From NCBI GenBank assembly GCA_002085445.1, contig NBMI01000009.1, positions 5,951 through 69,950 of the forward strand: a stretch of 64,000 bases of DNA. Direction: 5' to 3'. The position numbers were made by a program, and so were the translations under genes. The DNA is from Candidatus Parabeggiatoa sp. nov. 2 (lineage in GTDB: Bacteria > Pseudomonadota > Gammaproteobacteria > Beggiatoales > Beggiatoaceae). The notes beneath the pieces are model-generated. The model saw nothing but the letters and a program-made list of their open reading frames with translations, was not told the origin of the DNA and did no database searches. Each line of letters opens with the position of its first letter. Within the stretch, counting starts at the first letter, position 1. Of the stretch, positions 1 through 64,000 are shown piece by piece.

Positions 1-94
1 ATTGAGTCTTCAGTGCCCTTTAGGGCACTTCAGCTATTAGACGACGGCTTTAGCCGTTGGCGGGGGGATTATTTCTTTCTAATTCCTTAACTTA
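1..94. repeat. dispersed repeat fragments at the window edge
   Basis: Positions 9-60 match the element seen twice at about 41,950-42,190 and, inverted, near 34,570-34,660. Its core is a palindrome around CCCTTTAGGG followed by a GGCTTTAGCCG-type hairpin. The segment ending at about 105 (CTTAACTTAATGGCATTGA) is the right end of a different roughly 200-bp repeat with full copies at about 4,835 and 14,290. The second repeat therefore reaches into the reading frame that follows. Confidence 0.6.
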
Positions 95-1276
95 ATGGCA
101 TTGACTCAGAGTTCCCGGCAACGAAATTTAATCGAACCGCCCGTCGCGCTCGATTTGACCAATTCGTTCGCCGACTCAAAACTATCTGAAAACGAGAGCG
201 GCTTCATCAAAAGACGACTGATTGAAGGCCGAGGACAGTTTGGAAAATGGCTACAATGGCTAGTCAGGCATGCCCAACAACAAGCAACGACTCCCCTAGA
301 TATGCCTGAATCACTCAAACAACTCGAAGAAAAAGAAGGCCGTGAAATCAGAAGTTTTGATTCGATTGCAAAAATCCTGTCACGAGAGTTTCCAGAACTG
401 CTCCAATTCATCTTGGATGAATACCAAATCGAAGCCGAAAAAACCCAAGTCATGATTGGGAAAGAGTTTATCGCCGTCAAACGGATTGCCGATGTCATCT
501 TTTCCGCCACCGACAAAAAGGGTCGTGAAGTCATCATCCATTTGGAGTTTGAAACTCAGTATAAATCAGATGACTATATGGATCAACGGAAATTGGAATA
601 TCGACATCTGATGGAAATGGACGAAGACTTCCAAGGGAAAGTCGTTCTTAGCAACGTTTTCTATCTCAGAGGTTCTCCGGCTGATAAGGAAATGATTGAA
701 GATCGAACCGTCAAACTCCCGACTTCCGATCCCAGATACTCAAGTGAATTCAAATACAAAGCCTATCACCTGAGTCTGATGACGATTGAAACGATGATCA
801 AGCGAAAACTGCCCTTTTTGCTCCCGTTTTTCGTCAAGTCCGAGCTAAAAAGCCTTGACGAAGCTTCGACAAGCTCCGCAAAGGATCATATACAGCACCT
901 TCGTCAACAAATTGATGCTCATGAAGTGGAACTCACCGAAATGATTGAGGCGCTCACCGACGCTCAATTGGAAAGTTTGCGAACCACCGTTGAATATCTA
1001 TGGGGAAAATCTTATAGTAATAAGGTCTTCAACAAATCGACTTTACTAACGCTTATGAGAGAACAACTGAATTTCCGACAAAATGACCGAAGTTTGGGCC
1101 GAAGAGAAGGCCGAAGAGAAGAAAGAGCAGAAAGAACAGCACAAGAAATGAGCGTGTTCCAACGGATGTTACAGGAAGGAAAAATCAACCGAGAACAACT
1201 GGAAGATTTTATCAACTACATGAAAGAAGAGGATGAGAAAAAACAGCACTCCTCGCCCAATCTCAATGAACAATGA
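95..1276 (+). CDS. Rpn-like PD-(D/E)XK putative nuclease/transposase-associated protein
   Basis: This 393-residue reading frame resembles the Rpn/YhgA-like group, proteins with a PD-(D/E)XK nuclease core that promote RecA-independent recombination in E. coli. The core is visible as an Asp in RIADVIF (about residue 133) and acidic residues in HLEFETQ (about 150-153), followed by a conserved YRHLMEMDED stretch. The C-terminus is helical and charged, with a short tandem GRREGRREERAER run coded by an AGGCCGAAGAGA repeat. The start is doubtful because the first ATG lies inside the right end of a dispersed repeat. The ATG at 302 (MPESLKQLEE) comes just before the conserved part and may be the original start. 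No neighbour suggests a partner. The family call is from motif recognition only. Confidence 0.6.
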   Translation: MALTQSSRQRNLIEPPVALDLTNSFADSKLSENESGFIKRRLIEGRGQFGKWLQWLVRHAQQQATTPLDMPESLKQLEEKEGREIRSFDSIAKILSREFPELLQFILDEYQIEAEKTQVMIGKEFIAVKRIADVIFSATDKKGREVIIHLEFETQYKSDDYMDQRKLEYRHLMEMDEDFQGKVVLSNVFYLRGSPADKEMIEDRTVKLPTSDPRYSSEFKYKAYHLSLMTIETMIKRKLPFLLPFFVKSELKSLDEASTSSAKDHIQHLRQQIDAHEVELTEMIEALTDAQLESLRTTVEYLWGKSYSNKVFNKSTLLTLMREQLNFRQNDRSLGRREGRREERAERTAQEMSVFQRMLQEGKINREQLEDFINYMKEEDEKKQHSSPNLNEQ

Positions 1277-1639
1277 TCAATTCGATGCCAAAGTGGTTGC
1301 GAAAAACTTTGGCATCCATATTGTCAAAACATTGATATGATTGTTCAACCAATCGACTTGACTGACGCTTATCAGAGAACAACTGAATTTCCGGTAAACA
1401 GACAGACAGGAGTCCAAACTTTAGTTCATTATTTTTCAACACGGAGTTCACAGTGAACCACAGAGTCACACAGAGCCACCTCTTAACGGAAATCTCTGTG
1501 AAACTCCGTGTAGCTTAATCATAAAAGTACCTTGCTAAATTTGATAAAAAACCGTCAACGTTTTGTTCGCCACTCATTCCATTGAATTCTACTAAATTAT
1601 GTTATTACGACTGTTATTATGATTTCTTTAAGGATTACT
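1277..1639. other. intergenic region with a duplicated gene fragment and repeats
   Basis: About 45 bp at 1,355-1,397 nearly repeat positions 1,045-1,085 near the 3' end of the preceding gene, so this is a decayed fragment of a second related gene. It is followed by a piece of the TTTAGTTTGG-type palindrome (about 1,410-1,430) and by the dispersed 'CACAGAG/CTCTGTG' repeat at 1,440-1,520, also found at about 3,120, 3,400, 17,180 and 63,830. No intact gene is seen. Confidence 0.5.
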
Positions 1640-2019
1640 ATGCCAGCAAAAGACAAGTACCACGATTGCGCTCGCGCTTATCAAAGACGGTTGGACGATC
1701 ACAAATGACCCTTTTACGCTCAAATGGGGTAAAAGGGAAATGTATATCGATTTGGGGGCCGAAAAAATCTTAGCGGCTGAAAAATCAAATTGTCAAATAG
1801 CTGTCGAGGTCAAAAGCTTTATCGGCCCCTCCCCGGTTAAAGATATATATCAGAGATGCTTTAGCTCAATTCGTGTGGTATTCTGATAGACTGACAAAAA
1901 TTGAACCTGACCGTACATTATATCTGGCTATTCGCAACGCGGTTTTTCATAATCTATTTGAAGAAGACATTGGTCAAATATTACTGAAAAATCAACGTAT
2001 TCGTTGTTTTTTAGCCTAA
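1640..2019 (+). pseudogene. xisH: XisH-like protein, disrupted by two frameshifts
   Basis: Reading across frames from the ATG at 1640 gives an almost complete XisH-like protein. It starts MPAKDKYHD, changes frame near 1,670 to LIKDGWTITNDPFTLKWGK, runs through IAVEVKSFIGPSPVKDIY, changes frame again near 1,850 and ends DALAQFVWYSDRL to IRCFLA at 2,017. XisH and XisI are named after factors that control excision of the fdxN element in Anabaena. XisH has an endonuclease-like fold, with the DLGAEK and EVKSF segments matching a PD-(D/E)XK core. The following xisI is intact and 18 bp away, the usual gene order. Either two small indels inactivated the gene or the assembly is wrong at two places. 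Confidence 0.75.
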
Positions 2020-2037
2020 AATGGAGGTTATTGTAAA

Positions 2038-2373
2038 ATGGATACTTTAGACACTTATCGCCAAATTATCCAAAACGTTCTCTCACAACATCTCCATACC
2101 AAATATGCCAATGCGGACATACAAAACCAAGCCATTTTTTACCTGAAAACAGATAGTTATTGTGTCATATCGACTGGCTGGGCCGATGTCAAACGCATTC
2201 ATAGTTGTCTTCTCCACATTGATATTATTGATGGTTTAGTGTGGATACAACAAGATGGTACTGAAGATGGCATTGCTGAGGAATTAGAGGCAACTGGCAT
2301 TCCCAAATCAGCCATCGTGTTGGGCTTTCACGAACCAGAGGTACGACAATACACTGACTATGCAGTGGCATGA
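2038..2373 (+). CDS. xisI: XisI family protein
   Basis: This is a 111-residue protein of the XisI family, of normal length, with the family's characteristic segments DTYRQIIQNVL near the start, DIIDGLVWIQQDGTEDGIAEEL in the middle and IVLGFHEPEVRQYTDYAVA at the end. A GGAGG ribosome site at about 2,022-2,027 supports the ATG at 2038. It follows the broken xisH by 18 bp. XisH/XisI pairs are common and often multi-copy in cyanobacteria and filamentous sulfur bacteria. Their general function outside the Anabaena fdxN element is not settled. With xisH disrupted, this gene is probably an orphan. Confidence 0.88.
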   Translation: MDTLDTYRQIIQNVLSQHLHTKYANADIQNQAIFYLKTDSYCVISTGWADVKRIHSCLLHIDIIDGLVWIQQDGTEDGIAEELEATGIPKSAIVLGFHEPEVRQYTDYAVA

Positions 2374-2496
2374 TTCTGGTCTACCAAAATCTCTTTCAAA
2401 CCTTAAATGAAGGGCAAGCAGCATAACTAACATGCCTACTTCAAAGCAAGCCTTAAAACGCTCATCGCGTTATAAATCAGTACATAGGTATTTAAT

Positions 2497-3078
2497 ATGA
2501 CAGAAGCAACCACACTAGCGACAGAAAGCACCGAACAGATTAAACCGGGCGAATGGCGTTATGAAGACTACCTCAACTTACCCGATGATGGCCGTCGTTA
2601 TGAAATGATTGAAGGCCTCCTTTACATCAGTAAAGTCCCCGATTTTGATCATCAATACACCGTGATGGAAATTGCTTTTCATTTCAAATCATTTGTCAAT
2701 CAACATCAACTCGGTTATGTGCTAACGGCCCCGTTTGAAATTCATCTGGCCGACAAAACGCGCCCAGTTCAACCCGATGTGCTTGTTATAGGTGCCAAAC
2801 GAGGATTGGTACGAGGCGCAAAATACTTTAATGGCCCTGTGGAAGTCTTATCGCCTAGCACTCGCCGCGTTGATCAATATACCAAATTCCGTGCTTATGA
2901 AAAAGCGACTGTTCCAGAATATTGGATTGTTGATCCAAAAGCACGCTTAGTCCAACTTTATACGCTTGAACATCAAGAATATGTGCTACTCGGTGATTTT
3001 ATGGGTGATGAGCTAATTGAATCAAAAGTGTTGGCGGGTTTTAAAATCATAGCGGATTCAGTTTTTAATCAATCCTGA
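2497..3078 (+). CDS. Uma2 family endonuclease-fold protein (DUF820)
   Basis: This 193-residue protein has the full Uma2/DUF820 pattern: EDYLNLPDDGRRYEMIEG near residue 25, QPDVLVI near 93, VEVLSPSTRRVDQYTKF near 115, and YEKATVPEYWIVDPK near 130. The PD, E and K residues form the expected restriction-endonuclease-like active site. These proteins are highly multiplied in cyanobacteria and other large bacterial genomes, and their cellular role is unknown. The ATG at 2497 follows an AGGT sequence, and the length is normal for the family. One local oddity is FNGPVEVLSPST, where most members read DLVVEVLSPST. No cotranscribed partner is evident. Confidence 0.88.
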   Translation: MTEATTLATESTEQIKPGEWRYEDYLNLPDDGRRYEMIEGLLYISKVPDFDHQYTVMEIAFHFKSFVNQHQLGYVLTAPFEIHLADKTRPVQPDVLVIGAKRGLVRGAKYFNGPVEVLSPSTRRVDQYTKFRAYEKATVPEYWIVDPKARLVQLYTLEHQEYVLLGDFMGDELIESKVLAGFKIIADSVFNQS

Positions 3079-3595
3079 AAATACGCCTTAAAAAACATGA
3101 CAGGTTTCAAATTTTCAACACTGAGACACGGAGCTACACAGAGCTTCACAGAGATTTCAAGTTAAGTAAGTACAACGAATTACGCGGATAAACGAATTGA
3201 GTACAACGAATTACGCAGATAAACGAATTTAGTACGAAACGCAGTGAAGGAACGCCAAACGCAGTGGCGGAACGCCTATATTGCTCCTAAACGAATTAAA
3301 AACGCGGATAAACGCTTGACTTTTATCAATCCTTATCGATAATCTGCTCGCTATCGTTATTAACAAAGTACCCGGAAAATGGGAGTGCGCCCAAATAGAT
3401 TAGACTCTGTGTAACTCTGTGAGACTCTGTGAACTCTGTGTTGAAAACGGTGTTGAAAACGGTGTTGAAACTCTTGGAAAGGGACAGCATTCTTTTAAAT
3501 TCACGTCAGTAGGCAAAACAGCAAGCATGACTTAACAAAACATTCGCCTTAAAAATCCCATTGTGAGGCTTTTGGGCTGTGGCTAGATTGACTCT
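3079..3595. repeat. intergenic block of dispersed repeats
   Basis: This block holds the 'CACAGAG/CTCTGTG' repeat at about 3,118-3,155 and again at 3,400-3,445. Between them is an array of the AGTACAACGAATTACGCGG / ATAAACGAATT repeat at about 3,165-3,310, the same family that forms long arrays at 43.8-46.7 kb and 50.1-50.8 kb. No coding potential or clear promoter was recognised before the methyltransferase gene. Confidence 0.7.
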
Positions 3596-4816
3596 ATGAT
3601 TTCATCAACTCATAACCCATTTTTCCCAGCGATAAGTCTTTTTACCGGTGCTGGTGGACTGGATATTGGCTTGGAGAAAGTTGGGTTTGAAGTCGTTTCC
3701 ACCATTGAAATAGACCCAGTTTGCTGTGAAACGCTGTCCAAAAATCAGGCAAAAAAAATGATAATTCATCAAAGTGGGCCACGTTGTCACCTGCAAGGTA
3801 CCCGTATTATCAATAAAGACATCAAAAAAAGTCCTCCACAAGAACTCGCGCCAACCGATACCAAAGTAAATTGCCTATTTGGTGGGCCGCCCTGTCAGAC
3901 ATTTTCCAGTGCTGGCAAAATGCAAAGCGTTTTTGATGAACGCGGTACCCTGTTTCAAGAATTTGTGAGGATGGTAGATTATTGGAAACCCACCACGTTT
4001 TTAGTTGAAAATGTACGCGGTTTAGTCACTGCCAGAGGTTTCGATGGCAAACCCGGCAGCGTTATCAAAAATATCATAACGGCTTTTGAAAACCTCGGCT
4101 ACTCTTGTCGTGCAGGACTCTTGAATGCGGCCGATTATGGTGCTTATCAACGTCGAGTGCGTTGTTTTATTATCGGGGTTCGGCATGGTATCTCCCCGGT
4201 TTTTCCAGAAGTCGCTCATGCGGCTATTCAAGTTAACCAGAATGAAAACAAGGCCTTATTTCCAGAACTAGAGAAAAAACCGTGGCAATCATTAGGTACC
4301 TTTTTGGACACGTCTGCCGACAACAATAAAGCCAATTGGGTGCTTCCAACCCCGACACTTTTTGAACAACTTAAAAATATTCCTGAAGGTTCAGGCTTAA
4401 AAAGCCAAGGCGTGATTGAAAACACACGCCCAGGAGGACATTGGGGATATAGACAAGGCACCTTTATAACCGATCAAACAAAGCCGGCGAGAACCGTAAC
4501 GGGTTCCACCGCCCAAGATTGGATTAGACTCAATGATGGCACGTTGCGGCGACTGACTTTTTTAGAAGTCAAACGTTTGCAAGGATTTCCAGAACCCTGG
4601 ACATTCTGTGGTTCCAAAGCCCAACAATTTAAACAAGTTGGAAATGCTGTCCCAGCGATTTTTGGTAAAGTGCTTGGACAAACACTGATTAAGTATTTAG
4701 AAACCTATAACTCCAACCTTAAACCACAAAAAATACGGCTTCCAGAACGATTTGAACAATACATCAATTATACTAAAAAAGAAGCTGCGAGAAATGGCAT
4801 GGTTAGGAAAAGTTAG
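3596..4816 (+). CDS. C5-cytosine DNA methyltransferase (orphan)
   Basis: This 406-residue protein transfers a methyl group from S-adenosylmethionine to carbon 5 of cytosine in DNA. The motifs are in canonical order: I, SLFTGAGGLDIG (about residues 14-25); IV, GGPPCQTFSSAG with the catalytic Cys (about 96-107); VI, ENVRG (about 137); VIII, QRRVRCFIIG (about 185); and X, QVGNAVPAIFGKV (about 347). The target-recognition region lies between VIII and IX (about 200-320). The first ATG is used because motif I begins 13 residues later, but no clear ribosome site precedes it. No restriction endonuclease gene is adjacent, since both flanks are repeats, so it is probably a solitary methylase or the remainder of a restriction system. 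Confidence 0.93.
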   Translation: MISSTHNPFFPAISLFTGAGGLDIGLEKVGFEVVSTIEIDPVCCETLSKNQAKKMIIHQSGPRCHLQGTRIINKDIKKSPPQELAPTDTKVNCLFGGPPCQTFSSAGKMQSVFDERGTLFQEFVRMVDYWKPTTFLVENVRGLVTARGFDGKPGSVIKNIITAFENLGYSCRAGLLNAADYGAYQRRVRCFIIGVRHGISPVFPEVAHAAIQVNQNENKALFPELEKKPWQSLGTFLDTSADNNKANWVLPTPTLFEQLKNIPEGSGLKSQGVIENTRPGGHWGYRQGTFITDQTKPARTVTGSTAQDWIRLNDGTLRRLTFLEVKRLQGFPEPWTFCGSKAQQFKQVGNAVPAIFGKVLGQTLIKYLETYNSNLKPQKIRLPERFEQYINYTKKEAARNGMVRKS

Positions 4817-5306
4817 TTTGGAAGTCCGGAGTCCAAACTTTAGCTGGAGTCCAAACTTTAGTTTGGCAGAGTAGTAATACGCGGCGCCTGTTATTTACCT
4901 CTATTTGTAGGGTTATTTGGACGCGTTGAGGGCCATAAAGTGTTTTGGATGTTTCCAAATTAAGTTATGGCCCCCTGTCGTGCTTCATTATTGACACTTT
5001 TTGTAGGGGTTTTGTTAGTTAACTTAATGGCAGTGACGCAGAGCGTCGGGGAAGGCGTTCCCACGCCTCAATGCCATATCGTACCGCTTTTGGGTGAGGG
5101 CAACCATAAAGGATTGCCCCTACATTACATAACGGTTTGTAGGGGCAATCCCACGTGCAAAGCCCTTAAGGCTCAAGTCCAAAAAAGGATGAAAATCACG
5201 GCCCACGCTTTGCATCGCGCTGGCGCGTGGGAACGAGAAAAAATGCTCATTAAAAGCGGCTATTTTTGATAAAATTCACTCAATTTCATTTTTAGGACAA
5301 TCAATA
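4817..5306. repeat. about 200-bp dispersed element with a central GGGCCATAA...TTATGGCCC hairpin
   Basis: Two CCAAACTTTAGTTTGG palindromes (4,833-4,867) are followed by a full copy of an element running to about 5,040. It contains a 44-bp imperfect palindrome at 4,930-4,973 and ends in the AACTTAATGGCA sequence. Related copies lie at about 6,690-6,843 (partial), 14,290-14,475, 20,930-21,057 and 21,085-21,270. It looks like a non-autonomous mobile or REP-like element. Positions 5,080-5,250 hold further GTAGGGGCAATCCC/GCGTGGGAACGAG repeats. A long open frame across this block is repeat-derived and is not called as a gene. Confidence 0.65.
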
Positions 5307-5528
5307 GTGACATCCAGTGACAACAATGTAACTACTGACGCAACCACTGACGCTGAAAGCCAGATAAAGGCAGAAAAGAGCGTTGCAAATCTTCAAAAAC
5401 GTATTGAAAAAGCAATCAAAGAAGGAAACCTCAAAAAAGCACGTAGTCTCCAGAAACTCATGAGGCGCTCATCCAGTGCTAAAATGCTTGGTGCCAACCA
5501 AGAAATCACGCCAGACAGTCAAAATTAA
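5307..5528 (+). pseudogene. remnant of a group II intron reverse transcriptase (N-terminal domain only)
   Basis: These 73 codons contain VANLQKRIEKAIKEGNLKK followed by ARSLQKLMRRSSSAK. This matches the RT_N domain found before the polymerase domain of group II intron-encoded reverse transcriptases (typical pattern: LQ.RI.KA...G...KV..LQKLL..S..AKL.AV). Nothing of the polymerase or maturase domains follows before the stop at 5,526. The frame opens with GTG. I read it as the stump of an intron ORF left after deletion. It could instead be a small helical protein of unrelated origin. Confidence 0.5.
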
Positions 5529-5648
5529 AAAACCGGGAGAAATTGAATTCTCTTTTCAATAAACCTCACAGGTTTTTGAAACTTGTCAGGTTTTTTCTGA
5601 GACTTATCAACCCTGATATAAAACGAGAAGTCTCTTTACAGGTACGGA

Positions 5649-6653
5649 ATGAAAATAGAACAACTTGAAGTCAAAAACTTTAAAGGTTTTGCTCATAAAC
5701 TGCTTGAATTTTCACCACAATTCAATATGTTAGTGGGAGACAATAGCACGGGCAAAACCGCTGTGTTGGATGCGTTGGCAGTGGGTATTGGGACATTATT
5801 GCTTGGCTTTGATGATATTGTGTCTCGCACGATCAAAAATCATGAAATTCATCATATTGATCGTGAATTAGGGCAAATAACCACTTTTGAACCACAATAT
5901 CCAGTTATCGTGCGTTGTAGTGGCAAAATCAATGAAACCAAAACGCTGACATGGGAGCGTAGTATTTCAAAAAAAGGCGGTAAAACTTCAAATAAAGGAG
6001 CCAAATCTCTTATTCAGTATGCCGAGCATTGTCAAGAACAAGTGAGACAAGGTGAAACCATTATCTTGCCGTTAATCAGCTATTACAGCACTGGGCGACT
6101 CTGGCTACAAAAAAAGGAAAAATCAGTAGAAGTACTCAGCCCAGGTTCCAGAATGTTAGGCTATGTTGATTGTTTAGAACCCGCCTCTGGTGAAAAAATG
6201 CTGATGCGCTGGTTAAAAACCATGGAAATGGCCGCCATACAAAGACAAGTACCAATGAAAGTCTTAGAAGGCTTAAGAACGGCCGTTAAAAATTGCTTAG
6301 AAGGATGTCAAGCCGTTTATTATGATATTCAGCAAGACGGGCTGGTTGCTACATTAGCCGATAAGCACAGCCGCCCGGCTCACCTATTAAGCGATGGACA
6401 ACGCACTATCTTAGCCATGACGGCCGATATAGCTTATCGAGCGGCGGTACTGAATCCCCATCTAGGCGACAAAGCAATATTAGAAACGCCTGGCATTATT
6501 CTCATTGACGAACTTGACTTACACCTACACCCTAACTGGCAACGGAAAATCATCAACCGTTTAAGAACAACCTTTCCGTTGATTCAATTTATTGCAACGA
6601 CACATTCACCCACCATCGTGCAATCTTTGCAACCGGTGAAGTCATCAATTTGA
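5649..6653 (+). CDS. SMC-like AAA ATPase (AAA_21 type), 3' end altered
   Basis: This 334-residue ATPase opens MKIEQLEVKNFKGF and has Walker A GDNSTGKT (residues about 30-37), Walker B IILIDELDLHLHP (about 284-296) and a switch His in ATTHSP (about 316). It belongs to the OLD/RecF-like ABC ATPases often found in defence modules, and it is clearly paralogous to the gene at 57,564. The end is damaged: one base missing near 6,637 shifts the frame so that the protein stops after QSLQPVKSSI. The other frame continues GEVINLNDYDS, as expected from the paralogue (SDEVLNLD). It then runs directly into a CCAAACTTTAGTTTGG repeat. A downstream partner gene may have been lost. Confidence 0.8.
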   Translation: MKIEQLEVKNFKGFAHKLLEFSPQFNMLVGDNSTGKTAVLDALAVGIGTLLLGFDDIVSRTIKNHEIHHIDRELGQITTFEPQYPVIVRCSGKINETKTLTWERSISKKGGKTSNKGAKSLIQYAEHCQEQVRQGETIILPLISYYSTGRLWLQKKEKSVEVLSPGSRMLGYVDCLEPASGEKMLMRWLKTMEMAAIQRQVPMKVLEGLRTAVKNCLEGCQAVYYDIQQDGLVATLADKHSRPAHLLSDGQRTILAMTADIAYRAAVLNPHLGDKAILETPGIILIDELDLHLHPNWQRKIINRLRTTFPLIQFIATTHSPTIVQSLQPVKSSI

Positions 6654-7168
6654 ATGATTATGACAGTAATCAGTTATCAATGATCAGGAGTCCAAACTTT
6701 AGTTTGGCAAGGAGTCCAAACTTTAGTTTGGCAGCGTAGTGATACGCGGCTCCTGTTATTTACCTCTATTTGTAGGGTTATTTGGACGCGTTGAGGGCCA
6801 TAAAGTGTTTTGGAAGTTTCCAAATTAAGTTATGGCCCCCCTCCAGGGGCGTTGCCCCTGGCTTTAATAATACGCCCCTTCAGGGCTAATAGAGGTTTTA
6901 AAGCCCCAACGGGGCGACATTAATATAGCCTGGGGCACCGCCCCAGGCTTAATGGCTAGGGAAAGCAACAAGGCATCAACCCCAAAGGGGAAATTAACAA
7001 TTAATGATTAATGATTAATGATTAATGATTAATGATTAATGATTAATGATTAATTATTAAACAAGGCCTCAATCCCGAAGTGGGTTGAATCTAGATAATA
7101 CTATTAATATAATATAAAAAAGTCATCTCGTTAGAGTTTTCAACAATTATAATCATAAAAATTAAACC
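6654..7168. repeat. repeat block: palindromes, element fragment, TTAATGA heptamers
   Basis: In order this block contains two CCAAACTTTAGTTTGG palindromes (6,690-6,732), a partial copy of the roughly 200-bp element with its hairpin at 6,795-6,838, and GC-rich hairpins of the type CCAGGGGC-gtt-GCCCCTGG (6,846-6,863) and GCCTGGGGC...GCCCCAGGC (about 6,930-6,950). These are followed by eight or so TTAATGA heptamers at about 7,000-7,055. The next gene starts 110 bp after the heptamers. No gene was seen. Confidence 0.7.
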
Positions 7169-8650
7169 ATGACTCAACAAAACCTTCGCATAAACAATCC
7201 CAGCGTAACACTTTACGCGTTCCATCTCCGCACTGACATGGCAACGGGGATGGTAGCCGATGCGACTCATTTATGGGAAAAGTTGGCCCAATTGAGCAAC
7301 TATTTTTCCATACCAGAATTACAACAACTGCCAGAAAAACTGATTTGCTATCAAAATGGCAACTATCACCCAGACGGTGAACTAGGGCAACGGACTAATT
7401 ATCTTGAACTGATACAATATAAACCTGCCGAATTGCGATTTTCTCCGGTGACTCAAGATGAGTTAACGCTCAGTGGTTCAGCTTATCCGTTAAGGCTACA
7501 CGATACTTATGCCGCTGATTTTACCGTTTGTTATCAAAATCAAGCAGTGGATGTCAATCAACTGCACCGATTGAATCCCGAAGGTTGCCTAATGCCCAGC
7601 CATATCCAAGCCTCAATCGGACAAACGTTGTTGCTGTATGCCGAGCCGTTAAAGTTAAAGAATGCACTTGCCGCTAAAATGTTTGCCGATGAATGTGTGA
7701 AGGCACTGCTGCAAGTAGCCAAGCCTCCCTTCCTGAGCAATCAGGGTATATTGTTTGGCAGCCCGATTTTTGAGTATGAAGCCATTCCCAAGTTTGATGC
7801 GCCGCCGCACCCTAATGAACTAACACACATTCTGGTATGGTTGAGAAAACATCAGCAAACATTAGAACTCGCCGGGAAGGCTAATCGTTGGTTAATCAAT
7901 TTATTCAACTGTCGCAACAAGATTTTGTTTGCCTATCACCAAGCTTATCAAAGCAATGATTCGGCACGTCAAATCTACAATGCACTTGATAATAAAAGTC
8001 AACAAATGCATCAGTTGCCAAAAGCACAAGAAAAACGTTTAGAAGTGTTAGAGACTGTACTCAATAACACCTCAGACGATACCTTTGCATACGCGCAACA
8101 CCTCCGTAATTTGGACGATCACCGCACCACCATTCAAACGAACACGACGAATTATGCGAAATGGTTAGAGTATATTCGTGAGATAAGCCTACCAACCGAT
8201 GACTTGACATTTTTAGACGATTTCCACAACAAGACTTCCCAACATCATCAGCAACAAATAGCTATTTACTTTGACTATCTCAAGCCAGGGCATCAGCTAT
8301 TTGAACAACTGACGACAACGATTTTAGGTTTGGTGCATATTGGGGAACAGAAACAACAAATGATTCGTGCGCGGAAATTTGAGTTTTTGATTACCTTCAT
8401 TGGGGCAGCGGTTGGAACTGGTGCGATTTCCGCAACGGTGATACCCGAACCCCCTAATTTAGTTGAATTGGTTTCACAGTTTTTTGACATCGCTCAACTG
8501 CCCCTATTTGAAACGCCCCAATGGCTCAACAATTTCGCACTACCAGAAAATCTTTTAAAGGTGATGTTTCATATCATTATCGGTGGTATGACAGCACTGG
8601 TTTTCACCCCCTTGATTTCATTTATTTCAAGATTGTTTACACCAAAATAA
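7169..8650 (+). CDS. unknown helical protein with two C-terminal TM helices
   Basis: I do not recognise this 493-residue protein. It has a soluble N-terminal part of about 220 residues, then a long helical segment (about 225-400, including RLEVLETVLNNTSDDT and KQQMIRARKF), then two membrane helices: FLITFIGAAVGTGAIS (about 403-420) and FHIIIGGMTALVFTPLISFI (about 466-486). A short Pro-rich loop separates the helices. The layout of soluble domain, long helix and two C-terminal TM helices recalls CorA-type channels, but the GMN signature is absent. The ATG at 7169 has no strong ribosome site. Repeats flank both sides, so it is probably transcribed alone. Confidence 0.75.
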   Translation: MTQQNLRINNPSVTLYAFHLRTDMATGMVADATHLWEKLAQLSNYFSIPELQQLPEKLICYQNGNYHPDGELGQRTNYLELIQYKPAELRFSPVTQDELTLSGSAYPLRLHDTYAADFTVCYQNQAVDVNQLHRLNPEGCLMPSHIQASIGQTLLLYAEPLKLKNALAAKMFADECVKALLQVAKPPFLSNQGILFGSPIFEYEAIPKFDAPPHPNELTHILVWLRKHQQTLELAGKANRWLINLFNCRNKILFAYHQAYQSNDSARQIYNALDNKSQQMHQLPKAQEKRLEVLETVLNNTSDDTFAYAQHLRNLDDHRTTIQTNTTNYAKWLEYIREISLPTDDLTFLDDFHNKTSQHHQQQIAIYFDYLKPGHQLFEQLTTTILGLVHIGEQKQQMIRARKFEFLITFIGAAVGTGAISATVIPEPPNLVELVSQFFDIAQLPLFETPQWLNNFALPENLLKVMFHIIIGGMTALVFTPLISFISRLFTPK

Positions 8651-9126
8651 TGTCGGCTTGTAGTAGTCGCTTTAGCGACTAACAAGAATAATAAATAGCG
8701 TCAACCCCAAAGGGGTTGAAGCCTATTTAATAATTAATTGTTAATCATTAATTATTAATTCCCCCTTCAGGGTTGAGATATTTTTGATATTGTTAGGATT
8801 TATCCGTTTATTTCGCGTATCCGTTGTACTACACATAACAATCCGTTTCGGAAAGCAAAGCTTCTCTTCGATTCGCGTCTCCTAAGTACTACACTTAATT
8901 AACAATCCGTTTATTTCGCGTCTCCTAAGTAGTACTACACTTAAGAATCCGTTTATTTCGCGTATCCGTTGTACTACCATGATTAATAACCCCTAATCAT
9001 TTTGGTTCACTAATCATTTTAGTTAAATTATCGTCGCTCAAAACGGAAGGATTAGTTTGTTGAAAGTTCTGCACAGCACCTTGATTCCAAATCAAAGTAT
9101 TAAGATTCAAATCTTCAACAATATCT
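8651..9126. repeat. intergenic repeats
   Basis: This stretch carries TTAATGA-like heptamers in degenerate form (about 8,725-8,760) and three to four copies of AATCCGTTTATTTCGCGTA / TCCGTTGTACT at about 8,805-8,980, the same repeat found at 19,945, 20,885, 21,277, 23,335 and 60,850. No intact gene was recognised. Confidence 0.6.
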
Positions 9127-9465
9127 TTAGCAAAATTCCTTACGGATAGAGATTCCCAAATACAATTTACCCTTGAAAAAGGACAAACACACAGTTTGTC
9201 CTAACTGACGGCGAAATGTCAAAATACGGCGCATAAAACTAGGCGATAAAACATTACGAGCCATGACTTGGTTATCACTATAAACAACAAATTCGCGCTC
9301 AAACTCCGGATAGCCCAAATGGACTAATTTTCCAATTGTCCGGGTTATCCGATCGTTTTCCGGTAAGATAACGGTGAAACCGTTAAAATCCTTATTAAAA
9401 TCAAAAAAATAGCCCATCAAAAATAGTATGATACGTCGTTGACGTTTCCATGTTACCCTCTTCAT
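9127..9465 (-). pseudogene. C-terminal part of the frameshifted DUF3137 protein
   Basis: From GYFFDFNKDFNGFTVILPE onward this frame continues the DUF3137 sequence begun in the overlapping frame upstream. The apparent start (MKRVTWKRQ) is not real, because that region is the other frame of the same gene. The join is at a run of seven T residues (minus strand; plus-strand A7 at about 9,413). The protein ends ISIRKEFC at 9,130. Confidence 0.7.
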
Positions 9466-10042
9466 CGCAACAATATTCGCTTATCTCCTTATACTGTGCA
9501 TGGACTTCAGAAAATTTCACCGCAGTGGAGCCTAACAAGCCTTCGACATAATCTTCACCACTCCATCTATCAATTTCGCCACTCCGGTAAATAACGGTGC
9601 TACCCCATCTATCAGATTCCCAACCCCAGTTGTTAAAAAAACCTCTCCGTCTCACTCTCGGCAGTAACCAATATTCTGGCAACCGGCTAGAGGTAAATTC
9701 ATACAATGTGATTTTATTCTCTGGAGAGTAGATCAAATTGTCATCCATAAAAGTAACGATACGACTAACTATTTCTTTTTTAAAGTTAGTTTTATAAGGA
9801 GAAACCAACTTCTTATAAAAATAAACCAAGCCGATAGTCACTAAGATCATACCGAAGATTGATAAAAACCAAGCTTCCGGTATTGCAAACAACATCATAA
9901 TGAGTGCTACCATTAGTACAATGTAGCCGCCAATAAGAAGCTTAACCTTTCTAACAATCGCTTTACGTTGCTCTTCAAGCGTTTCCAATTTGGATTTTAA
10001 ATTGGCGTCGTAAAAATTTTGGATTTTTTCTGGTATTAGCAT
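9401..10042 (-). CDS. DUF3137 family membrane protein (N-terminal part, frameshifted)
   Basis: This 213-residue frame has two adjacent TM helices (LLIGGYIVLMVALIMMLFAI and FLSIFGMILVTIGLVYFY, about residues 35-75). A family-typical segment follows: GEDYVEGLLGSTAVKFSEVHAQ and then TTYHTIFDGLFF. In intact DUF3137 proteins the last motif continues directly into F.ADFNK, which here is in the next frame (see 9,127-9,465). The frame breaks at a homopolymer, so either the gene was recently inactivated or the T7 count is an error. The full product would be about 305 residues. Its function is unknown. It lies downstream of the TPR/Hsp90 group on the same strand, separated by repeats. Confidence 0.72.
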   Translation of the reverse strand: MLIPEKIQNFYDANLKSKLETLEEQRKAIVRKVKLLIGGYIVLMVALIMMLFAIPEAWFLSIFGMILVTIGLVYFYKKLVSPYKTNFKKEIVSRIVTFMDDNLIYSPENKITLYEFTSSRLPEYWLLPRVRRRGFFNNWGWESDRWGSTVIYRSGEIDRWSGEDYVEGLLGSTAVKFSEVHAQYKEISEYCCDEEGNMETSTTYHTIFDGLFF

Positions 10043-10261
10043 ATTGTTTCAGAATAGCCACAGGAGTCCAAACTTTAGTTTGGCAGGAATCCAAACCTTC
10101 TACAAACTTAGGCGATAAATCGCCTACTACAAACTTTAAACTTAGGCGATAAATCGCCTACTACAAACTTTAAACTTAGGCGATAAATCACCTACTACAA
10201 ACGGAAAGGCGGAAAGGCGATAAATCGCCTACTACAAACTACAAACTACAAACTACAAACT
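10043..10261. repeat. GGCGATAAATCGCC palindromes and CTACAAA heptamers
   Basis: A CCAAACTTTAGTTTGG palindrome (about 10,067-10,083) is followed by four units built on the perfect palindrome GGCGATAAATCGCC joined by TACTACAAACTT. The block ends in four CTACAAA heptamers that touch the stop codon of the TPR gene. The same palindrome recurs at 14,230, 20,825, 56,130-56,205 and 57,510. Confidence 0.75.
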
Positions 10262-12562
10262 TTAAAGCCCATACTCTTCTCCAATACCCCGTTGCCGTTC
10301 CAATTCCGTTTCGTCACCCAGTTTTTCAATCATATCCGGCCAAATCAACGGATGGGCGTAATTTTGGGTTGTTGTCGCCAACAAGTCGGCCACTTCTTGC
10401 AAAGCTTGATTTTCTGGCACGGCGATGTAGGCATAGAGTCCACGCATCGGTTCTGAGTCCTCGCCCAAATACAATTCATAGTCTTCACCACTTTGAACTT
10501 GGCATTTGCAGCCTAAACCTTTTAAGGCTTCCTTGAGGCTAAGCAATTGTTCTTTGCCAGGGTGGACACCATCAAGAAAATAACTGGTATAGCCACCCAC
10601 TTTGATCGTCTGAATGGACGGGTAAATGACATATTCATTGTCTGGCTCGGCTTCCTCATCATCACCCTCTTTGGGTTCATTGAGTTTAACCGGATCAAAA
10701 ACCACGGTGTCGCCATAGTATTGTATGTTGTCTGGGGCGGCAATTTCCACAATTCGGGCCGTTACTGGCCCAGTTCGCACCGCATAATATGTTACCGATT
10801 CGCCATCGGCTTCTCTAAACTGAATGCGGCAGGTTCCCATCTCCTGATCAATAGGGCCCTCCGTTGGGATGTTTTTAAATCCCACTCGCTCGGCCGAATG
10901 TCGCACTTTGTCCCACTCTTCTAGCAAAGTGGCAACCACCATGCGATCCCAGTCATAATTACCGCTTTCTTCAGTCATCTCAACCAACTTGTCAAGATGT
11001 TGCAAGGCTGCTTCCAAATGGCCCGTTTTACGCTCCAGTTCGGCCAGCAACATTCGACTATTGATGGCATTTGGTTGTTGTTCTAGCAGCGATGATAAAT
11101 GTGGTTTAGCAAGCTCAAATTTCTCCTCCTTGTTATACTGTAATGCCAGTAACCAGTGACAATTGAGATGGACTTCTTGGTCAAGATCACGTTTCAACAT
11201 GGCAGAAGCCCAGTTTTGTAACGCCTCATGTTGCCCTTGAGCCAAAAATAAAAAACCATATTCAAGTACCGTGTTGGGAGAATTGGGATAACTTTCAAGG
11301 TATTGACTTAAAACCTCTCTCCCATACTGATGTTCCCCCATTGCGTCATAAGCCCTGGCGGTGATCAAGGCAAGTACTTCGTTTTCTGGCCAATGTTGTC
11401 GGGCATGTTCCAACAGGGCAATATCTGATTCTGGGTTTTCTCCTAACGCTTCTAAAACCTGTTCAGGCGTTTCAACAGACAAGTTATCAGTGGATTTGGC
11501 GACAGCACTGGCTATCTGAGAGCGTATTTTTTCCAACTCTTCGGGCGCATCCAAAGGCTTTCGCAAGCGCGGGATTAAGGCTTCGGCCCTGTCACAGCAA
11601 CGGCTGGCCGTGTTGGGATATCCCCGTTTTAAGGCCAATTCCGCTTGCCATAACATCATTGTAAAAGCATCCCGTATGACACCGTTGTTGGATAAGGTAT
11701 CGCTCATCTGTTGGAATTTGGCATTCAATTGCCAATCATTGGTGTAGCTATTTTGCTCAACCAGCAAATGCACCCCCTTCGCCCAACTCCAATAATGACT
11801 GGGAGTAGGCGCAATTTTGGCAAACTCAGGTAATGCCTTTAGTGCTTCTTCATAACGGCCTAACAGGGCATGAAGATGCGCTTCCTTTAGAGTTTTACTC
11901 AACAAATAACTCTCGCCACCCCCCAAATTATGAGTTTCTTGATTGAAGGTGTAGGCTTCTTCATAGCGTTCCAAGTTGATTAACGCCGTCACCCAACTCC
12001 GACTCAGACTTGAGCCATCTTTACCCGCTAACAGCAAGGCCTGACGCTGTTGTTCCAAAAACTGGTAGGCTTCTTCATAGCGTTCAGCATCCGCCAGAGC
12101 GGCCGCATATTCTGAGGAAATACAACTAAAACAAGGCCAAGTCGCATCAATTTTTGCCAACGTTTCCTTCGCTACCGCTAAACGTTCTTCAACGTAGCCG
12201 GGGCCATCCATTTGGTCATAACAATTGGTGAGGTTTTGGACAACACAAATACTTTGTGGACAGTCGCGGCTATCGTCACGGTGGGCAAATTCGACCAAAC
12301 TGACGGCCTCTGGTAACATCCCGCTCACTTCATGACGATGTGCCACTCGACTTTGTAAGTTCCAATGGCGGACAAATATTTCAATCCAAGGATTTTTGAC
12401 CGCTCTAGCCAGTGCTAAGGCTTCAGGAACGAGTGCATCCAGTTGTGCGTGATTTTCATTAACGGTATAGGAAGGCAATACGCGCATCAGATGTGCCATG
12501 CGGTGATGGCCTTGATGTACCAATTCGTCCTGAACCTCTTCAACCCATTTCCAAATATCCAT
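10262..12562 (-). CDS. TPR-repeat protein, paralogue 1 of 3
   Basis: This 766-residue soluble protein shows many degenerate tetratricopeptide repeats, helical hairpins such as ERYEEAYQFLEQQRQALLLA, GRYEEALKALPEFAKIAP and GHLEAALQHLDKLVEM, spread over residues 120-550. The unrecognised C-terminal domain (about 560-766) is beta-rich and contains RIQFREADGESVTYYAVRTG and YIAVPENQALQEVADLLATT. It has no signal peptide. A good ribosome site (AAGGAG, six bases upstream) fixes the ATG, and TAACTGA heptamers lie just before it. The next two same-strand units are paralogues, and further upstream is an Hsp90-like gene, so TPR-mediated client or cochaperone binding is a reasonable inference. The family of the C-terminal domain is unknown to me. 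Confidence 0.8.
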   Translation of the reverse strand: MDIWKWVEEVQDELVHQGHHRMAHLMRVLPSYTVNENHAQLDALVPEALALARAVKNPWIEIFVRHWNLQSRVAHRHEVSGMLPEAVSLVEFAHRDDSRDCPQSICVVQNLTNCYDQMDGPGYVEERLAVAKETLAKIDATWPCFSCISSEYAAALADAERYEEAYQFLEQQRQALLLAGKDGSSLSRSWVTALINLERYEEAYTFNQETHNLGGGESYLLSKTLKEAHLHALLGRYEEALKALPEFAKIAPTPSHYWSWAKGVHLLVEQNSYTNDWQLNAKFQQMSDTLSNNGVIRDAFTMMLWQAELALKRGYPNTASRCCDRAEALIPRLRKPLDAPEELEKIRSQIASAVAKSTDNLSVETPEQVLEALGENPESDIALLEHARQHWPENEVLALITARAYDAMGEHQYGREVLSQYLESYPNSPNTVLEYGFLFLAQGQHEALQNWASAMLKRDLDQEVHLNCHWLLALQYNKEEKFELAKPHLSSLLEQQPNAINSRMLLAELERKTGHLEAALQHLDKLVEMTEESGNYDWDRMVVATLLEEWDKVRHSAERVGFKNIPTEGPIDQEMGTCRIQFREADGESVTYYAVRTGPVTARIVEIAAPDNIQYYGDTVVFDPVKLNEPKEGDDEEAEPDNEYVIYPSIQTIKVGGYTSYFLDGVHPGKEQLLSLKEALKGLGCKCQVQSGEDYELYLGEDSEPMRGLYAYIAVPENQALQEVADLLATTTQNYAHPLIWPDMIEKLGDETELERQRGIGEEYGL

Positions 12563-12713
12563 ATCAACTCCTTTTTCAGTGATCAGTTATCAGTTATCAG
12601 TTATCAGTTTTCAGTTATCAGCGATCAGTTATCAAAAACTACAAGGATTCGTTATAAGAAAGGATTAATCATAATTGGACTTCCGCCAAACTAAAGTTTG
12701 GACGACTGCCAAA
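12563..12713. repeat. TAACTGA heptamer array in front of TPR paralogue 1
   Basis: On the minus strand this reads as about seven TAACTGA/TCACTGA-like heptamers (plus-strand 12,576-12,634), ending some 14 bases before the start codon. Upstream is a CTACAAGGATTCGTTATAAG segment that recurs before paralogue 3 (about 16,990-17,035) and at 13,980-14,005. Two CCAAACTAAAGTTTGG palindromes follow at 12,688-12,725, the last overlapping the end of the next frame. Confidence 0.75.
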
Positions 12714-13931
12714 CTAAAGTTTGGACTCCTGTTTGGACGGCTGTTGCCGTTCCAATTCCGTTTCGTCACCTATTTTTTCAACTAGATCCGGCCAAATCAA
12801 GGGATGGGCGTATTTTTTGGTTGTTATTGCCAACAAGTCGGCCACTTCTTGCAAAGCTTGAGTCTCTGGCACGGCGATGTAGGCATAGAGTCCACGCATC
12901 GGTTCTGAGTCCTCGCTCAAATACAATTCATCGTCTTCACCACTTTGAACTTGGCATTTGCAGCCTAAAAATTCTAACGCGTTTTTGAGGCGACGCAATT
13001 GTTTTTTGCCAGGGTGGACACCCTCAAGAATATAGCTGGTATAGCCACCCGTTTTGGTCACCTGAATTGAGGCGAAAAGAGGATATTGATTGTCTTGCTC
13101 GGCCTCCTCATTATCGTCTTTTTTAGGTTCATTGAGTTTCGCCGGCTCAAAAACAACGGTGTCGTAACAATGTTGACTGTGGCTTGGGGCGGCAATTTCC
13201 ACAATTCTGGCCGTTACTGGCCCCGTTCGCATGGCATCATAAATAACCGGTTCGCCATCGGCTTCTCTAAACTGAATGCGGCAGGTTCCCATCTCTTGCT
13301 CAACAGGGCCATCCCTTGGGATGTCTTTAAATCCCAATCGCTCGGCCGACTGTCGCGCTTTGTCCCACTCTTCTAGCAGGGTGGCAACCACCATGCGATC
13401 CCAGTCAGAATTTCCGCTTTCTTCATTCTCAACTAACCAGTCGAGATGTTGTAAGGCAGCCTCCAGATTACCCGTCTGGCGTTCCATTTTGACAAGCTTC
13501 TTTCGGGTTCCTCTGAATAGTTCATTCTGTTCTGTTTCTAAGAGCGCGTAGAGGTGTGGTTTGGCAAGCTCAAACTCGCCGTCCTTTTCATACTGTGAGG
13601 CGAGTATGAAATGGCAGGAATCGTGTACTTCTTCACTCAGGTTACGTTTTAACAGGCCCCCAGCAAAGTTTTGCAGGGCTTCACGTTGCCCATCTTCAAG
13701 CAGTAAGGCGCCATACATAGAGACTGCCCAAGGCGAGTTTGGATAAGTTTCAATGTATTGGCTGAGTATCTCTAGACCGTGCTGAACTTCTCCCAAGTTC
13801 TCGTAAGCTTCAGCGGCGAACATGAGTAAAACTTCATGTTCAGGCCAAATTTGTCGTGCTTTGTCAAGGACTTCTAAGTCGAACTCCGGTTCCTCCCCAA
13901 GTAGTTTTATAACTTGATCGGGTTCTTCCAA
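12714..13931 (-). pseudogene. TPR-repeat protein, paralogue 2, N-terminal half deleted
   Basis: This 405-residue frame matches the C-terminal half of paralogues 1 and 3, beginning in the linker EEPDQVIKLLGEEPEFDLEV (paralogue 3: EEPYQVLEQLGDDPEINLDS) and keeping the whole C-terminal domain. It has no ATG at its start; only a TTG is available. The first roughly 390 residues are missing. Immediately upstream is a repeat (AAACATTATCCGAAATCCTA, about 13,941) and then the CTACAAGGATTCG segment that precedes the other two genes. An internal deletion therefore seems to have removed the promoter-proximal half and left the upstream flank. The C-terminus also differs from the other copies at EQQPSKQESKL, where a CCAAACTTTAGTTTGG repeat supplies the last codons and the stop. 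Confidence 0.75.
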
Positions 13932-14604
13932 ATAGAGAATAAAACATTATCCGAAATCCTACCGCCCGCTTGCCCACCATCCTACAAGGATTCGTTATAA
14001 GAAAGGATTCCTTCAGTAGGGTGGGTAAACGGGCCGCACTGAATCAAACATTATCCGAAATCCTACCGCCCGCTTGCCCACCATCCATCTCCCTTTCTAT
14101 AAGCAACACGTTTAAACCATAAATAATATTAAAATCAACAGCCTAGATAAATACCCTTAAATTAAGAGCATGTCGTCTCGTAGGGCGAGTAAGCGGCAAT
14201 GCCATACCGTACGGAAAAGGCCCGTTTGTAGTAGGCTTGTAATCGCCTCACGCAAACAACGAGTCGTCCAAACGTAAGGAAGGTAGCCGTCGCAGGTTTG
14301 GCAGAGTAGTGATACGCATGCCCTGTTATTAACCTATTTTTTTTAGGTTTTTGGACTCAAGATTTTGAGGGCCATAAAATACTTTGGATGCTTTCAAATT
14401 AAGTTATGGCCCTCTGTCGCGCTTCATTAGTTATACTTTTTGTAGGTGTTTTGTTGCTTAAATTAATGGCATTGATGCCGGCATGCCAAACTAAAGTTTG
14501 GACGACTGCCAAACTAAAGTTTGGATTCCTGTTTGGATTCCTGTCTACCACGTACACGTACCTTTAGCCTGATTCCGTTTGCAACTTCGTTTAGCAACGT
14601 CTAT
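13932..14604. repeat. repeat-filled gap between TPR paralogues 2 and 3
   Basis: The AAACATTATCCGAAATCCTA / CCGCCCGCTTGCCCACCATC repeat occurs twice (about 13,941-13,983 and 14,046-14,090). After it come a GGCGATTA-type fragment (about 14,230) and a full roughly 200-bp hairpin element (14,290-14,475; hairpin at 14,369-14,412). Two CCAAACTAAAGTTTGG palindromes close the block (14,486-14,524). No gene was seen. Confidence 0.7.
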
Positions 14605-16941
14605 TTAAAGCCCATATTCTTGTTCAATACCCCGTTGCCGTTCCAATTCCTCTTTGTCACCCCGTTTTTCAACCATATCCGGCCAAATCAGTGGATGGGC
14701 ATAATTTTGGGTCGTTGTCGCCAACAAGTCGGCCACTTCTTGCAAGGCTTGATTTTCTGGTACCGCGATGTAGGCATAGACTCCAAGCAACGGTTCTGAG
14801 TCGTCGTCCAAATGCAATTGATAACGTTTTCCGCTTTGGACTTGGCATTCGCAGCCTAAACCTTTCAAGGCGTTTTTGAGCCCAAGCCAATTTTCGTTGC
14901 CGGGGTGGACACCATCAAGAATATAGCTGGTATAGCCACCCGTTTTGGTCTCCTGAATTGACGCGTAAAGAGGATATTGATTGTCTGGCGAGGCCTCCTC
15001 ATCGCCCTCTTTAGGTTCATTGAGTTTCACCGGCTCAAAAACCACGGTGTCGTCATAATGTTGACTGTGGCTTGGTGAAGCAATTTCCACAATTCTGGCC
15101 GTTACCGGCCCCGTTCGCATCGCATAATATGTTACAGATTCGCCATCGGCTTCTCTAAACTGAATGCGGCAGAGGCCCATTTCTTGTTCAATGGAGCCTT
15201 CCGTTGGAATATCTTCAAATCCCACTCGCTCAGCTGAATGTCGCACTTTGTCCCACTCTTCTAGCAGGGTAGCAACCACCATGCGATCCCAATCATAATT
15301 ACCCGTTTTTTCACTCATCTCAACTAACAAATCGAGATGTTGTAGGGCCGCTTCCAGATTACCCGTCTGGCGTTCCATTTTGGCAAGCTTCTTTCGGGCC
15401 GTGATATCATCAGGTTCTGTTTCTAACAGCGCGTAGAGGTGTGGTTTAGCAAGCTCAAATTCGCCGTCCTTTTCAGACTGTGAGGCGAGTAATATATGGC
15501 ATGAGTAGTGTACTTGTTCACTCAGATTGCGTTTTAACTGGGCACTCGCAAAGTTTTGCAAAGCCTCACGTTGCCCATGATTAAACAGTAATAAGCCATA
15601 CTGAGACACGGCCCCTGGCGAGTCTGGATAAGTTTCAAGGAATTCGCTGAGTATCTCTAAGCCGTACTGAGATTCTGCCAACTTCTCGTAGGCTTCCGCG
15701 GTGAAAATGACGAGTTCTTCAGATTCAGGCCAACGTTTTCGTGCTTCTTCAAGGCTATCTAAGTTTATTTCAGGATCATCCCCAAGTTGTTCTAGAACTT
15801 GATAGGGTTCTTCTAAAGTGGTCAATAAGCCCCGTTTATCTGACCAACTCGGTTCATTTTCACGACGTTGTTGGGCTTTCGCGATGTCAGCACGCATCTC
15901 TTCCAGCAATTGGGGCGCATCCAAAGGTTGTCGCAAACGCGGTATCAGGGCTTGTGCCCTATCACAGCAACGAGTGGCCGTGTTAGGATGGCCTCGCTTA
16001 AGGGCCAGTTCGGCCTGCCACAAGATCATCGTGAAGGCTTCCCGTATCACGCCGTTATGGGACAATTGATCGCTCATTTGCTGGAATTTTGCATTCAGGT
16101 GCCAGTCATTGGAAATGATTCCCGCGTCAACCAACAATCGCGTTGCTTCGGCCCAATGTAAACAATGTTGGAGGCTCTTAATAATTTTCTCAAACTCGGG
16201 CAAGGCCGGTTTTGCATCGTCATAACGCCCTAAATACGCGCTAATACGCGCCTTATCAAGGTCTTTTTCTATCTGAGAAGATTCGCCGCCACCATTATGA
16301 GAATAGGATTCTTGGTTGAAAGCATATGCTTCTTCATAGCGTTGCAAGTTAATGAGTGTTTCTACCCAAGCATCACGGATGGAAAAACGCTTGTTATGCT
16401 TGTTTGCCAGTAACAACGCTTGAGTTTGCTGCTCTAAAAAGCTGAGTGCTTCTTCATATCGCTTACCATCTAGCAAGGCTGACGCGTATTCTCCTGAAAT
16501 ACAAGTAAAACAAGCCCAACTGGTATCAATTTTATCCAAAGTTTCCTTTGCCACCGCTAACCGTTCTTCAACATAGCCGGGGCCATCTGCGAGTCCATAA
16601 CAAATGTCAATATCTTGGACAACGCAAACACTTTGTGGACAATCACGAGTTTCTTCGCGGTGAGCAAATTCTAACAAATTCACGGCTTCTGGTAACATAT
16701 CCGTGACTTCATAGCGATGTACGGCACGGCTCTGTAAGTTCCAATGGCGGATAAAGACTTCAATCCAAGGATTTTTGATGGCTCTCGCCAACGCCAACGC
16801 TTCGGGCACCATCGCATCCACTTGGCTATGATTTTCCTCAACGGTATGGTGAGGCAGCATACGCATAAGGTGAGCGAGGCGATAATTGCCTTGATGTATC
16901 AATTCTTTATCGACATCAAGGCTCCATTTCCAAATATCCAT
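14605..16941 (-). CDS. TPR-repeat protein, paralogue 3 of 3
   Basis: This 778-residue protein is colinear with the one at 10,262-12,562 from MDIWKW to the end REQEYGL-type tail. It has the same degenerate TPR helices (for example KRYEEALSFLEQQTQALLLA, GRYDDAKPALPEFEKII and GNLEAALQHLDLLVEMSEK) and the same C-terminal domain, including QFREADGESVTYYAMRTGPV and YIAVPENQALQEVADLL. Differences are concentrated in the N-terminal half, so the C-terminal parts are either more constrained or were homogenised by gene conversion. The ATG is supported by the shared MDIWKW start. The weak ribosome site AAGAG is followed upstream by TAACTGA-type heptamers. It lies 460 bp downstream of the Hsp90-like gene on the same strand. 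Confidence 0.8.
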   Translation of the reverse strand: MDIWKWSLDVDKELIHQGNYRLAHLMRMLPHHTVEENHSQVDAMVPEALALARAIKNPWIEVFIRHWNLQSRAVHRYEVTDMLPEAVNLLEFAHREETRDCPQSVCVVQDIDICYGLADGPGYVEERLAVAKETLDKIDTSWACFTCISGEYASALLDGKRYEEALSFLEQQTQALLLANKHNKRFSIRDAWVETLINLQRYEEAYAFNQESYSHNGGGESSQIEKDLDKARISAYLGRYDDAKPALPEFEKIIKSLQHCLHWAEATRLLVDAGIISNDWHLNAKFQQMSDQLSHNGVIREAFTMILWQAELALKRGHPNTATRCCDRAQALIPRLRQPLDAPQLLEEMRADIAKAQQRRENEPSWSDKRGLLTTLEEPYQVLEQLGDDPEINLDSLEEARKRWPESEELVIFTAEAYEKLAESQYGLEILSEFLETYPDSPGAVSQYGLLLFNHGQREALQNFASAQLKRNLSEQVHYSCHILLASQSEKDGEFELAKPHLYALLETEPDDITARKKLAKMERQTGNLEAALQHLDLLVEMSEKTGNYDWDRMVVATLLEEWDKVRHSAERVGFEDIPTEGSIEQEMGLCRIQFREADGESVTYYAMRTGPVTARIVEIASPSHSQHYDDTVVFEPVKLNEPKEGDEEASPDNQYPLYASIQETKTGGYTSYILDGVHPGNENWLGLKNALKGLGCECQVQSGKRYQLHLDDDSEPLLGVYAYIAVPENQALQEVADLLATTTQNYAHPLIWPDMVEKRGDKEELERQRGIEQEYGL

Positions 16942-17399
16942 ATCAACTCTTCTTCAGTTATCAGTGTTCAGTTATCAGTTATCAAAAACGACAAGGATTA
17001 GCTCCGCTGAACTTCGTTTCGTTATAAAAAAGGATTAATCATGCGAATTAAGGGTTAAATTGAATCTTATCAATTCAACTGAAGTGGAAAAATAAACGCG
17101 CTTTGACGCGCTTTGACGCAAGAGACATCCACATAAGCGCGGCGCTTGCAAGCGTCACTTGCGTGCGTTAATTCTTAGCATTATAACTCTGTGATACTCT
17201 GTGGCACTCTGTGAACTCTGAAAAAATGGGTTGGGGGCCATAAAACATTTTGAAGGTTTTCAAATCAAATCATGGCCCACAAAATAGACGCAAAAGACAT
17301 CCACCTGGGCGCGGCGCTTGCAAGCGTCACTAGCGCATGCAAGCGTTAATTCTTAATTCAACCCTTAATCCGCATTACAAACCCTTGGAACGAGAGTCA
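16942..17399. repeat. TAACTGA heptamers and hairpin repeat before TPR paralogue 3
   Basis: TAACTGA-type heptamers lie at 16,955-16,986. The GATTCGTTATAAG-like upstream segment follows at about 16,990-17,040. After it come GCGCTTGCAAGCG palindromes (about 17,143 and 17,313), the CTCTGTG repeat (about 17,185-17,220) and a GGGCCATAA...CATGGCCC hairpin at 17,235-17,278. No gene was seen. Confidence 0.65.
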
Positions 17400-19202
17400 T
17401 TAAATGAGTTGTAAAACGGCTTCTGAAAAAGTTGCCAAAGCTTCTGATAAATCTGTGCCCAGCTCTTCATCATGATGACGGCCCATCATTAGGGTAAAAG
17501 AACGCAATAAGTTGGCTATCTGTTGTTGCGCTTCTCCCTCTGTTACCAATAATCGCTGAATGAGTGGAGAATCCAGATTGATATAGAAGTAAGCAGCGGT
17601 TTCTCCTTGGATCTTCTTGGTGTATATCCGTGCCAAACTGAGTACGCCCGTGCTAATGCGATGATCCAATTCCTCGGATTCTATACGCTTTTTCAGTTGA
17701 TAGTCTCTGTCAGGAATCAAAACCATTGGCAAATGGCTTGGTTGAAAACGCGATGGGATGACTTGTTGGCCGGGTTGCGCTAGTAACGATTGTAGCTTTT
17801 CTTGCTCTTCACTGCTGATTTTTTCTCTTTTAAAAACAACCGCATTGCCACTCTTGGTGCCCAATTTAACAACTAGGCCGCCGAAAAGTTCAGTGTAACG
17901 CTGACTGAAGGGTAAGGCCGCATAACGAATCCCAGAGACAACCGGTGTCATTAGGGCCCGAAAAATCACTTCTTCATAGTCGCCTTCTTCTCCTATCGAC
18001 ACATAGATTTTGTTCTGACTGCGCCCCTTAATAGCGGGAACCGTTAAATCGCCTTCGGAAGTGGGCACTTTTAAGTCGTCCGCCACCATTTTAAATAAAC
18101 GATTATCGCATAAAGCGGCCCCTAATAAAGCCTCATTGTGGCGTTTCAAGATACTTCGCCATGTGTTGATTTCTTCACTGGCAATTTTCGCGAGTCCGTC
18201 AATCAAGGCTTCGTTAATTTGCCGTTGGATTTTTTCGTAAATATCATCTTTTTGGACTTCTTCACGGCTGGCGGTGGGCGTTAACTCGTCTGATTCAATC
18301 ACGCCACCAACAAATCCAGCCCAAATAGGGAGTAACTCGCGTACATCTGAACTGATAAACATGTTCCGCACAAACACCGTGATATTGCGGTTGTCAGAGG
18401 TACCATAAGTGGAAGTGTCTTGAACCCAAAGTAGTCCTTTTGCTTCGCTTTCCTCGGTTGGATGAACCGGTATTGTGCATAATGGTTTAAAATAATTCTC
18501 GAAACGTTGCGCAAACTCAAGGCGACGTTTTTTCAATTGAATGGGAGAAATCGCCGATTGATCGAGTCGCCAAGGCGGTGGCTCATCATTCACCGGCACT
18601 TCTCGATTGTTATTGAGATATATCGGTACCGGCAATAAGCCACAATAACGCTGGAGTAGTTTTTCGACAAGAAACGCCTCCGCCAGTTCTTGAAAAGGTT
18701 TTGATAAATGCAAAACGACACGCATTCCAATCGGGATAGGCGGGGCTTCGTTAATGGAATAACGCTCGGCGCCTTTGCTGACAAAATGCCAGCCCTTTTC
18801 AGGTTCCTGATAAGACGTTGTCCAGACTTCGAGTCGATCTGAGACGACATAAGCGGATAAAAACCCTAAACCAAAATAGCCGATCATAATTTCCTCGGCT
18901 TGTTGATCGCGTAGAAATCTGGTATAGCCTGAGCCGACAGTCGCCAAATAGTCTACGATCTCGTCGCGGGTTAAACCGGCACCGTTATCTTCAATCGTCA
19001 ATGTGTTTTTGGCTTGATTGGTGATAACATGAACCGATGGCTCAAAGGGCGCTTGACTTTCGAGTCGGCGGCGCATACAGGAATCGTGGGCATTTTGCAC
19101 CAATTCGCGGATGGCAACGGTGGGCGTGGAATAGAGGTTTTTACTCAAAACTTCCATCAAACCGCCGAGATTGACTTGTGTTGTGAACAGTGTTGTTGTC
19201 AT
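17400..19202 (-). CDS. htpG: Hsp90/HtpG family chaperone (divergent)
   Basis: This is a 600-residue Hsp90-type protein (E. coli HtpG has 624). The GHKL ATP-binding pocket is complete: RELVQNAHDS (residues 33-41, with the catalytic Glu), EDNGAGLT (71-78, with the nucleotide-binding Asp) and IGYFGLGFLSAY (107-118, the lid glycines). The middle domain carries the SREEVQKD segment expected of Hsp90 (consensus SREILQ). It differs from housekeeping HtpG in VQNAHD for ISNASD and in a weakly matching C-terminal domain, so it is probably a specialised paralogue. It dimerises and remodels client proteins with ATP in the cytoplasm. GGGAG lies just before the ATG. The GrpE-like and Hsp70-like genes start divergently about 950 bp away, and TPR genes follow downstream. 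Confidence 0.87.
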   Translation of the reverse strand: MTTTLFTTQVNLGGLMEVLSKNLYSTPTVAIRELVQNAHDSCMRRRLESQAPFEPSVHVITNQAKNTLTIEDNGAGLTRDEIVDYLATVGSGYTRFLRDQQAEEIMIGYFGLGFLSAYVVSDRLEVWTTSYQEPEKGWHFVSKGAERYSINEAPPIPIGMRVVLHLSKPFQELAEAFLVEKLLQRYCGLLPVPIYLNNNREVPVNDEPPPWRLDQSAISPIQLKKRRLEFAQRFENYFKPLCTIPVHPTEESEAKGLLWVQDTSTYGTSDNRNITVFVRNMFISSDVRELLPIWAGFVGGVIESDELTPTASREEVQKDDIYEKIQRQINEALIDGLAKIASEEINTWRSILKRHNEALLGAALCDNRLFKMVADDLKVPTSEGDLTVPAIKGRSQNKIYVSIGEEGDYEEVIFRALMTPVVSGIRYAALPFSQRYTELFGGLVVKLGTKSGNAVVFKREKISSEEQEKLQSLLAQPGQQVIPSRFQPSHLPMVLIPDRDYQLKKRIESEELDHRISTGVLSLARIYTKKIQGETAAYFYINLDSPLIQRLLVTEGEAQQQIANLLRSFTLMMGRHHDEELGTDLSEALATFSEAVLQLI

Positions 19203-20006
19203 AAAACTCCCAAAGATTGAAAAATGTAAAATGTAAAATGAAAACTGAAAACTGAAAACTGAAAACTGAAAACTGAAAACTGAAAAATGAAAACTGAAAA
19301 CTGAAAACTGAAAACTGAAAACTGAAAAATGTCAATAAATGAGATAACTCTATAATTTTACATAAATTTAAAGGATTTTGCCCCTCGTTATTTTCACTAA
19401 TAAGTAATTACCAATTACCAATTACCAATTACCAATTACTAATTACCATTTAGCAATTATTATTTGCTAAAAACCTCCGAGGCTTGGAAAACCTCGGAGC
19501 AGAACGCAGTGAAACCCACCCGACATAATCTTAACTTAATGGCATTGAGACGGAAACCGCCTTTAATTCTTTCCAAAAAATATTTGTACCGGACAGATTA
19601 TGTGGAGGAAAAAACACTTTCATGTTCGGGGGCGGGGGTGGCTAAATAAACTTACTTAGCCATGACAATTTATTTCGTCAATTCGTTGTGCTAATTCGCT
19701 GCACTAATTCGCTACACTAATTCGTTGTACTAATTCGTTGTACTAACCCGCTGTACTAATTCGTTGCACTAATTCCTTGTACTCAGGTAACTCCCAAATA
19801 GAGTCATCCAGATAAGTTTGCTCCAAAAAACCTCCAAGGTTTTTAAACGCTTTATACGGAATGTCGTTGAAAAAGGTGAAAATGAAAATTGACCCGTTTG
19901 GTTATTTTTATTGACTTTCAATCCGAAAACGAAGCCGATAAAAAATCCGTTTATTTCGCGTATCCGTTGTACTATCAGTATACGGTTTAAACCGGTAATA
20001 ATTTTT
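19203..20006. repeat. divergent intergenic region with three heptamer or dispersed repeat types
   Basis: GAAAACT/GAAAAAT heptamers, about thirteen, lie at 19,235-19,329, only some 30 bases before the Hsp90 start. TTACCAA heptamers (about five) follow at 19,405-19,450. The AACTTAATGGCATTGAGAC end of the roughly 200-bp element is at about 19,532-19,552. TTCGTTGTACTAA units are tandemly repeated at 19,680-19,790. One ATCCGTTTATTTCGCGTATC repeat lies at about 19,945. Any divergent promoters for the Hsp90 and GrpE genes must lie here, but I cannot point to a convincing one. Confidence 0.65.
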
Positions 20007-20147
20007 ATGGACACCTATAATAATATACCAGTATTCACTTTATCCTTCAGCTATTTCCCTTCGGGGTTAGCAAAAGCAATTTATAATTCGGTTATTGGTA
20101 TGTTAATTTTTTGGAGTTACCTCATCGCCAATAAATATCAACTGTAA
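20007..20147 (+). CDS. possible small membrane peptide before the GrpE gene
   Basis: This 46-codon frame opens MDTYNNIPVFTLSFSYFPSG and contains one hydrophobic stretch (AIYNSVIGMLIFWSYLIA). It ends nine bases before the GrpE start codon, overlapping that gene's ribosome site, so translation could be coupled. No homologue is recognised and no clear ribosome site precedes the ATG. It is not repeat-derived, unlike most short frames here. It may equally be non-coding leader sequence. Confidence 0.28.
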   Translation: MDTYNNIPVFTLSFSYFPSGLAKAIYNSVIGMLIFWSYLIANKYQL

Positions 20148-20156
20148 GGAAAACCA

Positions 20157-20786
20157 ATGGTAAGTAACATTAACAACAATGACTTAGCCAAAAACCAATC
20201 CGCCGCCCCAGCCGCTGAACCAAAAAACACGACTGACAACAACAATGCCTCCCTCAAATTGCTAGTCACCAAACTGGACGGGCTTACGGAACAATTGAAC
20301 AATCTGCAAGCAGAATTCCAAGGCAAATTAAAGTATGATCAGCACAAAGAAAAAATCATCGACAATTTGCACAGTGAATTGCAGGAATACAAAAACGACT
20401 TGATTAAAAAACTGCAGCAACCCATGATTATGGACGTCATTCATGCCATCGATGACTTCAATAAACTGACTAGCCATTACAAACAAAAGGAGCCAGCGGA
20501 TATCGATCCCCAAAAACTCATCAAGCTGATGGCAAGTATTCCTGAAGATTTAGAACATCTGCTGTATCGACAAGGTGTCGAATCTTTTAGCAGTTCAGAA
20601 CCCACTTTTAATCCGAGTCGTCAAAGAGCGGTTAAAACCTTGCCCACCTCTGAGCCATCCAAAGATAAAACCATTGCCCAAACTCTGCGTAATGGCTACG
20701 AGTGGGAAGGAAAAGTCTTGCGCCCAGAAATGGTTGAAGTTTATGTTTACCAACCTGACACAACACACCCCGAAATTCCCGCATAG
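20157..20786 (+). CDS. grpE: GrpE-like nucleotide exchange factor
   Basis: This 209-residue protein has the layout of GrpE. After a low-complexity N-terminus comes a long coiled coil (KLDGLTEQLNNLQAEFQGKL to KNDLIKKLQQPMIMDVIHAI, about residues 40-115). The C-terminal beta domain ends RNGYEWEGKVLRPEMVEVYV, matching the family signature GY...gkvLRPA.V.V. GrpE releases ADP from Hsp70. The sequence is divergent, suggesting a partner dedicated to the Hsp70-like protein encoded 540 bp downstream rather than the housekeeping GrpE. AAGGAAA, seven bases before the ATG, supports the start. The Hsp90-like gene is divergent from it. Confidence 0.72.
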   Translation: MVSNINNNDLAKNQSAAPAAEPKNTTDNNNASLKLLVTKLDGLTEQLNNLQAEFQGKLKYDQHKEKIIDNLHSELQEYKNDLIKKLQQPMIMDVIHAIDDFNKLTSHYKQKEPADIDPQKLIKLMASIPEDLEHLLYRQGVESFSSSEPTFNPSRQRAVKTLPTSEPSKDKTIAQTLRNGYEWEGKVLRPEMVEVYVYQPDTTHPEIPA

Positions 20787-21323
20787 AAAGGGACTTGCCC
20801 GTTTATCCGTTTGTCCGTTTGTAGTAGGCGATTTATCGCCTCACGCGCAGTCCGTTTGTAGTAGGCGAACTCAAATATTAAACTTAAAAAATCCGTTTAT
20901 TCCAAAAATCCGTTGTACTTTCAGTATACTGATACGCGGGTTCCTGTTATTTACCTATTTTTTTGCAGGTTTTTGGACTATCGATTTTGAGGGCCATAAA
21001 ATATTTTGGATGCTTTCAAATTAAGTTATGGCCCCCAGTCGCGCTTACAGTTCATACTTGGCTGTCGTCCAAGTTTGACAGCCGCGGAGTCCTACTGAAG
21101 TTTGGCAAAGTAGTGATACGCGGGCTCCGGTTATTGACCTATATTTTTGAGGGTTATTTGGACTATCGATTTTGAGGGCCATAAAATATTTTGGATGCTT
21201 TCAAATTAAGTTATGGCCCCCAGTCGCGCTTCATTGTTATACTTTTTGTAGGTGTTTTGTTGCTTAACTTTAAAAAATCCGTTTATTCCTAAAAGAAGTT
21301 GTACTTTCAGTGGAAAAATAAAA
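20787..21323. repeat. two tandem copies of the about 200-bp hairpin element upstream of the Hsp70 gene
   Basis: GGCGATTTATCGCC (about 20,826) and an ATCCGTTTATTCC-type repeat are followed by a partial copy of the hairpin element (20,930-21,057; hairpin 20,991-21,033). A second, fuller copy follows (21,085-21,270; hairpin 21,176-21,219) and then another AATCCGTTTATTC repeat. The open frame of the Hsp70 gene extends back into this last repeat, which is why a later start is chosen. Confidence 0.75.
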
Positions 21324-22979
21324 ATGAGCAATCAATTCAAAAAAATATTTGGCATTGACTTAGGTACAACCTATTCAGGCATCGCTTATGTTGACGAACA
21401 TGGCAAGCCAGTCATTGTCCAAAATGCCGAAAACCAGCGTATTACACCTTCTGTCGTTTTTTTTGATGGCGACAACATCATCGTCGGAGAAGTGGCTAAA
21501 GAAAATGCCAAGCTTTACCCGAATGACGTGGTGGCTTTTATCAAACGTTCTATGGGCGATCCAAACTTTCTGTATGAATATCAAGCTAAAACTTATCGCC
21601 CAGAAGAAATTTCTAGTTATATATTGCGTAAGCTTGTCAACGATGCCAAACAACATTTAGGCGAAGAAATCACCGACGTTGTGATAACTTGCCCCGCCTA
21701 TTTTGGTATCAATGAACGTGAGGCGACTCGGTTAGCGGGAGAAATCGCCGGCTTAAATGTTCGCCAAATCATCAATGAGCCAACGGCAGCCGCGATTGCT
21801 TATGGCACGGTGGAAACCGAACAAGAAAAAGTTGTCCTCGTGTATGACTTAGGCGGTGGCACGTTTGACATTAGCATGATTCATATCAAACCCGATGCCA
21901 TTGATGTTATTTGTACCGGTGGCAATCATAATCTCGGCGGCAAAGATTGGGATGATAGAATCGTCCAATACTTGGTTGAACAGTTTCAGGCGCAAACGGG
22001 CAGTACAGATGATATTTTAGAAGACGCTGATACTTGGCAAGACTTACAATTATCGGCCGAAAAAGCTAAAAAAACCCTTTCTCAACGAGAAAAAGCACCC
22101 ATCATGGTGACTTACGGGGGTGAACGCGCTAAGGTTGAATTGACTCGTGATAAATTTGAGGAAATCACGCAAGATTTGGTAGAAAGGACAATTAGCTTGA
22201 CGCATGACATGTTGGGCGAAGCTCAGAAAAAAGGTTATAAGGCGTTTGATGAGCTTCTGTTAGTCGGTGGCTCCACCCATAAGCCGCAAATCATGGCGCG
22301 TGTCGAAAAAGAATTTCCAGCCGTTAAACCCAAAGTTTTTGATCCTGACGAAGCCGTTGCCAAAGGCGCCGCCCTCTTTGGTTGGAAATTGTCTCTCAAT
22401 GATGAACTGGTTAAGCGCGTTAGCGAGCGCACCGGAAAAACTGAAGAAGAAGTTCAACAAGAACACGTTGAAATTCCTGACGAGATTGCTCAAGAAGTCG
22501 CTTTTGACACCGGATTCACGCTGGCTGCTGTTAAACGCTCCAAAGTGACTATTAGAAATGTAGTCAGCAAGAGTTTCGGTGTGGTTGCGTTGAATCCCGA
22601 TCACAAGGAAGTTGTGGTGAACCTCATTTTAAAAAATACCACGGTGCCAACCGATGTGACAGAGAGATTTGGTACGCATGAAGCTAACCAAGAAACGGTT
22701 GAGATCAGAATCATGGAAAATGAAGTGTCTGACAAAAACCTTGAACCGGAACAAGCGATAGAAATAGGTACCGCTATTCTGGATTTACCGCCTAACCTGC
22801 CCGCTCAATCGCCGATTAATATTACTTTTAGGCTCAATGAAGAAGGGCGGTTAGAAATGACAGCCGTTGAAGTGACGGAAGCCAGAAAAGTCTCCGTCAC
22901 AATTGAAACCTCTTCGGTGATTCAAGGCGAAGCACTAGAAGAAGCGAAGGCGCGAAGTCAAAACCTCATCATTTCTTAA
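21324..22979 (+). CDS. Hsp70 family protein (DnaK-like, shortened)
   Basis: This 551-residue Hsp70 has complete ATPase signatures: FGIDLGTTYSGIAYVD (residues about 8-23), VYDLGGGTFDISMIHI (about 173-188) and LLVGGSTHKPQIMARVEKEF (about 312-331). A shortened beta-type substrate domain follows (about 385-551). The alpha-helical lid and acidic C-terminal tail of DnaK (638 residues) are missing, so client holding probably differs. The chosen ATG at 21324 gives MSNQFKKIFGIDLG; the frame's 24 earlier codons come from a dispersed repeat. With the GrpE-like gene upstream it forms a two-gene chaperone unit. No DnaJ is present in the window. It is probably a paralogue of the housekeeping DnaK. Confidence 0.9.
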   Translation: MSNQFKKIFGIDLGTTYSGIAYVDEHGKPVIVQNAENQRITPSVVFFDGDNIIVGEVAKENAKLYPNDVVAFIKRSMGDPNFLYEYQAKTYRPEEISSYILRKLVNDAKQHLGEEITDVVITCPAYFGINEREATRLAGEIAGLNVRQIINEPTAAAIAYGTVETEQEKVVLVYDLGGGTFDISMIHIKPDAIDVICTGGNHNLGGKDWDDRIVQYLVEQFQAQTGSTDDILEDADTWQDLQLSAEKAKKTLSQREKAPIMVTYGGERAKVELTRDKFEEITQDLVERTISLTHDMLGEAQKKGYKAFDELLLVGGSTHKPQIMARVEKEFPAVKPKVFDPDEAVAKGAALFGWKLSLNDELVKRVSERTGKTEEEVQQEHVEIPDEIAQEVAFDTGFTLAAVKRSKVTIRNVVSKSFGVVALNPDHKEVVVNLILKNTTVPTDVTERFGTHEANQETVEIRIMENEVSDKNLEPEQAIEIGTAILDLPPNLPAQSPINITFRLNEEGRLEMTAVEVTEARKVSVTIETSSVIQGEALEEAKARSQNLIIS

Positions 22980-23115
22980 ATTCACCCTCACAGTTGTTCA
23001 GGAAGGCAGTCGTCCAAACTAACGTTTGGACGTCCAAGCTAAAGCTTGGATTCCTGACAGGGCGATATAAAAAATCTTCAGAAACATACTCAGCAGAAAC
23101 GCTATATTGGCCTAC

Positions 23116-23314
23116 TTAAAATTGATTATACGCGTAAGGATTTTCAATTTCGTCGCCATCTATGTAAAAACCCGACAACCTTATTTACGGTTCTACCGTC
23201 TAATGCCGTTTTGAAGGTGACATAGCCATAATCATGTTTAGGGACTTTGGGAAGTAAAAATAGGAGCACCAGTATAATAATAAGAATTACGATGACGGGG
23301 TTATAAAGTTTCAT
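23116..23314 (-). pseudogene. small one-TM protein, probably frameshifted at a T5 run
   Basis: From the ATG (minus strand, 23,314) the frame reads MKLYNPVIVILIIILVLLFL, then LPKVPKHDYGYVTFKTALDG and RTVNKVVG. After that the annotated frame ends at 23,144. Moving one base at the T5 run (plus-strand A5 at about 23,166) gives a more natural ending, FYIDGDEIENPYAYNQF, stopping at 23,116. A ribosome site (AAGGGAG) lies upstream. This would be a 65-residue membrane-anchored protein of unknown role, convergent with the Hsp70 gene. Confidence 0.45.
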
Positions 23315-23321
23315 AAAAAAA

Positions 23322-23780
23322 TGGCTCCCTTGTTATACTGAAAGTATAACGGATTTTGGGAATAAACGGATTTTTTAAGTTTAACAATTGAGTTGAAAAT
23401 CTGCTAACATGCCAATTCAATCCCTTATTTCTGTTCTCACTGGAAATATCACAGGTTTGGGGATATTTTGCTGACGATTAAATTTAAGAAAATGGCCCAA
23501 AAACCATCAATCACAAATCAGGGATGCCTTGTATTATAAGCGAGAGCATAAAACATTCAATATGTCAATGCGTAAGTTCTAAAATATTATTGGGTGGCAA
23601 TAGATTTCTCACGGAGTAGAATTTGTGCGTTTGTCATTTCGACTTAAGGAGAAATTGTGCAAATTCAGTTTATGGCGGTGCTTAGTATAGTTATCAAATA
23701 ATTTATTAATAATGCGAATTAATGGTTTAATTTCATTAAAAATCAATTAGTTATAAAAATTTACTTTTAAAAGTGATTGA
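23322..23780. other. intergenic, mostly featureless
   Basis: Apart from one inverted copy of the ATCCGTTTATTCC/GTTATACT-type repeat at about 23,330-23,385, I see no gene, hairpin or repeat family here. The region is AT-rich. Confidence 0.5.
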
Positions 23781-23920
23781 CTAAGGTTTCTCAATATTTC
23801 TCAAGCTTTCTAAAGCTTTCTAAAGCTTTCTAAAGCTTTCTAAAGCTTTCTAAAGCTTTCTCAATATTTCTCAATATTTCTCAATATTTTTAAAGATTTC
23901 TCAAGCTTTCTCCTGTCGTC
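23781..23920. repeat. tandem 10-bp repeat, about 14 units, in phase with the DNA helix
   Basis: Units alternate between TTTCTCAATA and TTTCTAAAGC (seven or so of the latter in a row, each forming AAGCTTT at the join). A 10-bp period with a T-tract in each unit is expected to give intrinsic DNA curvature. The array lies between the 3' ends of the small frame at 23.1 kb and the GTPase gene. Confidence 0.85.
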
Positions 23921-24010
23921 GAAACAGAAACCGAAACGAAATGACATCTTTGTTCATTCTTCATTTTTTCAGATCGATATTCGCATTAATAGTGTGAGGG
24001 TAAAAAGAGG

Positions 24011-25426
24011 CTAAGGCGATGGGAAAGCTTTTTTATCAATTTGGCTAAGTAACCACAGCAAAGGTTCTGTTGCCCCATAAGCCTGAAAAGCCTTATTTTC
24101 GCTATCAGGTAAATGCCCTAATGCGCTGCACGTAAAAAATCGGTAATTAGTCAATTTAGATTCAAGGTTGCGGATAAAATTACCGAGCCCCCACTCAATA
24201 AAGTTGTCTTTACAAAGCTTATCAATCGCATCTGCTATCGTAGCAATGCTACTATCTAACTTCATCAATTCCATCGCGCCAGCTTCACCAATCCGCTCAG
24301 ATAAATCAAACGCATCCACCTTGTTAATGACAATAGCACACGGTTTATTGATAGTTTGATCACGCCTGACTTTATAACTTTTTTCCAAATTGATGATCAT
24401 CGTGTCAAAAGCATCATCAAGCATCATATCACTCGGCTTAATAGCCTTGTCATAATGCTCCAGACTTCTCTCATAATCAGCCATCAGTTCTGGAATCGAA
24501 AAAGGATCAATGATGAAAATCAGGCCGTGAAAATAATTGAAAAACTTGTGTCTTACCAATAGTTCACTACTTTTAACCGATTCGCCAGCAGCATCATAGA
24601 AATACATAATTTTTTCAGGTGTCCACCGCTTACTGCTCACAAAAAAGTTGAAAGCCGTTGGTGTCAATTCTGCCGTTTTTGCTGGTACAATGCCCTTACT
24701 AAAGTTTTGCGACACTCTATGATAAATAACTTCATTTTGCCTATCTAAAAAACGAATGTTCCAAGCATTTTGGGGAGCAACCTCTTCAATAAAACTTTTG
24801 ACGGCCGAAAACAGAAAACACGTTTTACCGACAGAAGGCCCACCTACGATAGGAATACAAATCGGTGTAGCTTCCCCAGTTTTAATTTCATGTTGACAAT
24901 TCGGGCAAAAAGCCGGTAATTTGCTTCTACCATTAAAGAAAGTAGTCGGTAACTTGTTTCCGCACTGGCATTTGCGTTTCAAGATACCATAGCTACTTGG
25001 AATAAGGCGGCTATGAATGTCTCCACAACTTGGACAACGATAATGGGGTAAATCGGCTTTAAAATGACAGATAGGACAAGCGAGAAAAACACGCCGCGAA
25101 AGTCGATAGACTTTATCAGTTCCCCATAAAAGACTGAAAGAAAGATAGATAGTCAGAAAAAAACTCGCCAGAATGGTAATATGAATGGCGCTCAACGCCA
25201 TAAAAAAGACTGTTCCAAAGATAATAACCGAGAGAGCAGCAAAGGCGGTGCCCACCGCGACAAATGCCCAAAAGAACCAAGGCTCACGAGACCAAAAATA
25301 GTCAGTCTTAGTCCAGTAACTTTTAGCTGAAGCAACATTTCTATACCAACTTTCAGCGAGAGTGTTGCCAAGCTCTTTGTAGCCTTTGCCAAAGAAATAA
25401 CTTTTAATTGCGGGTTGTTTTTCCAT
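24011..25426 (-). CDS. membrane-anchored zinc-ribbon GTPase (DO-GTPase2-like)
   Basis: This 471-residue protein has two N-terminal TM helices (about 51-75 and 78-100). Four Cys pairs forming two zinc ribbons follow (C117/C120 with C131/C134; C153/C155 with C174/C177), and then a GTPase domain: P-loop GGPSVGKT (195-202), G3 DAAG (278-281) and G4 NKVD (368-371), with G5-like CSAL near 435. This matches the DO-GTPase2 family described with GAP1 proteins in NTP-dependent biological conflict systems. The GAP1-type gene and a small 2-TM gene lie just upstream on the same strand. By analogy the GTPase is a switch controlled by its GAP1-type partner. No effector domain is seen in this protein itself. 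Confidence 0.75.
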   Translation of the reverse strand: MEKQPAIKSYFFGKGYKELGNTLAESWYRNVASAKSYWTKTDYFWSREPWFFWAFVAVGTAFAALSVIIFGTVFFMALSAIHITILASFFLTIYLSFSLLWGTDKVYRLSRRVFLACPICHFKADLPHYRCPSCGDIHSRLIPSSYGILKRKCQCGNKLPTTFFNGRSKLPAFCPNCQHEIKTGEATPICIPIVGGPSVGKTCFLFSAVKSFIEEVAPQNAWNIRFLDRQNEVIYHRVSQNFSKGIVPAKTAELTPTAFNFFVSSKRWTPEKIMYFYDAAGESVKSSELLVRHKFFNYFHGLIFIIDPFSIPELMADYERSLEHYDKAIKPSDMMLDDAFDTMIINLEKSYKVRRDQTINKPCAIVINKVDAFDLSERIGEAGAMELMKLDSSIATIADAIDKLCKDNFIEWGLGNFIRNLESKLTNYRFFTCSALGHLPDSENKAFQAYGATEPLLWLLSQIDKKAFPSP

Positions 25427-25639
25427 AATTAATATCCAAAGGGCGCATTTCTATTTTCCCGCTTTACCCCGAAGGGTGTGAATAGCAGTAAAACAACTTG
25501 GGGTAAAAGGGCTTACCACCTATCAGTTTATCAAAAAGGACTTTTTGACAAACAAAAATCCAGGGGCGTTGCCCCTGGCTTTAATAATACTTACCGAAGG
25601 GGCTAATAGAGGTTAACAGGAAGTTTTTTTTCAATCCAC
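25427..25639. repeat. gap within the GTPase cassette containing a GC-rich hairpin repeat
   Basis: A CCAGGGGCgttGCCCCTGG hairpin followed by CTTTAATAATAC (about 25,560-25,620) matches the blocks at 6,846 and 50,133. It separates the small 2-TM gene from the GTPase gene and might attenuate or terminate transcription. Otherwise nothing was seen. Confidence 0.55.
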
Positions 25640-25810
25640 TTAGGATGGCTTGACGTTATTTTTAAACGATATGCCATAGTTATAAATAGCGTGTCCACTA
25701 CCTATTAAAACACCTACTACAATGGCTACAATTGACACCGGAACAATGACATAAACTATTAAAAATAACCAAATAACAACTATCAGAAAAGCCGCAATGA
25801 ATTGTGGCAT
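25640..25810 (-). CDS. small two-TM protein in the GTPase cassette
   Basis: This is a 56-residue protein: MPQFIAAFLIVVIWLFLIVY, then VIVPVSIVAIVVGVLIGSGH, then a short polar tail AIYNYGISFKNNVKPS. Two closely spaced hydrophobic helices make up most of it. The start codon is preceded by GAGG at a good distance and lies 12 bp after the stop of the GAP1-like gene, which points to cotranscription. I recognise no family. It could be a membrane partner of the GTPase, whose own N-terminus also has two TM helices, or a membrane effector. Confidence 0.65.
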   Translation of the reverse strand: MPQFIAAFLIVVIWLFLIVYVIVPVSIVAIVVGVLIGSGHAIYNYGISFKNNVKPS

Positions 25811-25822
25811 TATTGAACCTCA

Positions 25823-28432
25823 TTACTTACCTTTACCTAAAATGCCTTTAAAAAAACCTATTGTAGATGTTGTCTGCTTGTCCTCGACTTCTTTTTGAAG
25901 GGCTTTAAAATTCTTAAACCAGTCGCCTGTTTTTTGTGGCAAGGCCGCACCTATCTCTTTCAGATAAGATTTTGGCAAATTTACCAACATATCAACGACA
26001 TCACCCCAAAAGAACCGGTGGAATGAGACCCGTTGTGAATCTTTGGGCATGAAAACCAGATAATAAATCATAAAATTCATAAAAACTTCACGCCCAACTT
26101 TTCTATTCTTCTTCAATACCCAAGTCAAATGGGTTACATAGCTCAATATCAGCTCTCTCTCAAAACCAATCTCATCAACAACTCGAAGGGCATTCAAGAG
26201 GATGCCATGTTCCTCTGTAGACGGCTTAAAGTTAAACAAACTAGGCAAAATCCATTCCAAATATTCCTGATACAGGTAAATATCTATCCCGACAAACTGA
26301 GGTTGTTCCGACTCAAAGAGTTGTGATAAAGAAATTTCTGGTGTTGTCGATTCAATCTTCATCGCCCACATTGCCAAATGAGTTATATCCGGCGATGTAC
26401 TTATGTTTCTTGCCTTCTTTAATTTTGATAAGTGCCGTATTTTCCGTTCCACTTTAGAATCGGGCGACGAAAGCGGCACTGTCTGTTCAACCTGCTGTAT
26501 CACCTTCGTCAAAACCACATCCTCTGTTATGAGAGAAGCGTAAGACAAAAGTTTGGTACACTGTTTTGTCACTTGCTCCGCTGAAAGGTATTTTAAATAC
26601 GCTTTGACAGCCAAAGAAAAATACTGATTGGAAAAGTCCTTATTGTTTGAAAAAATCGCCTTATGATAAGACCAAAAAAAATAAGGCTTATTTTTGGCAG
26701 CCCCCAATAATCGAATAAACTCGTTATAAACAAATGCCTCTTGATGGAGTTCAACCAGACGAATGCGAACGGCATCGACCTCGTTTTCTGGCACGATTGA
26801 CGTAAAACACTCCGATATCATCTCGACGAAATTATCTTGCTCGCCAGCATGCGTCAGAACCAAGTTAACTAATTGAGCGAAAAATTCGTTATTCTGAGTC
26901 GCTATGGCTAAGGCATCACAGAAGCACTTTTTAGACTGAAACAACGAGTCAAAACACCCCAGCAAAAACTCTCTCAAATTCAAAGATGCAATGCTTTGTT
27001 CCCAAGTTAAGTCGGCAACTATCAGATTAGTCACCATGACTTGAAAATAAATATCAGCTTGTTTAGGAGTCTGAGTATTCGCAAGAACCGTTTTTGCCAT
27101 TTTATCGAGCTGTTCTATTGAACGAGCGACAAATTCCCGACAATACGCACCGTTCTCAAGTGACCTTATGGTGTCATTGAACTTGAGCGCAAGTTGAACC
27201 GTTATTTCACCATAAACGACAAGATGATCTAAGGCATTAAAGAAAAAGTTATAAGCCGTTTCGAGATGTTGGTTATTTTCAGTTTGCCGTGCTACCTTGA
27301 ATAGAAAACGAGTCACAACGTCCGCCGTTTTAATATCGACTTGATCCGCAATAGCATCAATAATTTGAGCGATGCTCTCAGACAAGTGACTTAAAATTTG
27401 AGCCGGCGCGTAAGTATTAGCAAAATCAAGGGCCGCGATTATCGAGTTGTTGTCAAGATCTTCAATACGAGAACAGCTTATGCGAAATAAGTGATAGGCT
27501 GTTTCAATATTTTTGTCAATTTGATGATAATCCAATAAATCAAGAAATCTGTGAAATGCAAAGAGATTCTCTTTGGAGAAAAAATAGCTCACCTTAATAA
27601 ACTGATTCAAGCCATAGCGGCTTTCGATTTGACTGCTATTATTCCCAATAAAATCAAAAATATAAAAAGAAAAATTGCGCTGCATGTCCGAAAAAGCAAA
27701 GCGTGTTCCATACGGCGGCGTTGAACAGATGAGCAAATTTCTTTCTTCAGGATCGTGGGTATAAGTTGTGAACTTCAACGTGTGAGCTAATTTGAGCGGG
27801 AATGCCATTTGCAGGGCCGCAATCCAATACCCAATATTTTCATAATGATCGCAGAGTACCAAGCGACGCATCTGAGATTGCTCATAATCAATGAGTGTCG
27901 TCAACATTTTTTGCAGCGCCGCTCCGCGCTTTTCCAGCTTTATAAATTGAGCAACATTCTCAAAACTCAGGTTTTGATTGAGATGCCGCTGCAAATCACT
28001 GACTTCAAGCGCCGACAGGGACGGTGGCGTTTCATTGACGCCGGCCTCCTTTTCAGTAAGCCCCTGCCTAAATACGGATGCACCCCACAACTGAATCGGA
28101 TAAAAAGGCCAATAATCCCCATCAAGGATAAGGGCATGACAAAAATAATTACCATACCGCCCGGAATAATCTTGTCCGCTGTACTTGGTTTGACAGACAC
28201 CATAACGTCCGCTGCTCAGTTGAAAGAAAGTAAATGCGATAGGAAAATGAATCTCAATTTCCTCAGCAGTGGGTTGAGAGGGTAAATTGTGGGGTGGGAC
28301 ATAGACACCGTAGCGTTCAATTTCGCTACGCTCACTATTGGTGAGGCCTTCAGACATAGAATAAGTCTGAAAGCCCTTGCCTTGTGATAATCCCTTTTCG
28401 CCGGAAGTATAAAAGAGTTGGAGTATTTTCAT
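25823..28432 (-). CDS. GAP1-N2-type GTPase-associated protein
   Basis: This 869-residue protein begins MKILQLFYTSGEKGLSQGKG and continues FQTYSMSEGLTN, matching the N-terminal domain (GAP1-N2) of GTPase-associated protein 1. Next come YGVCQTKYSGQDYSGRYGNY and FCHALIL. Its middle (about 150-330) fits the GAP1-M region, with the conserved LVLCDHYENIGYWIAALQMAFP segment. The rest is a long alpha-helical region without recognisable motifs. GAP1 proteins are encoded beside DO-GTPases and are thought to act with them. I chose the second Met because it starts the conserved domain, although the frame is open 12 codons further up through a GGGGCAA repeat. No ribosome site is obvious at either start. 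The small 2-TM gene and the GTPase follow. Confidence 0.68.
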   Translation of the reverse strand: MKILQLFYTSGEKGLSQGKGFQTYSMSEGLTNSERSEIERYGVYVPPHNLPSQPTAEEIEIHFPIAFTFFQLSSGRYGVCQTKYSGQDYSGRYGNYFCHALILDGDYWPFYPIQLWGASVFRQGLTEKEAGVNETPPSLSALEVSDLQRHLNQNLSFENVAQFIKLEKRGAALQKMLTTLIDYEQSQMRRLVLCDHYENIGYWIAALQMAFPLKLAHTLKFTTYTHDPEERNLLICSTPPYGTRFAFSDMQRNFSFYIFDFIGNNSSQIESRYGLNQFIKVSYFFSKENLFAFHRFLDLLDYHQIDKNIETAYHLFRISCSRIEDLDNNSIIAALDFANTYAPAQILSHLSESIAQIIDAIADQVDIKTADVVTRFLFKVARQTENNQHLETAYNFFFNALDHLVVYGEITVQLALKFNDTIRSLENGAYCREFVARSIEQLDKMAKTVLANTQTPKQADIYFQVMVTNLIVADLTWEQSIASLNLREFLLGCFDSLFQSKKCFCDALAIATQNNEFFAQLVNLVLTHAGEQDNFVEMISECFTSIVPENEVDAVRIRLVELHQEAFVYNEFIRLLGAAKNKPYFFWSYHKAIFSNNKDFSNQYFSLAVKAYLKYLSAEQVTKQCTKLLSYASLITEDVVLTKVIQQVEQTVPLSSPDSKVERKIRHLSKLKKARNISTSPDITHLAMWAMKIESTTPEISLSQLFESEQPQFVGIDIYLYQEYLEWILPSLFNFKPSTEEHGILLNALRVVDEIGFERELILSYVTHLTWVLKKNRKVGREVFMNFMIYYLVFMPKDSQRVSFHRFFWGDVVDMLVNLPKSYLKEIGAALPQKTGDWFKNFKALQKEVEDKQTTSTIGFFKGILGKGK

Positions 28433-28435
28433 AAG

Positions 28436-28799
28436 CTTTGGTAATGGGTAATAAGGGGCAAGGGGCAAGGGGCAATGGGAATAAGGCCAAGGAATAGGGG
28501 CAAGGGGCTAGGATTGAAGGCAATGCCGTTAAATATACTTAGCACGGGAATAATTTTCGAGGCAAAAGTTTTGCTTTGAAAAACTTTTGCTGAGAAAGGA
28601 CTTTTTGCACACCGCGTAGCGATTGGGTGTGTTTTTTAAAAGTGATCGACAGTTTTTCAGAGAAATAATTTAAAAACAGCCAACTGAAAGCTCAAGTCCC
28701 CTAAAGGGGACTAAATAATTATCTGAATATCTATAGCACAGCTTCGAGCCGAAGTTTCAACAGATCTCGCTTCGCTTGAGACGAAATTTGTGACCATCT
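28436..28799. other. upstream region of the GAP1-like gene: GGGGCAA repeats and a hairpin
   Basis: AAGGGGC/GGGGCAA heptamer-like repeats lie at about 28,455-28,510. A strong hairpin, GCAAAAGTTTT-gctttg-AAAAACTTTTGC, lies at about 28,561-28,592. It shares its stem sequence with the hairpins of the element that begins at 28,800. No gene was seen. Confidence 0.55.
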
Positions 28800-29173
28800 A
28801 CAGTTCGCATTATACACCAAAACCACAAAATGAAAAAAAAATCAAGTTCACGCAAAAGTTTTGGAAAAACACTTTTGCGTGAAATATTGACAGACAATAA
28901 TTATTTGTAATAGAATGCACGTCGGAACTTAGGGAAGTTCAAGAAGGCAGGTATTAGCGGTTCAGTTTATACGGGTTTTACCTAGACTTATAATTAAGAT
29001 AAGATTAGCTTCAAAATCAATACTTGGCAAAAGTTTCTCCGAAACTTTTGCCGACGTAAGTGTATATTATACATAGAGTCACAGATAATTATCTGTAACG
29101 TGGGGAGCTTACCCCTATTTCACATAAATAATTCGACTATTTTTGGGTAGTTTTGGCGTTTTTTAAGTAAGAG
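28800..29173 (+). repeat. long inverted repeat, copy 1 (about 370 bp, structured, with promoter)
   Basis: This segment is the reverse complement, with scattered differences, of 37,051-37,397. Shared landmarks are ACAGTTCGCATTATACAC at one end, a hairpin with stem ACGCAAAAGT, a TTGACA promoter box, GGAACTTAGGGAAGTTCAAG, the hairpin GGCAAAAGTTTC-tcc-GAAACTTTTGCC (about 29,025-29,052), the palindrome CAGATAATTATCTG, GAGCTTACCCCTATTTCAC, and TTTTTAAGTAAGAG at the other end. The hairpin flanks differ between copies but still pair, which suggests a selected RNA or cruciform structure. Each copy lies upstream of a large gene in the same relative orientation (GAP1-like here, RND transporter at 37.4 kb). 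Confidence 0.8.
28887..28916 (+). promoter_or_regulatory. sigma-70-type promoter in inverted repeat copy 1
   Basis: The -35 box TTGACA (28,887-28,892) and the -10-like TAGAAT (28,911-28,916) are 18 bp apart. The second copy has TTGACA and a perfect TATAAT at the same spacing. Transcription would run rightward through the hairpins of the element, antisense to the 3' side of the AAA gene. A short non-coding RNA is a plausible product. Confidence 0.5.
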
Positions 29174-29450
29174 TCTAAAATACCGGCTCGAAACATAAAA
29201 TTTGAGTATTTTAACAGATACTATAGTTTGTAAGAATAATATTTTGTTGCTAACAAACTGAAGATTCATGCCATGAATCCTCAGTTTGTAGCCTGATTTT
29301 TCTGAAAAACTATATCCCTTTTTGGGATAGTATCTGTTGCCGCTTTGTGGGCATATCATTTTCACGCTTAGCCCTTACCTTTCTCATTCCCCATTTCTCA
29401 TTTACCTGCCCCCTGACCTTTTTACCTTATCCCTTATCCCTTTTCCTTAC
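29174..29450. other. intergenic, AT-rich
   Basis: A GAGGATTCATGGCATGAATCT-like inverted repeat (ATGAATC/GATTCAT, about 29,262-29,283) lies beside CAAACTGA...CAGTTTGT. It could form a hairpin downstream of the inverted-repeat element. Nothing coding was seen. Confidence 0.4.
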
Positions 29451-31235
29451 TTAGGCTTGTATCACATCCCGCCCGTCTTTCAAAGCCTCTGTCCAAGAAT
29501 TGATGAGGCTCGCACATTTGCGTAGATATTTAGCATAGTTCTCGCTCCATTCCTCTAAGCCTTGCATGAGACTATCATTGGCGGGATCGCCTACCATCAA
29601 TCTGACCTTTGTTAGCACTTGTTGTAACAGAACAATATCTAGGGCATCCCAAGCGCTATTCATGTCCAGCAGTTGTAAATGAGCCAAGCAACGTTTTAAG
29701 GAGTCAGCGGCGCGTAAGGAAAACATAGCGTTTTTATACTTGAGCAACGCATCAAGTTCTTCTATAGACATGATTTGTTTTTCATCCAATTCAAGTTTAA
29801 CACGATCTAATGTAGCTCTCGGTTCTAAAGTCAATTCGATGATGGAAGCGCGATCTAAAACACGCGGCGACAACGATAAAGTTGTATGGTCATTATTGAT
29901 AGTGGCGACAAAACGGATGGCTGGGGAAACGAAGACTTTGCTGCCCGTCGCTGTCACGCCACGGATACTTTTACCACCGAGTTCAATCATACGCAGTTTG
30001 TCTTGATCATCTGGATATTGTGAGCGCACTAAAATATCGGCAAACCAATATTCGGGTTGACTGAGGTTAAATTCTTCAAAAATAACCATAAAGGTGCGTT
30101 TGTCATTCTTTCGCCAAGCCGTCTCGGCCTTGCATAAAAACTTCGTAAAATCAGTAGGTTCAAACTCATTGCTGATAGGATTGACATACCCTAATAAATC
30201 TTCACGACCACGCCAAGTAGAACCCACCGGCACAATCAGTTTGCGATCCTGATCGTCAATCAACTCAGTCGCTAAAGTGCTTTTACCAACCCCCGGATGG
30301 CCGGTGAGGATGAGAATATTTTTAGTCAGCGAGACGACCATCACAGCATCTAAAATTTCCTTGCTATAAGCGGTTTTTATTTTTTCTTTGGCACTGTCTT
30401 TTTCTATCAGTGGGCAAGTCGCTGTTCCATTTTTAGCAGCCGGTTTCGTGGGGGTTGTTACCACACTGGGAGAAGTTTTTTTAATGTCTAAGTTTTTTAG
30501 ACTATCAACAAAAGGGCTTCTCGTTAAAACCGACGGTGTACTTCGACTGGTATAGGTACGCACCATATTTTGCTGTATCCGCAGCGCATCTTCCCGGGCC
30601 ATTTCAAACCATTCATGCAAATGGGCATGAAAATTTTCAAACCGCTCGGCATCTTTAGCGTTATGCCAATTGGGGTGAGGACTACGGGCTTGCTCGGCCG
30701 CTTTTTCAAACATATTTTCCACTGCCACGCGGTTGACTTCTTTGAGATAAACCCCACCAATAATGCTCTTGTAGTACACGGTTAAGATATAGGGTTGCTG
30801 AAAGCGCGTCCAACCGTCGGGATAGGGTTCTATTCGCCACAAGGTCTTAAATTCATTGATTTTTTGTGGAGAAACACTACGCACACGATAGGCCCCGAAA
30901 ACGTAGTCTTTGGGTCTGGTATTAATATCACTAATCCCACGGGGTTCTTGAAAACGTTTACCCCAAAACAGTAAAATTTGATTATTCAATGCTTCTGGGT
31001 ACGGTTCAAGCAACCACCCTATGCCCAAATCATCGATCAGGCAATAGGGATTGGCTTGTTCAAAAATGTGGATGTGATAACAACGCGGATCGCCTTGTTG
31101 ACAATAGTCAGTACGAAATTGTTGTTTTGCAGAACAATTCCAAGTTTCGGCATTTTTACAAATGCTCCCATCCCACCCTCGACGGTGAGAGTTAATCGTA
31201 CAACCTAAAGCGTTACCAATGGTAATAAAACTCAT
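29451..31235 (-). CDS. MoxR/McrB-like AAA ATPase with a novel N-terminal domain
   Basis: This 594-residue protein has a C-terminal AAA+ module: Walker A LTGHPGVGKST (about residues 305-316), Walker B-like FMVIFEEFNLSQPEYWF (about 382-398), and a sensor region FVATINNDHTTLSLSPRVLDR (about 446). The helical lid follows to residue 560. Glu-Glu in the Walker B segment and the pre-sensor N fit the MoxR/McrB branch. The N-terminal 190 residues carry six or more Cys (for example the stretch CKNAETWNC, and CQQGDPRCYHIHIF) and resemble nothing I know. A low-complexity Ser/Thr/Pro linker joins the two parts. MoxR-type ATPases act as remodelling factors and occur in conflict systems with GTPases. This one lies upstream of the GAP1-like gene on the same strand, but 1 kb of repeat-containing sequence separates them. 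Confidence 0.78.
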   Translation of the reverse strand: MSFITIGNALGCTINSHRRGWDGSICKNAETWNCSAKQQFRTDYCQQGDPRCYHIHIFEQANPYCLIDDLGIGWLLEPYPEALNNQILLFWGKRFQEPRGISDINTRPKDYVFGAYRVRSVSPQKINEFKTLWRIEPYPDGWTRFQQPYILTVYYKSIIGGVYLKEVNRVAVENMFEKAAEQARSPHPNWHNAKDAERFENFHAHLHEWFEMAREDALRIQQNMVRTYTSRSTPSVLTRSPFVDSLKNLDIKKTSPSVVTTPTKPAAKNGTATCPLIEKDSAKEKIKTAYSKEILDAVMVVSLTKNILILTGHPGVGKSTLATELIDDQDRKLIVPVGSTWRGREDLLGYVNPISNEFEPTDFTKFLCKAETAWRKNDKRTFMVIFEEFNLSQPEYWFADILVRSQYPDDQDKLRMIELGGKSIRGVTATGSKVFVSPAIRFVATINNDHTTLSLSPRVLDRASIIELTLEPRATLDRVKLELDEKQIMSIEELDALLKYKNAMFSLRAADSLKRCLAHLQLLDMNSAWDALDIVLLQQVLTKVRLMVGDPANDSLMQGLEEWSENYAKYLRKCASLINSWTEALKDGRDVIQA

Positions 31236-31860
31236 AATATGATGCCTTTTTATCTGTTATAGAGTGTGTGTGTCAATGAAGAAATCCATCAGTTTGATAT
31301 CCCAACCGAGCTACGCAAAACGTGTGCTTGTTGATAGTATTAACAAGCTTTTTTTATAACACGTTTTAAGCTTACCAAAAAAGTGACATAGATTGTGTAG
31401 GGGTTTAGTTGAGGTTTGAGGTCTCGCGGGTTTTTGATATGGCAGAAAATCCGTGTCAAATCCACACCCATCTTAACAATTTGTGGCGCTTCAATAAATG
31501 AGTTTTCGCTTATGTTGACTTTTGGGGTAGAATATAAGCAACCGCTAATATACAATAGGCCCTCTTTTTTTTAAGGCCGAAATTATCACGATGGTTTTGC
31601 ACAAGCGGCCAGAGACTTACTTGCCACGAGAGGACTCGCATGGCGAAAACAGACCAAGCTTTTGGATACTTGTTGCGGCTCCCTTTTATCCTTCACTCTT
31701 CCCCTTTCCCTCAATTTCGAGATCGGGGGGTGATTGAGGGGTGAATATTAGCAATCACTAATATATAATAAAGTTTTTCATCTAACTATTTTGGGGGTTG
31801 AAAACCTCCGAGTCAGGCATACTCTGAAAGAAGCGCCCTGAATTTTCGGCAACAGATATA
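31236..31860. repeat. first two copies of a tandem CTAATATATAATA unit, AT-rich non-coding region
   Basis: A unit that includes AGGGGTGAATATTAGCAATC followed by ACTAATATATAATA occurs at 31,523-31,560, 31,740-31,770 and again at 32,138-32,175. The second and third copies are preceded by related sequence (ACTTGCCACGAGAGGACTC at about 31,617 and ACTTGTCACGAGGGGACTC at about 32,045, then GTTGCGGCTCCC / GTTGCGAGCCCC). The repeated unit is therefore about 140-180 bp long. No reading frame is shared between copies. Confidence 0.6.
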
Positions 31861-31985
31861 GGACTTACGCATTGACAAAATAAATTAATTTCGTATTCAG
31901 TTAGTTATGTATCAAAGGCCAAGGCCTTTACCGCTTCAGTTATTTAGATAAAATTAATTGGTTAGTAGCCTGAGTGCGTAAGTCC
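31861..31985. mobile_element. MITE, 125 bp, TIR GGACTTACGCA, flanked by TA
   Basis: The ends GGACTTACGCA and TGCGTAAGTCC are perfect inverted repeats, and the element is bordered by TA on both sides (31,859-31,860 and 31,986-31,987). TA flanks are the hallmark of IS630/Tc1-mariner type transposition. No transposase is encoded, so it would be moved in trans. Confidence 0.8.
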
Positions 31986-31987
31986 TA

Positions 31988-32704
31988 AGTTACTCAGAAA
32001 AAAAGGTTGAAATTTTAACGATTGTTTGATATTAGGGTTTTAGACTTGTCACGAGGGGACTCTTATGTCGGTAGACTTGTTGCGAGCCCCCGTTTACCCC
32101 TATCCTCTCTCGATGTCTTGTGGTAAATGTTATTTTGGGGTTGAATATAATCAATCGCTAATATATAATATATACCTTCATTTTATTTTGTTTAAATTTT
32201 AACGATTGCTTTTGGTTGTATTTGAGACTGACTTTGGGAGGGTTTTGCTAAAAAAGCGAATTTTGACTGAAAAATGAAAGAGGCATAAAAAATCACTCTC
32301 TTAGAAGATTGTTTTATAACTCATTGATTTTTCAGTCGATGCAAAAAAAAATTTAACGCTAAAAAAAAACGTTTGCCGAAAAGACTCAATTCAACCCAAC
32401 CGTCGCATTAAAAACCGTCGCCTGATTCTAGCCAGACAACTATTGACAAATAGGTTTATTTATTCTCTTGCTTAAAAGCCTGTTTTTTGATATAAATAAC
32501 TTTTAAAGTTCAAAAATGCGAGAACCAAGCATTCAACAGTCTTCTACAATAGCGGTAGAAGCTGTGCGAGATCACCGATCTGTGTTCTCTTATTGAGTTT
32601 TTTGAATAAAAACTCTTAATCAGAAGATTTGTCCACAAATCTGAGAACGGCAAGTGTTGATATTTTGACACGTTATAAATCCACTTTAATTGAGAGGAAA
32701 ATAC
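31988..32704. other. third CTAATATATAATA unit and structured leader before the SCP2 gene
   Basis: The third tandem unit lies at about 32,038-32,175. Further on are two strong hairpins directly upstream of the next gene: GAGTTTTT-tgaat-AAAAACTC (about 32,595-32,615) and GATTTGTccACAAATC (about 32,626-32,642). No gene was seen. The hairpins could belong to an mRNA leader or to a terminator of an upstream transcript. Confidence 0.5.
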
Positions 32705-33106
32705 ATGGCTGATTTATTTTCAGACGCTTGGATGAAAGGCTTCATGGAAGAATGGAATAAAGAGCCTGAGCTGGCAGACGCACTCGCTAAGATCAATTTT
32801 AGCACCAATATTAGTTATGGGTTTGCTGGCGAGGACCAACCGAAAGGCATTTTGGTTATTGAAAATGGCAAGGTCACGTCGGCTGGTGCGTACAATGGCG
32901 AAGAAATGAATTGGGATTTACGCGCCTCAGAAGATAACTGGAACAAATGGCTTCAGAAAGGCCTTGGCATGGCCAGCTTGGGGGCGGCCTATGTGGGCGG
33001 CAAGCTTAAATTCAAAACGGGCGACTACGCGGCCATGATTAAAGACCCACGCATGGCAGGGCCTTTTGTGAAAAGTTTCACTGTGATGGGGCGCGTCAAA
33101 GTCTAG
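32705..33106 (+). CDS. SCP2-like sterol-carrier-fold protein, cytoplasmic
   Basis: This 133-residue protein matches the SCP2 fold, which binds hydrophobic ligands such as lipids or CoA-linked acyl groups. The order is a helix (LFSDAWMKGFMEEWNKEPEL), then beta strands with ISYGF, GILVIENGKVTSAGAYNGE and WDLRASEDNWNKWLQKG, and the closing GGKLKFKTGDYAAM...PFVKSFTVMG. The ATG at 32705 is preceded by GAGAGG at the right distance; an in-frame TTG 15 bases earlier overlaps that ribosome site and is rejected. It has no signal peptide. A paralogue with a signal peptide follows 670 bp downstream, then an efflux adaptor. The ligand cannot be told from sequence. Confidence 0.75.
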   Translation: MADLFSDAWMKGFMEEWNKEPELADALAKINFSTNISYGFAGEDQPKGILVIENGKVTSAGAYNGEEMNWDLRASEDNWNKWLQKGLGMASLGAAYVGGKLKFKTGDYAAMIKDPRMAGPFVKSFTVMGRVKV

Positions 33107-33773
33107 CGAGGGGATGTTGACGAAAGAAATCCCCCCCGGGGGATTTCTGGGTAGTCGAGTCAACACCTAGTCTAGCGGCAGTGAGTCGTCGGTGCATTTG
33201 CTAGAACTCTATTTATTAGTCAAACCTAATCAAAGTGACTTATTTCCGTTAAGTATTTCCGTTAAGTTTTAGAGTGTTATATTTTAACACTTTACTTTTT
33301 AAATTTTATCACATAAAATAATTAGAGTCATCTGCTTGGATGACACCATGACGGTGTCGTGGATATGAGGGGCTCTGCAAATCAGAGCTTGCAAATTCAC
33401 CTCAAGATTAGGTTAATCTTGGTGTGTGTTTTATTAGTCCTTGAGTCTAGGGGCCTCTGACAAGCATCCCTCATTAAGTCATACTCACTGACCGACAGGA
33501 GGGGCTATTAACTTAAAAAACCTGTTGTATCGTACACAAAACTATTGATAACTATTGACATATCAATACAGTGTGGGTCTAGTCCAAAAAATATTGATAA
33601 CTATTGATATTGGCTGGGCGTTATCTAAAAAGAACAGGTTGCTTGCAACTGACAGTCAATCAGCTTAACGAAAGCAGGAACTCTATTTTTCTTGCTATTT
33701 TTCTTGCATGCAACGATTGAGGCATAACAAATCCCTTATTTTACTCACTTAAACCTTGATAACAGGAGATAAC
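33107..33773. other. structured intergenic region between the two SCP2-like genes
   Basis: A GAAATCCCccCCGGGGGATTTC hairpin (about 33,125-33,148) follows the stop and may terminate transcription. Then come three consecutive stem-loops at 33,338-33,425: GACACCatgaCGGTGTC, GGCTCTGcaaatCAGAGC inside a wider GAGG...CCTC pairing, and AAGATTaggttAATCTT. The sequence AATATTGATAACTATTGATA / TTGGCTGG at about 33,588-33,616 recurs at 36,875-36,903. No gene was seen. Confidence 0.55.
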
Positions 33774-34238
33774 ATGTTGAAACAACTCACTCGGATAGCA
33801 ACCGTCGTCGGGATGCTCTTGTACATGGGCGCTGCCACTGCGGCTGACATATTTTCAGACGCTTGGATGAAAGACTTTAAGAAGGCATGGAATGACGAGT
33901 CTGAAATCACCGGGCCACTCGCCGAAATTAAATTTAACTCCACCATTTGCTACGGGATAAAGGATGAGGATAACCCCAAAGGCTGTGTTGTGGTCGAAAA
34001 CGGCAACGTGACAAAGGCCGGCGCGTATAGCGATGAAGAAGCGAATTGGGATTTACGCGCCACGGCTGAGGAGTGGCAGAACTGGATGACAAATGGCATA
34101 GGCAAGGCCGACTTGATGTTGCCCGGCTGGGCTGGTGGTCTGAAATTTGAAAAAGGCGAGTACATGGAGATGATGAGTTCCCCAAGTATGTGGGGGCCTT
34201 TTGTGAAAAGTTTTGCGGTCATGGGAAAAGTCAAGTAG
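33774..34238 (+). CDS. SCP2-like protein with signal peptide (periplasmic)
   Basis: This 154-residue paralogue of the preceding protein shares IFSDAWMKDFKKAWNDE, VVVENGNVTKAGAYSDEEAN, WDLRATAEEWQNWM and PFVKSFAVMGKVK, and it carries a typical Sec signal peptide (MLKQLTRIATVVGMLLYMGA, cleavage likely after AATAA). The ATG at 33774 has an AGGAG site six bases upstream. Export of an SCP2-type fold is unusual, since these proteins normally work in the cytoplasm. The next two genes encode a periplasmic adaptor and an RND pump, so delivery of a lipid-like ligand to or from the pump is an attractive but unproven idea. The start of the adaptor gene (MLKQIIRLA) resembles this signal peptide. Confidence 0.78.
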   Translation: MLKQLTRIATVVGMLLYMGAATAADIFSDAWMKDFKKAWNDESEITGPLAEIKFNSTICYGIKDEDNPKGCVVVENGNVTKAGAYSDEEANWDLRATAEEWQNWMTNGIGKADLMLPGWAGGLKFEKGEYMEMMSSPSMWGPFVKSFAVMGKVK

Positions 34239-34388
34239 CGGTCACTCGCGCCGGTATGAGTACTTGTGATACCTGCTGAGGTTGTTGCGAAACTTGAGCG
34301 CCCCTCACCCTAACCCTCTCCCCACCGGGGAGAGGTTTCTAATAATTAATGATTAATGATTAATGATTAATTGTTAATAATTAATTAC
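34239..34388. repeat. gap with a GGGGAG hairpin and TTAATGA heptamers
   Basis: A CCCTCACCCTAACCCTCTCC-type repeat continues into CCCaccGGGGAGAGG (about 34,310-34,335). TTAATGA heptamers (about four) follow at 34,343-34,385. Confidence 0.6.
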
Positions 34389-34738
34389 TAACGTGAGTTC
34401 GACTTTAAATATCAATGAGTTATTAAATTATTATTTCTCTAAATTATTTATTGATAATGACTTAATTATCAATCAGTTAAAAAAAAACCATAAGCTGTAC
34501 TGGTTCATTCCAGTTGATGGCCCACAAATATTCTGTTTTAACGTATTAATGCTAAGGATCAGCAAATAAATAACTTCCGCCGTCTAAAAGCTCAAGTACC
34601 CTAAAGGGCACTGAACACAGTGACGGGGGAAGTTAATTTTTCTTCGATCCTAAGGGTTTAATATAACAAAATGTCTTTTTAATCAAGTAATTGTCATCAA
34701 ATAATTGATTAACATATTGAAAAGTCGAACTCACGTTA
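34389..34738. mobile_element. MITE-like element with 18-bp inverted ends and a nested repeat
   Basis: The ends TAACGTGAGTTCGACTTT (34,389-34,406) and AAAGTCGAACTCACGTTA (34,721-34,738) are perfect inverted repeats. Inside, at about 34,555-34,668, lies the GGATC...CGATCC repeat (containing TACCCTAAAGGGCAC), also found at 41,945-42,190 but in the opposite orientation. The repeat thus seems to have inserted into an older element. A short frame from about 34,393 to 34,570 (containing NHKLYWFIPVDGPQIF) may be a scrap of a transposase or a passenger gene. Confidence 0.7.
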
Positions 34739-35206
34739 TTAATTTGTCCAACTTGTGGGTAATAGTGAGGGTACGCTCGCAACTTTTAAAAGGGGCTGTT
34801 GTGGCTTAAGGGCATGACAAGCCCCTTTAAAACTTATGAAGGTTAGCGTATAGTCATCAATTTGTTAATAAATTATAACCTCCGCTAACAATCGATAATG
34901 GTATATAGAGAATATTGCCGTCCATAAGACGAGTTTAAAAGTTGACAAACTAGCCTTTTTATGATAAGAAGTCATAGCAGAACATTCATAGTTCTAAAGC
35001 GGCAAGTATGTGGTTCAGTATGCAATGTTATGCGGGTTTTACCTGAGACTGACAATCCGATGAGTTGATGAGAACCAAGTCAATTCGGATGGTATAAAGC
35101 GACCGCTCGATAATTATCTTTATATTTAGTAGATTCGCCCTCTCTTAATTTATTAAGAGTGCTATTTAAAATATTTGTTAACATAAATGAATCGGTAAGA
35201 AAGAGC
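34739..35206. other. intergenic before the adaptor gene
   Basis: About 34,985-35,055 contains GTGGTTCAGTATG...TTATGCGGGTTTTACCT, which weakly resembles part of the long inverted-repeat element (GCGGTTCAGTTTATACGGG, about 28,958-28,985) and may be a decayed third copy. CTTAATTTATTAAG (about 35,145-35,158) is a short palindrome. No gene was seen. Confidence 0.4.
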
Positions 35207-36340
35207 ATGTTGAAACAAATTATCAGACTAGCCGCTATCGGGGTGTGGTGTTGTAGCACGGGCATAACTTATGCGGCTGAAAGTTTAACTTATGAAGTAC
35301 GTGCTCATGATCTAAGCCCACCCGTGACTTTAAGTGGTACCGTGATACCTAAAAAAGAGGTCACCTTTAAGGCACAATTGCAGGGAGAGGTAGAGTATCT
35401 TGCTGGCGAAGAAGGTGACGATTTTTCCGAAGACACGGTTTTGGTGGCTTTGGACGATAGGGAATTGCGGGCGAAAAAGCGTGCCGCTTTTGCCAATTTG
35501 AAAAATGCCGAGGCCGCATGGCACCGTGCCCGCCGGCAATTTTCGCATGAACTATGGTCACCTGAGTCATCTGAGAAAGCACCCAGCGGTATGGGCCTAC
35601 CACATTTATTTGACCAATTTATTACCACACCACTGAGTGATTTGCTTGGACAAAGCAACACTGGACTTGATCGTCGCACCCGGCTACATAGTCATGGAAC
35701 CCGAATTGAACAGGCTGAAAGTGCCATCTGGCAAGCTCGCTCGCAGATTGACCAAATTGATGCCAAACTAGATGATACGGAAAGTCGAGCCCCATTTGAT
35801 GGGGTAATCATTGACAAAATGGTTGAAGTGGGTGATACCGTGACGATGGGTCAACCATTATTGCAGTTTGCTCAAATAGGGCATTTGCAAATTGAAGTCG
35901 ATGTGCCGGCCCGTTTAGTCCGCGGTTTGAAGGTAGATAAACGAGTGTCCGCTAAATTGGATGTGCTGGACGAGCGTATTGTCGTGCAGGTGGCACAAAT
36001 TTTTCCAATCGCTGATCCGCAACGTCATACCGTCAAAGTTAAGTTTGATATATCCGCCCATACACGTAGCGATATTGGTATCGGCCCAGGTCAATACGCC
36101 CAAGTCGATGTACCGGATGTCAAAGCCGGTGGGCGAAAATTACTCCTGATTCCCAAGGCCGCTGTGGTTCAGCGGGGCAGTTTGCCGGCCGTCTGCGTCT
36201 TAAACAACAATTTAAGACACGAAGTGCGTCTGGTGCGAGTTGGCAGTGAAATTAATCCAGCAGTCATCCACGATCTCGATCCGAGTTTAGGCGATAGGGT
36301 TGTGATCAATAGGGCCTCTTCAAAAACGCCTTGTGGATAG
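35207..36340 (+). CDS. RND efflux periplasmic adaptor (HlyD/AcrA-like membrane fusion protein)
   Basis: This 377-residue protein has a signal peptide (MLKQIIRLAAIGVWCCSTGI, cleavage near TYA/AES). A lipoyl/barrel-sandwich half follows (VTLSGTVIPKKEVTFKAQLQ and VEYLAGEEGDDFSEDTVLVALDD, about 37-85), then a helical hairpin (about 88-185), the second lipoyl half (SRAPFDGVIIDKMVEVGDTV and MGQPLLQFAQIG, about 190-225) and a beta-barrel domain. It would link an inner-membrane RND pump to an outer-membrane channel. The ATG at 35207 is chosen because it starts the signal peptide; the frame is open 16 codons upstream. The RND gene follows after 1.1 kb. No TolC-like gene is in the window. Confidence 0.87.
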   Translation: MLKQIIRLAAIGVWCCSTGITYAAESLTYEVRAHDLSPPVTLSGTVIPKKEVTFKAQLQGEVEYLAGEEGDDFSEDTVLVALDDRELRAKKRAAFANLKNAEAAWHRARRQFSHELWSPESSEKAPSGMGLPHLFDQFITTPLSDLLGQSNTGLDRRTRLHSHGTRIEQAESAIWQARSQIDQIDAKLDDTESRAPFDGVIIDKMVEVGDTVTMGQPLLQFAQIGHLQIEVDVPARLVRGLKVDKRVSAKLDVLDERIVVQVAQIFPIADPQRHTVKVKFDISAHTRSDIGIGPGQYAQVDVPDVKAGGRKLLLIPKAAVVQRGSLPAVCVLNNNLRHEVRLVRVGSEINPAVIHDLDPSLGDRVVINRASSKTPCG

Positions 36341-37050
36341 CTGGACCTCTCCCGCGCTCTTATCAATTACGCGATAGTTTCGTATATTCGTCTTCCAAAA
36401 ATCGAGTAGCACCGCGTCAGTCATCAGTCGAGTTCTGAGAACTTCGGAGAGGTTTTTTGCCGCTAAGATAAGCGTCATGTAATAAAATCAATGACTTACA
36501 GATTTCTCCGAGGTTTTCAGTGTTCGGAAAAAGGTAACATGGGAACAACTCCAGTCATTTTGCTGCTCCGTAGTTTGTGATCTAATCGACTTCTCGGTTC
36601 ACAGTACACAGCCCAGAGGAAAAGGCTTGGTTTTCTTGCCAATCCTCGCCGCTTAAGATTTTTACGGTGGCGAGCCAACCCATAGTCCCCCAGGACTCAT
36701 AAGTACTCCACGAGCTTAATATCCTTGCAGAGCCTGCCGTATGATTTTAATAGAATACTCAAACGGCAAGGATGTCAAGTGTTTTGTGTCCTTTTTGACA
36801 CAAAAGCGTCTATTTTTTACCACGAGTAATTAACTCTCTCTAGGGCAGCCGCGATTCTCACAATATAGTCGGCCCAAAAATATTGATAACTATTGATATT
36901 GGCTGGATTTTCAAAACGAAAACCTCCCGCGCCAAAGGGACTCAGACACCAACGCGGAAGGCCTTGTAATTAGAATGTCAAGCGTGAGAACGAGAACGAT
37001 CAACGAGAACGATCACTGAACGAGCGTTTATTACTCATTTATCTTTCAAT
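36341..37050. other. intergenic region between adaptor and RND genes
   Basis: The AATATTGATAACTATTGATA / TTGGCTGG repeat recurs at 36,875-36,903 (other copy at about 33,588). GAGAACGATCA occurs twice in tandem (about 36,990-37,012). The terminator-like hairpin at 36,782-36,818 is listed separately. No gene was seen. Parts near 36,350-36,560 are neither repetitive nor coding. Confidence 0.45.
36782..36818 (+). terminator. candidate intrinsic terminator
   Basis: A nine-base-pair stem TTTTGTGTC / GACACAAAA encloses a short loop (CTTTTT) and is followed within six bases by a TATTTTTT run. It lies 440 bp after the adaptor gene. The AT-rich lower stem makes it only moderately stable. Confidence 0.45.
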
Positions 37051-37397
37051 CTCTTACTTAAAAACGCCAAAACTACCAAAGTAGAATTATTTATGTGAAA
37101 TAGGGGTAAGCTCCTTAACAAAACAGATAATTATCTGTGACTCTATGTATAATAAACACTTAACCAGGCAAAAGTTTCTCCGAAACTTTTGCCTAGTTAA
37201 GATTTTGAAGCTAATCTTATGTTAATTATAAGCCTAGACCATCCACTCATACAGGCCTTCTTGAACTTCCCTAAGTTCCTACATGCATTATATTACAAAT
37301 AATTAGTGTCTGTCAATCTATTTTTCACGCAAAAGTTTTTCATGAAAAACTTGATTTTTTTTCATTTTGTGGTTTTTGTGTATAATGCGAACTGTAC
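37051..37397 (-). repeat. long inverted repeat, copy 2 (about 350 bp)
   Basis: This is the reverse complement of 28,800-29,173. The hairpin at about 37,170-37,205 reads TTAACcaGGCAAAAGTTTC-tcc-GAAACTTTTGCCtaGTTAA, with a stem extended by TTAAC/GTTAA, where copy 1 has different but partly pairing flanks. The palindrome CAGATAATTATCTG is conserved (about 37,126-37,139). The element ends 30 bp before the RND start codon and contains TGTGTATAATG (about 37,377-37,387), an extended -10 sequence facing that gene. The same sequence faces the GAP1-like gene in copy 1. Confidence 0.8.
37287..37316 (-). promoter_or_regulatory. consensus sigma-70 promoter in inverted repeat copy 2
   Basis: On the minus strand this reads TTGACA, 18 bp, TATAAT, a perfect match to both boxes. 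Transcription would run leftward through the conserved hairpin and away from the RND gene. With the near-identical promoter of copy 1 it is the best-supported promoter in the window. Confidence 0.6.
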
Positions 37398-37427
37398 AAC
37401 CATTCCCAATTTCAATTTCCTTCAAAC

Positions 37428-40400
37428 ATGACAGATCAATACTCTCCTACCGAGAATCCGCCCCCCCCTTCCTTGGGATTAGCGGGAAAAATGGCGCAAG
37501 CTTTTATTCACTCCCCTCTATCGCCACTGTTCTTCTTCGCTATGTTATTCATGGGAATACTGGGCTTAATCTTTACGCCCCGTCAGGAAGATCCGCAAAT
37601 TTCAGTGCCCATGGTGGATCTATTTGTTCAATATCCCGGGGCATCAGCGCAACAAGTTGCCAGATTAGCCATTGAACCTCTGCAACGGATTATGAGTGAA
37701 ATTCCCGATGTGGAACATGTGTACTCGGCCGCGGAACGAGGACAGGGCATAGTGACTGTGCAATTTGAAGTGGGTGAAGAGTTGGAACTCTCCATTTTTA
37801 AAGTCCATGACAAATTGCAGTCAAATATAGAGAAAATTCCGCCCGGTGTTATGCAGCCACTGGTGAAGCCAAAAGGCATTGATGATGTGCCGGTGGCCAC
37901 TTTAACCTTATGGTCCGATAATTTGGATGATGGGGCTTTACGCACACTGGCTTTGGAAGTGATGCAAAGCCTCAAGGGCATTCACAACACCGGGCAAAGT
38001 TTTGTGGTGGGTGGACGCGCAGAACAAGTGCTTGTTGAAGTCAAACCGGAAAGATTGTCCGGTTTTGGCCTCTCGATAGGAGAAGTGGCTCAAACCATAC
38101 AAACCGCTAATAGCGAGACCCGGGCTGGGCTTGTGGAAGCCGGTAATACACATTTTATTGTGTACACCGGCAAATTTTTAAGCAATGCCGAAGAGGTCAA
38201 AAAGTTAGTGGTGGGTACTTTTCATGATGCGCCCGTGTATGTGCGCGATGTGGCGGAAGTCACACAAGGCCCGGAGAAAGAACCCTACCAAATCGTCAAC
38301 TATTTTTCTGGCCCGGCTTACGAAAAACATGATACCTTCTGGCTCTCTCAAGAGGTCACCGTGCCAGAAGTCAATGGTGCCCCCGCCGTTACCATTGCCG
38401 TTTCCAAAAAAATTGGCACCAATGGGGTCGATGTGGCTAAGGACATTTTGGCACACATCGATACACTCAGAAAAACTTATGTCATTCCAGACAATGTGCA
38501 TGTGGAAGTCACCCGCAATTACGGACAAACAGCGAATGATAAAGTCAATGGTTTAATTAAAAAATTATTCATTGCGACGGGGGCGGTGACGCTATTAGTC
38601 TTCTTCTCACTCGGATGGCGGCCTTCTCTTGTGGTGACATTGGTGATTCCGGTGGTGATTTTAATCACCGTGTTTTCGGCGTGGGTTTTGGGTTATACCA
38701 TTGATCGCGTGAGTTTGTTTGCCTTGATTTTCTCCATCGGTATTTTGGTCGATGATGCGATTGTCGTCATAGAAAATATCTACCGCCACTGGTTGCTCGA
38801 AGGCGAAACAGACACGCCAACGGCTGTCGATGCGGTGCGCGAAGTAGGCAACCCGACTATTTTAGCGACATTCACGGTGGTAGCAGCCTTATTACCGATG
38901 GGATTTGTATCCGGCATGATGGGGCCCTATATGGAACCTATTCCCGCTTTGGGTTCAGTGGCAATGATATTTTCTTTATTTGCCGCGTTTGTATTTACGC
39001 CTTGGTTAGCCATGCGCTTCAAACCGTCATTAGCGGCACTAGAAAAAGCCGAAATCAAGGAACACAGAACGAATGAAAGAATAGAGTGGTTTTTTCGCAA
39101 AATTTTACCGCCCCTGTTTACCAGCCGCATCCTTGGGTGGGGATTTTTGATCCTTTTGTTCTTCTCATTTTTTGCCGCTTGCTCAATGTTTTATTTTCAA
39201 TCGGTTGAAGTCAAAATGTTGCCGCTGGACAACAAGCCAGAATTCAATGTCTTTATTGACATGCCTGAAGGCACCGCTTTACCACCGACTGTTAATTTGA
39301 CTTATCAACTGGTCGAGAAACTGCGCGATCCGGATAAATTTCCTGAAGTCATTGCCTTGCAAAGTTATGTTGGCACATCGCAGCCTTTCGACTTTAATGG
39401 GATGGTGCGTCACTACTATTTGCGCGATAAACCTTGGCATGCCGATATTCATCTGCAACTTGAGAAGAAAACCTGTGGCATGGCCTTCTGGAAGATAGAG
39501 ACGCTTCAGTGCTATTTTGAGCCTCATCGTAGTAGTCACGAAATTGCCGTCGCCGCAAGGCGAGAGTTAAAAGAACTGCTTAAAGAATTAGACAGTCCGG
39601 CCAAAGTCACCGTGGTAGAAATGCCACCCGGCCCACCGGTGTTGCAATCCATCGTTGCGGAAGTCTACGGCTCCGATGATAAGACGCGCCGTGAAGTGGC
39701 CCAAAAAATGACGGATATTTTTTCTCAGGCCAAAATCTTGGATGATGTCGATAATTACATGCCTGGGCCGCATAAGGTTTGGCACTTTGAAGTGGATACC
39801 GATAAAGCCGTGCGGCGTGGCATTTCCGTCGATACCGTCAACCGTAATTTAATGATGGCATTGGGTGGCTTTAAGCTAGGTGATATCAAACAAGGCCATG
39901 AGCTTGAACCGACTTACATTGTGATTCAAGTCCCGCTGACTGAGCGTTCACAATTGAGCCGTTTGTATGATTTGCCGATTCCGGCGCAAGGCGGTGGTAT
40001 TGTTCCTCTCGCTGAATTAGGCCGCTTCGTCGAAGCGGAGCAAGATACCATTTATTACCAAAAAGACTTGCGCCCGGTTGAGTATGTGGTGGGTGATCCG
40101 GTTGGCATTTATCATGAAGAAACCAATGAATACAGCCTGAGCGCACCCATTTATGGCATGCTCGAAATTGAAAGCCTGTTAAAGGAGTACGAAACACCCG
40201 ATGGGATCAATCTGGTAGAAGCCGGTTGTCGGGACTTATACGTGATCTCGTTTTGTGATCGATATATTGGGCCACCCTCAGCCATTGGACAATCGGGTTT
40301 TGAATGGACGGGCGAATGGACAGTCACGTATGAAACCTTCCGCGATATGGGACTGGCTTTTGGTGCTGCGATGGTGTTAATTTACATTTTAGTTGTCTGG

Positions 40401-41621
40401 TTATTTGGCAACTTTATCGTACCGGCCATCATTATGGTGCCCATTCCACTAACGTTGCTAGGTATTATTCCCGGTCATTGGTGGCTAGATGCCGAGTTTA
40501 CGGCCACTTCAATGATAGGCTGGATTGCGCTGGCCGGCATCATTGTGCGTAATTCCATTTTGTTGGTGGATTACTCCATCAATCAAATTGAAGAAGGGAT
40601 ACCTATACAAGATGCCGTGATTTTTGCCTGTAAAACTCGTACTCGCCCCATTTTGATTACGGCCTTTGCCTTAGTGGCCGGCTCATTTGTCATTTTATTT
40701 GACCCCATCTTTCAGGGCATGGCGATTTCTTTGTTATTTGGCGTACTTATTTCTACATTGCTGACGCTGGTAGTCATTCCGTTGGGTTGTATCAGTATTG
40801 GGCCTCGTGCGTTGTGTACGAAAAGCACCGGATCTTATGAATGTCCAGCCCCCACGGCGACGGAAGAAGAAGCCCCACCGCCCCCCGGTATGCCGTTAGG
40901 GTGGCGTATCTGGATGGCAGTCATGGGGATTATTTTTGCGATTGTCGGGATTATTCAGAAAATTATTGGGGCAGTGAAGATGGTGTTTTATATCATACGT
41001 GCCATCTTTGTCCTGATATTCAGCGCCATCGGCGGTTTGTGGCGAAAAATAACGGCGGAAATTCCGCCGAAGGAAGGCCAGAAGACACCCCGTCAGCCAC
41101 CGCCAACAGCTGCGCCTAGCGAACCAAAGGCCGAAGCGGCAACGCCAGCGGTAAGCAGTGCAACTCCAGAGACGACGGCACCCAGTGCTCAAAAGCCGGT
41201 GACACAGGAAACGACAGCGCCTAGCGAACAGACACCACCTGCGGCCGCGCCGTCGGCAGCGGAAAAACCCGTTGAGGCGAAAACGACCGAAACGCCGGCA
41301 CCTCGCACGGAAACACCACCGAGTGCCGCTGCGTCTTCGGAACCGAGCGCCGAAAAACGACTCCCTGTTGAGGAAGCCGGCCGGGATGAGAGAGCCGTTG
41401 TTGAGCCGAAAGCGACACCTGAACCGAGCGAAACGACCGGCACAGAAGCGCCCTCTGATGGCCCTGAGGCAAAGCCAACCGCGCCAAAAACTTCAAGAAA
41501 GAAAATGACCCCTCGGCGTGGTATCCAACTCAAATCGGATTTGGTGACGCAATATAAACAGGAAAGAGGTGACAACGGTGAGGATGATAAACCCAATGGA
41601 GATAAACCCACTGGTAAGTAA
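37428..41621 (+). CDS. RND family transporter permease with long C-terminal extension
   Basis: This 1,397-residue proton-driven inner-membrane pump is clearly AcrB/CusA-like. TM1 is at about 33-52, the first periplasmic loop holds QYPGASAQQVARLAIEPLQR and IMSEIPDVEHVYS, and TM2-TM6 span about 375-560 with the proton-relay motif SIGILVDDAIVVIENIYRHW (about 437-456). The second loop spans about 600-970 and TM7-12 about 980-1,125. AcrB has about 1,050 residues. Here the end adds a further hydrophobic pair (about 1,160-1,205) and a roughly 185-residue Ala/Pro/Glu/Thr-rich tail ending in a basic segment (SRKKMTPRRGIQLKS). The substrate is unknown, though the SCP2-like proteins nearby suggest something lipid-like. 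The start follows the inverted-repeat element, and no strong ribosome site is visible. Confidence 0.9.
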   Translation: MTDQYSPTENPPPPSLGLAGKMAQAFIHSPLSPLFFFAMLFMGILGLIFTPRQEDPQISVPMVDLFVQYPGASAQQVARLAIEPLQRIMSEIPDVEHVYSAAERGQGIVTVQFEVGEELELSIFKVHDKLQSNIEKIPPGVMQPLVKPKGIDDVPVATLTLWSDNLDDGALRTLALEVMQSLKGIHNTGQSFVVGGRAEQVLVEVKPERLSGFGLSIGEVAQTIQTANSETRAGLVEAGNTHFIVYTGKFLSNAEEVKKLVVGTFHDAPVYVRDVAEVTQGPEKEPYQIVNYFSGPAYEKHDTFWLSQEVTVPEVNGAPAVTIAVSKKIGTNGVDVAKDILAHIDTLRKTYVIPDNVHVEVTRNYGQTANDKVNGLIKKLFIATGAVTLLVFFSLGWRPSLVVTLVIPVVILITVFSAWVLGYTIDRVSLFALIFSIGILVDDAIVVIENIYRHWLLEGETDTPTAVDAVREVGNPTILATFTVVAALLPMGFVSGMMGPYMEPIPALGSVAMIFSLFAAFVFTPWLAMRFKPSLAALEKAEIKEHRTNERIEWFFRKILPPLFTSRILGWGFLILLFFSFFAACSMFYFQSVEVKMLPLDNKPEFNVFIDMPEGTALPPTVNLTYQLVEKLRDPDKFPEVIALQSYVGTSQPFDFNGMVRHYYLRDKPWHADIHLQLEKKTCGMAFWKIETLQCYFEPHRSSHEIAVAARRELKELLKELDSPAKVTVVEMPPGPPVLQSIVAEVYGSDDKTRREVAQKMTDIFSQAKILDDVDNYMPGPHKVWHFEVDTDKAVRRGISVDTVNRNLMMALGGFKLGDIKQGHELEPTYIVIQVPLTERSQLSRLYDLPIPAQGGGIVPLAELGRFVEAEQDTIYYQKDLRPVEYVVGDPVGIYHEETNEYSLSAPIYGMLEIESLLKEYETPDGINLVEAGCRDLYVISFCDRYIGPPSAIGQSGFEWTGEWTVTYETFRDMGLAFGAAMVLIYILVVWLFGNFIVPAIIMVPIPLTLLGIIPGHWWLDAEFTATSMIGWIALAGIIVRNSILLVDYSINQIEEGIPIQDAVIFACKTRTRPILITAFALVAGSFVILFDPIFQGMAISLLFGVLISTLLTLVVIPLGCISIGPRALCTKSTGSYECPAPTATEEEAPPPPGMPLGWRIWMAVMGIIFAIVGIIQKIIGAVKMVFYIIRAIFVLIFSAIGGLWRKITAEIPPKEGQKTPRQPPPTAAPSEPKAEAATPAVSSATPETTAPSAQKPVTQETTAPSEQTPPAAAPSAAEKPVEAKTTETPAPRTETPPSAAASSEPSAEKRLPVEEAGRDERAVVEPKATPEPSETTGTEAPSDGPEAKPTAPKTSRKKMTPRRGIQLKSDLVTQYKQERGDNGEDDKPNGDKPTGK

Positions 41622-42298
41622 ATCCTAAGTATCCATCACCCTGGGGTGGTGAAAAAACAAACATTTAATGATTAATGATTAATGATTAATGATTAATGAT
41701 TAATGATTAATGATTAATGATTAATGATTAATGATTAATGACTCGGAACTTTATTTTCACCACCCCACCCTAACCCTCAGTCTGCTTTAGCTTTGGTTGA
41801 TTAATCAGCCAAAGCTAAAGCTTTGGACTCCTTCTGCCAAAGCTTAAGTTTTGGATTCCTTCTGCCAAAGCTAAAGTTTTGGATTCCATTAGCCAAAGCT
41901 AAAGCTTTGGACTCCAGTCAAAGCTAAAGTTTTGGATTTCAGTCAAAGCTAAGGATCGAAGAAAAATTAATTAATTTCCCCAAAATAGGTACAGTGCCCT
42001 TTAGGGTACTTTAGCTTTTAGACAACTGCTTTAGCTGTTGGCGGAAGTCATTTTTTAGCCGATCCTAAAGTTTTGGATTTCAGTCAAAGCTAAGGATCGA
42101 AGAAAAATTAATTTCCCCAAAATAGGTACAGTGCCCTTTAGGGTACTTCAGCTTTTAGATGGCGGAAGTCATTTTTTAGCCGATCCTAAAGTTTTGGATT
42201 TCAGTCAACGCTAAAGTTTTGGATTCCAGCCAAAGCTGAAGCTTTGGACTCCAGTCAACGCTAAAGCTTTGGACTCCATTTGCCAAGGATTTTTTAGC
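41622..42298. repeat. TTAATGA array, CCAAAGCTAAAGCTTTGG array and two copies of the GGATCG element
   Basis: About eleven perfect TTAATGA heptamers lie at 41,663-41,740. From 41,785 to 42,290 there are about ten palindromes of the type CCAAAGCTAAAGCTTTGG, each followed by ACTCC or ATTCC. They are interrupted by two copies of the GGATCG...CGATCC element (about 41,950-42,065 and 42,092-42,186). The last palindrome ends just before the ribosome site of the PBP4 gene. Confidence 0.8.
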
Positions 42299-43789
42299 AT
42301 GTTCAATTCCAGCGTCTTACATCGTATAAGTTTGCGTTTTTTATGGTTCTGTCTCTTAATGTTGTTAACTGTCTCGGCCTATTCACAAACGAAATTGACT
42401 CAGGAGATTAACAAGGCCTTAAAGAAAAGTTGCTTAGATAAGCGTCAAACTTCTGTCAGTGTGGTAGCCTTGCCGAGCGGCAAAGACATCTATGCCAAAA
42501 ATACCCACGAGCCCTTATTGCCGGCCTCGGTGATGAAACTCGTCACCACGGCCGCAGCCTTATACTATTTAGGGCCCGAATATCGCTTTAAAACCGAATT
42601 TTTGTACAGCGGGGCGCGAAAAGGTAGCGTTATCCGAGGTGATTTAATCATCCGCGGTGGCGCTGATCCAAGACTTTCTACCGAAAACCTCTGGTATATC
42701 GCCACCCAAATTAAGGCCAGTGGCATTAACGAAATCACCGGCAATTTGGTGATAGATACACATTTTTTCGATGAGTCTGATCGGGCACCAGAATGGAAAG
42801 AGAAACGTAGCCAGCGGGCTTATGATGCCAAACTGAGCGCATTAGCCTTGAATTTCAATAGCATTGCTATACATCTTCAACCCGGTTCACAAATAAAAAA
42901 ACGGCCGAATACTTGGTTGGATCCGGCCCTTCCTTATATGCATTTGCGTAATACTGCCAAGACAACCAAGCGGGGCCGAACTACGGTGGGCGCAAGCAGA
43001 AGCGAAAAGGTGGCGGGAAAGGTAGAAATACGGGTGGGTGGAAAACTGCCCATCAGTGCTAAAGAAAAGGTGATTTACATCAATGTCAATAAGCCAACGC
43101 GCTATGCGGCCGAAACTTTCCGTACGCTTTTACAAGGGGCCGGCGTCAAGATAAAGGGTGAAACAAAAATCATCTCCACTCCCATCATTGCCAACCCACT
43201 GCGTGAACACTTTTCACCGCCTTTATCATTTATTTTAAAGGAGTTAAATACTTACTCCAACAATTTGACGGCCGAACAAATTGTCAAAACCATCGCCGCC
43301 GAGCGTTTTGGGACACCCGGCTCACATGCCGAAGGCTTGAGATTGATAGAAGATTTTTTACGCATAAGCGGTGTCAATACTGAAGGCGTTCAGATAAAAG
43401 ATGGTTCCGGCTTATCAAGAAAAAACCGTATGACAACCCGTGCTATAACCGGTTTACTCACAACAACATATTCACGTTTTGACATTGGGCCTGATTTTAT
43501 CGCCGCACTGCCTACCCTAGGCAAAAATGGCATGCATTCACAACGTTTAAAAAATTCCCCAGCGCGTAAAAAAACTCGGGGTAAAACAGGTACTTTGAAA
43601 GGTGTTAGTACCTTGGCGGGTTATGTGGCAAGTAAAAATGGGAAAATTTTTGCTTACGCGCTGTTTTTGAACAATAACCGATGTGGACATTGGAATGCTG
43701 ATCGGATAGAAGATCGTATAGTCACCGCCATTTATAATTATGGCGAAGGCGCTTTTAAAAACTCAGAATCGGTTCAAGGCAAGCCTTGA
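42299..43789 (+). CDS. dacB: D-alanyl-D-alanine carboxypeptidase/endopeptidase (PBP4 type)
   Basis: This 496-residue peptidase of family S13 cleaves D-Ala-D-Ala ends and crosslinks in peptidoglycan in the periplasm. It has a signal peptide (about 1-27, ending TVSAYSQ) and the three penicillin-binding motifs: SVMK with the catalytic Ser (about residue 76), SNN (about 320) and KTGT (about 428). The large insert between the first two motifs is typical for DacB (E. coli 477 residues). The ATG at 42299 is preceded by AAGGA nine bases upstream. The frame is open a further ten codons into a repeat, which is rejected. It appears to be a single-gene unit. Confidence 0.93.
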   Translation: MFNSSVLHRISLRFLWFCLLMLLTVSAYSQTKLTQEINKALKKSCLDKRQTSVSVVALPSGKDIYAKNTHEPLLPASVMKLVTTAAALYYLGPEYRFKTEFLYSGARKGSVIRGDLIIRGGADPRLSTENLWYIATQIKASGINEITGNLVIDTHFFDESDRAPEWKEKRSQRAYDAKLSALALNFNSIAIHLQPGSQIKKRPNTWLDPALPYMHLRNTAKTTKRGRTTVGASRSEKVAGKVEIRVGGKLPISAKEKVIYINVNKPTRYAAETFRTLLQGAGVKIKGETKIISTPIIANPLREHFSPPLSFILKELNTYSNNLTAEQIVKTIAAERFGTPGSHAEGLRLIEDFLRISGVNTEGVQIKDGSGLSRKNRMTTRAITGLLTTTYSRFDIGPDFIAALPTLGKNGMHSQRLKNSPARKKTRGKTGTLKGVSTLAGYVASKNGKIFAYALFLNNNRCGHWNADRIEDRIVTAIYNYGEGAFKNSESVQGKP

Positions 43790-44255
43790 ACGGAAACTGC
43801 TCTCAATCGCAACGACACAAGCGGGGATAAAGGAATTACTATAGTACAACGAATTACTTACTATAGTACAACGAATTACGCGGATAAACGAATTATGATG
43901 AGTACAACGAATTACTATAGTACAACGAATTACGCGGATAAACGAATTATGATGAGTACAACGAATTACGCGGATAAACGAATTATGATGAGTACAACGA
44001 ATTACGGGCCGATAAACGAATTACTCACTCTAGTACAACGAATTACGCGGTGGATAATCGAATTAGACAACTCGTTCCTTATTCGCTTATCCGCGTCGTG
44101 GTTGTACTCGGCCCAACCAATGAGTTGAACTCAGCCCAACCGTTGTTTAATTCGTTTATCCGCGTAATTCGTTGTACTTACTCGGCCCAACCAATGAGAT
44201 GTACTTGGCCCAACCGTTGTTTAATTCGTTTATCCGCGTAATTCGTTGTACTCGT
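43790..44255. repeat. array of AGTACAACGAATTACGCGG repeats that switches orientation
   Basis: From about 43,845 to 44,045 the unit AGTACAACGAATTACGCGG + ATAAACGAATT runs forward in six or so copies, some separated by ATGATG. After a centre near 44,050-44,080 it continues as the reverse complement (AATTCGTTTATCCGCGTAAT, TCGTTGTACT) joined by CGGCCCAACCAATGAG spacers. The array runs into the truncated toxin gene and supplies its last codons. Open frames through it are not genes. Confidence 0.85.
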
Positions 44256-44333
44256 TTATTCACGTAATTCGTTGTAGTCATAGATGTCTTGCATCCATTG
44301 TTCGGCTTCGAGTGTCCAGTTTATTTCAGCCAT
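44256..44333 (-). pseudogene. RelE/ParE-like toxin, truncated by repeat sequence
   Basis: The frame starts at an ATG that overlaps the 3' end of the antitoxin gene by 13 bp, the usual arrangement. It reads MAEINWTLEAEQWMQDIYDY, which looks like the first helix of a ParE/RelE toxin. It then enters the AGTACAACGAATTACG repeat, giving NELRE and a stop after 25 codons. The catalytic core is absent, so no toxin can be made. Confidence 0.65.
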
Positions 44334-44524
44334 AATTTAATTTTCAGTTGCATTTCTTCATTGCTAATCGTGCGCATAGCCTTTGAATCTGCCAGTCCGC
44401 GTTCCACCATTCTCGCTAGGGCTAATTTCGTAATAATTTCGTCATAAGAACTATCTTCGGGTTGCTCTTGGATAATATTGACCATCTGTGCTTTGGCAGA
44501 CAGTGTTTTTGTAGAAAGCATCAT
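44321..44524 (-). CDS. antitoxin of a type II toxin-antitoxin pair (orphaned)
   Basis: This 67-residue acidic helical protein contains MVNIIQEQPEDSSYDEIITK, LALARMVERGLADS and a C-terminal IKLWLK. The pattern is common in small antitoxins encoded just before ParE/RelE-like toxins, especially in cyanobacteria and sulfur bacteria. An AAAGGAG site immediately precedes the first of two adjacent ATGs. The overlapping toxin gene is truncated, so the antitoxin is an orphan here. It could still repress its own promoter or neutralise related toxins elsewhere. Confidence 0.7.
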   Translation of the reverse strand: MMLSTKTLSAKAQMVNIIQEQPEDSSYDEIITKLALARMVERGLADSKAMRTISNEEMQLKIKLWLK

Positions 44525-45421
44525 TTTCTCCTTTGAAGGGCTAACAGATTAATGAAAAATGAAAAATGAAAAATGAAAAATGATTAAATCAATAAGAAGT
44601 AGATAATTTGGCTAGGAATTTTCTGAAAAGTTCATGTTGTTATTTTCACAGATTATCGTTACATTCCGTCTAACAATTTTATCTTATCATGTTCATTTAA
44701 TCAGTGTCTATCCAGAAACACATTTTCTGCCACCTATCATTTTTACATAACTGATAGGTTGTTTTTTGAGTTGACATGAACTGGTTTTATGTGTTCCTTA
44801 TTCGCTTATCTGCGCTTGTGTCGTTGTACTCGGCCCACCCAATGAGATGTACTCGGCCCAACAGATGTTTAATCCGTTTATCGGCCCGTCATCCGTTGTA
44901 CTCGTTTATCCACGCAATGAGTTGTACTCGGCCCACCCAATGAGATGTACTCGGCCCAACAGTTAATTCGTTTATCCGCGTAATTCGTTGTACTCGCTTA
45001 TCCGCGTAATTAGTTGTACTTACTCGGCCCAACCATTGTTTAATTCGTTTATCCGCGTAATTCGTTGTACTCGCTTATCCGCGTAATTCGTTGTACTCGC
45101 TTATCCGCGTAATTAGTTGTACTTACTCGGCCCAACCAATAAGATGTACTCGGCCCAACCGTTTAATTCGTTTATCCGCGTAATTCGTTGTACTCGTTTA
45201 TCTCGTTTTTTATGAAATAATAACAACCCTTCGATGTTTGCCAAACATATCTCGCTTCGCTCGTTACTACGTTTCGGTAACTCCGCTTAAGCGAGCTCAA
45301 CCTCGGCGATTTTAAGATAAGTGATAACTGTTTACTAATAAATGTTCACTGAAAATTTCTAAATGGTAACTTGTAACTGATAACTGATAACTGATCACTG
45401 ATAACTGATCACTGATAAGTC
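44525..45421. repeat. GAAAAAT heptamers, inverted-orientation ACGAATTACGCGG array, TAACTGA heptamers
   Basis: Four GAAAAAT heptamers lie at 44,551-44,582. From 44,795 to 45,210 there are about ten AATTCGTTTATCCGCGTAAT / TCGTTGTACTCGGCCCAACC units. CTCGTTACTACGTTTCGGTA + ACTCCGCTTAAGCGAG (about 45,255-45,295) also occurs before the next homologous gene at about 50,750-50,790. TAACTGA/TCACTGA heptamers at 45,373-45,417 end a few bases before the start codon of the pseudogene. The two homologous genes have thus kept the same upstream landscape. Confidence 0.8.
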
Positions 45422-45970
45422 ATGCACATCTCGGCCCTAAAAAAATTATTTAATTCGACGATTATTTTATTCCTCACCGGAATACTCCTAACGTATTCGA
45501 CGACTGTTCGCTCGGCCTCGGCCGAGCAATTGGACACCACCGAACTCACTCACTTTATTGTCCTAATTCGGGACACTGGGATGATGAAGAAAAGATTTTA
45601 TCCGCAAAAGATGATTGTGGAGACGTTGCCCAAACTCCTGTTTGAAGGGGCGGCCGTGTTAAGGGACAAAAAACCTTTAAACCCGTCTTTACCTGTGTAT
45701 CATCCTGAGCGCGATCATCTCTCTGTAGTGTTTGTCGGCATACATCAAGATACTGAATCCCAAACTCAGTGCAAAAACGCGCCGGCCCTTTCGGCGTTGC
45801 CCAAACATCTTTTTCAGTGGCAACTGGTTGAGCAAGGACAAAATCAAGCCGCTTTCAAAAACTCTTTACGCCAGTGGATTAATAAAAGTTGTCGCGCCCA
45901 AGGCATTGTTTCTTCGAGTGTTTTAGCGGAAACGATGATTTTACTGCCGAAGAAGATTATGGTACCTTAA
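45422..45970 (+). pseudogene. N-terminal fragment of the transmembrane Hsp70-type protein (second copy)
   Basis: These 182 codons are closely related to the first 175 residues of the protein at 50,858. Shared segments include MHIS.LK at the start, TIILFLTGILLTYST (signal sequence), HFIVLIRDTGMMKK.FYP and LPKLLFEGAAVL, and LSALPKHLFQWQ. Similarity stops at VLAETM, and the frame closes 11 codons later. In another frame the stretch from about 45,925 to 46,045 still reads as coherent protein (SGNDDFTAEEDYGTLKCEWP), so the break is a mosaic of small rearrangements. Both the TM and the ATPase domain are lost. Confidence 0.78.
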
Positions 45971-45973
45971 AAT

Positions 45974-46273
45974 GTGAATGGCCTATTATGGCCGGCGTTT
46001 GTAGAGATGGGGATAACCATTATGAAGCCAGAAATACTTAAGGAAGTGCCAAGCTATGTTCCACAAAATCGTGGCAAAAATTATGTGTACCAAACACCTG
46101 ATATTTTAAAAACGCTTGTGAAACCACAGGTTCAAAAAATGCTGAGGGAAGGAAAGTCCAACTTCGTGGTGGATATAGAAAGGTATGGGTTCGTCACGAA
46201 AAACCATCCAGAATCCAAAGCAAAAGCCGATGTCCGAGTGTTTGTCTGTAGTCCGGCGGAGTGGGAGAAATGA
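45974..46273 (+). pseudogene. C-terminal fragment of a coiled-coil FAKV-family protein
   Basis: From about 46,000 the frame matches the last 80 residues of the protein ending at 63,743: EMGITIMKPEILKEVP against EMDVQLIKPQLLEKVP, then LKTLVKPQVQKM, FVVDIERYGFVT and DVRVFVCSPAEWEK. Everything before it (signal, periplasmic module, TM and coiled coil) is missing. Directly upstream is the head of an Hsp70-type gene, so one deletion plus later frameshifts appears to have joined the front of one gene to the back of the other. Confidence 0.75.
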
Positions 46274-46744
46274 ATGACTTTGACAGATACTATCTAAAGT
46301 AGGGATAGTATCCTTTTCATCATCCCGTCCGAAAGGTTGTTTATCCGTGTAATTCGTTGTTGTAATTCGTTGTACTGGCCCACATGAAGTACAGCGAAAC
46401 GCAGTGGCGGAACGCCTATGACGGGGATAACCTAATTAGACAAGAGGTGTATTAAGTACAACGACACAAGCGCGGATAAACCAATTACTCTAGTACAACG
46501 AATTACGCGGATAAACCAATTGGATAATCGAATTAGACAATTCGTTCCTTATTCGCTTATCCGCGCTTGTGTCGTTGTACTCGGCCCAACCAATGAGATG
46601 TACTCAGCCCAACAATTCGTTTATCCGCGTAATTCGTTGTACTCAGCCCAATTCGTTGTACTCAGCATAATTCGTTGTACTCAGCGTAATTCTGCCCAAC
46701 CAATGAAATATACTCGGCCCAACAGACAAACAAGGAAAACAACT
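46274..46744. repeat. ACGAATTACGCGG array, forward then inverted
   Basis: Forward units at about 46,395-46,520 and inverted units at about 46,540-46,720 flank a centre reading AATTGGATAATCGAATTAGA, which also occurs near 44,050. The whole block is therefore a large imperfect palindrome. The open frame of the following gene extends back through it, but those codons (for example MDNRIRQFVPYSL) are repeat-derived. Confidence 0.8.
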
Positions 46745-49700
46745 ATGACTCAATACACCTCCAATTGTTTTGACTGTCTTTCTAAGATAGTGCAACTGTT
46801 CTTGTGTTTTGTGGTGTCGTCGTCACTCAATGTGGCTTATGCTGCAGTCACCCAACTCTCTGAAAACGACATTGGTTTCGCCAAAGTGTCGGGGAAAGTT
46901 GGGGTGGTTGAAAAAACGGCCGGTTGCTTGATTGTTTTTTCTCCACAACACAAGAAGTCCGTCAAGGATGTGTTTTGTCGATATGAACTGGGTAAACCAC
47001 GTCAATTTTATGTGGATGATGACAAAGGCCGAATAACAGTCATAGGAAAAAATACGGCAAACATTAGTGATGCAGTGCTACCAAAAGCGAAGAATCAGAA
47101 TGACTTTGTGAAGGCCATAACGGATTTTTTTAAAAGCAAAACGGGATACCAATTACCGGTCGATATGAATGCCATAGCGACATTCATGTCAAACCGTCAA
47201 TTTCCTAACGGGAATTTGGCGAATAAAAAACCAGCTAAGATTTATATCTTAGAGCAGGATTATTTGGCCGAAAACACGGATGACAAAACCTTTGCTTTCT
47301 TGGTGCATAATTTAATACAGCGTCGTGGAACGCTAGAGCGCACTGAAACAGAGATAGAAGCGCTTAAAAATAACCACGAAGCTTTCAAAGCGTTAACTAA
47401 CCTTGAGGTTAGAAAACTTCTCACACTGGAACTTGATAGCATTGTCAGTAAGGATGATCGCCTAAATATTCTCAAGAATGAGGATGTTAAAGCGATTTTA
47501 TTGGATAAAAAAGTTCAAGAATTGCTCAAAAACGATAACGTTATAAACGTATTGGGCAATAAGTCTGTTCCAACAGTCCTTGCCAATCCGGCCGTTCAAC
47601 GTATTTTGAGCAACGAAGACGCTATAGCTAAGTTATCTGACAAGAATACCGTCGCGTTTTTAAATCAAGAAGGGGTTCCAGAACTACTTAATAGTTCTAC
47701 TTTTCAAACATTTTTACAACAAAACCAAAGTGACTTGGAAGACAATCTGTTGTTGTTGATACTCAAATTTTCCATTTTTGTTGGTAGTCAATTAGAAGTC
47801 GTAGCTATTTTAATAGCCGCTTTGGTGATACTGTTTTTTCAGTGGCGGTTATCTAGGAAAACACGTCAATCCCTTTCCAATCTGGAAAAGGGTGAGCATG
47901 GCAATCAGAAAATTATCCAAAGCCTTTCCACGGTAGAAAACCAGATAAATGCTCATTCTGAAATGAGGCAGGCTCTTGATCGTATAGAAGACATGCTTGA
48001 GAAAAAATCCGGCATAAAGGCCGTTAAAGCGTTTATTCAAGTGCTATCACGTTGCGGCCTTCCCGATCTGAAAGACATTGAATTGACAAAATTGCCAGAA
48101 TGGGCAGAAACTCAGTTTGATAGCCAAACGTTGGTCGTGTTGCCACCCTCTAACTCTAGCTTGACGGTGACGGCTCTGCGTGACAAACAGGAAACGGTTG
48201 AGAATCTTCTTAAAGAACAACACTCGGCTGGTGAAAAGGCGGTGGTTGAGAAAACCATTGAAAAACACCCAGCCGGTGAAAAGAAACGGGGGCCGGTTGA
48301 GAAAACCATTGAAAAACACCCGGCTAGTGAAAAGAAACAGGGGCCTGTCGATAAAACCATTGAAATCCTAAATGAGTTGGATGTTCTTGTTCATAAAGAC
48401 TTCCAATCTGATGCTGAGATGTGGAAATATTTCCTTGAGACAGCCGCCGATAAAAAATGGCTAGATAATTTACTGGCTGCCTTACAACACGCTTTCTCCA
48501 TGAAAGAGGAATTAGAAAAAACCAAGCGCGAACGCGAACAATTGCAAACGGTACTTTCACAACGTTTTCATCTCACCCAACCTGAAGACAAGGCCTTTTC
48601 AGAATGGACAGAGGCACTTCTCAACCAACAAGGCACTTGGATTTGGTTGCAACCCAAGTCCATAGAAGGATTTTTTTCTAGCAGTGTTATCAGTCAGATT
48701 AAAGAAAATATTAGTCAGGTATGTGAAGACATGCAAAACATACCCGACGTTTCTGAACAACCATTATTACGCCTTGAAGAAGAAATCTCAAAGGATTGGA
48801 ATAATCTGCTCAACAACCCGTTCCAATCTCTTGACGACATGTCTAAGCAATTAGCGACATTGACTGATAAATGGCTAAACACCTTACTGATGTTTTTTAA
48901 ACACTATCTCTCGACGAAAGTCGAACGAGATAAATTGCAACAGCAGCTTTTAGAACGTTTTCTCCTCTCCAAGCCCCAAGATAAGAAAACTTCAATTTGG
49001 ATTGATGAACTCCTACAGCAACCGGGCAGATTGGTTTTATTACAACCTCATTTCATAAACGAACTGTTATCGTCTCAAAAAGACGCTATCCATCAAATGA
49101 GCAAACAGATGGCGAGAAGAAGTAAAGACGATCCGGTTTTACCACTGTTGCGCGTCAATGAAATCTCAATCGGTTGGAAGACATTTTTGGGAATGTCATT
49201 CCAGTCTAATGAGGAATTATGGGCGCATTTACATAAAGCCAGTGATGGCTGGCTAGGGACTTTACTTTCTGTTTTAGAACAGTATCATTTTCAGAAAGCA
49301 GAACAAAATCGCTTGCAAGCGGTTCTGTCAGAGCGATTTAGTCCTTCCCAAGAAGAACCCATTGACTTTTCGTTAGAAGGGTTTAGGACACAAAAAGGCA
49401 TTTGGCGTTGGTTGCAACTTTCCTTTATAGCGGAACTGCTGGCTTGTCAACACTGTGTCGCTCAATTGAAAATGGCAAAAGAAACCTTTCATGACCGTCA
49501 AAACCTCCTTAAAAACAACGTAGTCACTATCGAAGATATATTAGGGCTGTTGTACATGGATGAAGTGATGACCGGTTGTAAGGCTTTAGTCAGCAAACAA
49601 TTCCCATCCAATGACAAAATGCGGACTCAATTACTTGCTATGGGTAGCTGGATACATCGGTTACTTAGAGCCGATGATTTGTTGCAAGCCTACTTTGCCA

Positions 49701-50053
49701 AACAACCACAGTTTCGGCTTTTATCCCGTCATCTAGCGAATGCAGCGGGTGCATTGGAAGCCATGTTCATAGAAAGGGGTATAAAAGTATTAAAGCCGAC
49801 ATTACTTGAACCAATGCCAACAAAATACCAAATATTCGTGGTAGACTCTTCTCCTCCTACTGGCGCAAATCCAGTACTCAGAGCCTTAGACTTTGTTCAA
49901 CAACCGGTGAGCGAGAGACTCAATCCGAAGTCTCCTAACCATTGTTCTGAGTTTGTGGTGGATATACAAACCTACGGGTTTATTGACTCTAGCAATAAAA
50001 AACCGCTCTCAAAGATACAGGTAACTTTGACTAATCTCTCTGAGTGGAAATGA
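46745..50053 (+). CDS. bitopic FAKV-module protein with internally repeated cytoplasmic domain
   Basis: This 1,102-residue protein is unrecognised. It has a signal peptide (1-30, ending NVAYA). The FAKV module follows (about 38-150), beginning IGFAKVSGKVGVVEKTAGCL and containing FCRYELGK; its two Cys could form a periplasmic disulfide. A helical segment (about 195-340) is built of short repeats (EDVKAILLDKKVQELLKNDN), and a TM helix lies at about 345-368. In the cytoplasm a 17-residue repeat (VEKTIEKHPAGEKKRGP, about three copies) is followed by three diverged copies of a roughly 130-residue unit marked by LSQRFHLTQPEDKAFSEW, LLERFLLSKPQDKKTSIW and LSERFSPSQEE. A C-terminal domain (LLQAYF...SEFVVDIQTYGFI) is shared with 61,116-63,743. 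AAGGAAA supports the ATG at 46745. The Hsp70-type gene follows after 800 bp of repeats. Confidence 0.75.
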   Translation: MTQYTSNCFDCLSKIVQLFLCFVVSSSLNVAYAAVTQLSENDIGFAKVSGKVGVVEKTAGCLIVFSPQHKKSVKDVFCRYELGKPRQFYVDDDKGRITVIGKNTANISDAVLPKAKNQNDFVKAITDFFKSKTGYQLPVDMNAIATFMSNRQFPNGNLANKKPAKIYILEQDYLAENTDDKTFAFLVHNLIQRRGTLERTETEIEALKNNHEAFKALTNLEVRKLLTLELDSIVSKDDRLNILKNEDVKAILLDKKVQELLKNDNVINVLGNKSVPTVLANPAVQRILSNEDAIAKLSDKNTVAFLNQEGVPELLNSSTFQTFLQQNQSDLEDNLLLLILKFSIFVGSQLEVVAILIAALVILFFQWRLSRKTRQSLSNLEKGEHGNQKIIQSLSTVENQINAHSEMRQALDRIEDMLEKKSGIKAVKAFIQVLSRCGLPDLKDIELTKLPEWAETQFDSQTLVVLPPSNSSLTVTALRDKQETVENLLKEQHSAGEKAVVEKTIEKHPAGEKKRGPVEKTIEKHPASEKKQGPVDKTIEILNELDVLVHKDFQSDAEMWKYFLETAADKKWLDNLLAALQHAFSMKEELEKTKREREQLQTVLSQRFHLTQPEDKAFSEWTEALLNQQGTWIWLQPKSIEGFFSSSVISQIKENISQVCEDMQNIPDVSEQPLLRLEEEISKDWNNLLNNPFQSLDDMSKQLATLTDKWLNTLLMFFKHYLSTKVERDKLQQQLLERFLLSKPQDKKTSIWIDELLQQPGRLVLLQPHFINELLSSQKDAIHQMSKQMARRSKDDPVLPLLRVNEISIGWKTFLGMSFQSNEELWAHLHKASDGWLGTLLSVLEQYHFQKAEQNRLQAVLSERFSPSQEEPIDFSLEGFRTQKGIWRWLQLSFIAELLACQHCVAQLKMAKETFHDRQNLLKNNVVTIEDILGLLYMDEVMTGCKALVSKQFPSNDKMRTQLLAMGSWIHRLLRADDLLQAYFAKQPQFRLLSRHLANAAGALEAMFIERGIKVLKPTLLEPMPTKYQIFVVDSSPPTGANPVLRALDFVQQPVSERLNPKSPNHCSEFVVDIQTYGFIDSSNKKPLSKIQVTLTNLSEWK

Positions 50054-50857
50054 GTTATCAGAAGTAAGTACAACGAATTACGCGGATAAACGAATTACTA
50101 TAGTATAGTACATATTAATTTCGCCCAAAGCCAGGGGCGGTGCCCCTGGCTATATTAATCTCGCCCCGTTGGGGCTTGCCAGGGGCAACGCCCCTGGAGT
50201 CCTATCGATATTAGACGGGCGAAAGATTCCTCACATCCTTAAGGAATGACTTTCAGCGCAATTTGTGCCGGTGCGAAGTATAGATGTACTCGGCCCAACC
50301 AATGAGATGTACTCGGCCCAACCGTTTAATTCGTTTATCCGCGTAATTAGTTGTACTCGTTTATCCGCGTAATTCGTTGTACTCGGCCCAACAGTTGTTT
50401 AATTCGTTTATCCGCGTAATTCGTTGTACTCGTTTATTCACGTAATTAGATGTACTCGGCACAACCAATGAGTTGTACTCGGCACAACCAATGAGATATA
50501 CTCGGCCCAACCGTTTAATTCGTTTATCCGCGTAATTAGTTGTACTCGTTTATCCACGTAATTCGTTGTACTCGGCCCAACCGTTGTTTAATTCGTTTAT
50601 CCGCGTAATTCGTTGTACTCGATTATCTACGCAATGAGATATACTCGGCCCAACCAATGAGATGCACTCGGCCCGACAAATGTTTAATCCGTTTATCCAC
50701 GTCATCCGTTGTACTCGGCCCGTCATCCGTTGTACTCGTTCATCCGCTTCGCTCGTTACTACGTTTCGGTAACTCCGCTTAAGCGAGATCAACCTCGGCG
50801 GTTTTCAGATAACTGATAACTGATAACTGATAACTGATAACTGTTCACTGAAAAGTC
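50054..50857. repeat. repeat block before the transmembrane Hsp70-type gene
   Basis: After one forward ACGAATTACGCGG unit come GCCAGGGGCggtGCCCCTGGC hairpins (about 50,130-50,200). About twelve inverted AATTCGTTTATCCGCGTAAT units separated by CGGCCCAACCAATGAGATG follow (50,285-50,745). Then come CTCGTTACTACGTTTCGGTA + ACTCCGCTTAAGCGAG and five TAACTGA heptamers (50,809-50,843) that end 14 bases before the start codon. The last two blocks are the same as those preceding the homologous fragment at 45,422. Confidence 0.82.
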
Positions 50858-53800
50858 ATGCACATCTCGACCCTAAAAAACCGATTTAATTATACGATTA
50901 TTTTATTCCTCACCGGAATACTCCTAACGTATTCGACGAGTGTTCGCTCGGCCGAGGCCGATAAAAAATTGGACATCACCGAACGGACTCATTTTATTGT
51001 CCTAATTCGGGACACCGGGATGATGAAGAAAAAATTTTATCCGCTAAAGATGATTGTGGACACGTTGCCTAAACTGTTGTTTGAAGGGGCGGCCGTGTTA
51101 AAGGGCAATACACCCTTAAAGCCGACTTTACCGGTATATCATCCTGAGCACGATCATCTCTCCGTCGTGTTTGTTGCCATACATAAAGATGTGCGTTCAA
51201 CGGCCTGTAAAAACGATCCGGCCCTTTCGGCGTTGCCCAAACATCTTTTTCAGTGGCAACCGGTTAAGCAAGGACAAAATCAAGCCGCCTTCACGCGCTC
51301 TTTGCGCCAATGGATTAAGAAAAGTTGTCGCGCCCAAGGTTATGTCTCGTCCAACGTGTTGGCGGAAATGATGAGTTTGTCTTACGTTGAAAAGAAAATG
51401 GCTAACGAGAATTCTGGTAAGTTATTTTCCAAAACCATTCTCATTTTTCTGGGTAATGATGCCTATTATGGCGGCGCCAACCCAAGTAGAGAACTTGGTT
51501 CGTTAAAACAAATTCAGAAGGTTAGAGATATAAAAGAGGCCGCTCAGAAAATTGATGATCTCAATAAGGCCTTTCATATCGTCACGCCCCCCGATTGGGT
51601 ATTTACAATCCATCCCAAAACCCGTCAATTCCAGCGCGGCAATATTGATCACGGTAATACCTTAAGATATAGAGTCGCTGAAATCCAAACACTAGATAAC
51701 CAGAATAAATTCCTTGACTACCATCAAACCATCAAATTAGATCGAGTCGCGATGTCCAATGACAAGCTCAAATTGGTGCAACCGGGTGGCGCAGAGATTA
51801 TATTAGGCATTCGGCACTCAAAGCGATTGCAGCCGGACAAACTTGAGTTAGCTTTTGCCGATAAAAACGGCAATGATTGGCAAATCGGTCAACACGCGTT
51901 GCCGCGTTCAACCGTTATTGATATTCGCGCATGCAAAAAATCTAAAAAATGTCAAGTACAAAATGATGGCACGCTTCATGTTCCCCTGCTCGGTGTTGTA
52001 ATGAATGATCCTCACCTTCGGGCCGATGATCCGGCCCTTACGCCCGGGCAAATCCGTTTTAAAATCAGATTTCGTTATAACGCCGAAGGTGTCTATACGC
52101 ATCACTACGTCGATACAAAGTTAAAAACGATTGATATTCAACCGGTTAAACCGTTAGTCATTTCAGAAAGCCTTTTTAGTGCTCGGATTTTTCCGCAAGT
52201 CGTCTTGGATAATAAAACCCTTGCTGCCCAATACGATCCCTCTAAAGATTCACCACAAGGGTTAACACAAGATGTCGCACGCGCTCGCCTTGAGGCCGAG
52301 AAAACGGCCAATGAGAATAAAGCCATTATCGGTGTTATTGTTTCAGTACTGATACTGTTGATCATTGCTTGGCTACTGCTTTATAAATTCAAATACCACC
52401 GTCGCTTCAAACCGAAATTGGAGTGGGAACCGGCAAAAAAAATTGATATTAATTTTAATCAACAGCCGGGCGCGATTATTAAAGTAGGTGTATTGACTGT
52501 CAGAAACGAAGGAGAGGTTCCGTGGTTTGGTAAATTGTTTGGGAATAAGGACTATCCTGACTATAAGGTCGAATTTTTCTTAAATTACAGTAACGATCAG
52601 TTGAGAAAGTGCGGAGTCATACTGTCTGAAAAGAAAGCAGCACCCTTTTATTTCACGGAAAAGAAAACAGATACGGCCTCCCATTCTTCAGAAGACAAGA
52701 AGATATCCGAAAAAGCCTTCTACGGTGCCTTGAAACAAGTTCAACAAATCGATCCCAAAAGTTTATTTGGTTCTTCACGGGAACGCAATACAGAGACTAC
52801 TCCGCTTGTGCCTCAGATTGAACATCGGGTAAGTCACGAGACACCTATTTATGTCTTTTTTGCCACCGATGTCATTGAAGATTTCAAGCATTCTGAGCAA
52901 AAAATCGTAGAAGGGCAGATTACCGTGACTTTTGGGGGAAAAGGCAAAAATGTTCAGATAGCCGTGGAAATGTTGCATGACAATAAACCGGTTGCACGTA
53001 AAGAGATTGAGTTCAATCTCGAAGTGATGCCAGAGCAACCCAAGCCACCACGAGTCACTTACCAACCCAATGCCGAAAAGCTTTACTTTCAGAAAGACAA
53101 ATCTATCCGCATTGGCACACTCCGTTTTGAAAGCCAAGCGGAACACTATTTTGCTAAGCCCTTTAAGGGCCGTTTCAACATACAAAGTTATAAGAATAAT
53201 CTGTCTTTAGAAAACAACCCTGTGGCGCTTCTTCCCAAAGGCGAAGAAGTTGAGGTGCGGCCCCGTCAAACCTCAGAAGTCGATGTGGTTGTCTTCTGTG
53301 ATGGTGAGAGCATATTGAATCCAGAGCCGCGCCAAGACTACACCTTTAACTTGACGGGTCAGTTTGCCCATGGTTCAGAGCAGGTGCCTCATACATTTAC
53401 CCTGCTCCGCGATCCCACTCGGGCCGACATCGCGTTGGAGATTGTCCAATTTAAGAACACCTATAGTCTCTATTGGCAACAAAAGGATGGAGAACAAAAG
53501 GATGGAGAACAGAGAGCGTTTGAAAAATATCCGAGTTTTCGATTGAGAGTCGAGGGGAGAGAAGAAGCCGAAGGCCATTCGCTTGACAACGGCATCTTAA
53601 ACTTGGCGCCTAATCTCGTTAAATTTGATAAAGGTACCCCGGCCGTCACGATTTTTGAAATACATCTGGGCAACACCGGCAAATCGGGACAAGGTTGGGT
53701 CAAACTCCATCTGACGATGGAACTGAAATTTCAACCCCAGGTACGGATGGCCATAAAACTTCACCAAGGGTACCAGATTGAAAATTCACTCCATCTCATC

Positions 53801-56077
53801 ACGAGCGATCACCAAGGAGAATTTAACGGCGATGAAATGATTACCGTCAAAGAAGGCGAACCGGACGAAAAACTCGTGGTTCAAATCAATGCTGGGCAAA
53901 CCATTCAAGATATTGTCGGTGGGCGAATTGACACTGACTCTGGTAGCATTAACGCTTTTCTTGATATAGAAATTCAGGATGACGACGGACAAAAACGTTC
54001 ACACGAACTCACCATTGTCGCGCCAATTGGAGTCGAAAAACTCCCCCATCCCAATTGGCTCTGTATTGACTTTGGCACCTCCGCCATTGTCGCGGCGGTT
54101 GGCACCCAAGATAAGCCCTACTTTTTACCGCTTCAGAAATTAGTCAAAGAACATGATCCGGCCCTCAACCTTGAGGACTATGATCCAAACAACACCGAAC
54201 GGGGCACCGATTTTCTGCCCAGTCAAATCGTTTGCGATGCCGATTTACGCCAAAGTGAAACCCAAGACGACAAGATAAGAAAAGGTTATCCAAGATACCA
54301 ACCGGCTTCCTTGAAACCGGGCGATCCCGATTTTATCGGCTTACCCGCCACAACGCCGCGACTCCGCGAATATCCGGGGCGCGTGATTTTTTCACTCAAA
54401 AGCTGGCTGGCGCAACCGTCAGAAACTATCTCATTGCCGGAAAGGGTTAAATTTTACCAATTGGATAACCTAGGCAATATCGTGACGGAAAAAGATGAAG
54501 AAGATAATCACAAACCGGTAGAGATTGAGCGGCCTCAGTTGCCATTGAAAGACTTAGTGGAATCTGGGTTTGCGGCCTTAGCCGAAGGCTATATCATCGC
54601 CCTTGATGTGTTTGAAAAAGGCGGGCAACTCATCTTGTCTCACCCAAACACGTTTACCGCCTTTCACAAGAAAAAATTACACGACATTGCTTGGAAAGCA
54701 CTCAATCAACGTTTAGGCATTGCCTTACCGGAGCGCCTTCAACTCATTAGCGAATCGGATGCTGTCGCTTATCACTATTGTCGGCAACGGATGTTAGAGG
54801 CGCGGCATTGTAGTAGTGATAAGGAACTGCAACGCATTTTGGAGAAACTGCGTAACAATAACGGGTGGGAATGCCTATTAGTCTACGATTTTGGGGCCGG
54901 CACACTGGATTTATCTTTAGTACATATCCGTTGGAATCAAGAAGGTACCTATCCCGAACAGTGGCAAGTCGAAAATCGCTTAGGCGTGCCGATTGCCGGC
55001 AATCATCTTGACAGTTTACTGGCGCGACTGATAGATGGCTTGCTCAGAGACGAATCCGTTCTGAACCCGGAAGTGTTTGAATATCAATATCCGGTTGTCG
55101 ATAAACAACTGAAAGGAGACAGTAATGAACAACTTGATCATCGCCAAGCCGTATACAAATTGTGGCAAAATATCCGCGAAGTCAAACACAGTGCTGACTG
55201 GCAGGAAGGCAAGCCATTTCGCGTCCTAGTTGGAAGTAAAGGTGGTACGGAGGTTGTTAGATACAAAGAAAATGCGTTTCTCCCTAGCCCTGAAACCGCG
55301 CCAGAAGTCAGTTCGGAATCCCGTTCGGAATCACAAGAGCGTTCTGAGGTTGAAAAACCCGTCTTAGAAACGGATGGCGACCAAATCTACCTCAAGATTC
55401 CCGCGGTAACGGTACATAACTATCCACCGTTGCAAGCGTTTATTGAGTTCGTCGCAGATACCGTCGTCAATGAATTGTTAGGCAGTGCGGAAATAGCCGC
55501 GCAACAAGTCAATACCGTGGTGGTTTCCGGAAGAGGCGCACTTTGGCAAGGCTTACGTGAGCGCGTCTGGAACAAATTCCCGGAACGCTGCGAAAAGCCT
55601 AAGTTGGACAAAGAACAAGTCAAAAATGCCGTTGTCAGTGGCGCGATTGCTTGGCAAGAATTAAGCGAAATTAACGCGATTGAGCCAAAGATAAAACCAC
55701 GCTTAGCCATTTTGCGTGAACAAGATAATTTCTTAACACCGGAAGAAGACTGGGAAAAAGAGCCTATTGACTTGCGAGCCACTAGCACTTTCCGTCTGGT
55801 TCAGATTTCTCACCAGAATCCTGATCCAAAAAAAGACTTCAACTCGTTGCACCGTCATTTTTACATTTTATTGGATCAGATACGTCGTGAGACGATGTGG
55901 AAAGCTGATCCTTGGTTATTTGTCAGCAAACAAGAACAACAGGGGCAAACCGTTATCAAACTGCAAAATAAACAAGGGCAAGGTTTTGACTTTGCCACAG
56001 TTGGCTCAGTCGGCACGGTTTCATCCACGCCACCGTGGCCGATTGGTAATATTTTATTGGAACCCGATAATCAGTGA
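50858..56077 (+). CDS. transmembrane protein with vWA-like periplasmic region and C-terminal Hsp70-type ATPase
   Basis: This 1,739-residue protein has a signal sequence (TIILFLTGILLTYSTSV, about 13-30). A periplasmic region (about 40-480) starts THFIVLIRDTGMMKKKFYPL and later has TILIFLGNDAYYGG, a strand/loop pattern like a vWA domain but without the full DxSxS metal site. One TM helix lies at about 488-508 (AIIGVIVSVLILLIIAWLLL). A roughly 550-residue beta-rich region follows. The Hsp70/actin-type ATPase is marked by WLCIDFGTSAIVAAVGTQ (about 1,066, phosphate 1), LLVYDFGAGTLDLSLVHI (about 1,341, phosphate 2) and VVVSGRGALWQGLRERVW (about 1,554, adenosine). The substrate-binding half is absent. 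It could couple a periplasmic signal to an ATP-driven cytoplasmic switch. No ribosome site is evident; TAACTGA repeats abut the start, and another TAACTGA array supplies the stop. Confidence 0.82.
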   Translation: MHISTLKNRFNYTIILFLTGILLTYSTSVRSAEADKKLDITERTHFIVLIRDTGMMKKKFYPLKMIVDTLPKLLFEGAAVLKGNTPLKPTLPVYHPEHDHLSVVFVAIHKDVRSTACKNDPALSALPKHLFQWQPVKQGQNQAAFTRSLRQWIKKSCRAQGYVSSNVLAEMMSLSYVEKKMANENSGKLFSKTILIFLGNDAYYGGANPSRELGSLKQIQKVRDIKEAAQKIDDLNKAFHIVTPPDWVFTIHPKTRQFQRGNIDHGNTLRYRVAEIQTLDNQNKFLDYHQTIKLDRVAMSNDKLKLVQPGGAEIILGIRHSKRLQPDKLELAFADKNGNDWQIGQHALPRSTVIDIRACKKSKKCQVQNDGTLHVPLLGVVMNDPHLRADDPALTPGQIRFKIRFRYNAEGVYTHHYVDTKLKTIDIQPVKPLVISESLFSARIFPQVVLDNKTLAAQYDPSKDSPQGLTQDVARARLEAEKTANENKAIIGVIVSVLILLIIAWLLLYKFKYHRRFKPKLEWEPAKKIDINFNQQPGAIIKVGVLTVRNEGEVPWFGKLFGNKDYPDYKVEFFLNYSNDQLRKCGVILSEKKAAPFYFTEKKTDTASHSSEDKKISEKAFYGALKQVQQIDPKSLFGSSRERNTETTPLVPQIEHRVSHETPIYVFFATDVIEDFKHSEQKIVEGQITVTFGGKGKNVQIAVEMLHDNKPVARKEIEFNLEVMPEQPKPPRVTYQPNAEKLYFQKDKSIRIGTLRFESQAEHYFAKPFKGRFNIQSYKNNLSLENNPVALLPKGEEVEVRPRQTSEVDVVVFCDGESILNPEPRQDYTFNLTGQFAHGSEQVPHTFTLLRDPTRADIALEIVQFKNTYSLYWQQKDGEQKDGEQRAFEKYPSFRLRVEGREEAEGHSLDNGILNLAPNLVKFDKGTPAVTIFEIHLGNTGKSGQGWVKLHLTMELKFQPQVRMAIKLHQGYQIENSLHLITSDHQGEFNGDEMITVKEGEPDEKLVVQINAGQTIQDIVGGRIDTDSGSINAFLDIEIQDDDGQKRSHELTIVAPIGVEKLPHPNWLCIDFGTSAIVAAVGTQDKPYFLPLQKLVKEHDPALNLEDYDPNNTERGTDFLPSQIVCDADLRQSETQDDKIRKGYPRYQPASLKPGDPDFIGLPATTPRLREYPGRVIFSLKSWLAQPSETISLPERVKFYQLDNLGNIVTEKDEEDNHKPVEIERPQLPLKDLVESGFAALAEGYIIALDVFEKGGQLILSHPNTFTAFHKKKLHDIAWKALNQRLGIALPERLQLISESDAVAYHYCRQRMLEARHCSSDKELQRILEKLRNNNGWECLLVYDFGAGTLDLSLVHIRWNQEGTYPEQWQVENRLGVPIAGNHLDSLLARLIDGLLRDESVLNPEVFEYQYPVVDKQLKGDSNEQLDHRQAVYKLWQNIREVKHSADWQEGKPFRVLVGSKGGTEVVRYKENAFLPSPETAPEVSSESRSESQERSEVEKPVLETDGDQIYLKIPAVTVHNYPPLQAFIEFVADTVVNELLGSAEIAAQQVNTVVVSGRGALWQGLRERVWNKFPERCEKPKLDKEQVKNAVVSGAIAWQELSEINAIEPKIKPRLAILREQDNFLTPEEDWEKEPIDLRATSTFRLVQISHQNPDPKKDFNSLHRHFYILLDQIRRETMWKADPWLFVSKQEQQGQTVIKLQNKQGQGFDFATVGSVGTVSSTPPWPIGNILLEPDNQ

Positions 56078-56259
56078 TCAGTTATCACTGATCAGTTATC
56101 AGTTATCAGTTATCAGACACTAAGTTTGTAGTAGGCGCTTTAGCGCCTAAGTTTGTAGTAGGCGCTTTAGCGCCTAAGTTTGGCCCCCAATTAAGGCGAT
56201 AAATCGCCTACTACAAACACTACAAACACTACAAACACTACAAACCCGTTATAATTTTT
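56078..56259. repeat. TAACTGA array, GGCGATAAATCGCC palindromes, CACTACAAA units
   Basis: TAACTGA heptamers (in inverse orientation, about six, 56,071-56,115) begin inside the last codons of the preceding gene. Palindromes GTAGGCGCTTTAGCGCCTA and GGCGATAAATCGCC follow at about 56,130-56,206, then four CACTACAAA units. TATAAT at 56,250-56,255 lies only four bases before the next ATG. If it is a -10 box the mRNA would be leaderless, but no -35 box is visible. Confidence 0.7.
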
Positions 56260-57180
56260 ATGTTAACCAAACTACAACTAAAAAACTTTAAGAGTTTTAA
56301 AGACTCCGAACTGATATTAGGCCCATTAACTTTATTGGTGGGAACCAATGCTTCGGGCAAAACTAATATTCGAGATGCGTTGCGTTTTTTGCAAGGCCTT
56401 GCGCGTGGCTATACCCTAACTGAAGTTATCAGTGAAAAACGTGGTGATGGTGGAGAATTGCAATGGGTTGGCATTCGTGGTGGAACAAGAGAACTGATTT
56501 ATCAACAAAATCCCCGTTTTTCATTAGACATCTGTGCTGAATTAAATGGGCAAAGACTCGGTTATGACATAGAAATTCAAATTGAGCCGCAAAAAACGCC
56601 TAGATTATTTAATGAAATGGCACGCCTGGATGAAAAAATCGTTTTTGATGCCAACACAAGGGCCGGGCAATCAGCTTTACACTGTTCTCGTCTCGTGTCA
56701 CAAGCCCTTGACAACGGGGCAGAATTTTCACAAATAGCTGAATTATTTCACTTTTTTCGCGCAATGCGATTTTTAGACTTAAACCCAGAGGCGATGCGTT
56801 TACGTTCCTTAACCAATCAAACTACCTTAGGTGATCAGGGAGAAAATCTCGCCTCCGTCTTAAAAGCCATTTGTGTCGATTCAGCCAAAAAGCAAACGCT
56901 GATTGAATGGATACAAGCCTTAACGCCAATGGATGCCATCGATTTTGAATTTTATACGCATCCTTATACCGATGAAGTGCTACTTCTCTTAGTCGAAGGA
57001 AATGGGCAAAAAACTTCAATCTACAGTGCCTCTGATGGTATACTACGCTTTCTTGCCATGCTGGCGGCCTTATTCACGCCAGCGCCAGCACCGCTGTACT
57101 TTATTGAAGAAATAGAAAATGGTATTCACCCAACCCGCTTACATTTACTCATAGCATTACTAGAAAAAAAAAGCCGCTGA
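56260..57180 (+). CDS. SMC-like AAA ATPase, main part (frameshift at A9)
   Basis: This 306-codon frame opens MLTKLQLKNFKSFKDSEL and carries Walker A GTNASGKTN (about 28-36), the ABC-like signature region YSASDGILRFLAMLAAL (about 250-266) and Walker B LYFIEEIENGIHP (about 280-292). It belongs to the RecF/OLD-like AAA_21 ATPases often linked with DNA or phage defence. The frame ends at a run of nine A residues: with eight, it would continue KKAAEGIKIIATTHSPQ and give a complete protein of about 381 residues ending at 57,406. The gene is followed by a second ATPase of a different subgroup 160 bp later. Confidence 0.8.
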   Translation: MLTKLQLKNFKSFKDSELILGPLTLLVGTNASGKTNIRDALRFLQGLARGYTLTEVISEKRGDGGELQWVGIRGGTRELIYQQNPRFSLDICAELNGQRLGYDIEIQIEPQKTPRLFNEMARLDEKIVFDANTRAGQSALHCSRLVSQALDNGAEFSQIAELFHFFRAMRFLDLNPEAMRLRSLTNQTTLGDQGENLASVLKAICVDSAKKQTLIEWIQALTPMDAIDFEFYTHPYTDEVLLLLVEGNGQKTSIYSASDGILRFLAMLAALFTPAPAPLYFIEEIENGIHPTRLHLLIALLEKKSR

Positions 57181-57406
57181 AGGTATTAAAATCATAGCCA
57201 CTACCCATTCACCGCAATTATTAAGTTTAGTTCATGCCGAAACCCTTAAACATGCGGCGCTTATTTATCGGCTTGAAGATCAACCTGATAGTCGTATTAA
57301 ACGGATTTTAGAAATTCCAGAGGCGGTGCGGGTGATTGAAAAACAAAATCTTTCCGTATTACATGCCTCTGGTTGGTTTGAAGACATGATGGAATTGTTA
57401 TACTGA
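57181..57406 (+). pseudogene. displaced C-terminal part of the preceding ATPase
   Basis: In the frame shifted by one base this region encodes EGIKIIATTHSPQLLSLVHA, which contains the conserved switch His. It continues LIYRLEDQPDSRIKRILEIP and ends SGWFEDMMELLY with a TGA at 57,404-57,406. It has no start of its own. The natural length and ending of the combined product suggest that the A9 run is a sequencing error, a recent mutation or a slippage site. Confidence 0.78.
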
Positions 57407-57563
57407 AATTGACGGTTAAAATGTGGGCCAGGTTTTGAAATGATAAGTCTTGGTTTTGTTAATGGCCCTCAATTCAAAGCCATTTATTAGACATGCGGAT
57501 TAAGGAAAAAGGCGATAAATCGCCTACTACAAACTACAAACTACAAACTACAAACTACAAACT
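57407..57563. repeat. short gap with hairpin repeat and CTACAAA heptamers
   Basis: A degenerate GGGCCA...TGGCCC hairpin lies at about 57,423-57,467. One GGCGATAAATCGCC palindrome follows, and then five CTACAAA heptamers that run directly into the ATG of the next gene, leaving no room for a ribosome site. Confidence 0.65.
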
Positions 57564-58559
57564 ATGCGAATCAACAAAATACAACTCAAAAACTTTAAAG
57601 GATTTGATGAGAAAGAATTTCATTTTAATCCGCAATTTAATGTGCTGATTGGTGATAATGGTGCCGGCAAAACGGCGATTTTGGATGCGCTTGCTGTGAG
57701 TGTCGGCTCGTATTTGTTAGGGATTGGAGAGGCGCAAGCCAGATCAATTTATCAAGAGGATATCAGGCGCAAAGATTCCGGAGATTCGTTAGAGCCTCAA
57801 TTGCCGGTTATCGTTAGTAGCGAAGGTGAAATTGATGACCGAAAAATAAAATGGCAACGCAGTAAAACAAATTTCAAGGGTAGAACCACTGTCAAAGAGG
57901 CAAAGGAATTAATAGAGATTGCCAAATTTCACCGTCAACAAGTCAGTGATGGAAAGCCGGTTATTTTACCGGTCATTTCTTATCATCGCGCCGGCAGACT
58001 CTGGAAAGAACGGCGACAAACAGTTAACGCTCACCCAAAAGCTTCTCGCATGAGTGGCTATTTTAATAGTTTAAAACCGGCTTCGAGCAGTAAAATCTTT
58101 TCAGAATGGTTTAAAACGATGGAAATTGCCTCTATCCAGAAAGACACCACTCGCATTGAGGTTGTCAAAAACGCCATTATTAATTGTATCCCAGATTTAG
58201 AGGCGATTTTTTTTGATGTCATAGAAGAAACTTTAGTGACTGTCAAAATGGAGGCGGATAAACGACACAGCTTTCATTATGACTTATTAAGCGATGGTTT
58301 TAAAAATATGATCGGCATGGTTGCTGACATTGCCTATCGTTGCGTCACGCTGAATCCTCATATGAACGAACAAGCCTTGGCAAAAACTTATGGTGTTGTT
58401 TTAATTGATGAAATTGACCTGCTTATGCATAAAAAATGGAAAAAACGAGTGGTCAATGACTTAAAAAAGACTTTTCCCCAGATACAATTTATCGTCTCCA
58501 CCCATTCGCCTTTTATTGTAGAATCTCTACAAAGCGATGAAGTGCTCAATCTTGACTGA
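57564..58559 (+). CDS. SMC-like AAA ATPase (AAA_21 type), paralogue of 5,649-6,653
   Basis: This 331-residue protein opens MRINKIQLKNFKGFDEKEFH and has Walker A GDNGAGKT (about 30-37), the conserved IVLPVISYHRAGRLWKERR-type segment (about 135-153), Walker B VVLIDEIDLLMHK (about 277-289) and VSTHSPFIVESL (about 310-321). It aligns along its whole length with the gene at 5,649, including the SRMSGYFNSLKPASSSKIF region, and ends where that gene is frameshifted. ATPases of this kind often act with a nuclease partner, but none is adjacent here. The CTACAAA repeat abuts the start codon. Confidence 0.85.
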   Translation: MRINKIQLKNFKGFDEKEFHFNPQFNVLIGDNGAGKTAILDALAVSVGSYLLGIGEAQARSIYQEDIRRKDSGDSLEPQLPVIVSSEGEIDDRKIKWQRSKTNFKGRTTVKEAKELIEIAKFHRQQVSDGKPVILPVISYHRAGRLWKERRQTVNAHPKASRMSGYFNSLKPASSSKIFSEWFKTMEIASIQKDTTRIEVVKNAIINCIPDLEAIFFDVIEETLVTVKMEADKRHSFHYDLLSDGFKNMIGMVADIAYRCVTLNPHMNEQALAKTYGVVLIDEIDLLMHKKWKKRVVNDLKKTFPQIQFIVSTHSPFIVESLQSDEVLNLD

Positions 58560-58794
58560 TCAAAATCTTGTGGTTGCCCCCATCTTGTGGTTGCCCCCAT
58601 CTTGTGGTTGCCCCCATCTTGTGGTTGCCCTTTCGATTTCGGCAAAATACCTGAAAATTTATGATTCATTATTTATTATTGATGCCATGATATTTAACCT
58701 CACATCATGGAATACACATAATCCCCATTGCCGGTTCAACGTAAACCATAGATTGACAAACTGATATCGTCAAAAAACGATTAAGGAAAATACG
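58560..58794. repeat. 17-bp tandem repeat (four units) and leader of the FAKV gene
   Basis: ATCTTGTGGTTGCCCCC is repeated four times at 58,565-58,631, starting eight bases after the ATPase stop codon. The remainder is unique sequence leading to an AAGGAAA ribosome site at 58,783-58,789. Confidence 0.85.
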
Positions 58795-60834
58795 ATGATG
58801 ATTGCAAATACACAAGTTTTGCTCAACGGTTGGGTGAATGCTTTGTCTCTTGCCATAGCATTTTGCCTGTTGGTGGTTGGTGTTGCCTCTGCTCAGCAGA
58901 ACGGTGCTAATACTAATCCGGCGCCGGTGGAGAACACCCCAAGCCGCCATAAAATTGCCTTTGCCAAAATCACTGGCACGGTTGGTGAGTCTGAGAAAAC
59001 GGCCAGTTGCGTGATTGTTTGGTTAGCCAGCGAACCCAGCACTAAACCTATTTACTGTAGATATGAACTTGAGAAAAACGCAAAGTTTCTTCGAGATGAT
59101 GATAATGGTATTAATCCAGATAAAGTCGTCAATTTGTATTCTTCTCAGGATCAGAACGACTTTGAACAGAGAATCCAAGCTTGGTTTAAAAACAAACTCC
59201 AGTTGAACCTAGCTCAGAATGAGCTACAACTTATTGCTAAGTTGATGATGTCAAGCACTACGTTTTCTCCGAATAGCCTCTTTGCAATTCAACCGCCGGC
59301 ACGTTATGACGACTTCGTCTTACCTGACAGTTTACCTGCGAGTGATAAGACGAACGCTAAAGACAAGAAACTTGAAGAGTACAAAACATTTGCTGCCGAA
59401 GTACATCGTTTCATTCCAGAAAAGATGGCTGAGATAGCAGAAAATATACCAAATAATCCGGTGCCTACTACGGAGAGCACTCCAAACTTTCAAATTGCCT
59501 TTGCCAAAGTCTTAGACATGGTTGATAAGCCTGAGAAAACGGCCAGTTGCGTGATTGTTTTGTTAGCCAGCGAACCCAGCACTAAACCTATTTACTGTAG
59601 ATATGAACTTGAGAAAGACACAAACTTTCTTCGAGATGATGATAATGGTATTAATCCAGATAAAGTCGTCAATTTGTATTCTTCTCAGGATCAGAATGAC
59701 TTTGAACAGAGAATCCAAGCCTGGTTTAAAAACAAACTCCAGTTGAACTTAGCTCCTAATGAGCGACAACTTATTGCCAAGTTGATGTCAAGCAGTACGT
59801 TTTCTCCGAATAGCCTCTTTGTAATTCAACCGCCGGCACGTTATGAGTTCGTCTTACCTTACACTTTACCAGCGAGTGATAAGACGAACGCTAAAGAGAA
59901 GAGAGTTGAAGAGTACAAAACCTTTGTTGCCTCAGTACATGGTTTTATTCCGAAAAAGATGGCTGAGATAGCAGAAGATAATCCTAATCCAGCAATTACA
60001 AAGAACACCCTAAGCCTTAAAGTTGCCTTTGCCAAAGTCTTAGGCACGGTTCGTGAGTCTGGGGAAACCGCCAGTTGCGTTATTGTTTCGTCAACCGGCG
60101 CTCCTAGCGATAAAAATGTCTATTGTAGGTATAAATATCCGATAGAAGGCCTATTTTTTGATTCGGAAGACGGGCTAAATCTGTCGGTTGTCAAGTCGGA
60201 TTCGGTTCCTAATATCCAGAAACACTTCATTGATTGGTTTACAACCAAATATCCTCAGTATCATTACCTCATGATTAATGATGTGAACGAGATTTTGGCG
60301 TTTATGTCAAATGAGGCGCAAGAATTTCCTAAAGATAAAACGGTATTTGGTAAAAAGCCTGAAACGATCCTGTTGACAAAATTTGAGAGTTTAACTACGC
60401 CGCCTAGTCATCGGAATGACTTAAAAAATGCTCATCAAAACCAGTTTGCTTGGCTAGTACATCAAGCAATTGGAGGGATGATTGTTCCCAACTTGGATGA
60501 AACTCCGGCTAAAACGCCGCCGACTGATAACAAACTCGTAACATTAGAAAATGTCATTATTTGGTTAGGGCTTGGTATCGTTGTTATTGTCATATTGGCT
60601 CTATTATGGTTATTATTCTTCTTGGCTAAGAAAAATATCCATTTAGTGACTGAACTTTGCAATAATATTTTCTCGGCACCTGACAAGAAAAGTTCTCAAC
60701 GGCAAAAACAGGAAATCGACTCGGCGGCGTTGCGGCAAGATTTTGAGAAGCTCCGTGAAGAAGTGAAAAATGCGCGCTTAGAGCACAGAAAACTTGTTCA
60801 ACAAATCACGCACAAACCGGAGTCCAAACTTTAG
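58795..60834 (+). CDS. bitopic protein with three tandem FAKV modules, truncated C-terminus
   Basis: This 679-residue unrecognised protein has a signal sequence (about 1-35, AIAFCLLVVGVASAQQ). Three copies of the FAKV module follow (about 52-210, 232-390, 409-560). Each module opens (I/V)AFAK(I/V) and contains KTASCVIV, then YCRYE or YCRYKY, and a helical part (QRIQAWFKNKLQLNLA, ELQLIAKLM). Copies 1 and 2 are nearly identical in DNA, so that duplication is recent. A TM helix lies at about 586-612, followed by about 65 cytoplasmic residues. The frame stops at a CCAAACTTTAGTTTGG repeat that supplies ESKL and the TAG. The paralogue at 61,116 continues with a long coiled coil, so this copy is truncated. 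AAGGAAA supports the start. Confidence 0.78.
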   Translation: MMIANTQVLLNGWVNALSLAIAFCLLVVGVASAQQNGANTNPAPVENTPSRHKIAFAKITGTVGESEKTASCVIVWLASEPSTKPIYCRYELEKNAKFLRDDDNGINPDKVVNLYSSQDQNDFEQRIQAWFKNKLQLNLAQNELQLIAKLMMSSTTFSPNSLFAIQPPARYDDFVLPDSLPASDKTNAKDKKLEEYKTFAAEVHRFIPEKMAEIAENIPNNPVPTTESTPNFQIAFAKVLDMVDKPEKTASCVIVLLASEPSTKPIYCRYELEKDTNFLRDDDNGINPDKVVNLYSSQDQNDFEQRIQAWFKNKLQLNLAPNERQLIAKLMSSSTFSPNSLFVIQPPARYEFVLPYTLPASDKTNAKEKRVEEYKTFVASVHGFIPKKMAEIAEDNPNPAITKNTLSLKVAFAKVLGTVRESGETASCVIVSSTGAPSDKNVYCRYKYPIEGLFFDSEDGLNLSVVKSDSVPNIQKHFIDWFTTKYPQYHYLMINDVNEILAFMSNEAQEFPKDKTVFGKKPETILLTKFESLTTPPSHRNDLKNAHQNQFAWLVHQAIGGMIVPNLDETPAKTPPTDNKLVTLENVIIWLGLGIVVIVILALLWLLFFLAKKNIHLVTELCNNIFSAPDKKSSQRQKQEIDSAALRQDFEKLREEVKNARLEHRKLVQQITHKPESKL

Positions 60835-61115
60835 TTTGATCAAAGTAGTACAACGGATACAGTACAACGGATACTCGAAATAAACGGATAAAAAAACCTA
60901 AAAAAATTCCTAATTTTACAAAATTTATTAATTCCTAAAATCCGTTTATTTAGCTCCGCTGACCTACGGTTCGCGTATCCGTTGTACTTGGGCAGCTTAA
61001 CTTAATGGCATTGAGGCCAGCGTCCAAACTTGAAAAAATCAGTTTAGTCCAAAAATACGTACTTTCAGTACAATTTCAAAACAAATTTCTTCAACAAACC
61101 GTTAAGGAGAATACG
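60835..61115. repeat. repeat-containing gap between FAKV paralogues
   Basis: CGGATACAGTACAACGGATA / CTCGAAATAAACGGAT units (about 60,843-60,892), AATCCGTTTATTTAGCTCCG / TATCCGTTGTACT (about 60,938-60,990) and the CTTAACTTAATGGCATTGA element end (about 60,997-61,015) fill this gap. The open frame of the next gene begins inside that last repeat. Its first 37 codons are rejected in favour of the ATG at 61116. Confidence 0.7.
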
Positions 61116-63743
61116 ATGAAGACTGCAAATACACAAATTTTGCTCAAAGATTGGGTGAATGCTTTGTTCCAAGCAATCGCATTTTGCCTATTGTTATTGG
61201 GTTCTGTCGGGGTGGGTGTTGCCTATGCTCAGGAACAGGGACTAGCACAGAGTGCGGGAACGGGCACTCCAAGCCATGAAATTGCCTTTGCCAAAGTCTC
61301 AGACACGGTTGATAAGCCTGAGAAAACGGCCGGTTGCGTGATTGTTTGGTTAGCCAGCAAACCCGACACCAAACATATCTACTGTAGATATGAACTTGGG
61401 AAAAACGCAAAATTTCTTCGAGATAATGATATTGGCATCAATCTGTCTGATGTAAAGTTGTATCCTTCTCAGAATCAGACAAAATTTGAAGAGAAAATCC
61501 AAGCCTGGTTTAAAAAGAAACTCAAGTTGGAGAACCTGGCTCCGAATGAGCTACAACTTATTGCGGAGTTGATGTCAAGCACTGAGGAAACGTTTTCTCC
61601 GAATAGCCTATTTCCAATTCAACCGCCTACACGTTATGACTTCGTCTTACCTAACAGTTCACTTGCGAGTAATGAGAGGAAAGCTGGAGACAAGAAACTT
61701 GACTACAAAACCTTTGCAGCCGAAGTACATCGTTCTATTCCAAAAAAGATGGCTGAGATAGCTAACAAGGAAGCAAGTACTGCTAAACAGGTAGCTGCTA
61801 GTCAAGTCACGGCTGCTGATGATAAAACAGAAGCAGACAAAGTGGATAAGAAAGCGGCTGGCGAGGTTGATGAAGAAGCGGCTGATAATAAAGAGGCTAA
61901 GGAGACTGATGACAAAGCGAATGCTGACACCACACTGACTGACAACAAACTCAGCGAGCTTGAAGATACCATTGCTCAGTTATGGTTTGGCATTATTCTC
62001 GTTCCCGTTGTTATATTGGCTCTGTTAGGGTTTTTCTTGGCTAAGAAAAATACTCATTTAGTGACTGAACTTCGCAATGATATTTCCTCGGCACTTGACG
62101 AGAAAATTTATCAACTGCAAAAGCAACAGCAAATTGAGTATAAAACAACGTCACAGCAACATTTCGACAAGCTCCGTGACGAACTGAAAAATGTGCGCTT
62201 AGAGCCACTTGTTCAACAACTAACGCCGGAAAAACCGGAAGAACCGGCTATTTCCGCTCGCCCATCCAAACCAGAGTCAGAACCCACGCCGCCGCCAAGG
62301 CAATCAGAAGTCAAGGCGCAACTGGCGTCATCCAAACGAAATCAAGAACTAGAACAGGAGAAAAATCGACTAGAACACGACTTGAAGACTGCACAGAACC
62401 AACTGTCTTCAGAGCAAGAACAACGCGAACAGACCGATAAAACCCTAAAAGAAACCCTGGACAAACTGAATACGGCCACCAACAAACATCAACTAGCCCA
62501 CAATGCCTTAGAAGGCATAAGAACACAGCTTAACCAAGTCCTTGAAAACTCTCAACAAATGCCAGAATACGCTGAGGCAGAGAAAACATTGGACGGCCTG
62601 AAAACGGTCATCACACAATACACGGGCGAGAAGGATAAACGTGAAAAAGCCGACAAGGTATTAAAAGACATCCGCACTGAGCTAAACAAGGTTGTTAAAG
62701 CTAAATTAGCCGAAGACGAAGACGCTGAAAAAACCTTGGAATCCATCCAAACGGGTGTGAACACTGTCATTCGTACTTTGAGAACGAAAGACAAGGAACT
62801 GAAAACGCTCACTCAACATGAACAGGCCTTGCAGCAAGACGTTTTAACTGCTCTCATCCGTGAGCCGCTGGATGATTCAAAAGAATGGACCGAAAAACGA
62901 CTTGAAGAATTACGGACAGAAATCAATCAGTCCCTAGAAAAAACGAAGACAGAACGGGAGTCGCTCTCCCAACAATACGAAACAGAAAAGACGACACGTC
63001 AACTGCGAGATGTGGCCCTAGAAGAGGCCCAAACCGAACTGAAAACGCTCACTGAAAATCAACAAACATTGCAAAACGTGCTGCATGGCCGTTTTCGCCT
63101 CGTTAAACCAGAAAACATCGACTTCTCCCATTGGACAACGGCCCTAATAGAACAACAAGGAACTTGGCGTTGGGCACAACTGACACTGGTAGGAGAACTG
63201 TTGGCTTGCGAAACATCCGTCAAACAAATTAAAGAACAAGGCGACAAAAAAGCCCACGACATCCTAGCGACTTTAGAGCTAGACAAGCCTTTGGAACAGT
63301 GGAACACGTTAGTCGGCCACCTCTTTGAGTCCGATACGCAATTATGGAAAGCTTTACGGGATACAGATGGCGGCAAATGGCTCAACCGCTTATTGAGAGC
63401 CTCGGATTTGTTACAAGCCTACTTTAAACAGGAACAACAATTTGGTTTGTTATCTCAACACCTGTCCAATGTCTCTGGCATCTTACAGGCGGTGTGTGCC
63501 GAAATGGATGTACAATTGATAAAACCCCAATTGCTTGAAAAAGTCCCAGACGACATCCCAGAAAATAATTATCGCTACACCCCTTATAAGCTTTTCAAAA
63601 CGCTTGTGAAACCACAGGTACTAGAAAAACTCAAGACAGTGCCTAAGTTTGTAGTGGATATCGAAACTTATGGCTTTGTCACGGCTGATAACCCTAAACC
63701 CGATGTGCGAGTGTTTGTCAGCAGTCCTGCGGAATGGGAATGA
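61116..63743 (+). CDS. bitopic FAKV-module protein with long cytoplasmic coiled coil
   Basis: This 875-residue unrecognised protein has a signal sequence (about 15-42, AIAFCLLLLGSVGVGVAYAQ) and one FAKV module (about 54-210: IAFAKVSDTVDKPEKTAGCV, IYCRYELGKNAKFLRDND). A low-complexity Ala/Lys/Asp linker (about 220-280) leads to a TM helix (about 287-312). A cytoplasmic Pro-rich stretch (PSKPESEPTPPPRQSE) and a long heptad-rich coiled coil (about 400-655) follow. The conserved C-terminal domain (about 658-875: RFRLVKPENIDFSHWTTALI, QGTWRWAQLTLVGELLAC, FKTLVKPQVLEKL, FVVDIETYGFV) is shared with 46,745-50,053 and with the fragment at 46.0 kb. AAGGAG before the ATG at 61116 fixes the start. The architecture resembles a receptor: periplasmic sensing module, TM helix, signalling coil. 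Confidence 0.78.
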   Translation: MKTANTQILLKDWVNALFQAIAFCLLLLGSVGVGVAYAQEQGLAQSAGTGTPSHEIAFAKVSDTVDKPEKTAGCVIVWLASKPDTKHIYCRYELGKNAKFLRDNDIGINLSDVKLYPSQNQTKFEEKIQAWFKKKLKLENLAPNELQLIAELMSSTEETFSPNSLFPIQPPTRYDFVLPNSSLASNERKAGDKKLDYKTFAAEVHRSIPKKMAEIANKEASTAKQVAASQVTAADDKTEADKVDKKAAGEVDEEAADNKEAKETDDKANADTTLTDNKLSELEDTIAQLWFGIILVPVVILALLGFFLAKKNTHLVTELRNDISSALDEKIYQLQKQQQIEYKTTSQQHFDKLRDELKNVRLEPLVQQLTPEKPEEPAISARPSKPESEPTPPPRQSEVKAQLASSKRNQELEQEKNRLEHDLKTAQNQLSSEQEQREQTDKTLKETLDKLNTATNKHQLAHNALEGIRTQLNQVLENSQQMPEYAEAEKTLDGLKTVITQYTGEKDKREKADKVLKDIRTELNKVVKAKLAEDEDAEKTLESIQTGVNTVIRTLRTKDKELKTLTQHEQALQQDVLTALIREPLDDSKEWTEKRLEELRTEINQSLEKTKTERESLSQQYETEKTTRQLRDVALEEAQTELKTLTENQQTLQNVLHGRFRLVKPENIDFSHWTTALIEQQGTWRWAQLTLVGELLACETSVKQIKEQGDKKAHDILATLELDKPLEQWNTLVGHLFESDTQLWKALRDTDGGKWLNRLLRASDLLQAYFKQEQQFGLLSQHLSNVSGILQAVCAEMDVQLIKPQLLEKVPDDIPENNYRYTPYKLFKTLVKPQVLEKLKTVPKFVVDIETYGFVTADNPKPDVRVFVSSPAEWE

Positions 63744-64000
63744 ATAGACTGAATAGTACAACGGATACGCGAAATAAACGGATGAGTATCATGCACCTTT
63801 TGCGTCACTTGCGTGCGTTAATTTATAACTCTGTGAAACTCTGTGTAACTCCGTGTCTCTGTGCTGAATAATTTGAATTATGGGCCATGATTTAATTTAA
63901 AAACCTTCAAAACGTTTTATGGCCCCCAAATCAGAACATAACTACATGAAGATTAATGATTAATGATTAATGATTAATGATTAATGATTAATGATTAATG
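63744..64000. repeat. repeat block at the window end
   Basis: An ACAACGGATACGCGAAATAA-type unit is followed by the CTCTGTG repeat (about 63,830-63,865), an inverted GGGCCATGA...TTATGGCCC hairpin (63,882-63,925) and at least seven TTAATGA heptamers that run off the end of the window (from about 63,950). Confidence 0.75.

What the first reader, a model, noticed from the sequence alone, without database searches (positions are those of the whole stretch)
50858..56077. A transmembrane Hsp70-type ATPase with a vWA-like periplasmic region
Hsp70 proteins are normally soluble. Here all three nucleotide-binding signatures of the Hsp70/actin fold lie at the C-terminus of a 1,739-residue protein that starts with a signal sequence, has a periplasmic segment with vWA-like strands but a degenerate metal site, one TM helix, and a large beta-rich region just inside the membrane. 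There is no substrate-binding half. This suggests a transmembrane switch that reads a periplasmic or envelope signal and changes its ATPase state. I know of no characterised protein with this order of parts.
Basis: partly seen in the sequence, partly recalled or inferred. Interest (0 to 1): 0.85.

Follow-up and report, generated by a model that had tools for sequence, protein, structure and literature searches.

The report
Membrane-spanning Hsp70-type ATPase operon
A giant protein of a filamentous sulfur bacterium crosses the inner membrane and carries the ATP-burning half of the Hsp70 chaperone on its inner end; it is the lead gene of a rare, apparently unnamed four-gene membrane system that recurs in Acidobacteria and Alphaproteobacteria, so it is a real machine or switch and not a sequencing accident.

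Summary
ORF 50858-56077 (+) encodes 1,739 aa: signal peptide, degenerate vWA-like domain, periplasmic beta-sandwich, one TM helix, a chain of beta-sandwiches and a C-terminal Hsp70 nucleotide-binding domain with no substrate-binding half. Profile comparison with DnaK/HscA gives E 1.8e-13, far beyond all decoys, and residues equivalent to DnaK K70, E171, D194 and T199 are invariant, so an active ATPase is predicted.

I extended it. The architecture occurs in 8 of 43 genomes of its family (Beggiatoaceae) and in two Acidobacteria and one Alphaproteobacterium. It heads a four-gene operon: TM-Hsp70; TM coiled-coil partner; membrane-anchored CAP-domain protein; ~1,100-aa cytosolic helical protein. 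An own-genome paralog swaps the sensor for a Ser/Thr kinase. CHAT, TIR-type and kinase genes recur nearby.

Best reading (inferred): an envelope-spanning, ATP-driven signalling switch, perhaps of the conflict/cell-death kind. Function is untested. vWA descent is supported but not proven; GrpE-likeness of the partner was tested and not supported. Closest published idea: HSP70-without-SBD and membrane vWA components of GAP1-N2 conflict systems (Kaur et al. 2020), but the GAP1/DO-GTPase core is not a consistent neighbour.

The parts
50858..56077 (+). TM-Hsp70 gene, 1,739 aa, intact
   Evidence: same architecture in ten other genomes
50858..50959 (+). signal peptide region (residues 1-34)
   Evidence: hydropathy peak 14-32 in this protein and similar in homologs; helix 4-24 in the model
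50984..51592 (+). degenerate vWA-like periplasmic domain (residues 43-245); invariant C117 and C157, possible disulfide
   Evidence: AF2 element order; hhalign to vWA P 0.008, above nearly all decoys; DxSxS retained in L189
51599..52147 (+). periplasmic beta-sandwich domain (residues 248-430)
   Evidence: AF2 model, pLDDT about 77-88 over most of it
52325..52381 (+). single transmembrane helix (residues 490-508); KFKYHRRFKPK follows, positive-inside, so C-terminus cytosolic
   Evidence: hydropathy 3.27, conserved in 7 of 7
52406..54031 (+). cytosolic chain of beta-sandwich (Ig/pilin/cadherin-like) domains (residues 517-1058)
   Evidence: AF2 model, pLDDT mostly 80-94 over 730-1058; Foldseek hits are multi-Ig/cadherin/integrin/pilin chains
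54053..55672 (+). Hsp70-type nucleotide-binding domain (residues 1066-1605)
   Evidence: hhalign E 1.8e-13, decoys, invariant D1071, T1074, K1181, E1299, D1344, T1349, D1351, G1558, G1560
55673..56074 (+). conserved C-terminal tail (residues 1606-1739), not an Hsp70 substrate-binding domain
61005..63743 (+). partner gene: signal peptide, FAKV domain (TAGC...YCRYEL), TM, coiled coil, C-terminal helical/beta module
   Evidence: the partner family is next downstream of TM-Hsp70 in G001, G028, G033, G061 and in L185, L186, L189
46520..50053 (+). second partner gene, with repeated coiled-coil modules and weak STI1/UBQLN-like repeats; start codon uncertain
58795..60834 (+). partner-type gene with FAKV domains and TM but without the C-terminal module
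   Evidence: no C-terminal module match here
45422..46273 (+). remnant: residues 1-179 of a second TM-Hsp70 joined to a partner C-terminus, broken by a stop
   Evidence: 79% identity to residues 1-179; partner module match with 1 TAA

Best explanation
It is the ATPase core of an envelope-spanning signalling complex. Shown by sequence: the chain runs periplasm (degenerate vWA plus beta-sandwich), one TM helix, cytosolic beta-sandwich chain, Hsp70 nucleotide-binding domain with full catalytic residues and no substrate-binding domain; in the least disturbed loci its gene is followed by genes for a TM coiled-coil partner, a membrane-anchored CAP-domain protein and a large cytosolic helical protein. 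Inferred: the vWA/beta-sandwich with the CAP and FAKV domains binds an envelope or foreign ligand; binding is passed through the TM and beta chain to the NBD; the NBD's ATP/ADP states, instead of gripping a peptide, change how the coiled-coil partner and the helical scaffold assemble; the scaffold recruits or releases an output (kinase, DUF4062 or CHAT type). The beta chain plus NBD is the constant module; inputs are exchangeable.
For: NBD homology and catalytic residues. Same architecture over large distance, 36-43% identity in the ATPase segment in Acidobacteria and Alphaproteobacteria, with the same four-gene order and overlapping genes. Partner module found in 6 of 8 TM-Hsp70 genomes and 0 of 35 other family genomes. 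Input swap: own paralog has coiled coil + Ser/Thr kinase in place of periplasmic/TM part; kinase gene overlaps the start of TM-Hsp70 in G061. Outputs: DUF4062 at the N-terminus of gene 4 in L189, also PADLOC PDC-S60 6.7e-35; FGE+TIR+calcineurin gene divergent from that operon; CHAT upstream in L185 and overlapping the sensor-only homolog in G006/G030. Patchy distribution: 1 of 396 genomes of the L185 phylum and 1 of 385 of the L186 class, each being the genome already known.
Against: No experiment; no ligand, output or ATPase activity known. Effector-type neighbours are each seen in one or two lineages, not in all. The vWA metal site is lost in the window protein. The two sensor-only CHAT cases are from one genus, so not independent. 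In the window itself the CAP and helical genes are not seen (the contig ends about 160 bases past the window).
Confidence: 0.5

Rival explanations
1. A constitutive envelope machine: the Hsp70/actin-type domain serves as an assembly platform, as PilM does for PilN in type IV pili, to build or move an envelope structure with the coiled-coil and CAP proteins.
For: Two TM proteins, long coiled coils, a periplasmic CAP domain and a large helical cytosolic protein in one operon; beta-sandwich chain with Foldseek matches to pilin and cadherin chains.
Against: Very rare and patchy; no secretin, pilin or outer-membrane gene noticed next to it; recurrent kinase, CHAT and TIR-type neighbours.
Confidence: 0.27
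2. A membrane-tethered chaperone that pulls or folds translocating proteins.
For: True Hsp70 NBD; STI1/UBQLN-like repeats in two partners, weak; Hspa13 is an SBD-less Hsp70 that acts on translocation (PMC9691929).
Against: No SBD; partner is not demonstrably GrpE-like; no J-protein gene noticed next to it.
Confidence: 0.1
3. A component of the GAP1-N2/DO-GTPase conflict system 22 kb upstream in the window.
For: Kaur et al. 2020 describe HSP70 without SBD, GrpE and membrane vWA + beta-rich proteins in such systems; the window has GAP1-N2, DO-GTPase2, Hsp70 and GrpE; GAP1-N2 in 3 of 8 TM-Hsp70 genomes against 2 of 35 others, P 0.037; DO-GTPase2 next to the G010 partner.
Against: Not found in 5 of 8 genomes with TM-Hsp70, though several are incomplete; none noticed in L185, L186 or L189 within the DNA held.
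Confidence: 0.1
4. Assembly or frameshift artefact joining unrelated genes.
For: The window does hold one chimeric remnant (45422-46273).
Against: Ten other genomes have the same junctions; one open frame without stops.
Confidence: 0.01

Closest known systems
DnaK/HscA (Hsp70 family)
   Same: Complete nucleotide-binding domain, all signatures and catalytic residues; profile hits only Hsp70s among solved structures
   Different: No substrate-binding domain or lid; placed behind a signal peptide, TM helix and beta-sandwich chain; NBD larger (about 540 against 380 residues)
GAP1-N2 GTPase-centric conflict systems, HSP70/GrpE and membrane-vWA themes (Kaur et al. 2020, PMC7159879)
   Same: HSP70 domain without peptide-binding half; membrane-bound vWA with beta-rich region; kinase theme; TIR, calcineurin and FGE-type effectors in the related systems
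   Different: There these are separate proteins around a DO-GTPase/GAP1 core; here one chain, with its own constant four-gene operon and no constant DO-GTPase/GAP1
Hspa13/STCH (PMC9691929)
   Same: Hsp70 that lacks the SBD
   Different: Eukaryotic ER protein, NBD 39% identical to BiP; no vWA, no beta chain, no operon partners
PilM-PilN and FtsA actin-fold membrane platforms (own knowledge)
   Same: Actin-fold ATPase coupled to the inner membrane, in PilM through a single-pass coiled-coil partner
   Different: ATPase itself is not transmembrane; the sequence profile here hits Hsp70s, not these

Membership tests
Hsp70 | NBD with phosphate-1, connect-1, phosphate-2, adenosine, connect-2 motifs | tested here: met
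   hhalign E 1.8e-13 over DnaK 8-356; decoys
Hsp70 | catalytic residues K70, E171, D194, T199 | tested here: met
   invariant in 10 sequences, register from hhalign
Hsp70 | closer to Hsp70 than to other actin-fold families by sequence | tested here: met
   30 of 30 PDB hits are Hsp70s; NCBIfam HscA in 6 of 7 members; only one weak actin-like (BeeR) hit
Hsp70 | substrate-binding domain and lid | tested here: not met
   tail against SBD E 0.07-0.48
Hsp70 | chaperone activity with J-protein and NEF | not testable with these tools
   biochemical feature; no supported NEF or J-protein in the operon
vWA | alternating strand/helix order of a vWA | tested here: met
   secondary structure of AF2 model 44-242; no domain-only fold search was possible
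vWA | MIDAS DxSxS | tested here: not met
   DTGMM in the window; DDSES only in L189
vWA | significant profile similarity | tested here: inconclusive
   P 0.0078 and 0.07 by direction; 0 and 1 of 120 decoys reach it; no Pfam VWA hit
GAP1-N2 conflict system | linked DO-GTPase and GAP1-N2 | tested here: not met
   GAP1-N2 22 kb away in the window and not found in 5 of 8 genomes
GrpE (partner protein) | GrpE fold or profile | tested here: inconclusive
   colinear but not above decoys, no fold hit

The most novel reading that the evidence does not exclude
A previously undescribed envelope-spanning immunity or cell-death switch in which an Hsp70 ATPase domain, freed of substrate binding and wired through a membrane to a vWA sensor, gates TIR-type, kinase or CHAT outputs.
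Probability: 0.3. Interest if true: 0.9.

Novelty: new variant of a known kind. Interest (0 to 1): 0.72.

Why it matters
It shows an Hsp70 ATPase domain used on a membrane receptor-like protein instead of a chaperone, in a compact operon kept across distant bacteria. If the switch reading is right, it gives a tractable case of transmembrane control of an Hsp70 ATPase and of how chaperone parts were recruited to signalling or immunity in filamentous and other bacteria.

Tried and rejected
GrpE-like partner: suggested by eye (helical bundle, then V..DIE.YGF..V.V at the C-terminus); hhalign P 0.026-0.14, but the reversed alignment scores as high and shuffles reach it; the AF2 model has no GrpE fold hit. 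Not claimed. Rosetta-stone argument from the G033:C155 partner-ATPase fusion (L021): dropped, since phosphate-1 and half the ATPase are missing and it looks like a deletion between neighbouring genes, as in window 45422-46273. SrfB: no Pfam hit. One genome scan with the single protein found nothing; the profile scan did. Foldseek on the 1,059-aa model is dominated by its Ig-like chain, so it does not test the vWA part. YegD/YegI/YegL precedent searched in papers without useful result.

Full report
Observation. The ORF at 50858-56077 is intact and codes for 1,739 residues. No Pfam family matches it; Pfam HSP70 matches 3 of 7 homologs only weakly, NCBIfam HscA 6 of 7. A profile of eight, later ten, homologous C-terminal domains aligns with a DnaK/HscA profile at E 7.1e-11 and 1.8e-13, over DnaK residues 8-356, i.e. 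the nucleotide-binding domain only; reversed and shuffled alignments score at most 23 against 112-118. Residues equivalent to DnaK D8, T11, K70, E171, D194, T199 and D201 are identical in all ten sequences. Searching solved structures with the profile returns 30 sequences, all Hsp70s. The tail after the NBD does not match the DnaK substrate-binding domain.

Topology and N-terminal half. All seven family members examined have a signal-peptide-like segment and one strong TM segment at the same place, followed here by basic residues, which puts the ATPase in the cytosol. The AF2 model of residues 1-1059 (11 sequences, mean pLDDT 74) has the strand/helix order of a vWA domain from 44 to 242, a periplasmic beta-sandwich to 430, and after the TM a chain of beta-sandwiches to 1058. 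Foldseek matches are multi-domain Ig-, cadherin-, integrin- and pilin-like chains, so they support the beta chain but do not test the vWA. The vWA assignment rests on element order, on the placing of HFIVLIRDTGMM, DHLSVVF and SKTILIFLGND on three vWA strands, on a weak profile match that beats all decoys one way and all but one of 120 the other, and on a DxSxS motif in the acidobacterial ortholog L189.

Not an artefact. The same order of parts is encoded in G001 (Candidatus Parabeggiatoa), G010, G015 (cut by the contig end), G025, G028, G033 and, split over two contigs, G061. In all, 8 of 43 genomes of the family have it; outside the family the class sample gave only short generic Hsp70-like matches. 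A profile scan of 84,980 genomes found it also in two Acidobacteria (L185, L189) and one Alphaproteobacterium (L186) at 36-42% identity over the ATPase segment, with signal peptide, vWA-like part, TM and beta chain. It is rare there: in samples of 396 genomes of the L185 phylum and 385 of the L186 class only the known genome has it.

Operon. In L185 (4899-9956, 9931-12873, 12901-13818, 13828-17154), L189 (4506-9395, 9367-11970, 11931-12884, 12934-16551), L186 (5010-9986, 9941-12928, 12919-13809, 13851-17123) and G028 = L028 (4579-9414, 9418-12510, 13261-14229, 14513-17950) the order is TM-Hsp70, TM coiled-coil partner, CAP-domain protein (Pfam CAP 4e-17 to 2e-15; not detected in L186), about 1,100-aa helical protein. 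G025 and G010 show the last three on another contig; G001, G033 and G061 show the partner directly after TM-Hsp70. The partner's C-terminal module occurs in 6 of 8 TM-Hsp70 genomes and in none of the 35 others. In the window the arrangement is disturbed: partners lie on both sides (46520-50053; 58795-60834; 61005-63743), two AAA ATPase genes intervene, and 45422-46273 is the remnant of another copy.

Function. The paralog in the same genome (L022:4744-10371) keeps the beta chain and NBD (79% identical over 646-1735) but has a coiled coil and a Ser/Thr kinase (Pfam 2.5e-28) where the periplasmic part and TM would be. In G061 a kinase-like gene overlaps the start of TM-Hsp70 by eight bases. In L189 gene 4 begins with DUF4062 (Pfam 1.1e-5; PADLOC candidate PDC-S60 6.7e-35), and a gene with FGE, TIR and calcineurin-like domains is divergent. 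CHAT genes lie upstream in L185 and overlap the sensor-only homologs in G006/G030. A PADLOC candidate model, PDC-M61B, matches residues 1338-1392 (3.5e-8), which is just the Hsp70 phosphate-2 region and says little more than Hsp70. These make a signalling switch, possibly of the conflict kind, the best reading; every step from ligand to output is inferred.

Comparison. Kaur et al. 2020 (PMC7159879) describe GAP1-N2 systems with HSP70, GrpE, HSP70 lacking the peptide-binding domain, and separate membrane-bound vWA plus beta-rich proteins. The window carries such a GAP1-N2/DO-GTPase2/GrpE/Hsp70 cluster at 20-31 kb. But GAP1-N2 is in only 3 of 8 TM-Hsp70 genomes (against 2 of 35 others, P 0.037), so membership is not met. 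Hspa13 is a eukaryotic Hsp70 without SBD. I found no paper on a transmembrane Hsp70 with this architecture in the held library, which lacks most subscription journals.

Not supported. My own idea that the partner is a membrane GrpE failed its controls.

Noticed in passing
window 17403-31235: Hsp90-like, GrpE, Hsp70, DO-GTPase2, GAP1-N2 and AAA genes: a GAP1-N2 conflict system of the HSP70/GrpE theme in a gammaproteobacterium.
   Followed up: partly
window 45422-46273: Broken chimera of TM-Hsp70 N-terminus and partner C-terminus, a deletion remnant of a tandem copy.
   Followed up: partly
L021 766-3228: Partner periplasmic domain and TM fused to a degenerate half of the Hsp70-like ATPase.
   Followed up: partly
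L172 4338-5474; L171 7919-10147: Membrane-anchored proteins with a C-terminal GrpE domain (PF01025 5.2e-8, above cut-off, and 1.4e-4, below it), no Hsp70 gene noticed next to them.
   Followed up: no
L030 8430-12426; L032 7895-11774: Sensor-only homologs (periplasmic part, TM, first beta domain, no ATPase) overlapping a TPR-CHAT gene, next to the ATP synthase operon.
   Followed up: no
L189 1352-4306 and 12934-13539: FGE+TIR+calcineurin protein divergent from the operon; DUF4062 fused to the operon's fourth gene.
   Followed up: partly
window 46520-50053; L168 3793-6756: STI1/UBQLN-like repeats (weak) in the partner before its TM helix.
   Followed up: no
window 10262-16941: Three related TPR proteins in tandem.
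   Followed up: no

Follow-up and report, generated by a model that had tools for sequence, protein, structure and literature searches.

A Periplasmic Module with an Invariant Cysteine Pair in Putative Receptors Paired with a Giant Hsp70-like Membrane Protein in the Beggiatoaceae

Results

Gene Organization of the Receptor Locus

The analysed stretch of 64,000 nucleotides (the window) is part of contig C295 in an 8.45 Mb genome (G000, 91% complete). Three of its genes (A, B, and C) encode putative membrane receptors that share a periplasmic module of ~165 residues (the FAKV module, table 1). The earlier note had counted this module once, three times, and once in the three genes, and both the motifs and pairwise BLASTP comparisons confirm the count. 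Each of the five modules contains F-A-K-(V/I) followed by (K/E)TA(G/S)C and (F/Y)CRY, and their pairwise identities range from 29% to 82% with E-values of 2e-13 to 4e-95, so that the likeness is not due to chance. The cysteine motifs were originally given as KTA(G/S)C and (F/Y)CRYE, which holds in general but not for the third module of gene B (ETASC and YCRYK).

A signal sequence before the module and a single transmembrane (TM) helix after it had been described for the family and are seen in all three proteins: each carries a hydrophobic signal core ending in AxA and one TM helix after the module or modules, and K/R residues are more common after the TM helix than before it. The description of the cytoplasmic parts as long and containing coiled coils applies to gene C and, with respect to length, to gene A, but not to gene B, which has a cytoplasmic tail of ~65 residues. 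The hydrophobic period expected of a coiled coil is strong in C, weak in A, and indistinguishable from shuffled sequences in B. An ortholog of gene A is found in genome G001, which is placed in the same genus (53% identity over the whole length). A gene for a giant Hsp70-like protein is located between genes A and B, and the relic upstream of gene A retains the first 174 residues of a second giant that are 79% identical to the intact one. As a side observation, residues 240–330 (approximately) of gene A form helical repeats between the module and the TM helix with a weak likeness to STI1/ubiquilin repeats; this likeness is best in G010 (locus L051, 3793–6756), where the match (E 1.7e-4) is below the cut-off.

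Table 1. Receptor genes, giant partner gene, and their domains in the window
Feature	Position	Strand	Description
Relic	45422–46267	+	5' part of another giant gene, truncated, then a stop-containing CTD fragment; precedes gene A
Receptor gene A	46745–50053	+	1102 aa; signal peptide, one FAKV module, helical periplasmic stretch, TM, three tandem CTD copies
FAKV module of A	46859–47356	+	Profile match 5.6e-65
CTD copies of A	48554–50050	+	CTD profile matches; 48554–48949 and 48947–49327 partial, 49325–50050 full
Giant partner	50858–56077	+	1739 aa; signal peptide, periplasmic domain, TM (about residues 484–513), long middle part, C-terminal Hsp70-like (ASKHA) ATPase domain
Receptor gene B	58795–60834	+	679 aa; signal peptide, three FAKV modules, TM, short tail without CTD
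FAKV module B1	58945–59448	+	
FAKV module B2	59485–59994	+	82% identity to B1
FAKV module B3	60013–60510	+	Divergent
Receptor gene C	61116–63743	+	875 aa; signal peptide, FAKV module, TM, long coiled coil, CTD
FAKV module C1	61269–61787	+	AlphaFold2 model, pLDDT 82, pTM 0.80
Coiled-coil segment of C	62049–63080	+	Hydrophobic period 3.46, reached by 0/500 shuffles
CTD of C	63081–63740	+	GrpE-like by fold search, weakly by profile

Conservation and Predicted Fold of the FAKV Module

An alignment of 18 modules from seven genomes, with identities down to 21%, shows that both cysteines are invariant (18 out of 18 modules); the invariant positions are A21, C23, C39, Y41, D52, and H154. The cysteine pair therefore holds across homologues, and so does the claim that the module is always exported, which is correct wherever the N-terminus of the receptor is present. 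Receptors with an intact N-terminus have a hydrophobic signal core, in nearly all of them followed by an AxA-type site, and homologues of sufficient length contain one TM helix after the module with at least as many K/R residues beyond the helix as before it.

The statement that the module corresponds to no described domain is supported: sequence searches of Pfam, NCBIfam, PHROG, and the PDB returned no match. An AlphaFold2 model built on 13 sequences (pLDDT 82, pTM 0.80) consists of five strands, two helices, one further strand, and finally a long helix at the C-terminus. In this model the neighbouring strands b2 and b3 carry C23 and C39, a placement compatible with a cross-strand disulfide. 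The predicted fold has no significant match among PDB or viral structures (best Foldseek E 0.35 in the PDB), and the best VIA-align Z is 3.5 (rmsd 3.7–4.9, 91–93 residues aligned). Weak matches to RNase H/ASKHA-type folds recur in the PDB and BFVD, none of them significant, and this assignment was rejected. The searches support the module as a domain undescribed in these libraries, and no description of the FAKV module or of a membrane GrpE-like receptor was found in the open-access literature searched. The exported module may bind a ligand or sense the state of the envelope.

Module pairs among B1, B2, and C1 display dN/dS values of 0.75–0.92, compared with 0.29–0.38 for the conserved cytoplasmic domain described below and 0.39 for the N-terminus of the giant, with confidence intervals that overlap those of the module. 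Either relaxed or diversifying evolution of the sensor part would fit the module values, which fall short of proof of positive selection.

Distribution of the Receptor Family

The order was sampled with 43 genomes from one family and 25 genera, and GTDB lists 25 Beggiatoaceae genera (PMC11172852). The module was identified by its profile in 6 out of 43 genomes, and a seventh genome (G028) contains a divergent copy with both cysteines that was found via its cytoplasmic domain. Apart from the window's own genome, none of 369 genomes of the class matched the module and none of 398 genomes of the phylum matched the cytoplasmic domain or the ATPase domain of the giant, which argues against a wide distribution. 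A scan of genome contigs with one peptide pattern hit only Thiotrichaceae, Parabeggiatoa, and Thiomargarita records; the pattern was derived from a tighter alignment set, as the 14-row alignment contained no stretch conserved enough for a scan. A phage or plasmid trait was considered and rejected (searches found the module in neither plasmids nor viral contigs, and no cytoplasmic domain in phages). Judged by these searches, the receptor family is confined to the giant sulfur bacteria of the Beggiatoaceae as far as tested.

Pairing of a Giant Hsp70-like Protein with the Receptors by Gene Content and Linkage

The giant protein encoded between genes A and B was overlooked in the earlier note. Its C-terminal domain (about residues 1060–1620) contains the motifs IDFGTS, YDFGAGTLDLS, and SGRGALW at residues 1070, 1343, and 1557, corresponding to the phosphate-1, phosphate-2, and adenosine-type motifs of Hsp70/DnaK, and it aligns with DnaK (hhalign probability 89, E 2e-6) and matches HscA (E 4e-5). 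In contrast to Hsp70/DnaK, the giant appears to contain the ATPase part only, as the last domain of a membrane protein of 1739 residues. Pfam searches show no substrate-binding domain in it, and the Pfam HSP70 family is matched below threshold (13.7 bits against a cut-off of 20.6 in one homologue, no match in the window protein). The periplasmic N-terminus was considered as vWA-like because of a FIVLIRDTG stretch noticed by eye, and this was rejected after a profile comparison with the linked vWA proteins (probability 0.8%).

The ATPase domain of the giant is present in 8 out of 43 genomes of the order, which comprise all seven receptor genomes and G015 (hypergeometric probability about 2.5e-7, calculated by hand and ignoring shared ancestry). 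In five genomes (that of the window, G001, G028, G033, and G061) the giant gene precedes receptor genes and has the same orientation, an operon linkage that is accompanied by one partial fusion. In G033, a single protein joins two FAKV modules and a TM helix to the latter half of the ATPase domain, with 49% identity across 424 aa (E 1e-131). Gene content and linkage thus give good support to the receptor and the Hsp70-like protein forming a pair. As the ATPase is found in every receptor genome, an uncharacterised system that senses stress or infection is suggested.

The genome of the window encodes a second giant (L125, contig C372, 4744–10371) with an 85% identical ATPase region, and its N-terminus is a small domain (MSTTKIFRQGISTLLNS...) in common with the neighbouring ORF (1570–2640). 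This small domain looks like an effector-associated adaptor domain and is located beside a kinase-like gene. In G061 (L129, contig C340, 1–5656) a kinase-like ORF and a vWA-like ORF, identified by reading, precede the giant gene.

Probable Likeness of the Cytoplasmic Domain to GrpE

Genes A and C and most complete homologues end in a conserved cytoplasmic domain of 220 residues (CTD), which is missing from gene B and from one protein in G025. The earlier reading of the family, which is partly upheld, missed both the domain shared by A and C and its likeness to GrpE. One receptor paralog in the window's genome (L035, contig C197, 5519–6703) contains a TM helix and the CTD but lacks the FAKV module; it adjoins a CAP-like gene, a gene for a 1135-aa protein, and two vWA genes.

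A relation to GrpE was suspected from the secondary structure of the CTD ahead of the fold search. A structure model built on five sequences (pLDDT 80.5) shows a bundle of helices that ends in a small beta part, and the first seven Foldseek ranks in the PDB are all GrpE chains (173–213 alignment columns, best E 0.059). Comparison with a profile of 31 GrpE sequences gave a score of 27, whereas 200 column shuffles scored 14 ± 2.5 (maximum 23.4) and reversed GrpE scored 23.4. When GrpE sequences were compared with the CTD one by one, 7 out of 31 scored above all 150 decoys (Mann–Whitney 1.7e-5, an optimistic value because the GrpE sequences are themselves related). At a low threshold, the profile alignment covers the whole domain, and in it the last strand region of the CTD is matched with the beta wing of GrpE. 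No member of the CTD family matches PF01025 in Pfam, hhalign gives a probability of 10–15%, and comparing it directly with the GrpE encoded in the window was without success. Since no test reached a family threshold, the domain is named GrpE-like and not GrpE.

Overall, a resemblance of the CTD to GrpE is supported by fold and profile comparisons, although not proven. The CTD is predicted to have, in the same order as GrpE, a coiled coil, a helical bundle, and a small C-terminal beta part, and the register is consistent across profile alignments. The CTD differs in belonging to a membrane receptor, in its length of ~220 residues with an extra N-terminal helical part, and in scoring below every family threshold. 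A membrane-anchored exchange factor for Hsp70 is known from eukaryotes in the form of yeast Snl1, which carries a BAG domain. An exchange-factor-type domain would be tethered to the membrane in both cases, but the Snl1 type is eukaryotic, uses the BAG domain, and has no periplasmic sensor.

The most probable alternative takes the CTD for a simple adaptor, a bundle of helices with no relation to GrpE, in which case the ATPase of the giant would be controlled in another way and the receptor and giant genes would merely be clustered. The weak profile evidence for GrpE agrees with such an adaptor, as do the 50 VIA-align matches listed for the CTD, which are generic helix bundles (best Z 9.5) with no GrpE among them. 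The strict co-occurrence of receptor and giant, the G033 fusion, the uniform GrpE chains at Foldseek ranks 1–7, and the low-threshold alignment of the C-terminal beta part with the GrpE beta wing all argue against it, and we regard a plain adaptor as possible but doubtful. Control of the ATPase by a GrpE-like CTD is a step to which we assign about an even chance.

Gene Neighborhood and Relation to Known Systems

A further part of the system missed previously is a cluster of tubulin, vWA, and CAP genes around the receptors of related genomes. In G010, G025, and G028 the receptor gene is followed by a gene for a CAP-domain-type exported protein (assigned by Pfam in G010 and by likeness in G025 and G028) and then by a gene for a ~1,100-residue protein without a clear family. 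The receptor contigs of the same three genomes also encode vWA membrane proteins and Tubulin_2. Tubulin_2 is likewise present in G001 and G033, and no match was found in the window's genome or in G061 (91% and 59% complete, respectively). A 1,140-residue subtype of Tubulin_2 occurs in six genomes, five of which contain the receptor (p 1.3e-4). A DO-GTPase2 gene (PF19993, 29.8 bits, over the cut-off) is located directly upstream of the G010 receptor, and a DO-GTPase2-like gene with a sub-threshold match to PF19993 (24.5 bits) lies ~21 kb upstream of gene A; no DO-GTPase was noticed on reading the remaining receptor stretches. GAP1-N2 is found in the window's genome (25823–28468 of the window), G001, and G010 and is absent from G025, G028, G033, and G061.

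Within the window, positions 20157–28468 contain GrpE (+), DnaK (+), DO-GTPase2-like (−), and GAP1-N2/GAP1-M (−) genes, which form the type of cluster that Kaur et al. (2020) reported. These genes are located 18–38 kb upstream of the receptors, and RND-pump and PBP4 genes intervene. The GTPase-centric conflict systems of that study (DO-GTPase/GAP1-N2; eLife 9:e52696, PMC7159879) include HSP70-only proteins without a peptide-binding part. The receptor systems share with them the tubulin-like and membrane vWA proteins, an HSP70-type protein apparently without a peptide-binding part, the DO-GTPase2 next to the G010 receptor, the GrpE, DnaK, DO-GTPase2-like, and GAP1-N2 genes upstream of the receptors in the window, and filamentous or giant-celled hosts. 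They differ in the new FAKV module, the GrpE-like tail of the receptor, the trans-membrane nature of the giant Hsp70-like protein, and the CAP protein. Furthermore, GAP1 is unlinked to the receptors and missing in four out of seven receptor genomes.

Proposed Mechanism and Alternative Explanations

In the proposed mechanism, the FAKV module would act as the periplasmic sensor domain of single-pass membrane receptors. An outside input, either a ligand or a change in the envelope, would be passed in the full-length form through the TM helix and the coiled coil to the GrpE-like CTD, which would shift the neighbouring Hsp70-like ATPase, itself anchored in the membrane, to another nucleotide state. 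The ATPase might then cause the products of the clusters in the relatives (tubulin-like, vWA-membrane, and helical proteins) to assemble or to be released, with a threshold-type stress or anti-invader response as the putative output; such a role is suggested by the company that the receptors keep. As gene B and the G025 protein lack the CTD, not every receptor could act through it. The reading of the family as periplasmic sensor receptors with a GrpE-like tail that controls an Hsp70-like ATPase may, in our estimate, equally well prove right or wrong. The complete chain, in which the FAKV sensor acts through the GrpE-like exchange domain on the membrane-anchored Hsp70-like ATPase and this in turn gates a tubulin/vWA assembly, is proposed only tentatively; this trans-membrane principle was not found described in the literature searched.

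A different explanation is that the receptors assemble with the giant into a structural complex of the envelope, such as a trans-envelope scaffold or a motor anchor involved in cell shape, gliding, or septation of the giant filaments, in which the module binds an envelope component constitutively and senses nothing. Membrane, tubulin-like, and exported CAP-domain proteins among the partners would suit such a complex, and the coiled coil in gene C hints at spanning. In a core structural part one would not expect the patchiness of this family (7 out of 43 genomes of one family), nor tandem duplication, relics, a variable number of modules, and module dN/dS values near 0.8, which makes a structural complex unlikely. 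Less probable again is that the module is an antigen-like or decoy domain, which would provide surface-variable recognition for an anti-phage or self/non-self system while the tail is only a scaffold. The recent module duplication (B1/B2, 82% identical), the dN/dS above that of the tail, and the defence-type ATPases adjoining at 56260 and 57564 speak for it. Against it are module dN/dS intervals that reach down to about 0.5 with no excess over 1 and invariant core residues, which point to conservation of the fold and perhaps of the ligand.

If the complete chain holds, ligand sensing would be turned directly into chaperone nucleotide exchange. The reading as sensor receptors, if correct, would show a receptor that signals through the nucleotide exchange of an Hsp70 and would add a sensor input to the predicted GTPase/tubulin/HSP70 systems. 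The CTD and the ATPase domain of the giant offer a pair that can be tested, and the module offers a compact exported domain with an invariant cysteine pair.

Additional Genes in the Window

The region between the giant gene and receptor gene B encodes an ATPase (57564–58559) that matches the PADLOC model PtuA of the Septu system (4e-119). An AAA ATPase at 56260–57180 matches PADLOC PDC-M07A (2e-54); the copy in the window ends early, and a 77% identical homologue is located on the G001 contig that carries the giant and the receptor. Two similar long genes on the minus strand (10262–12562 and 14605–16941) both begin with MDIWKW and are probably recent paralogs.
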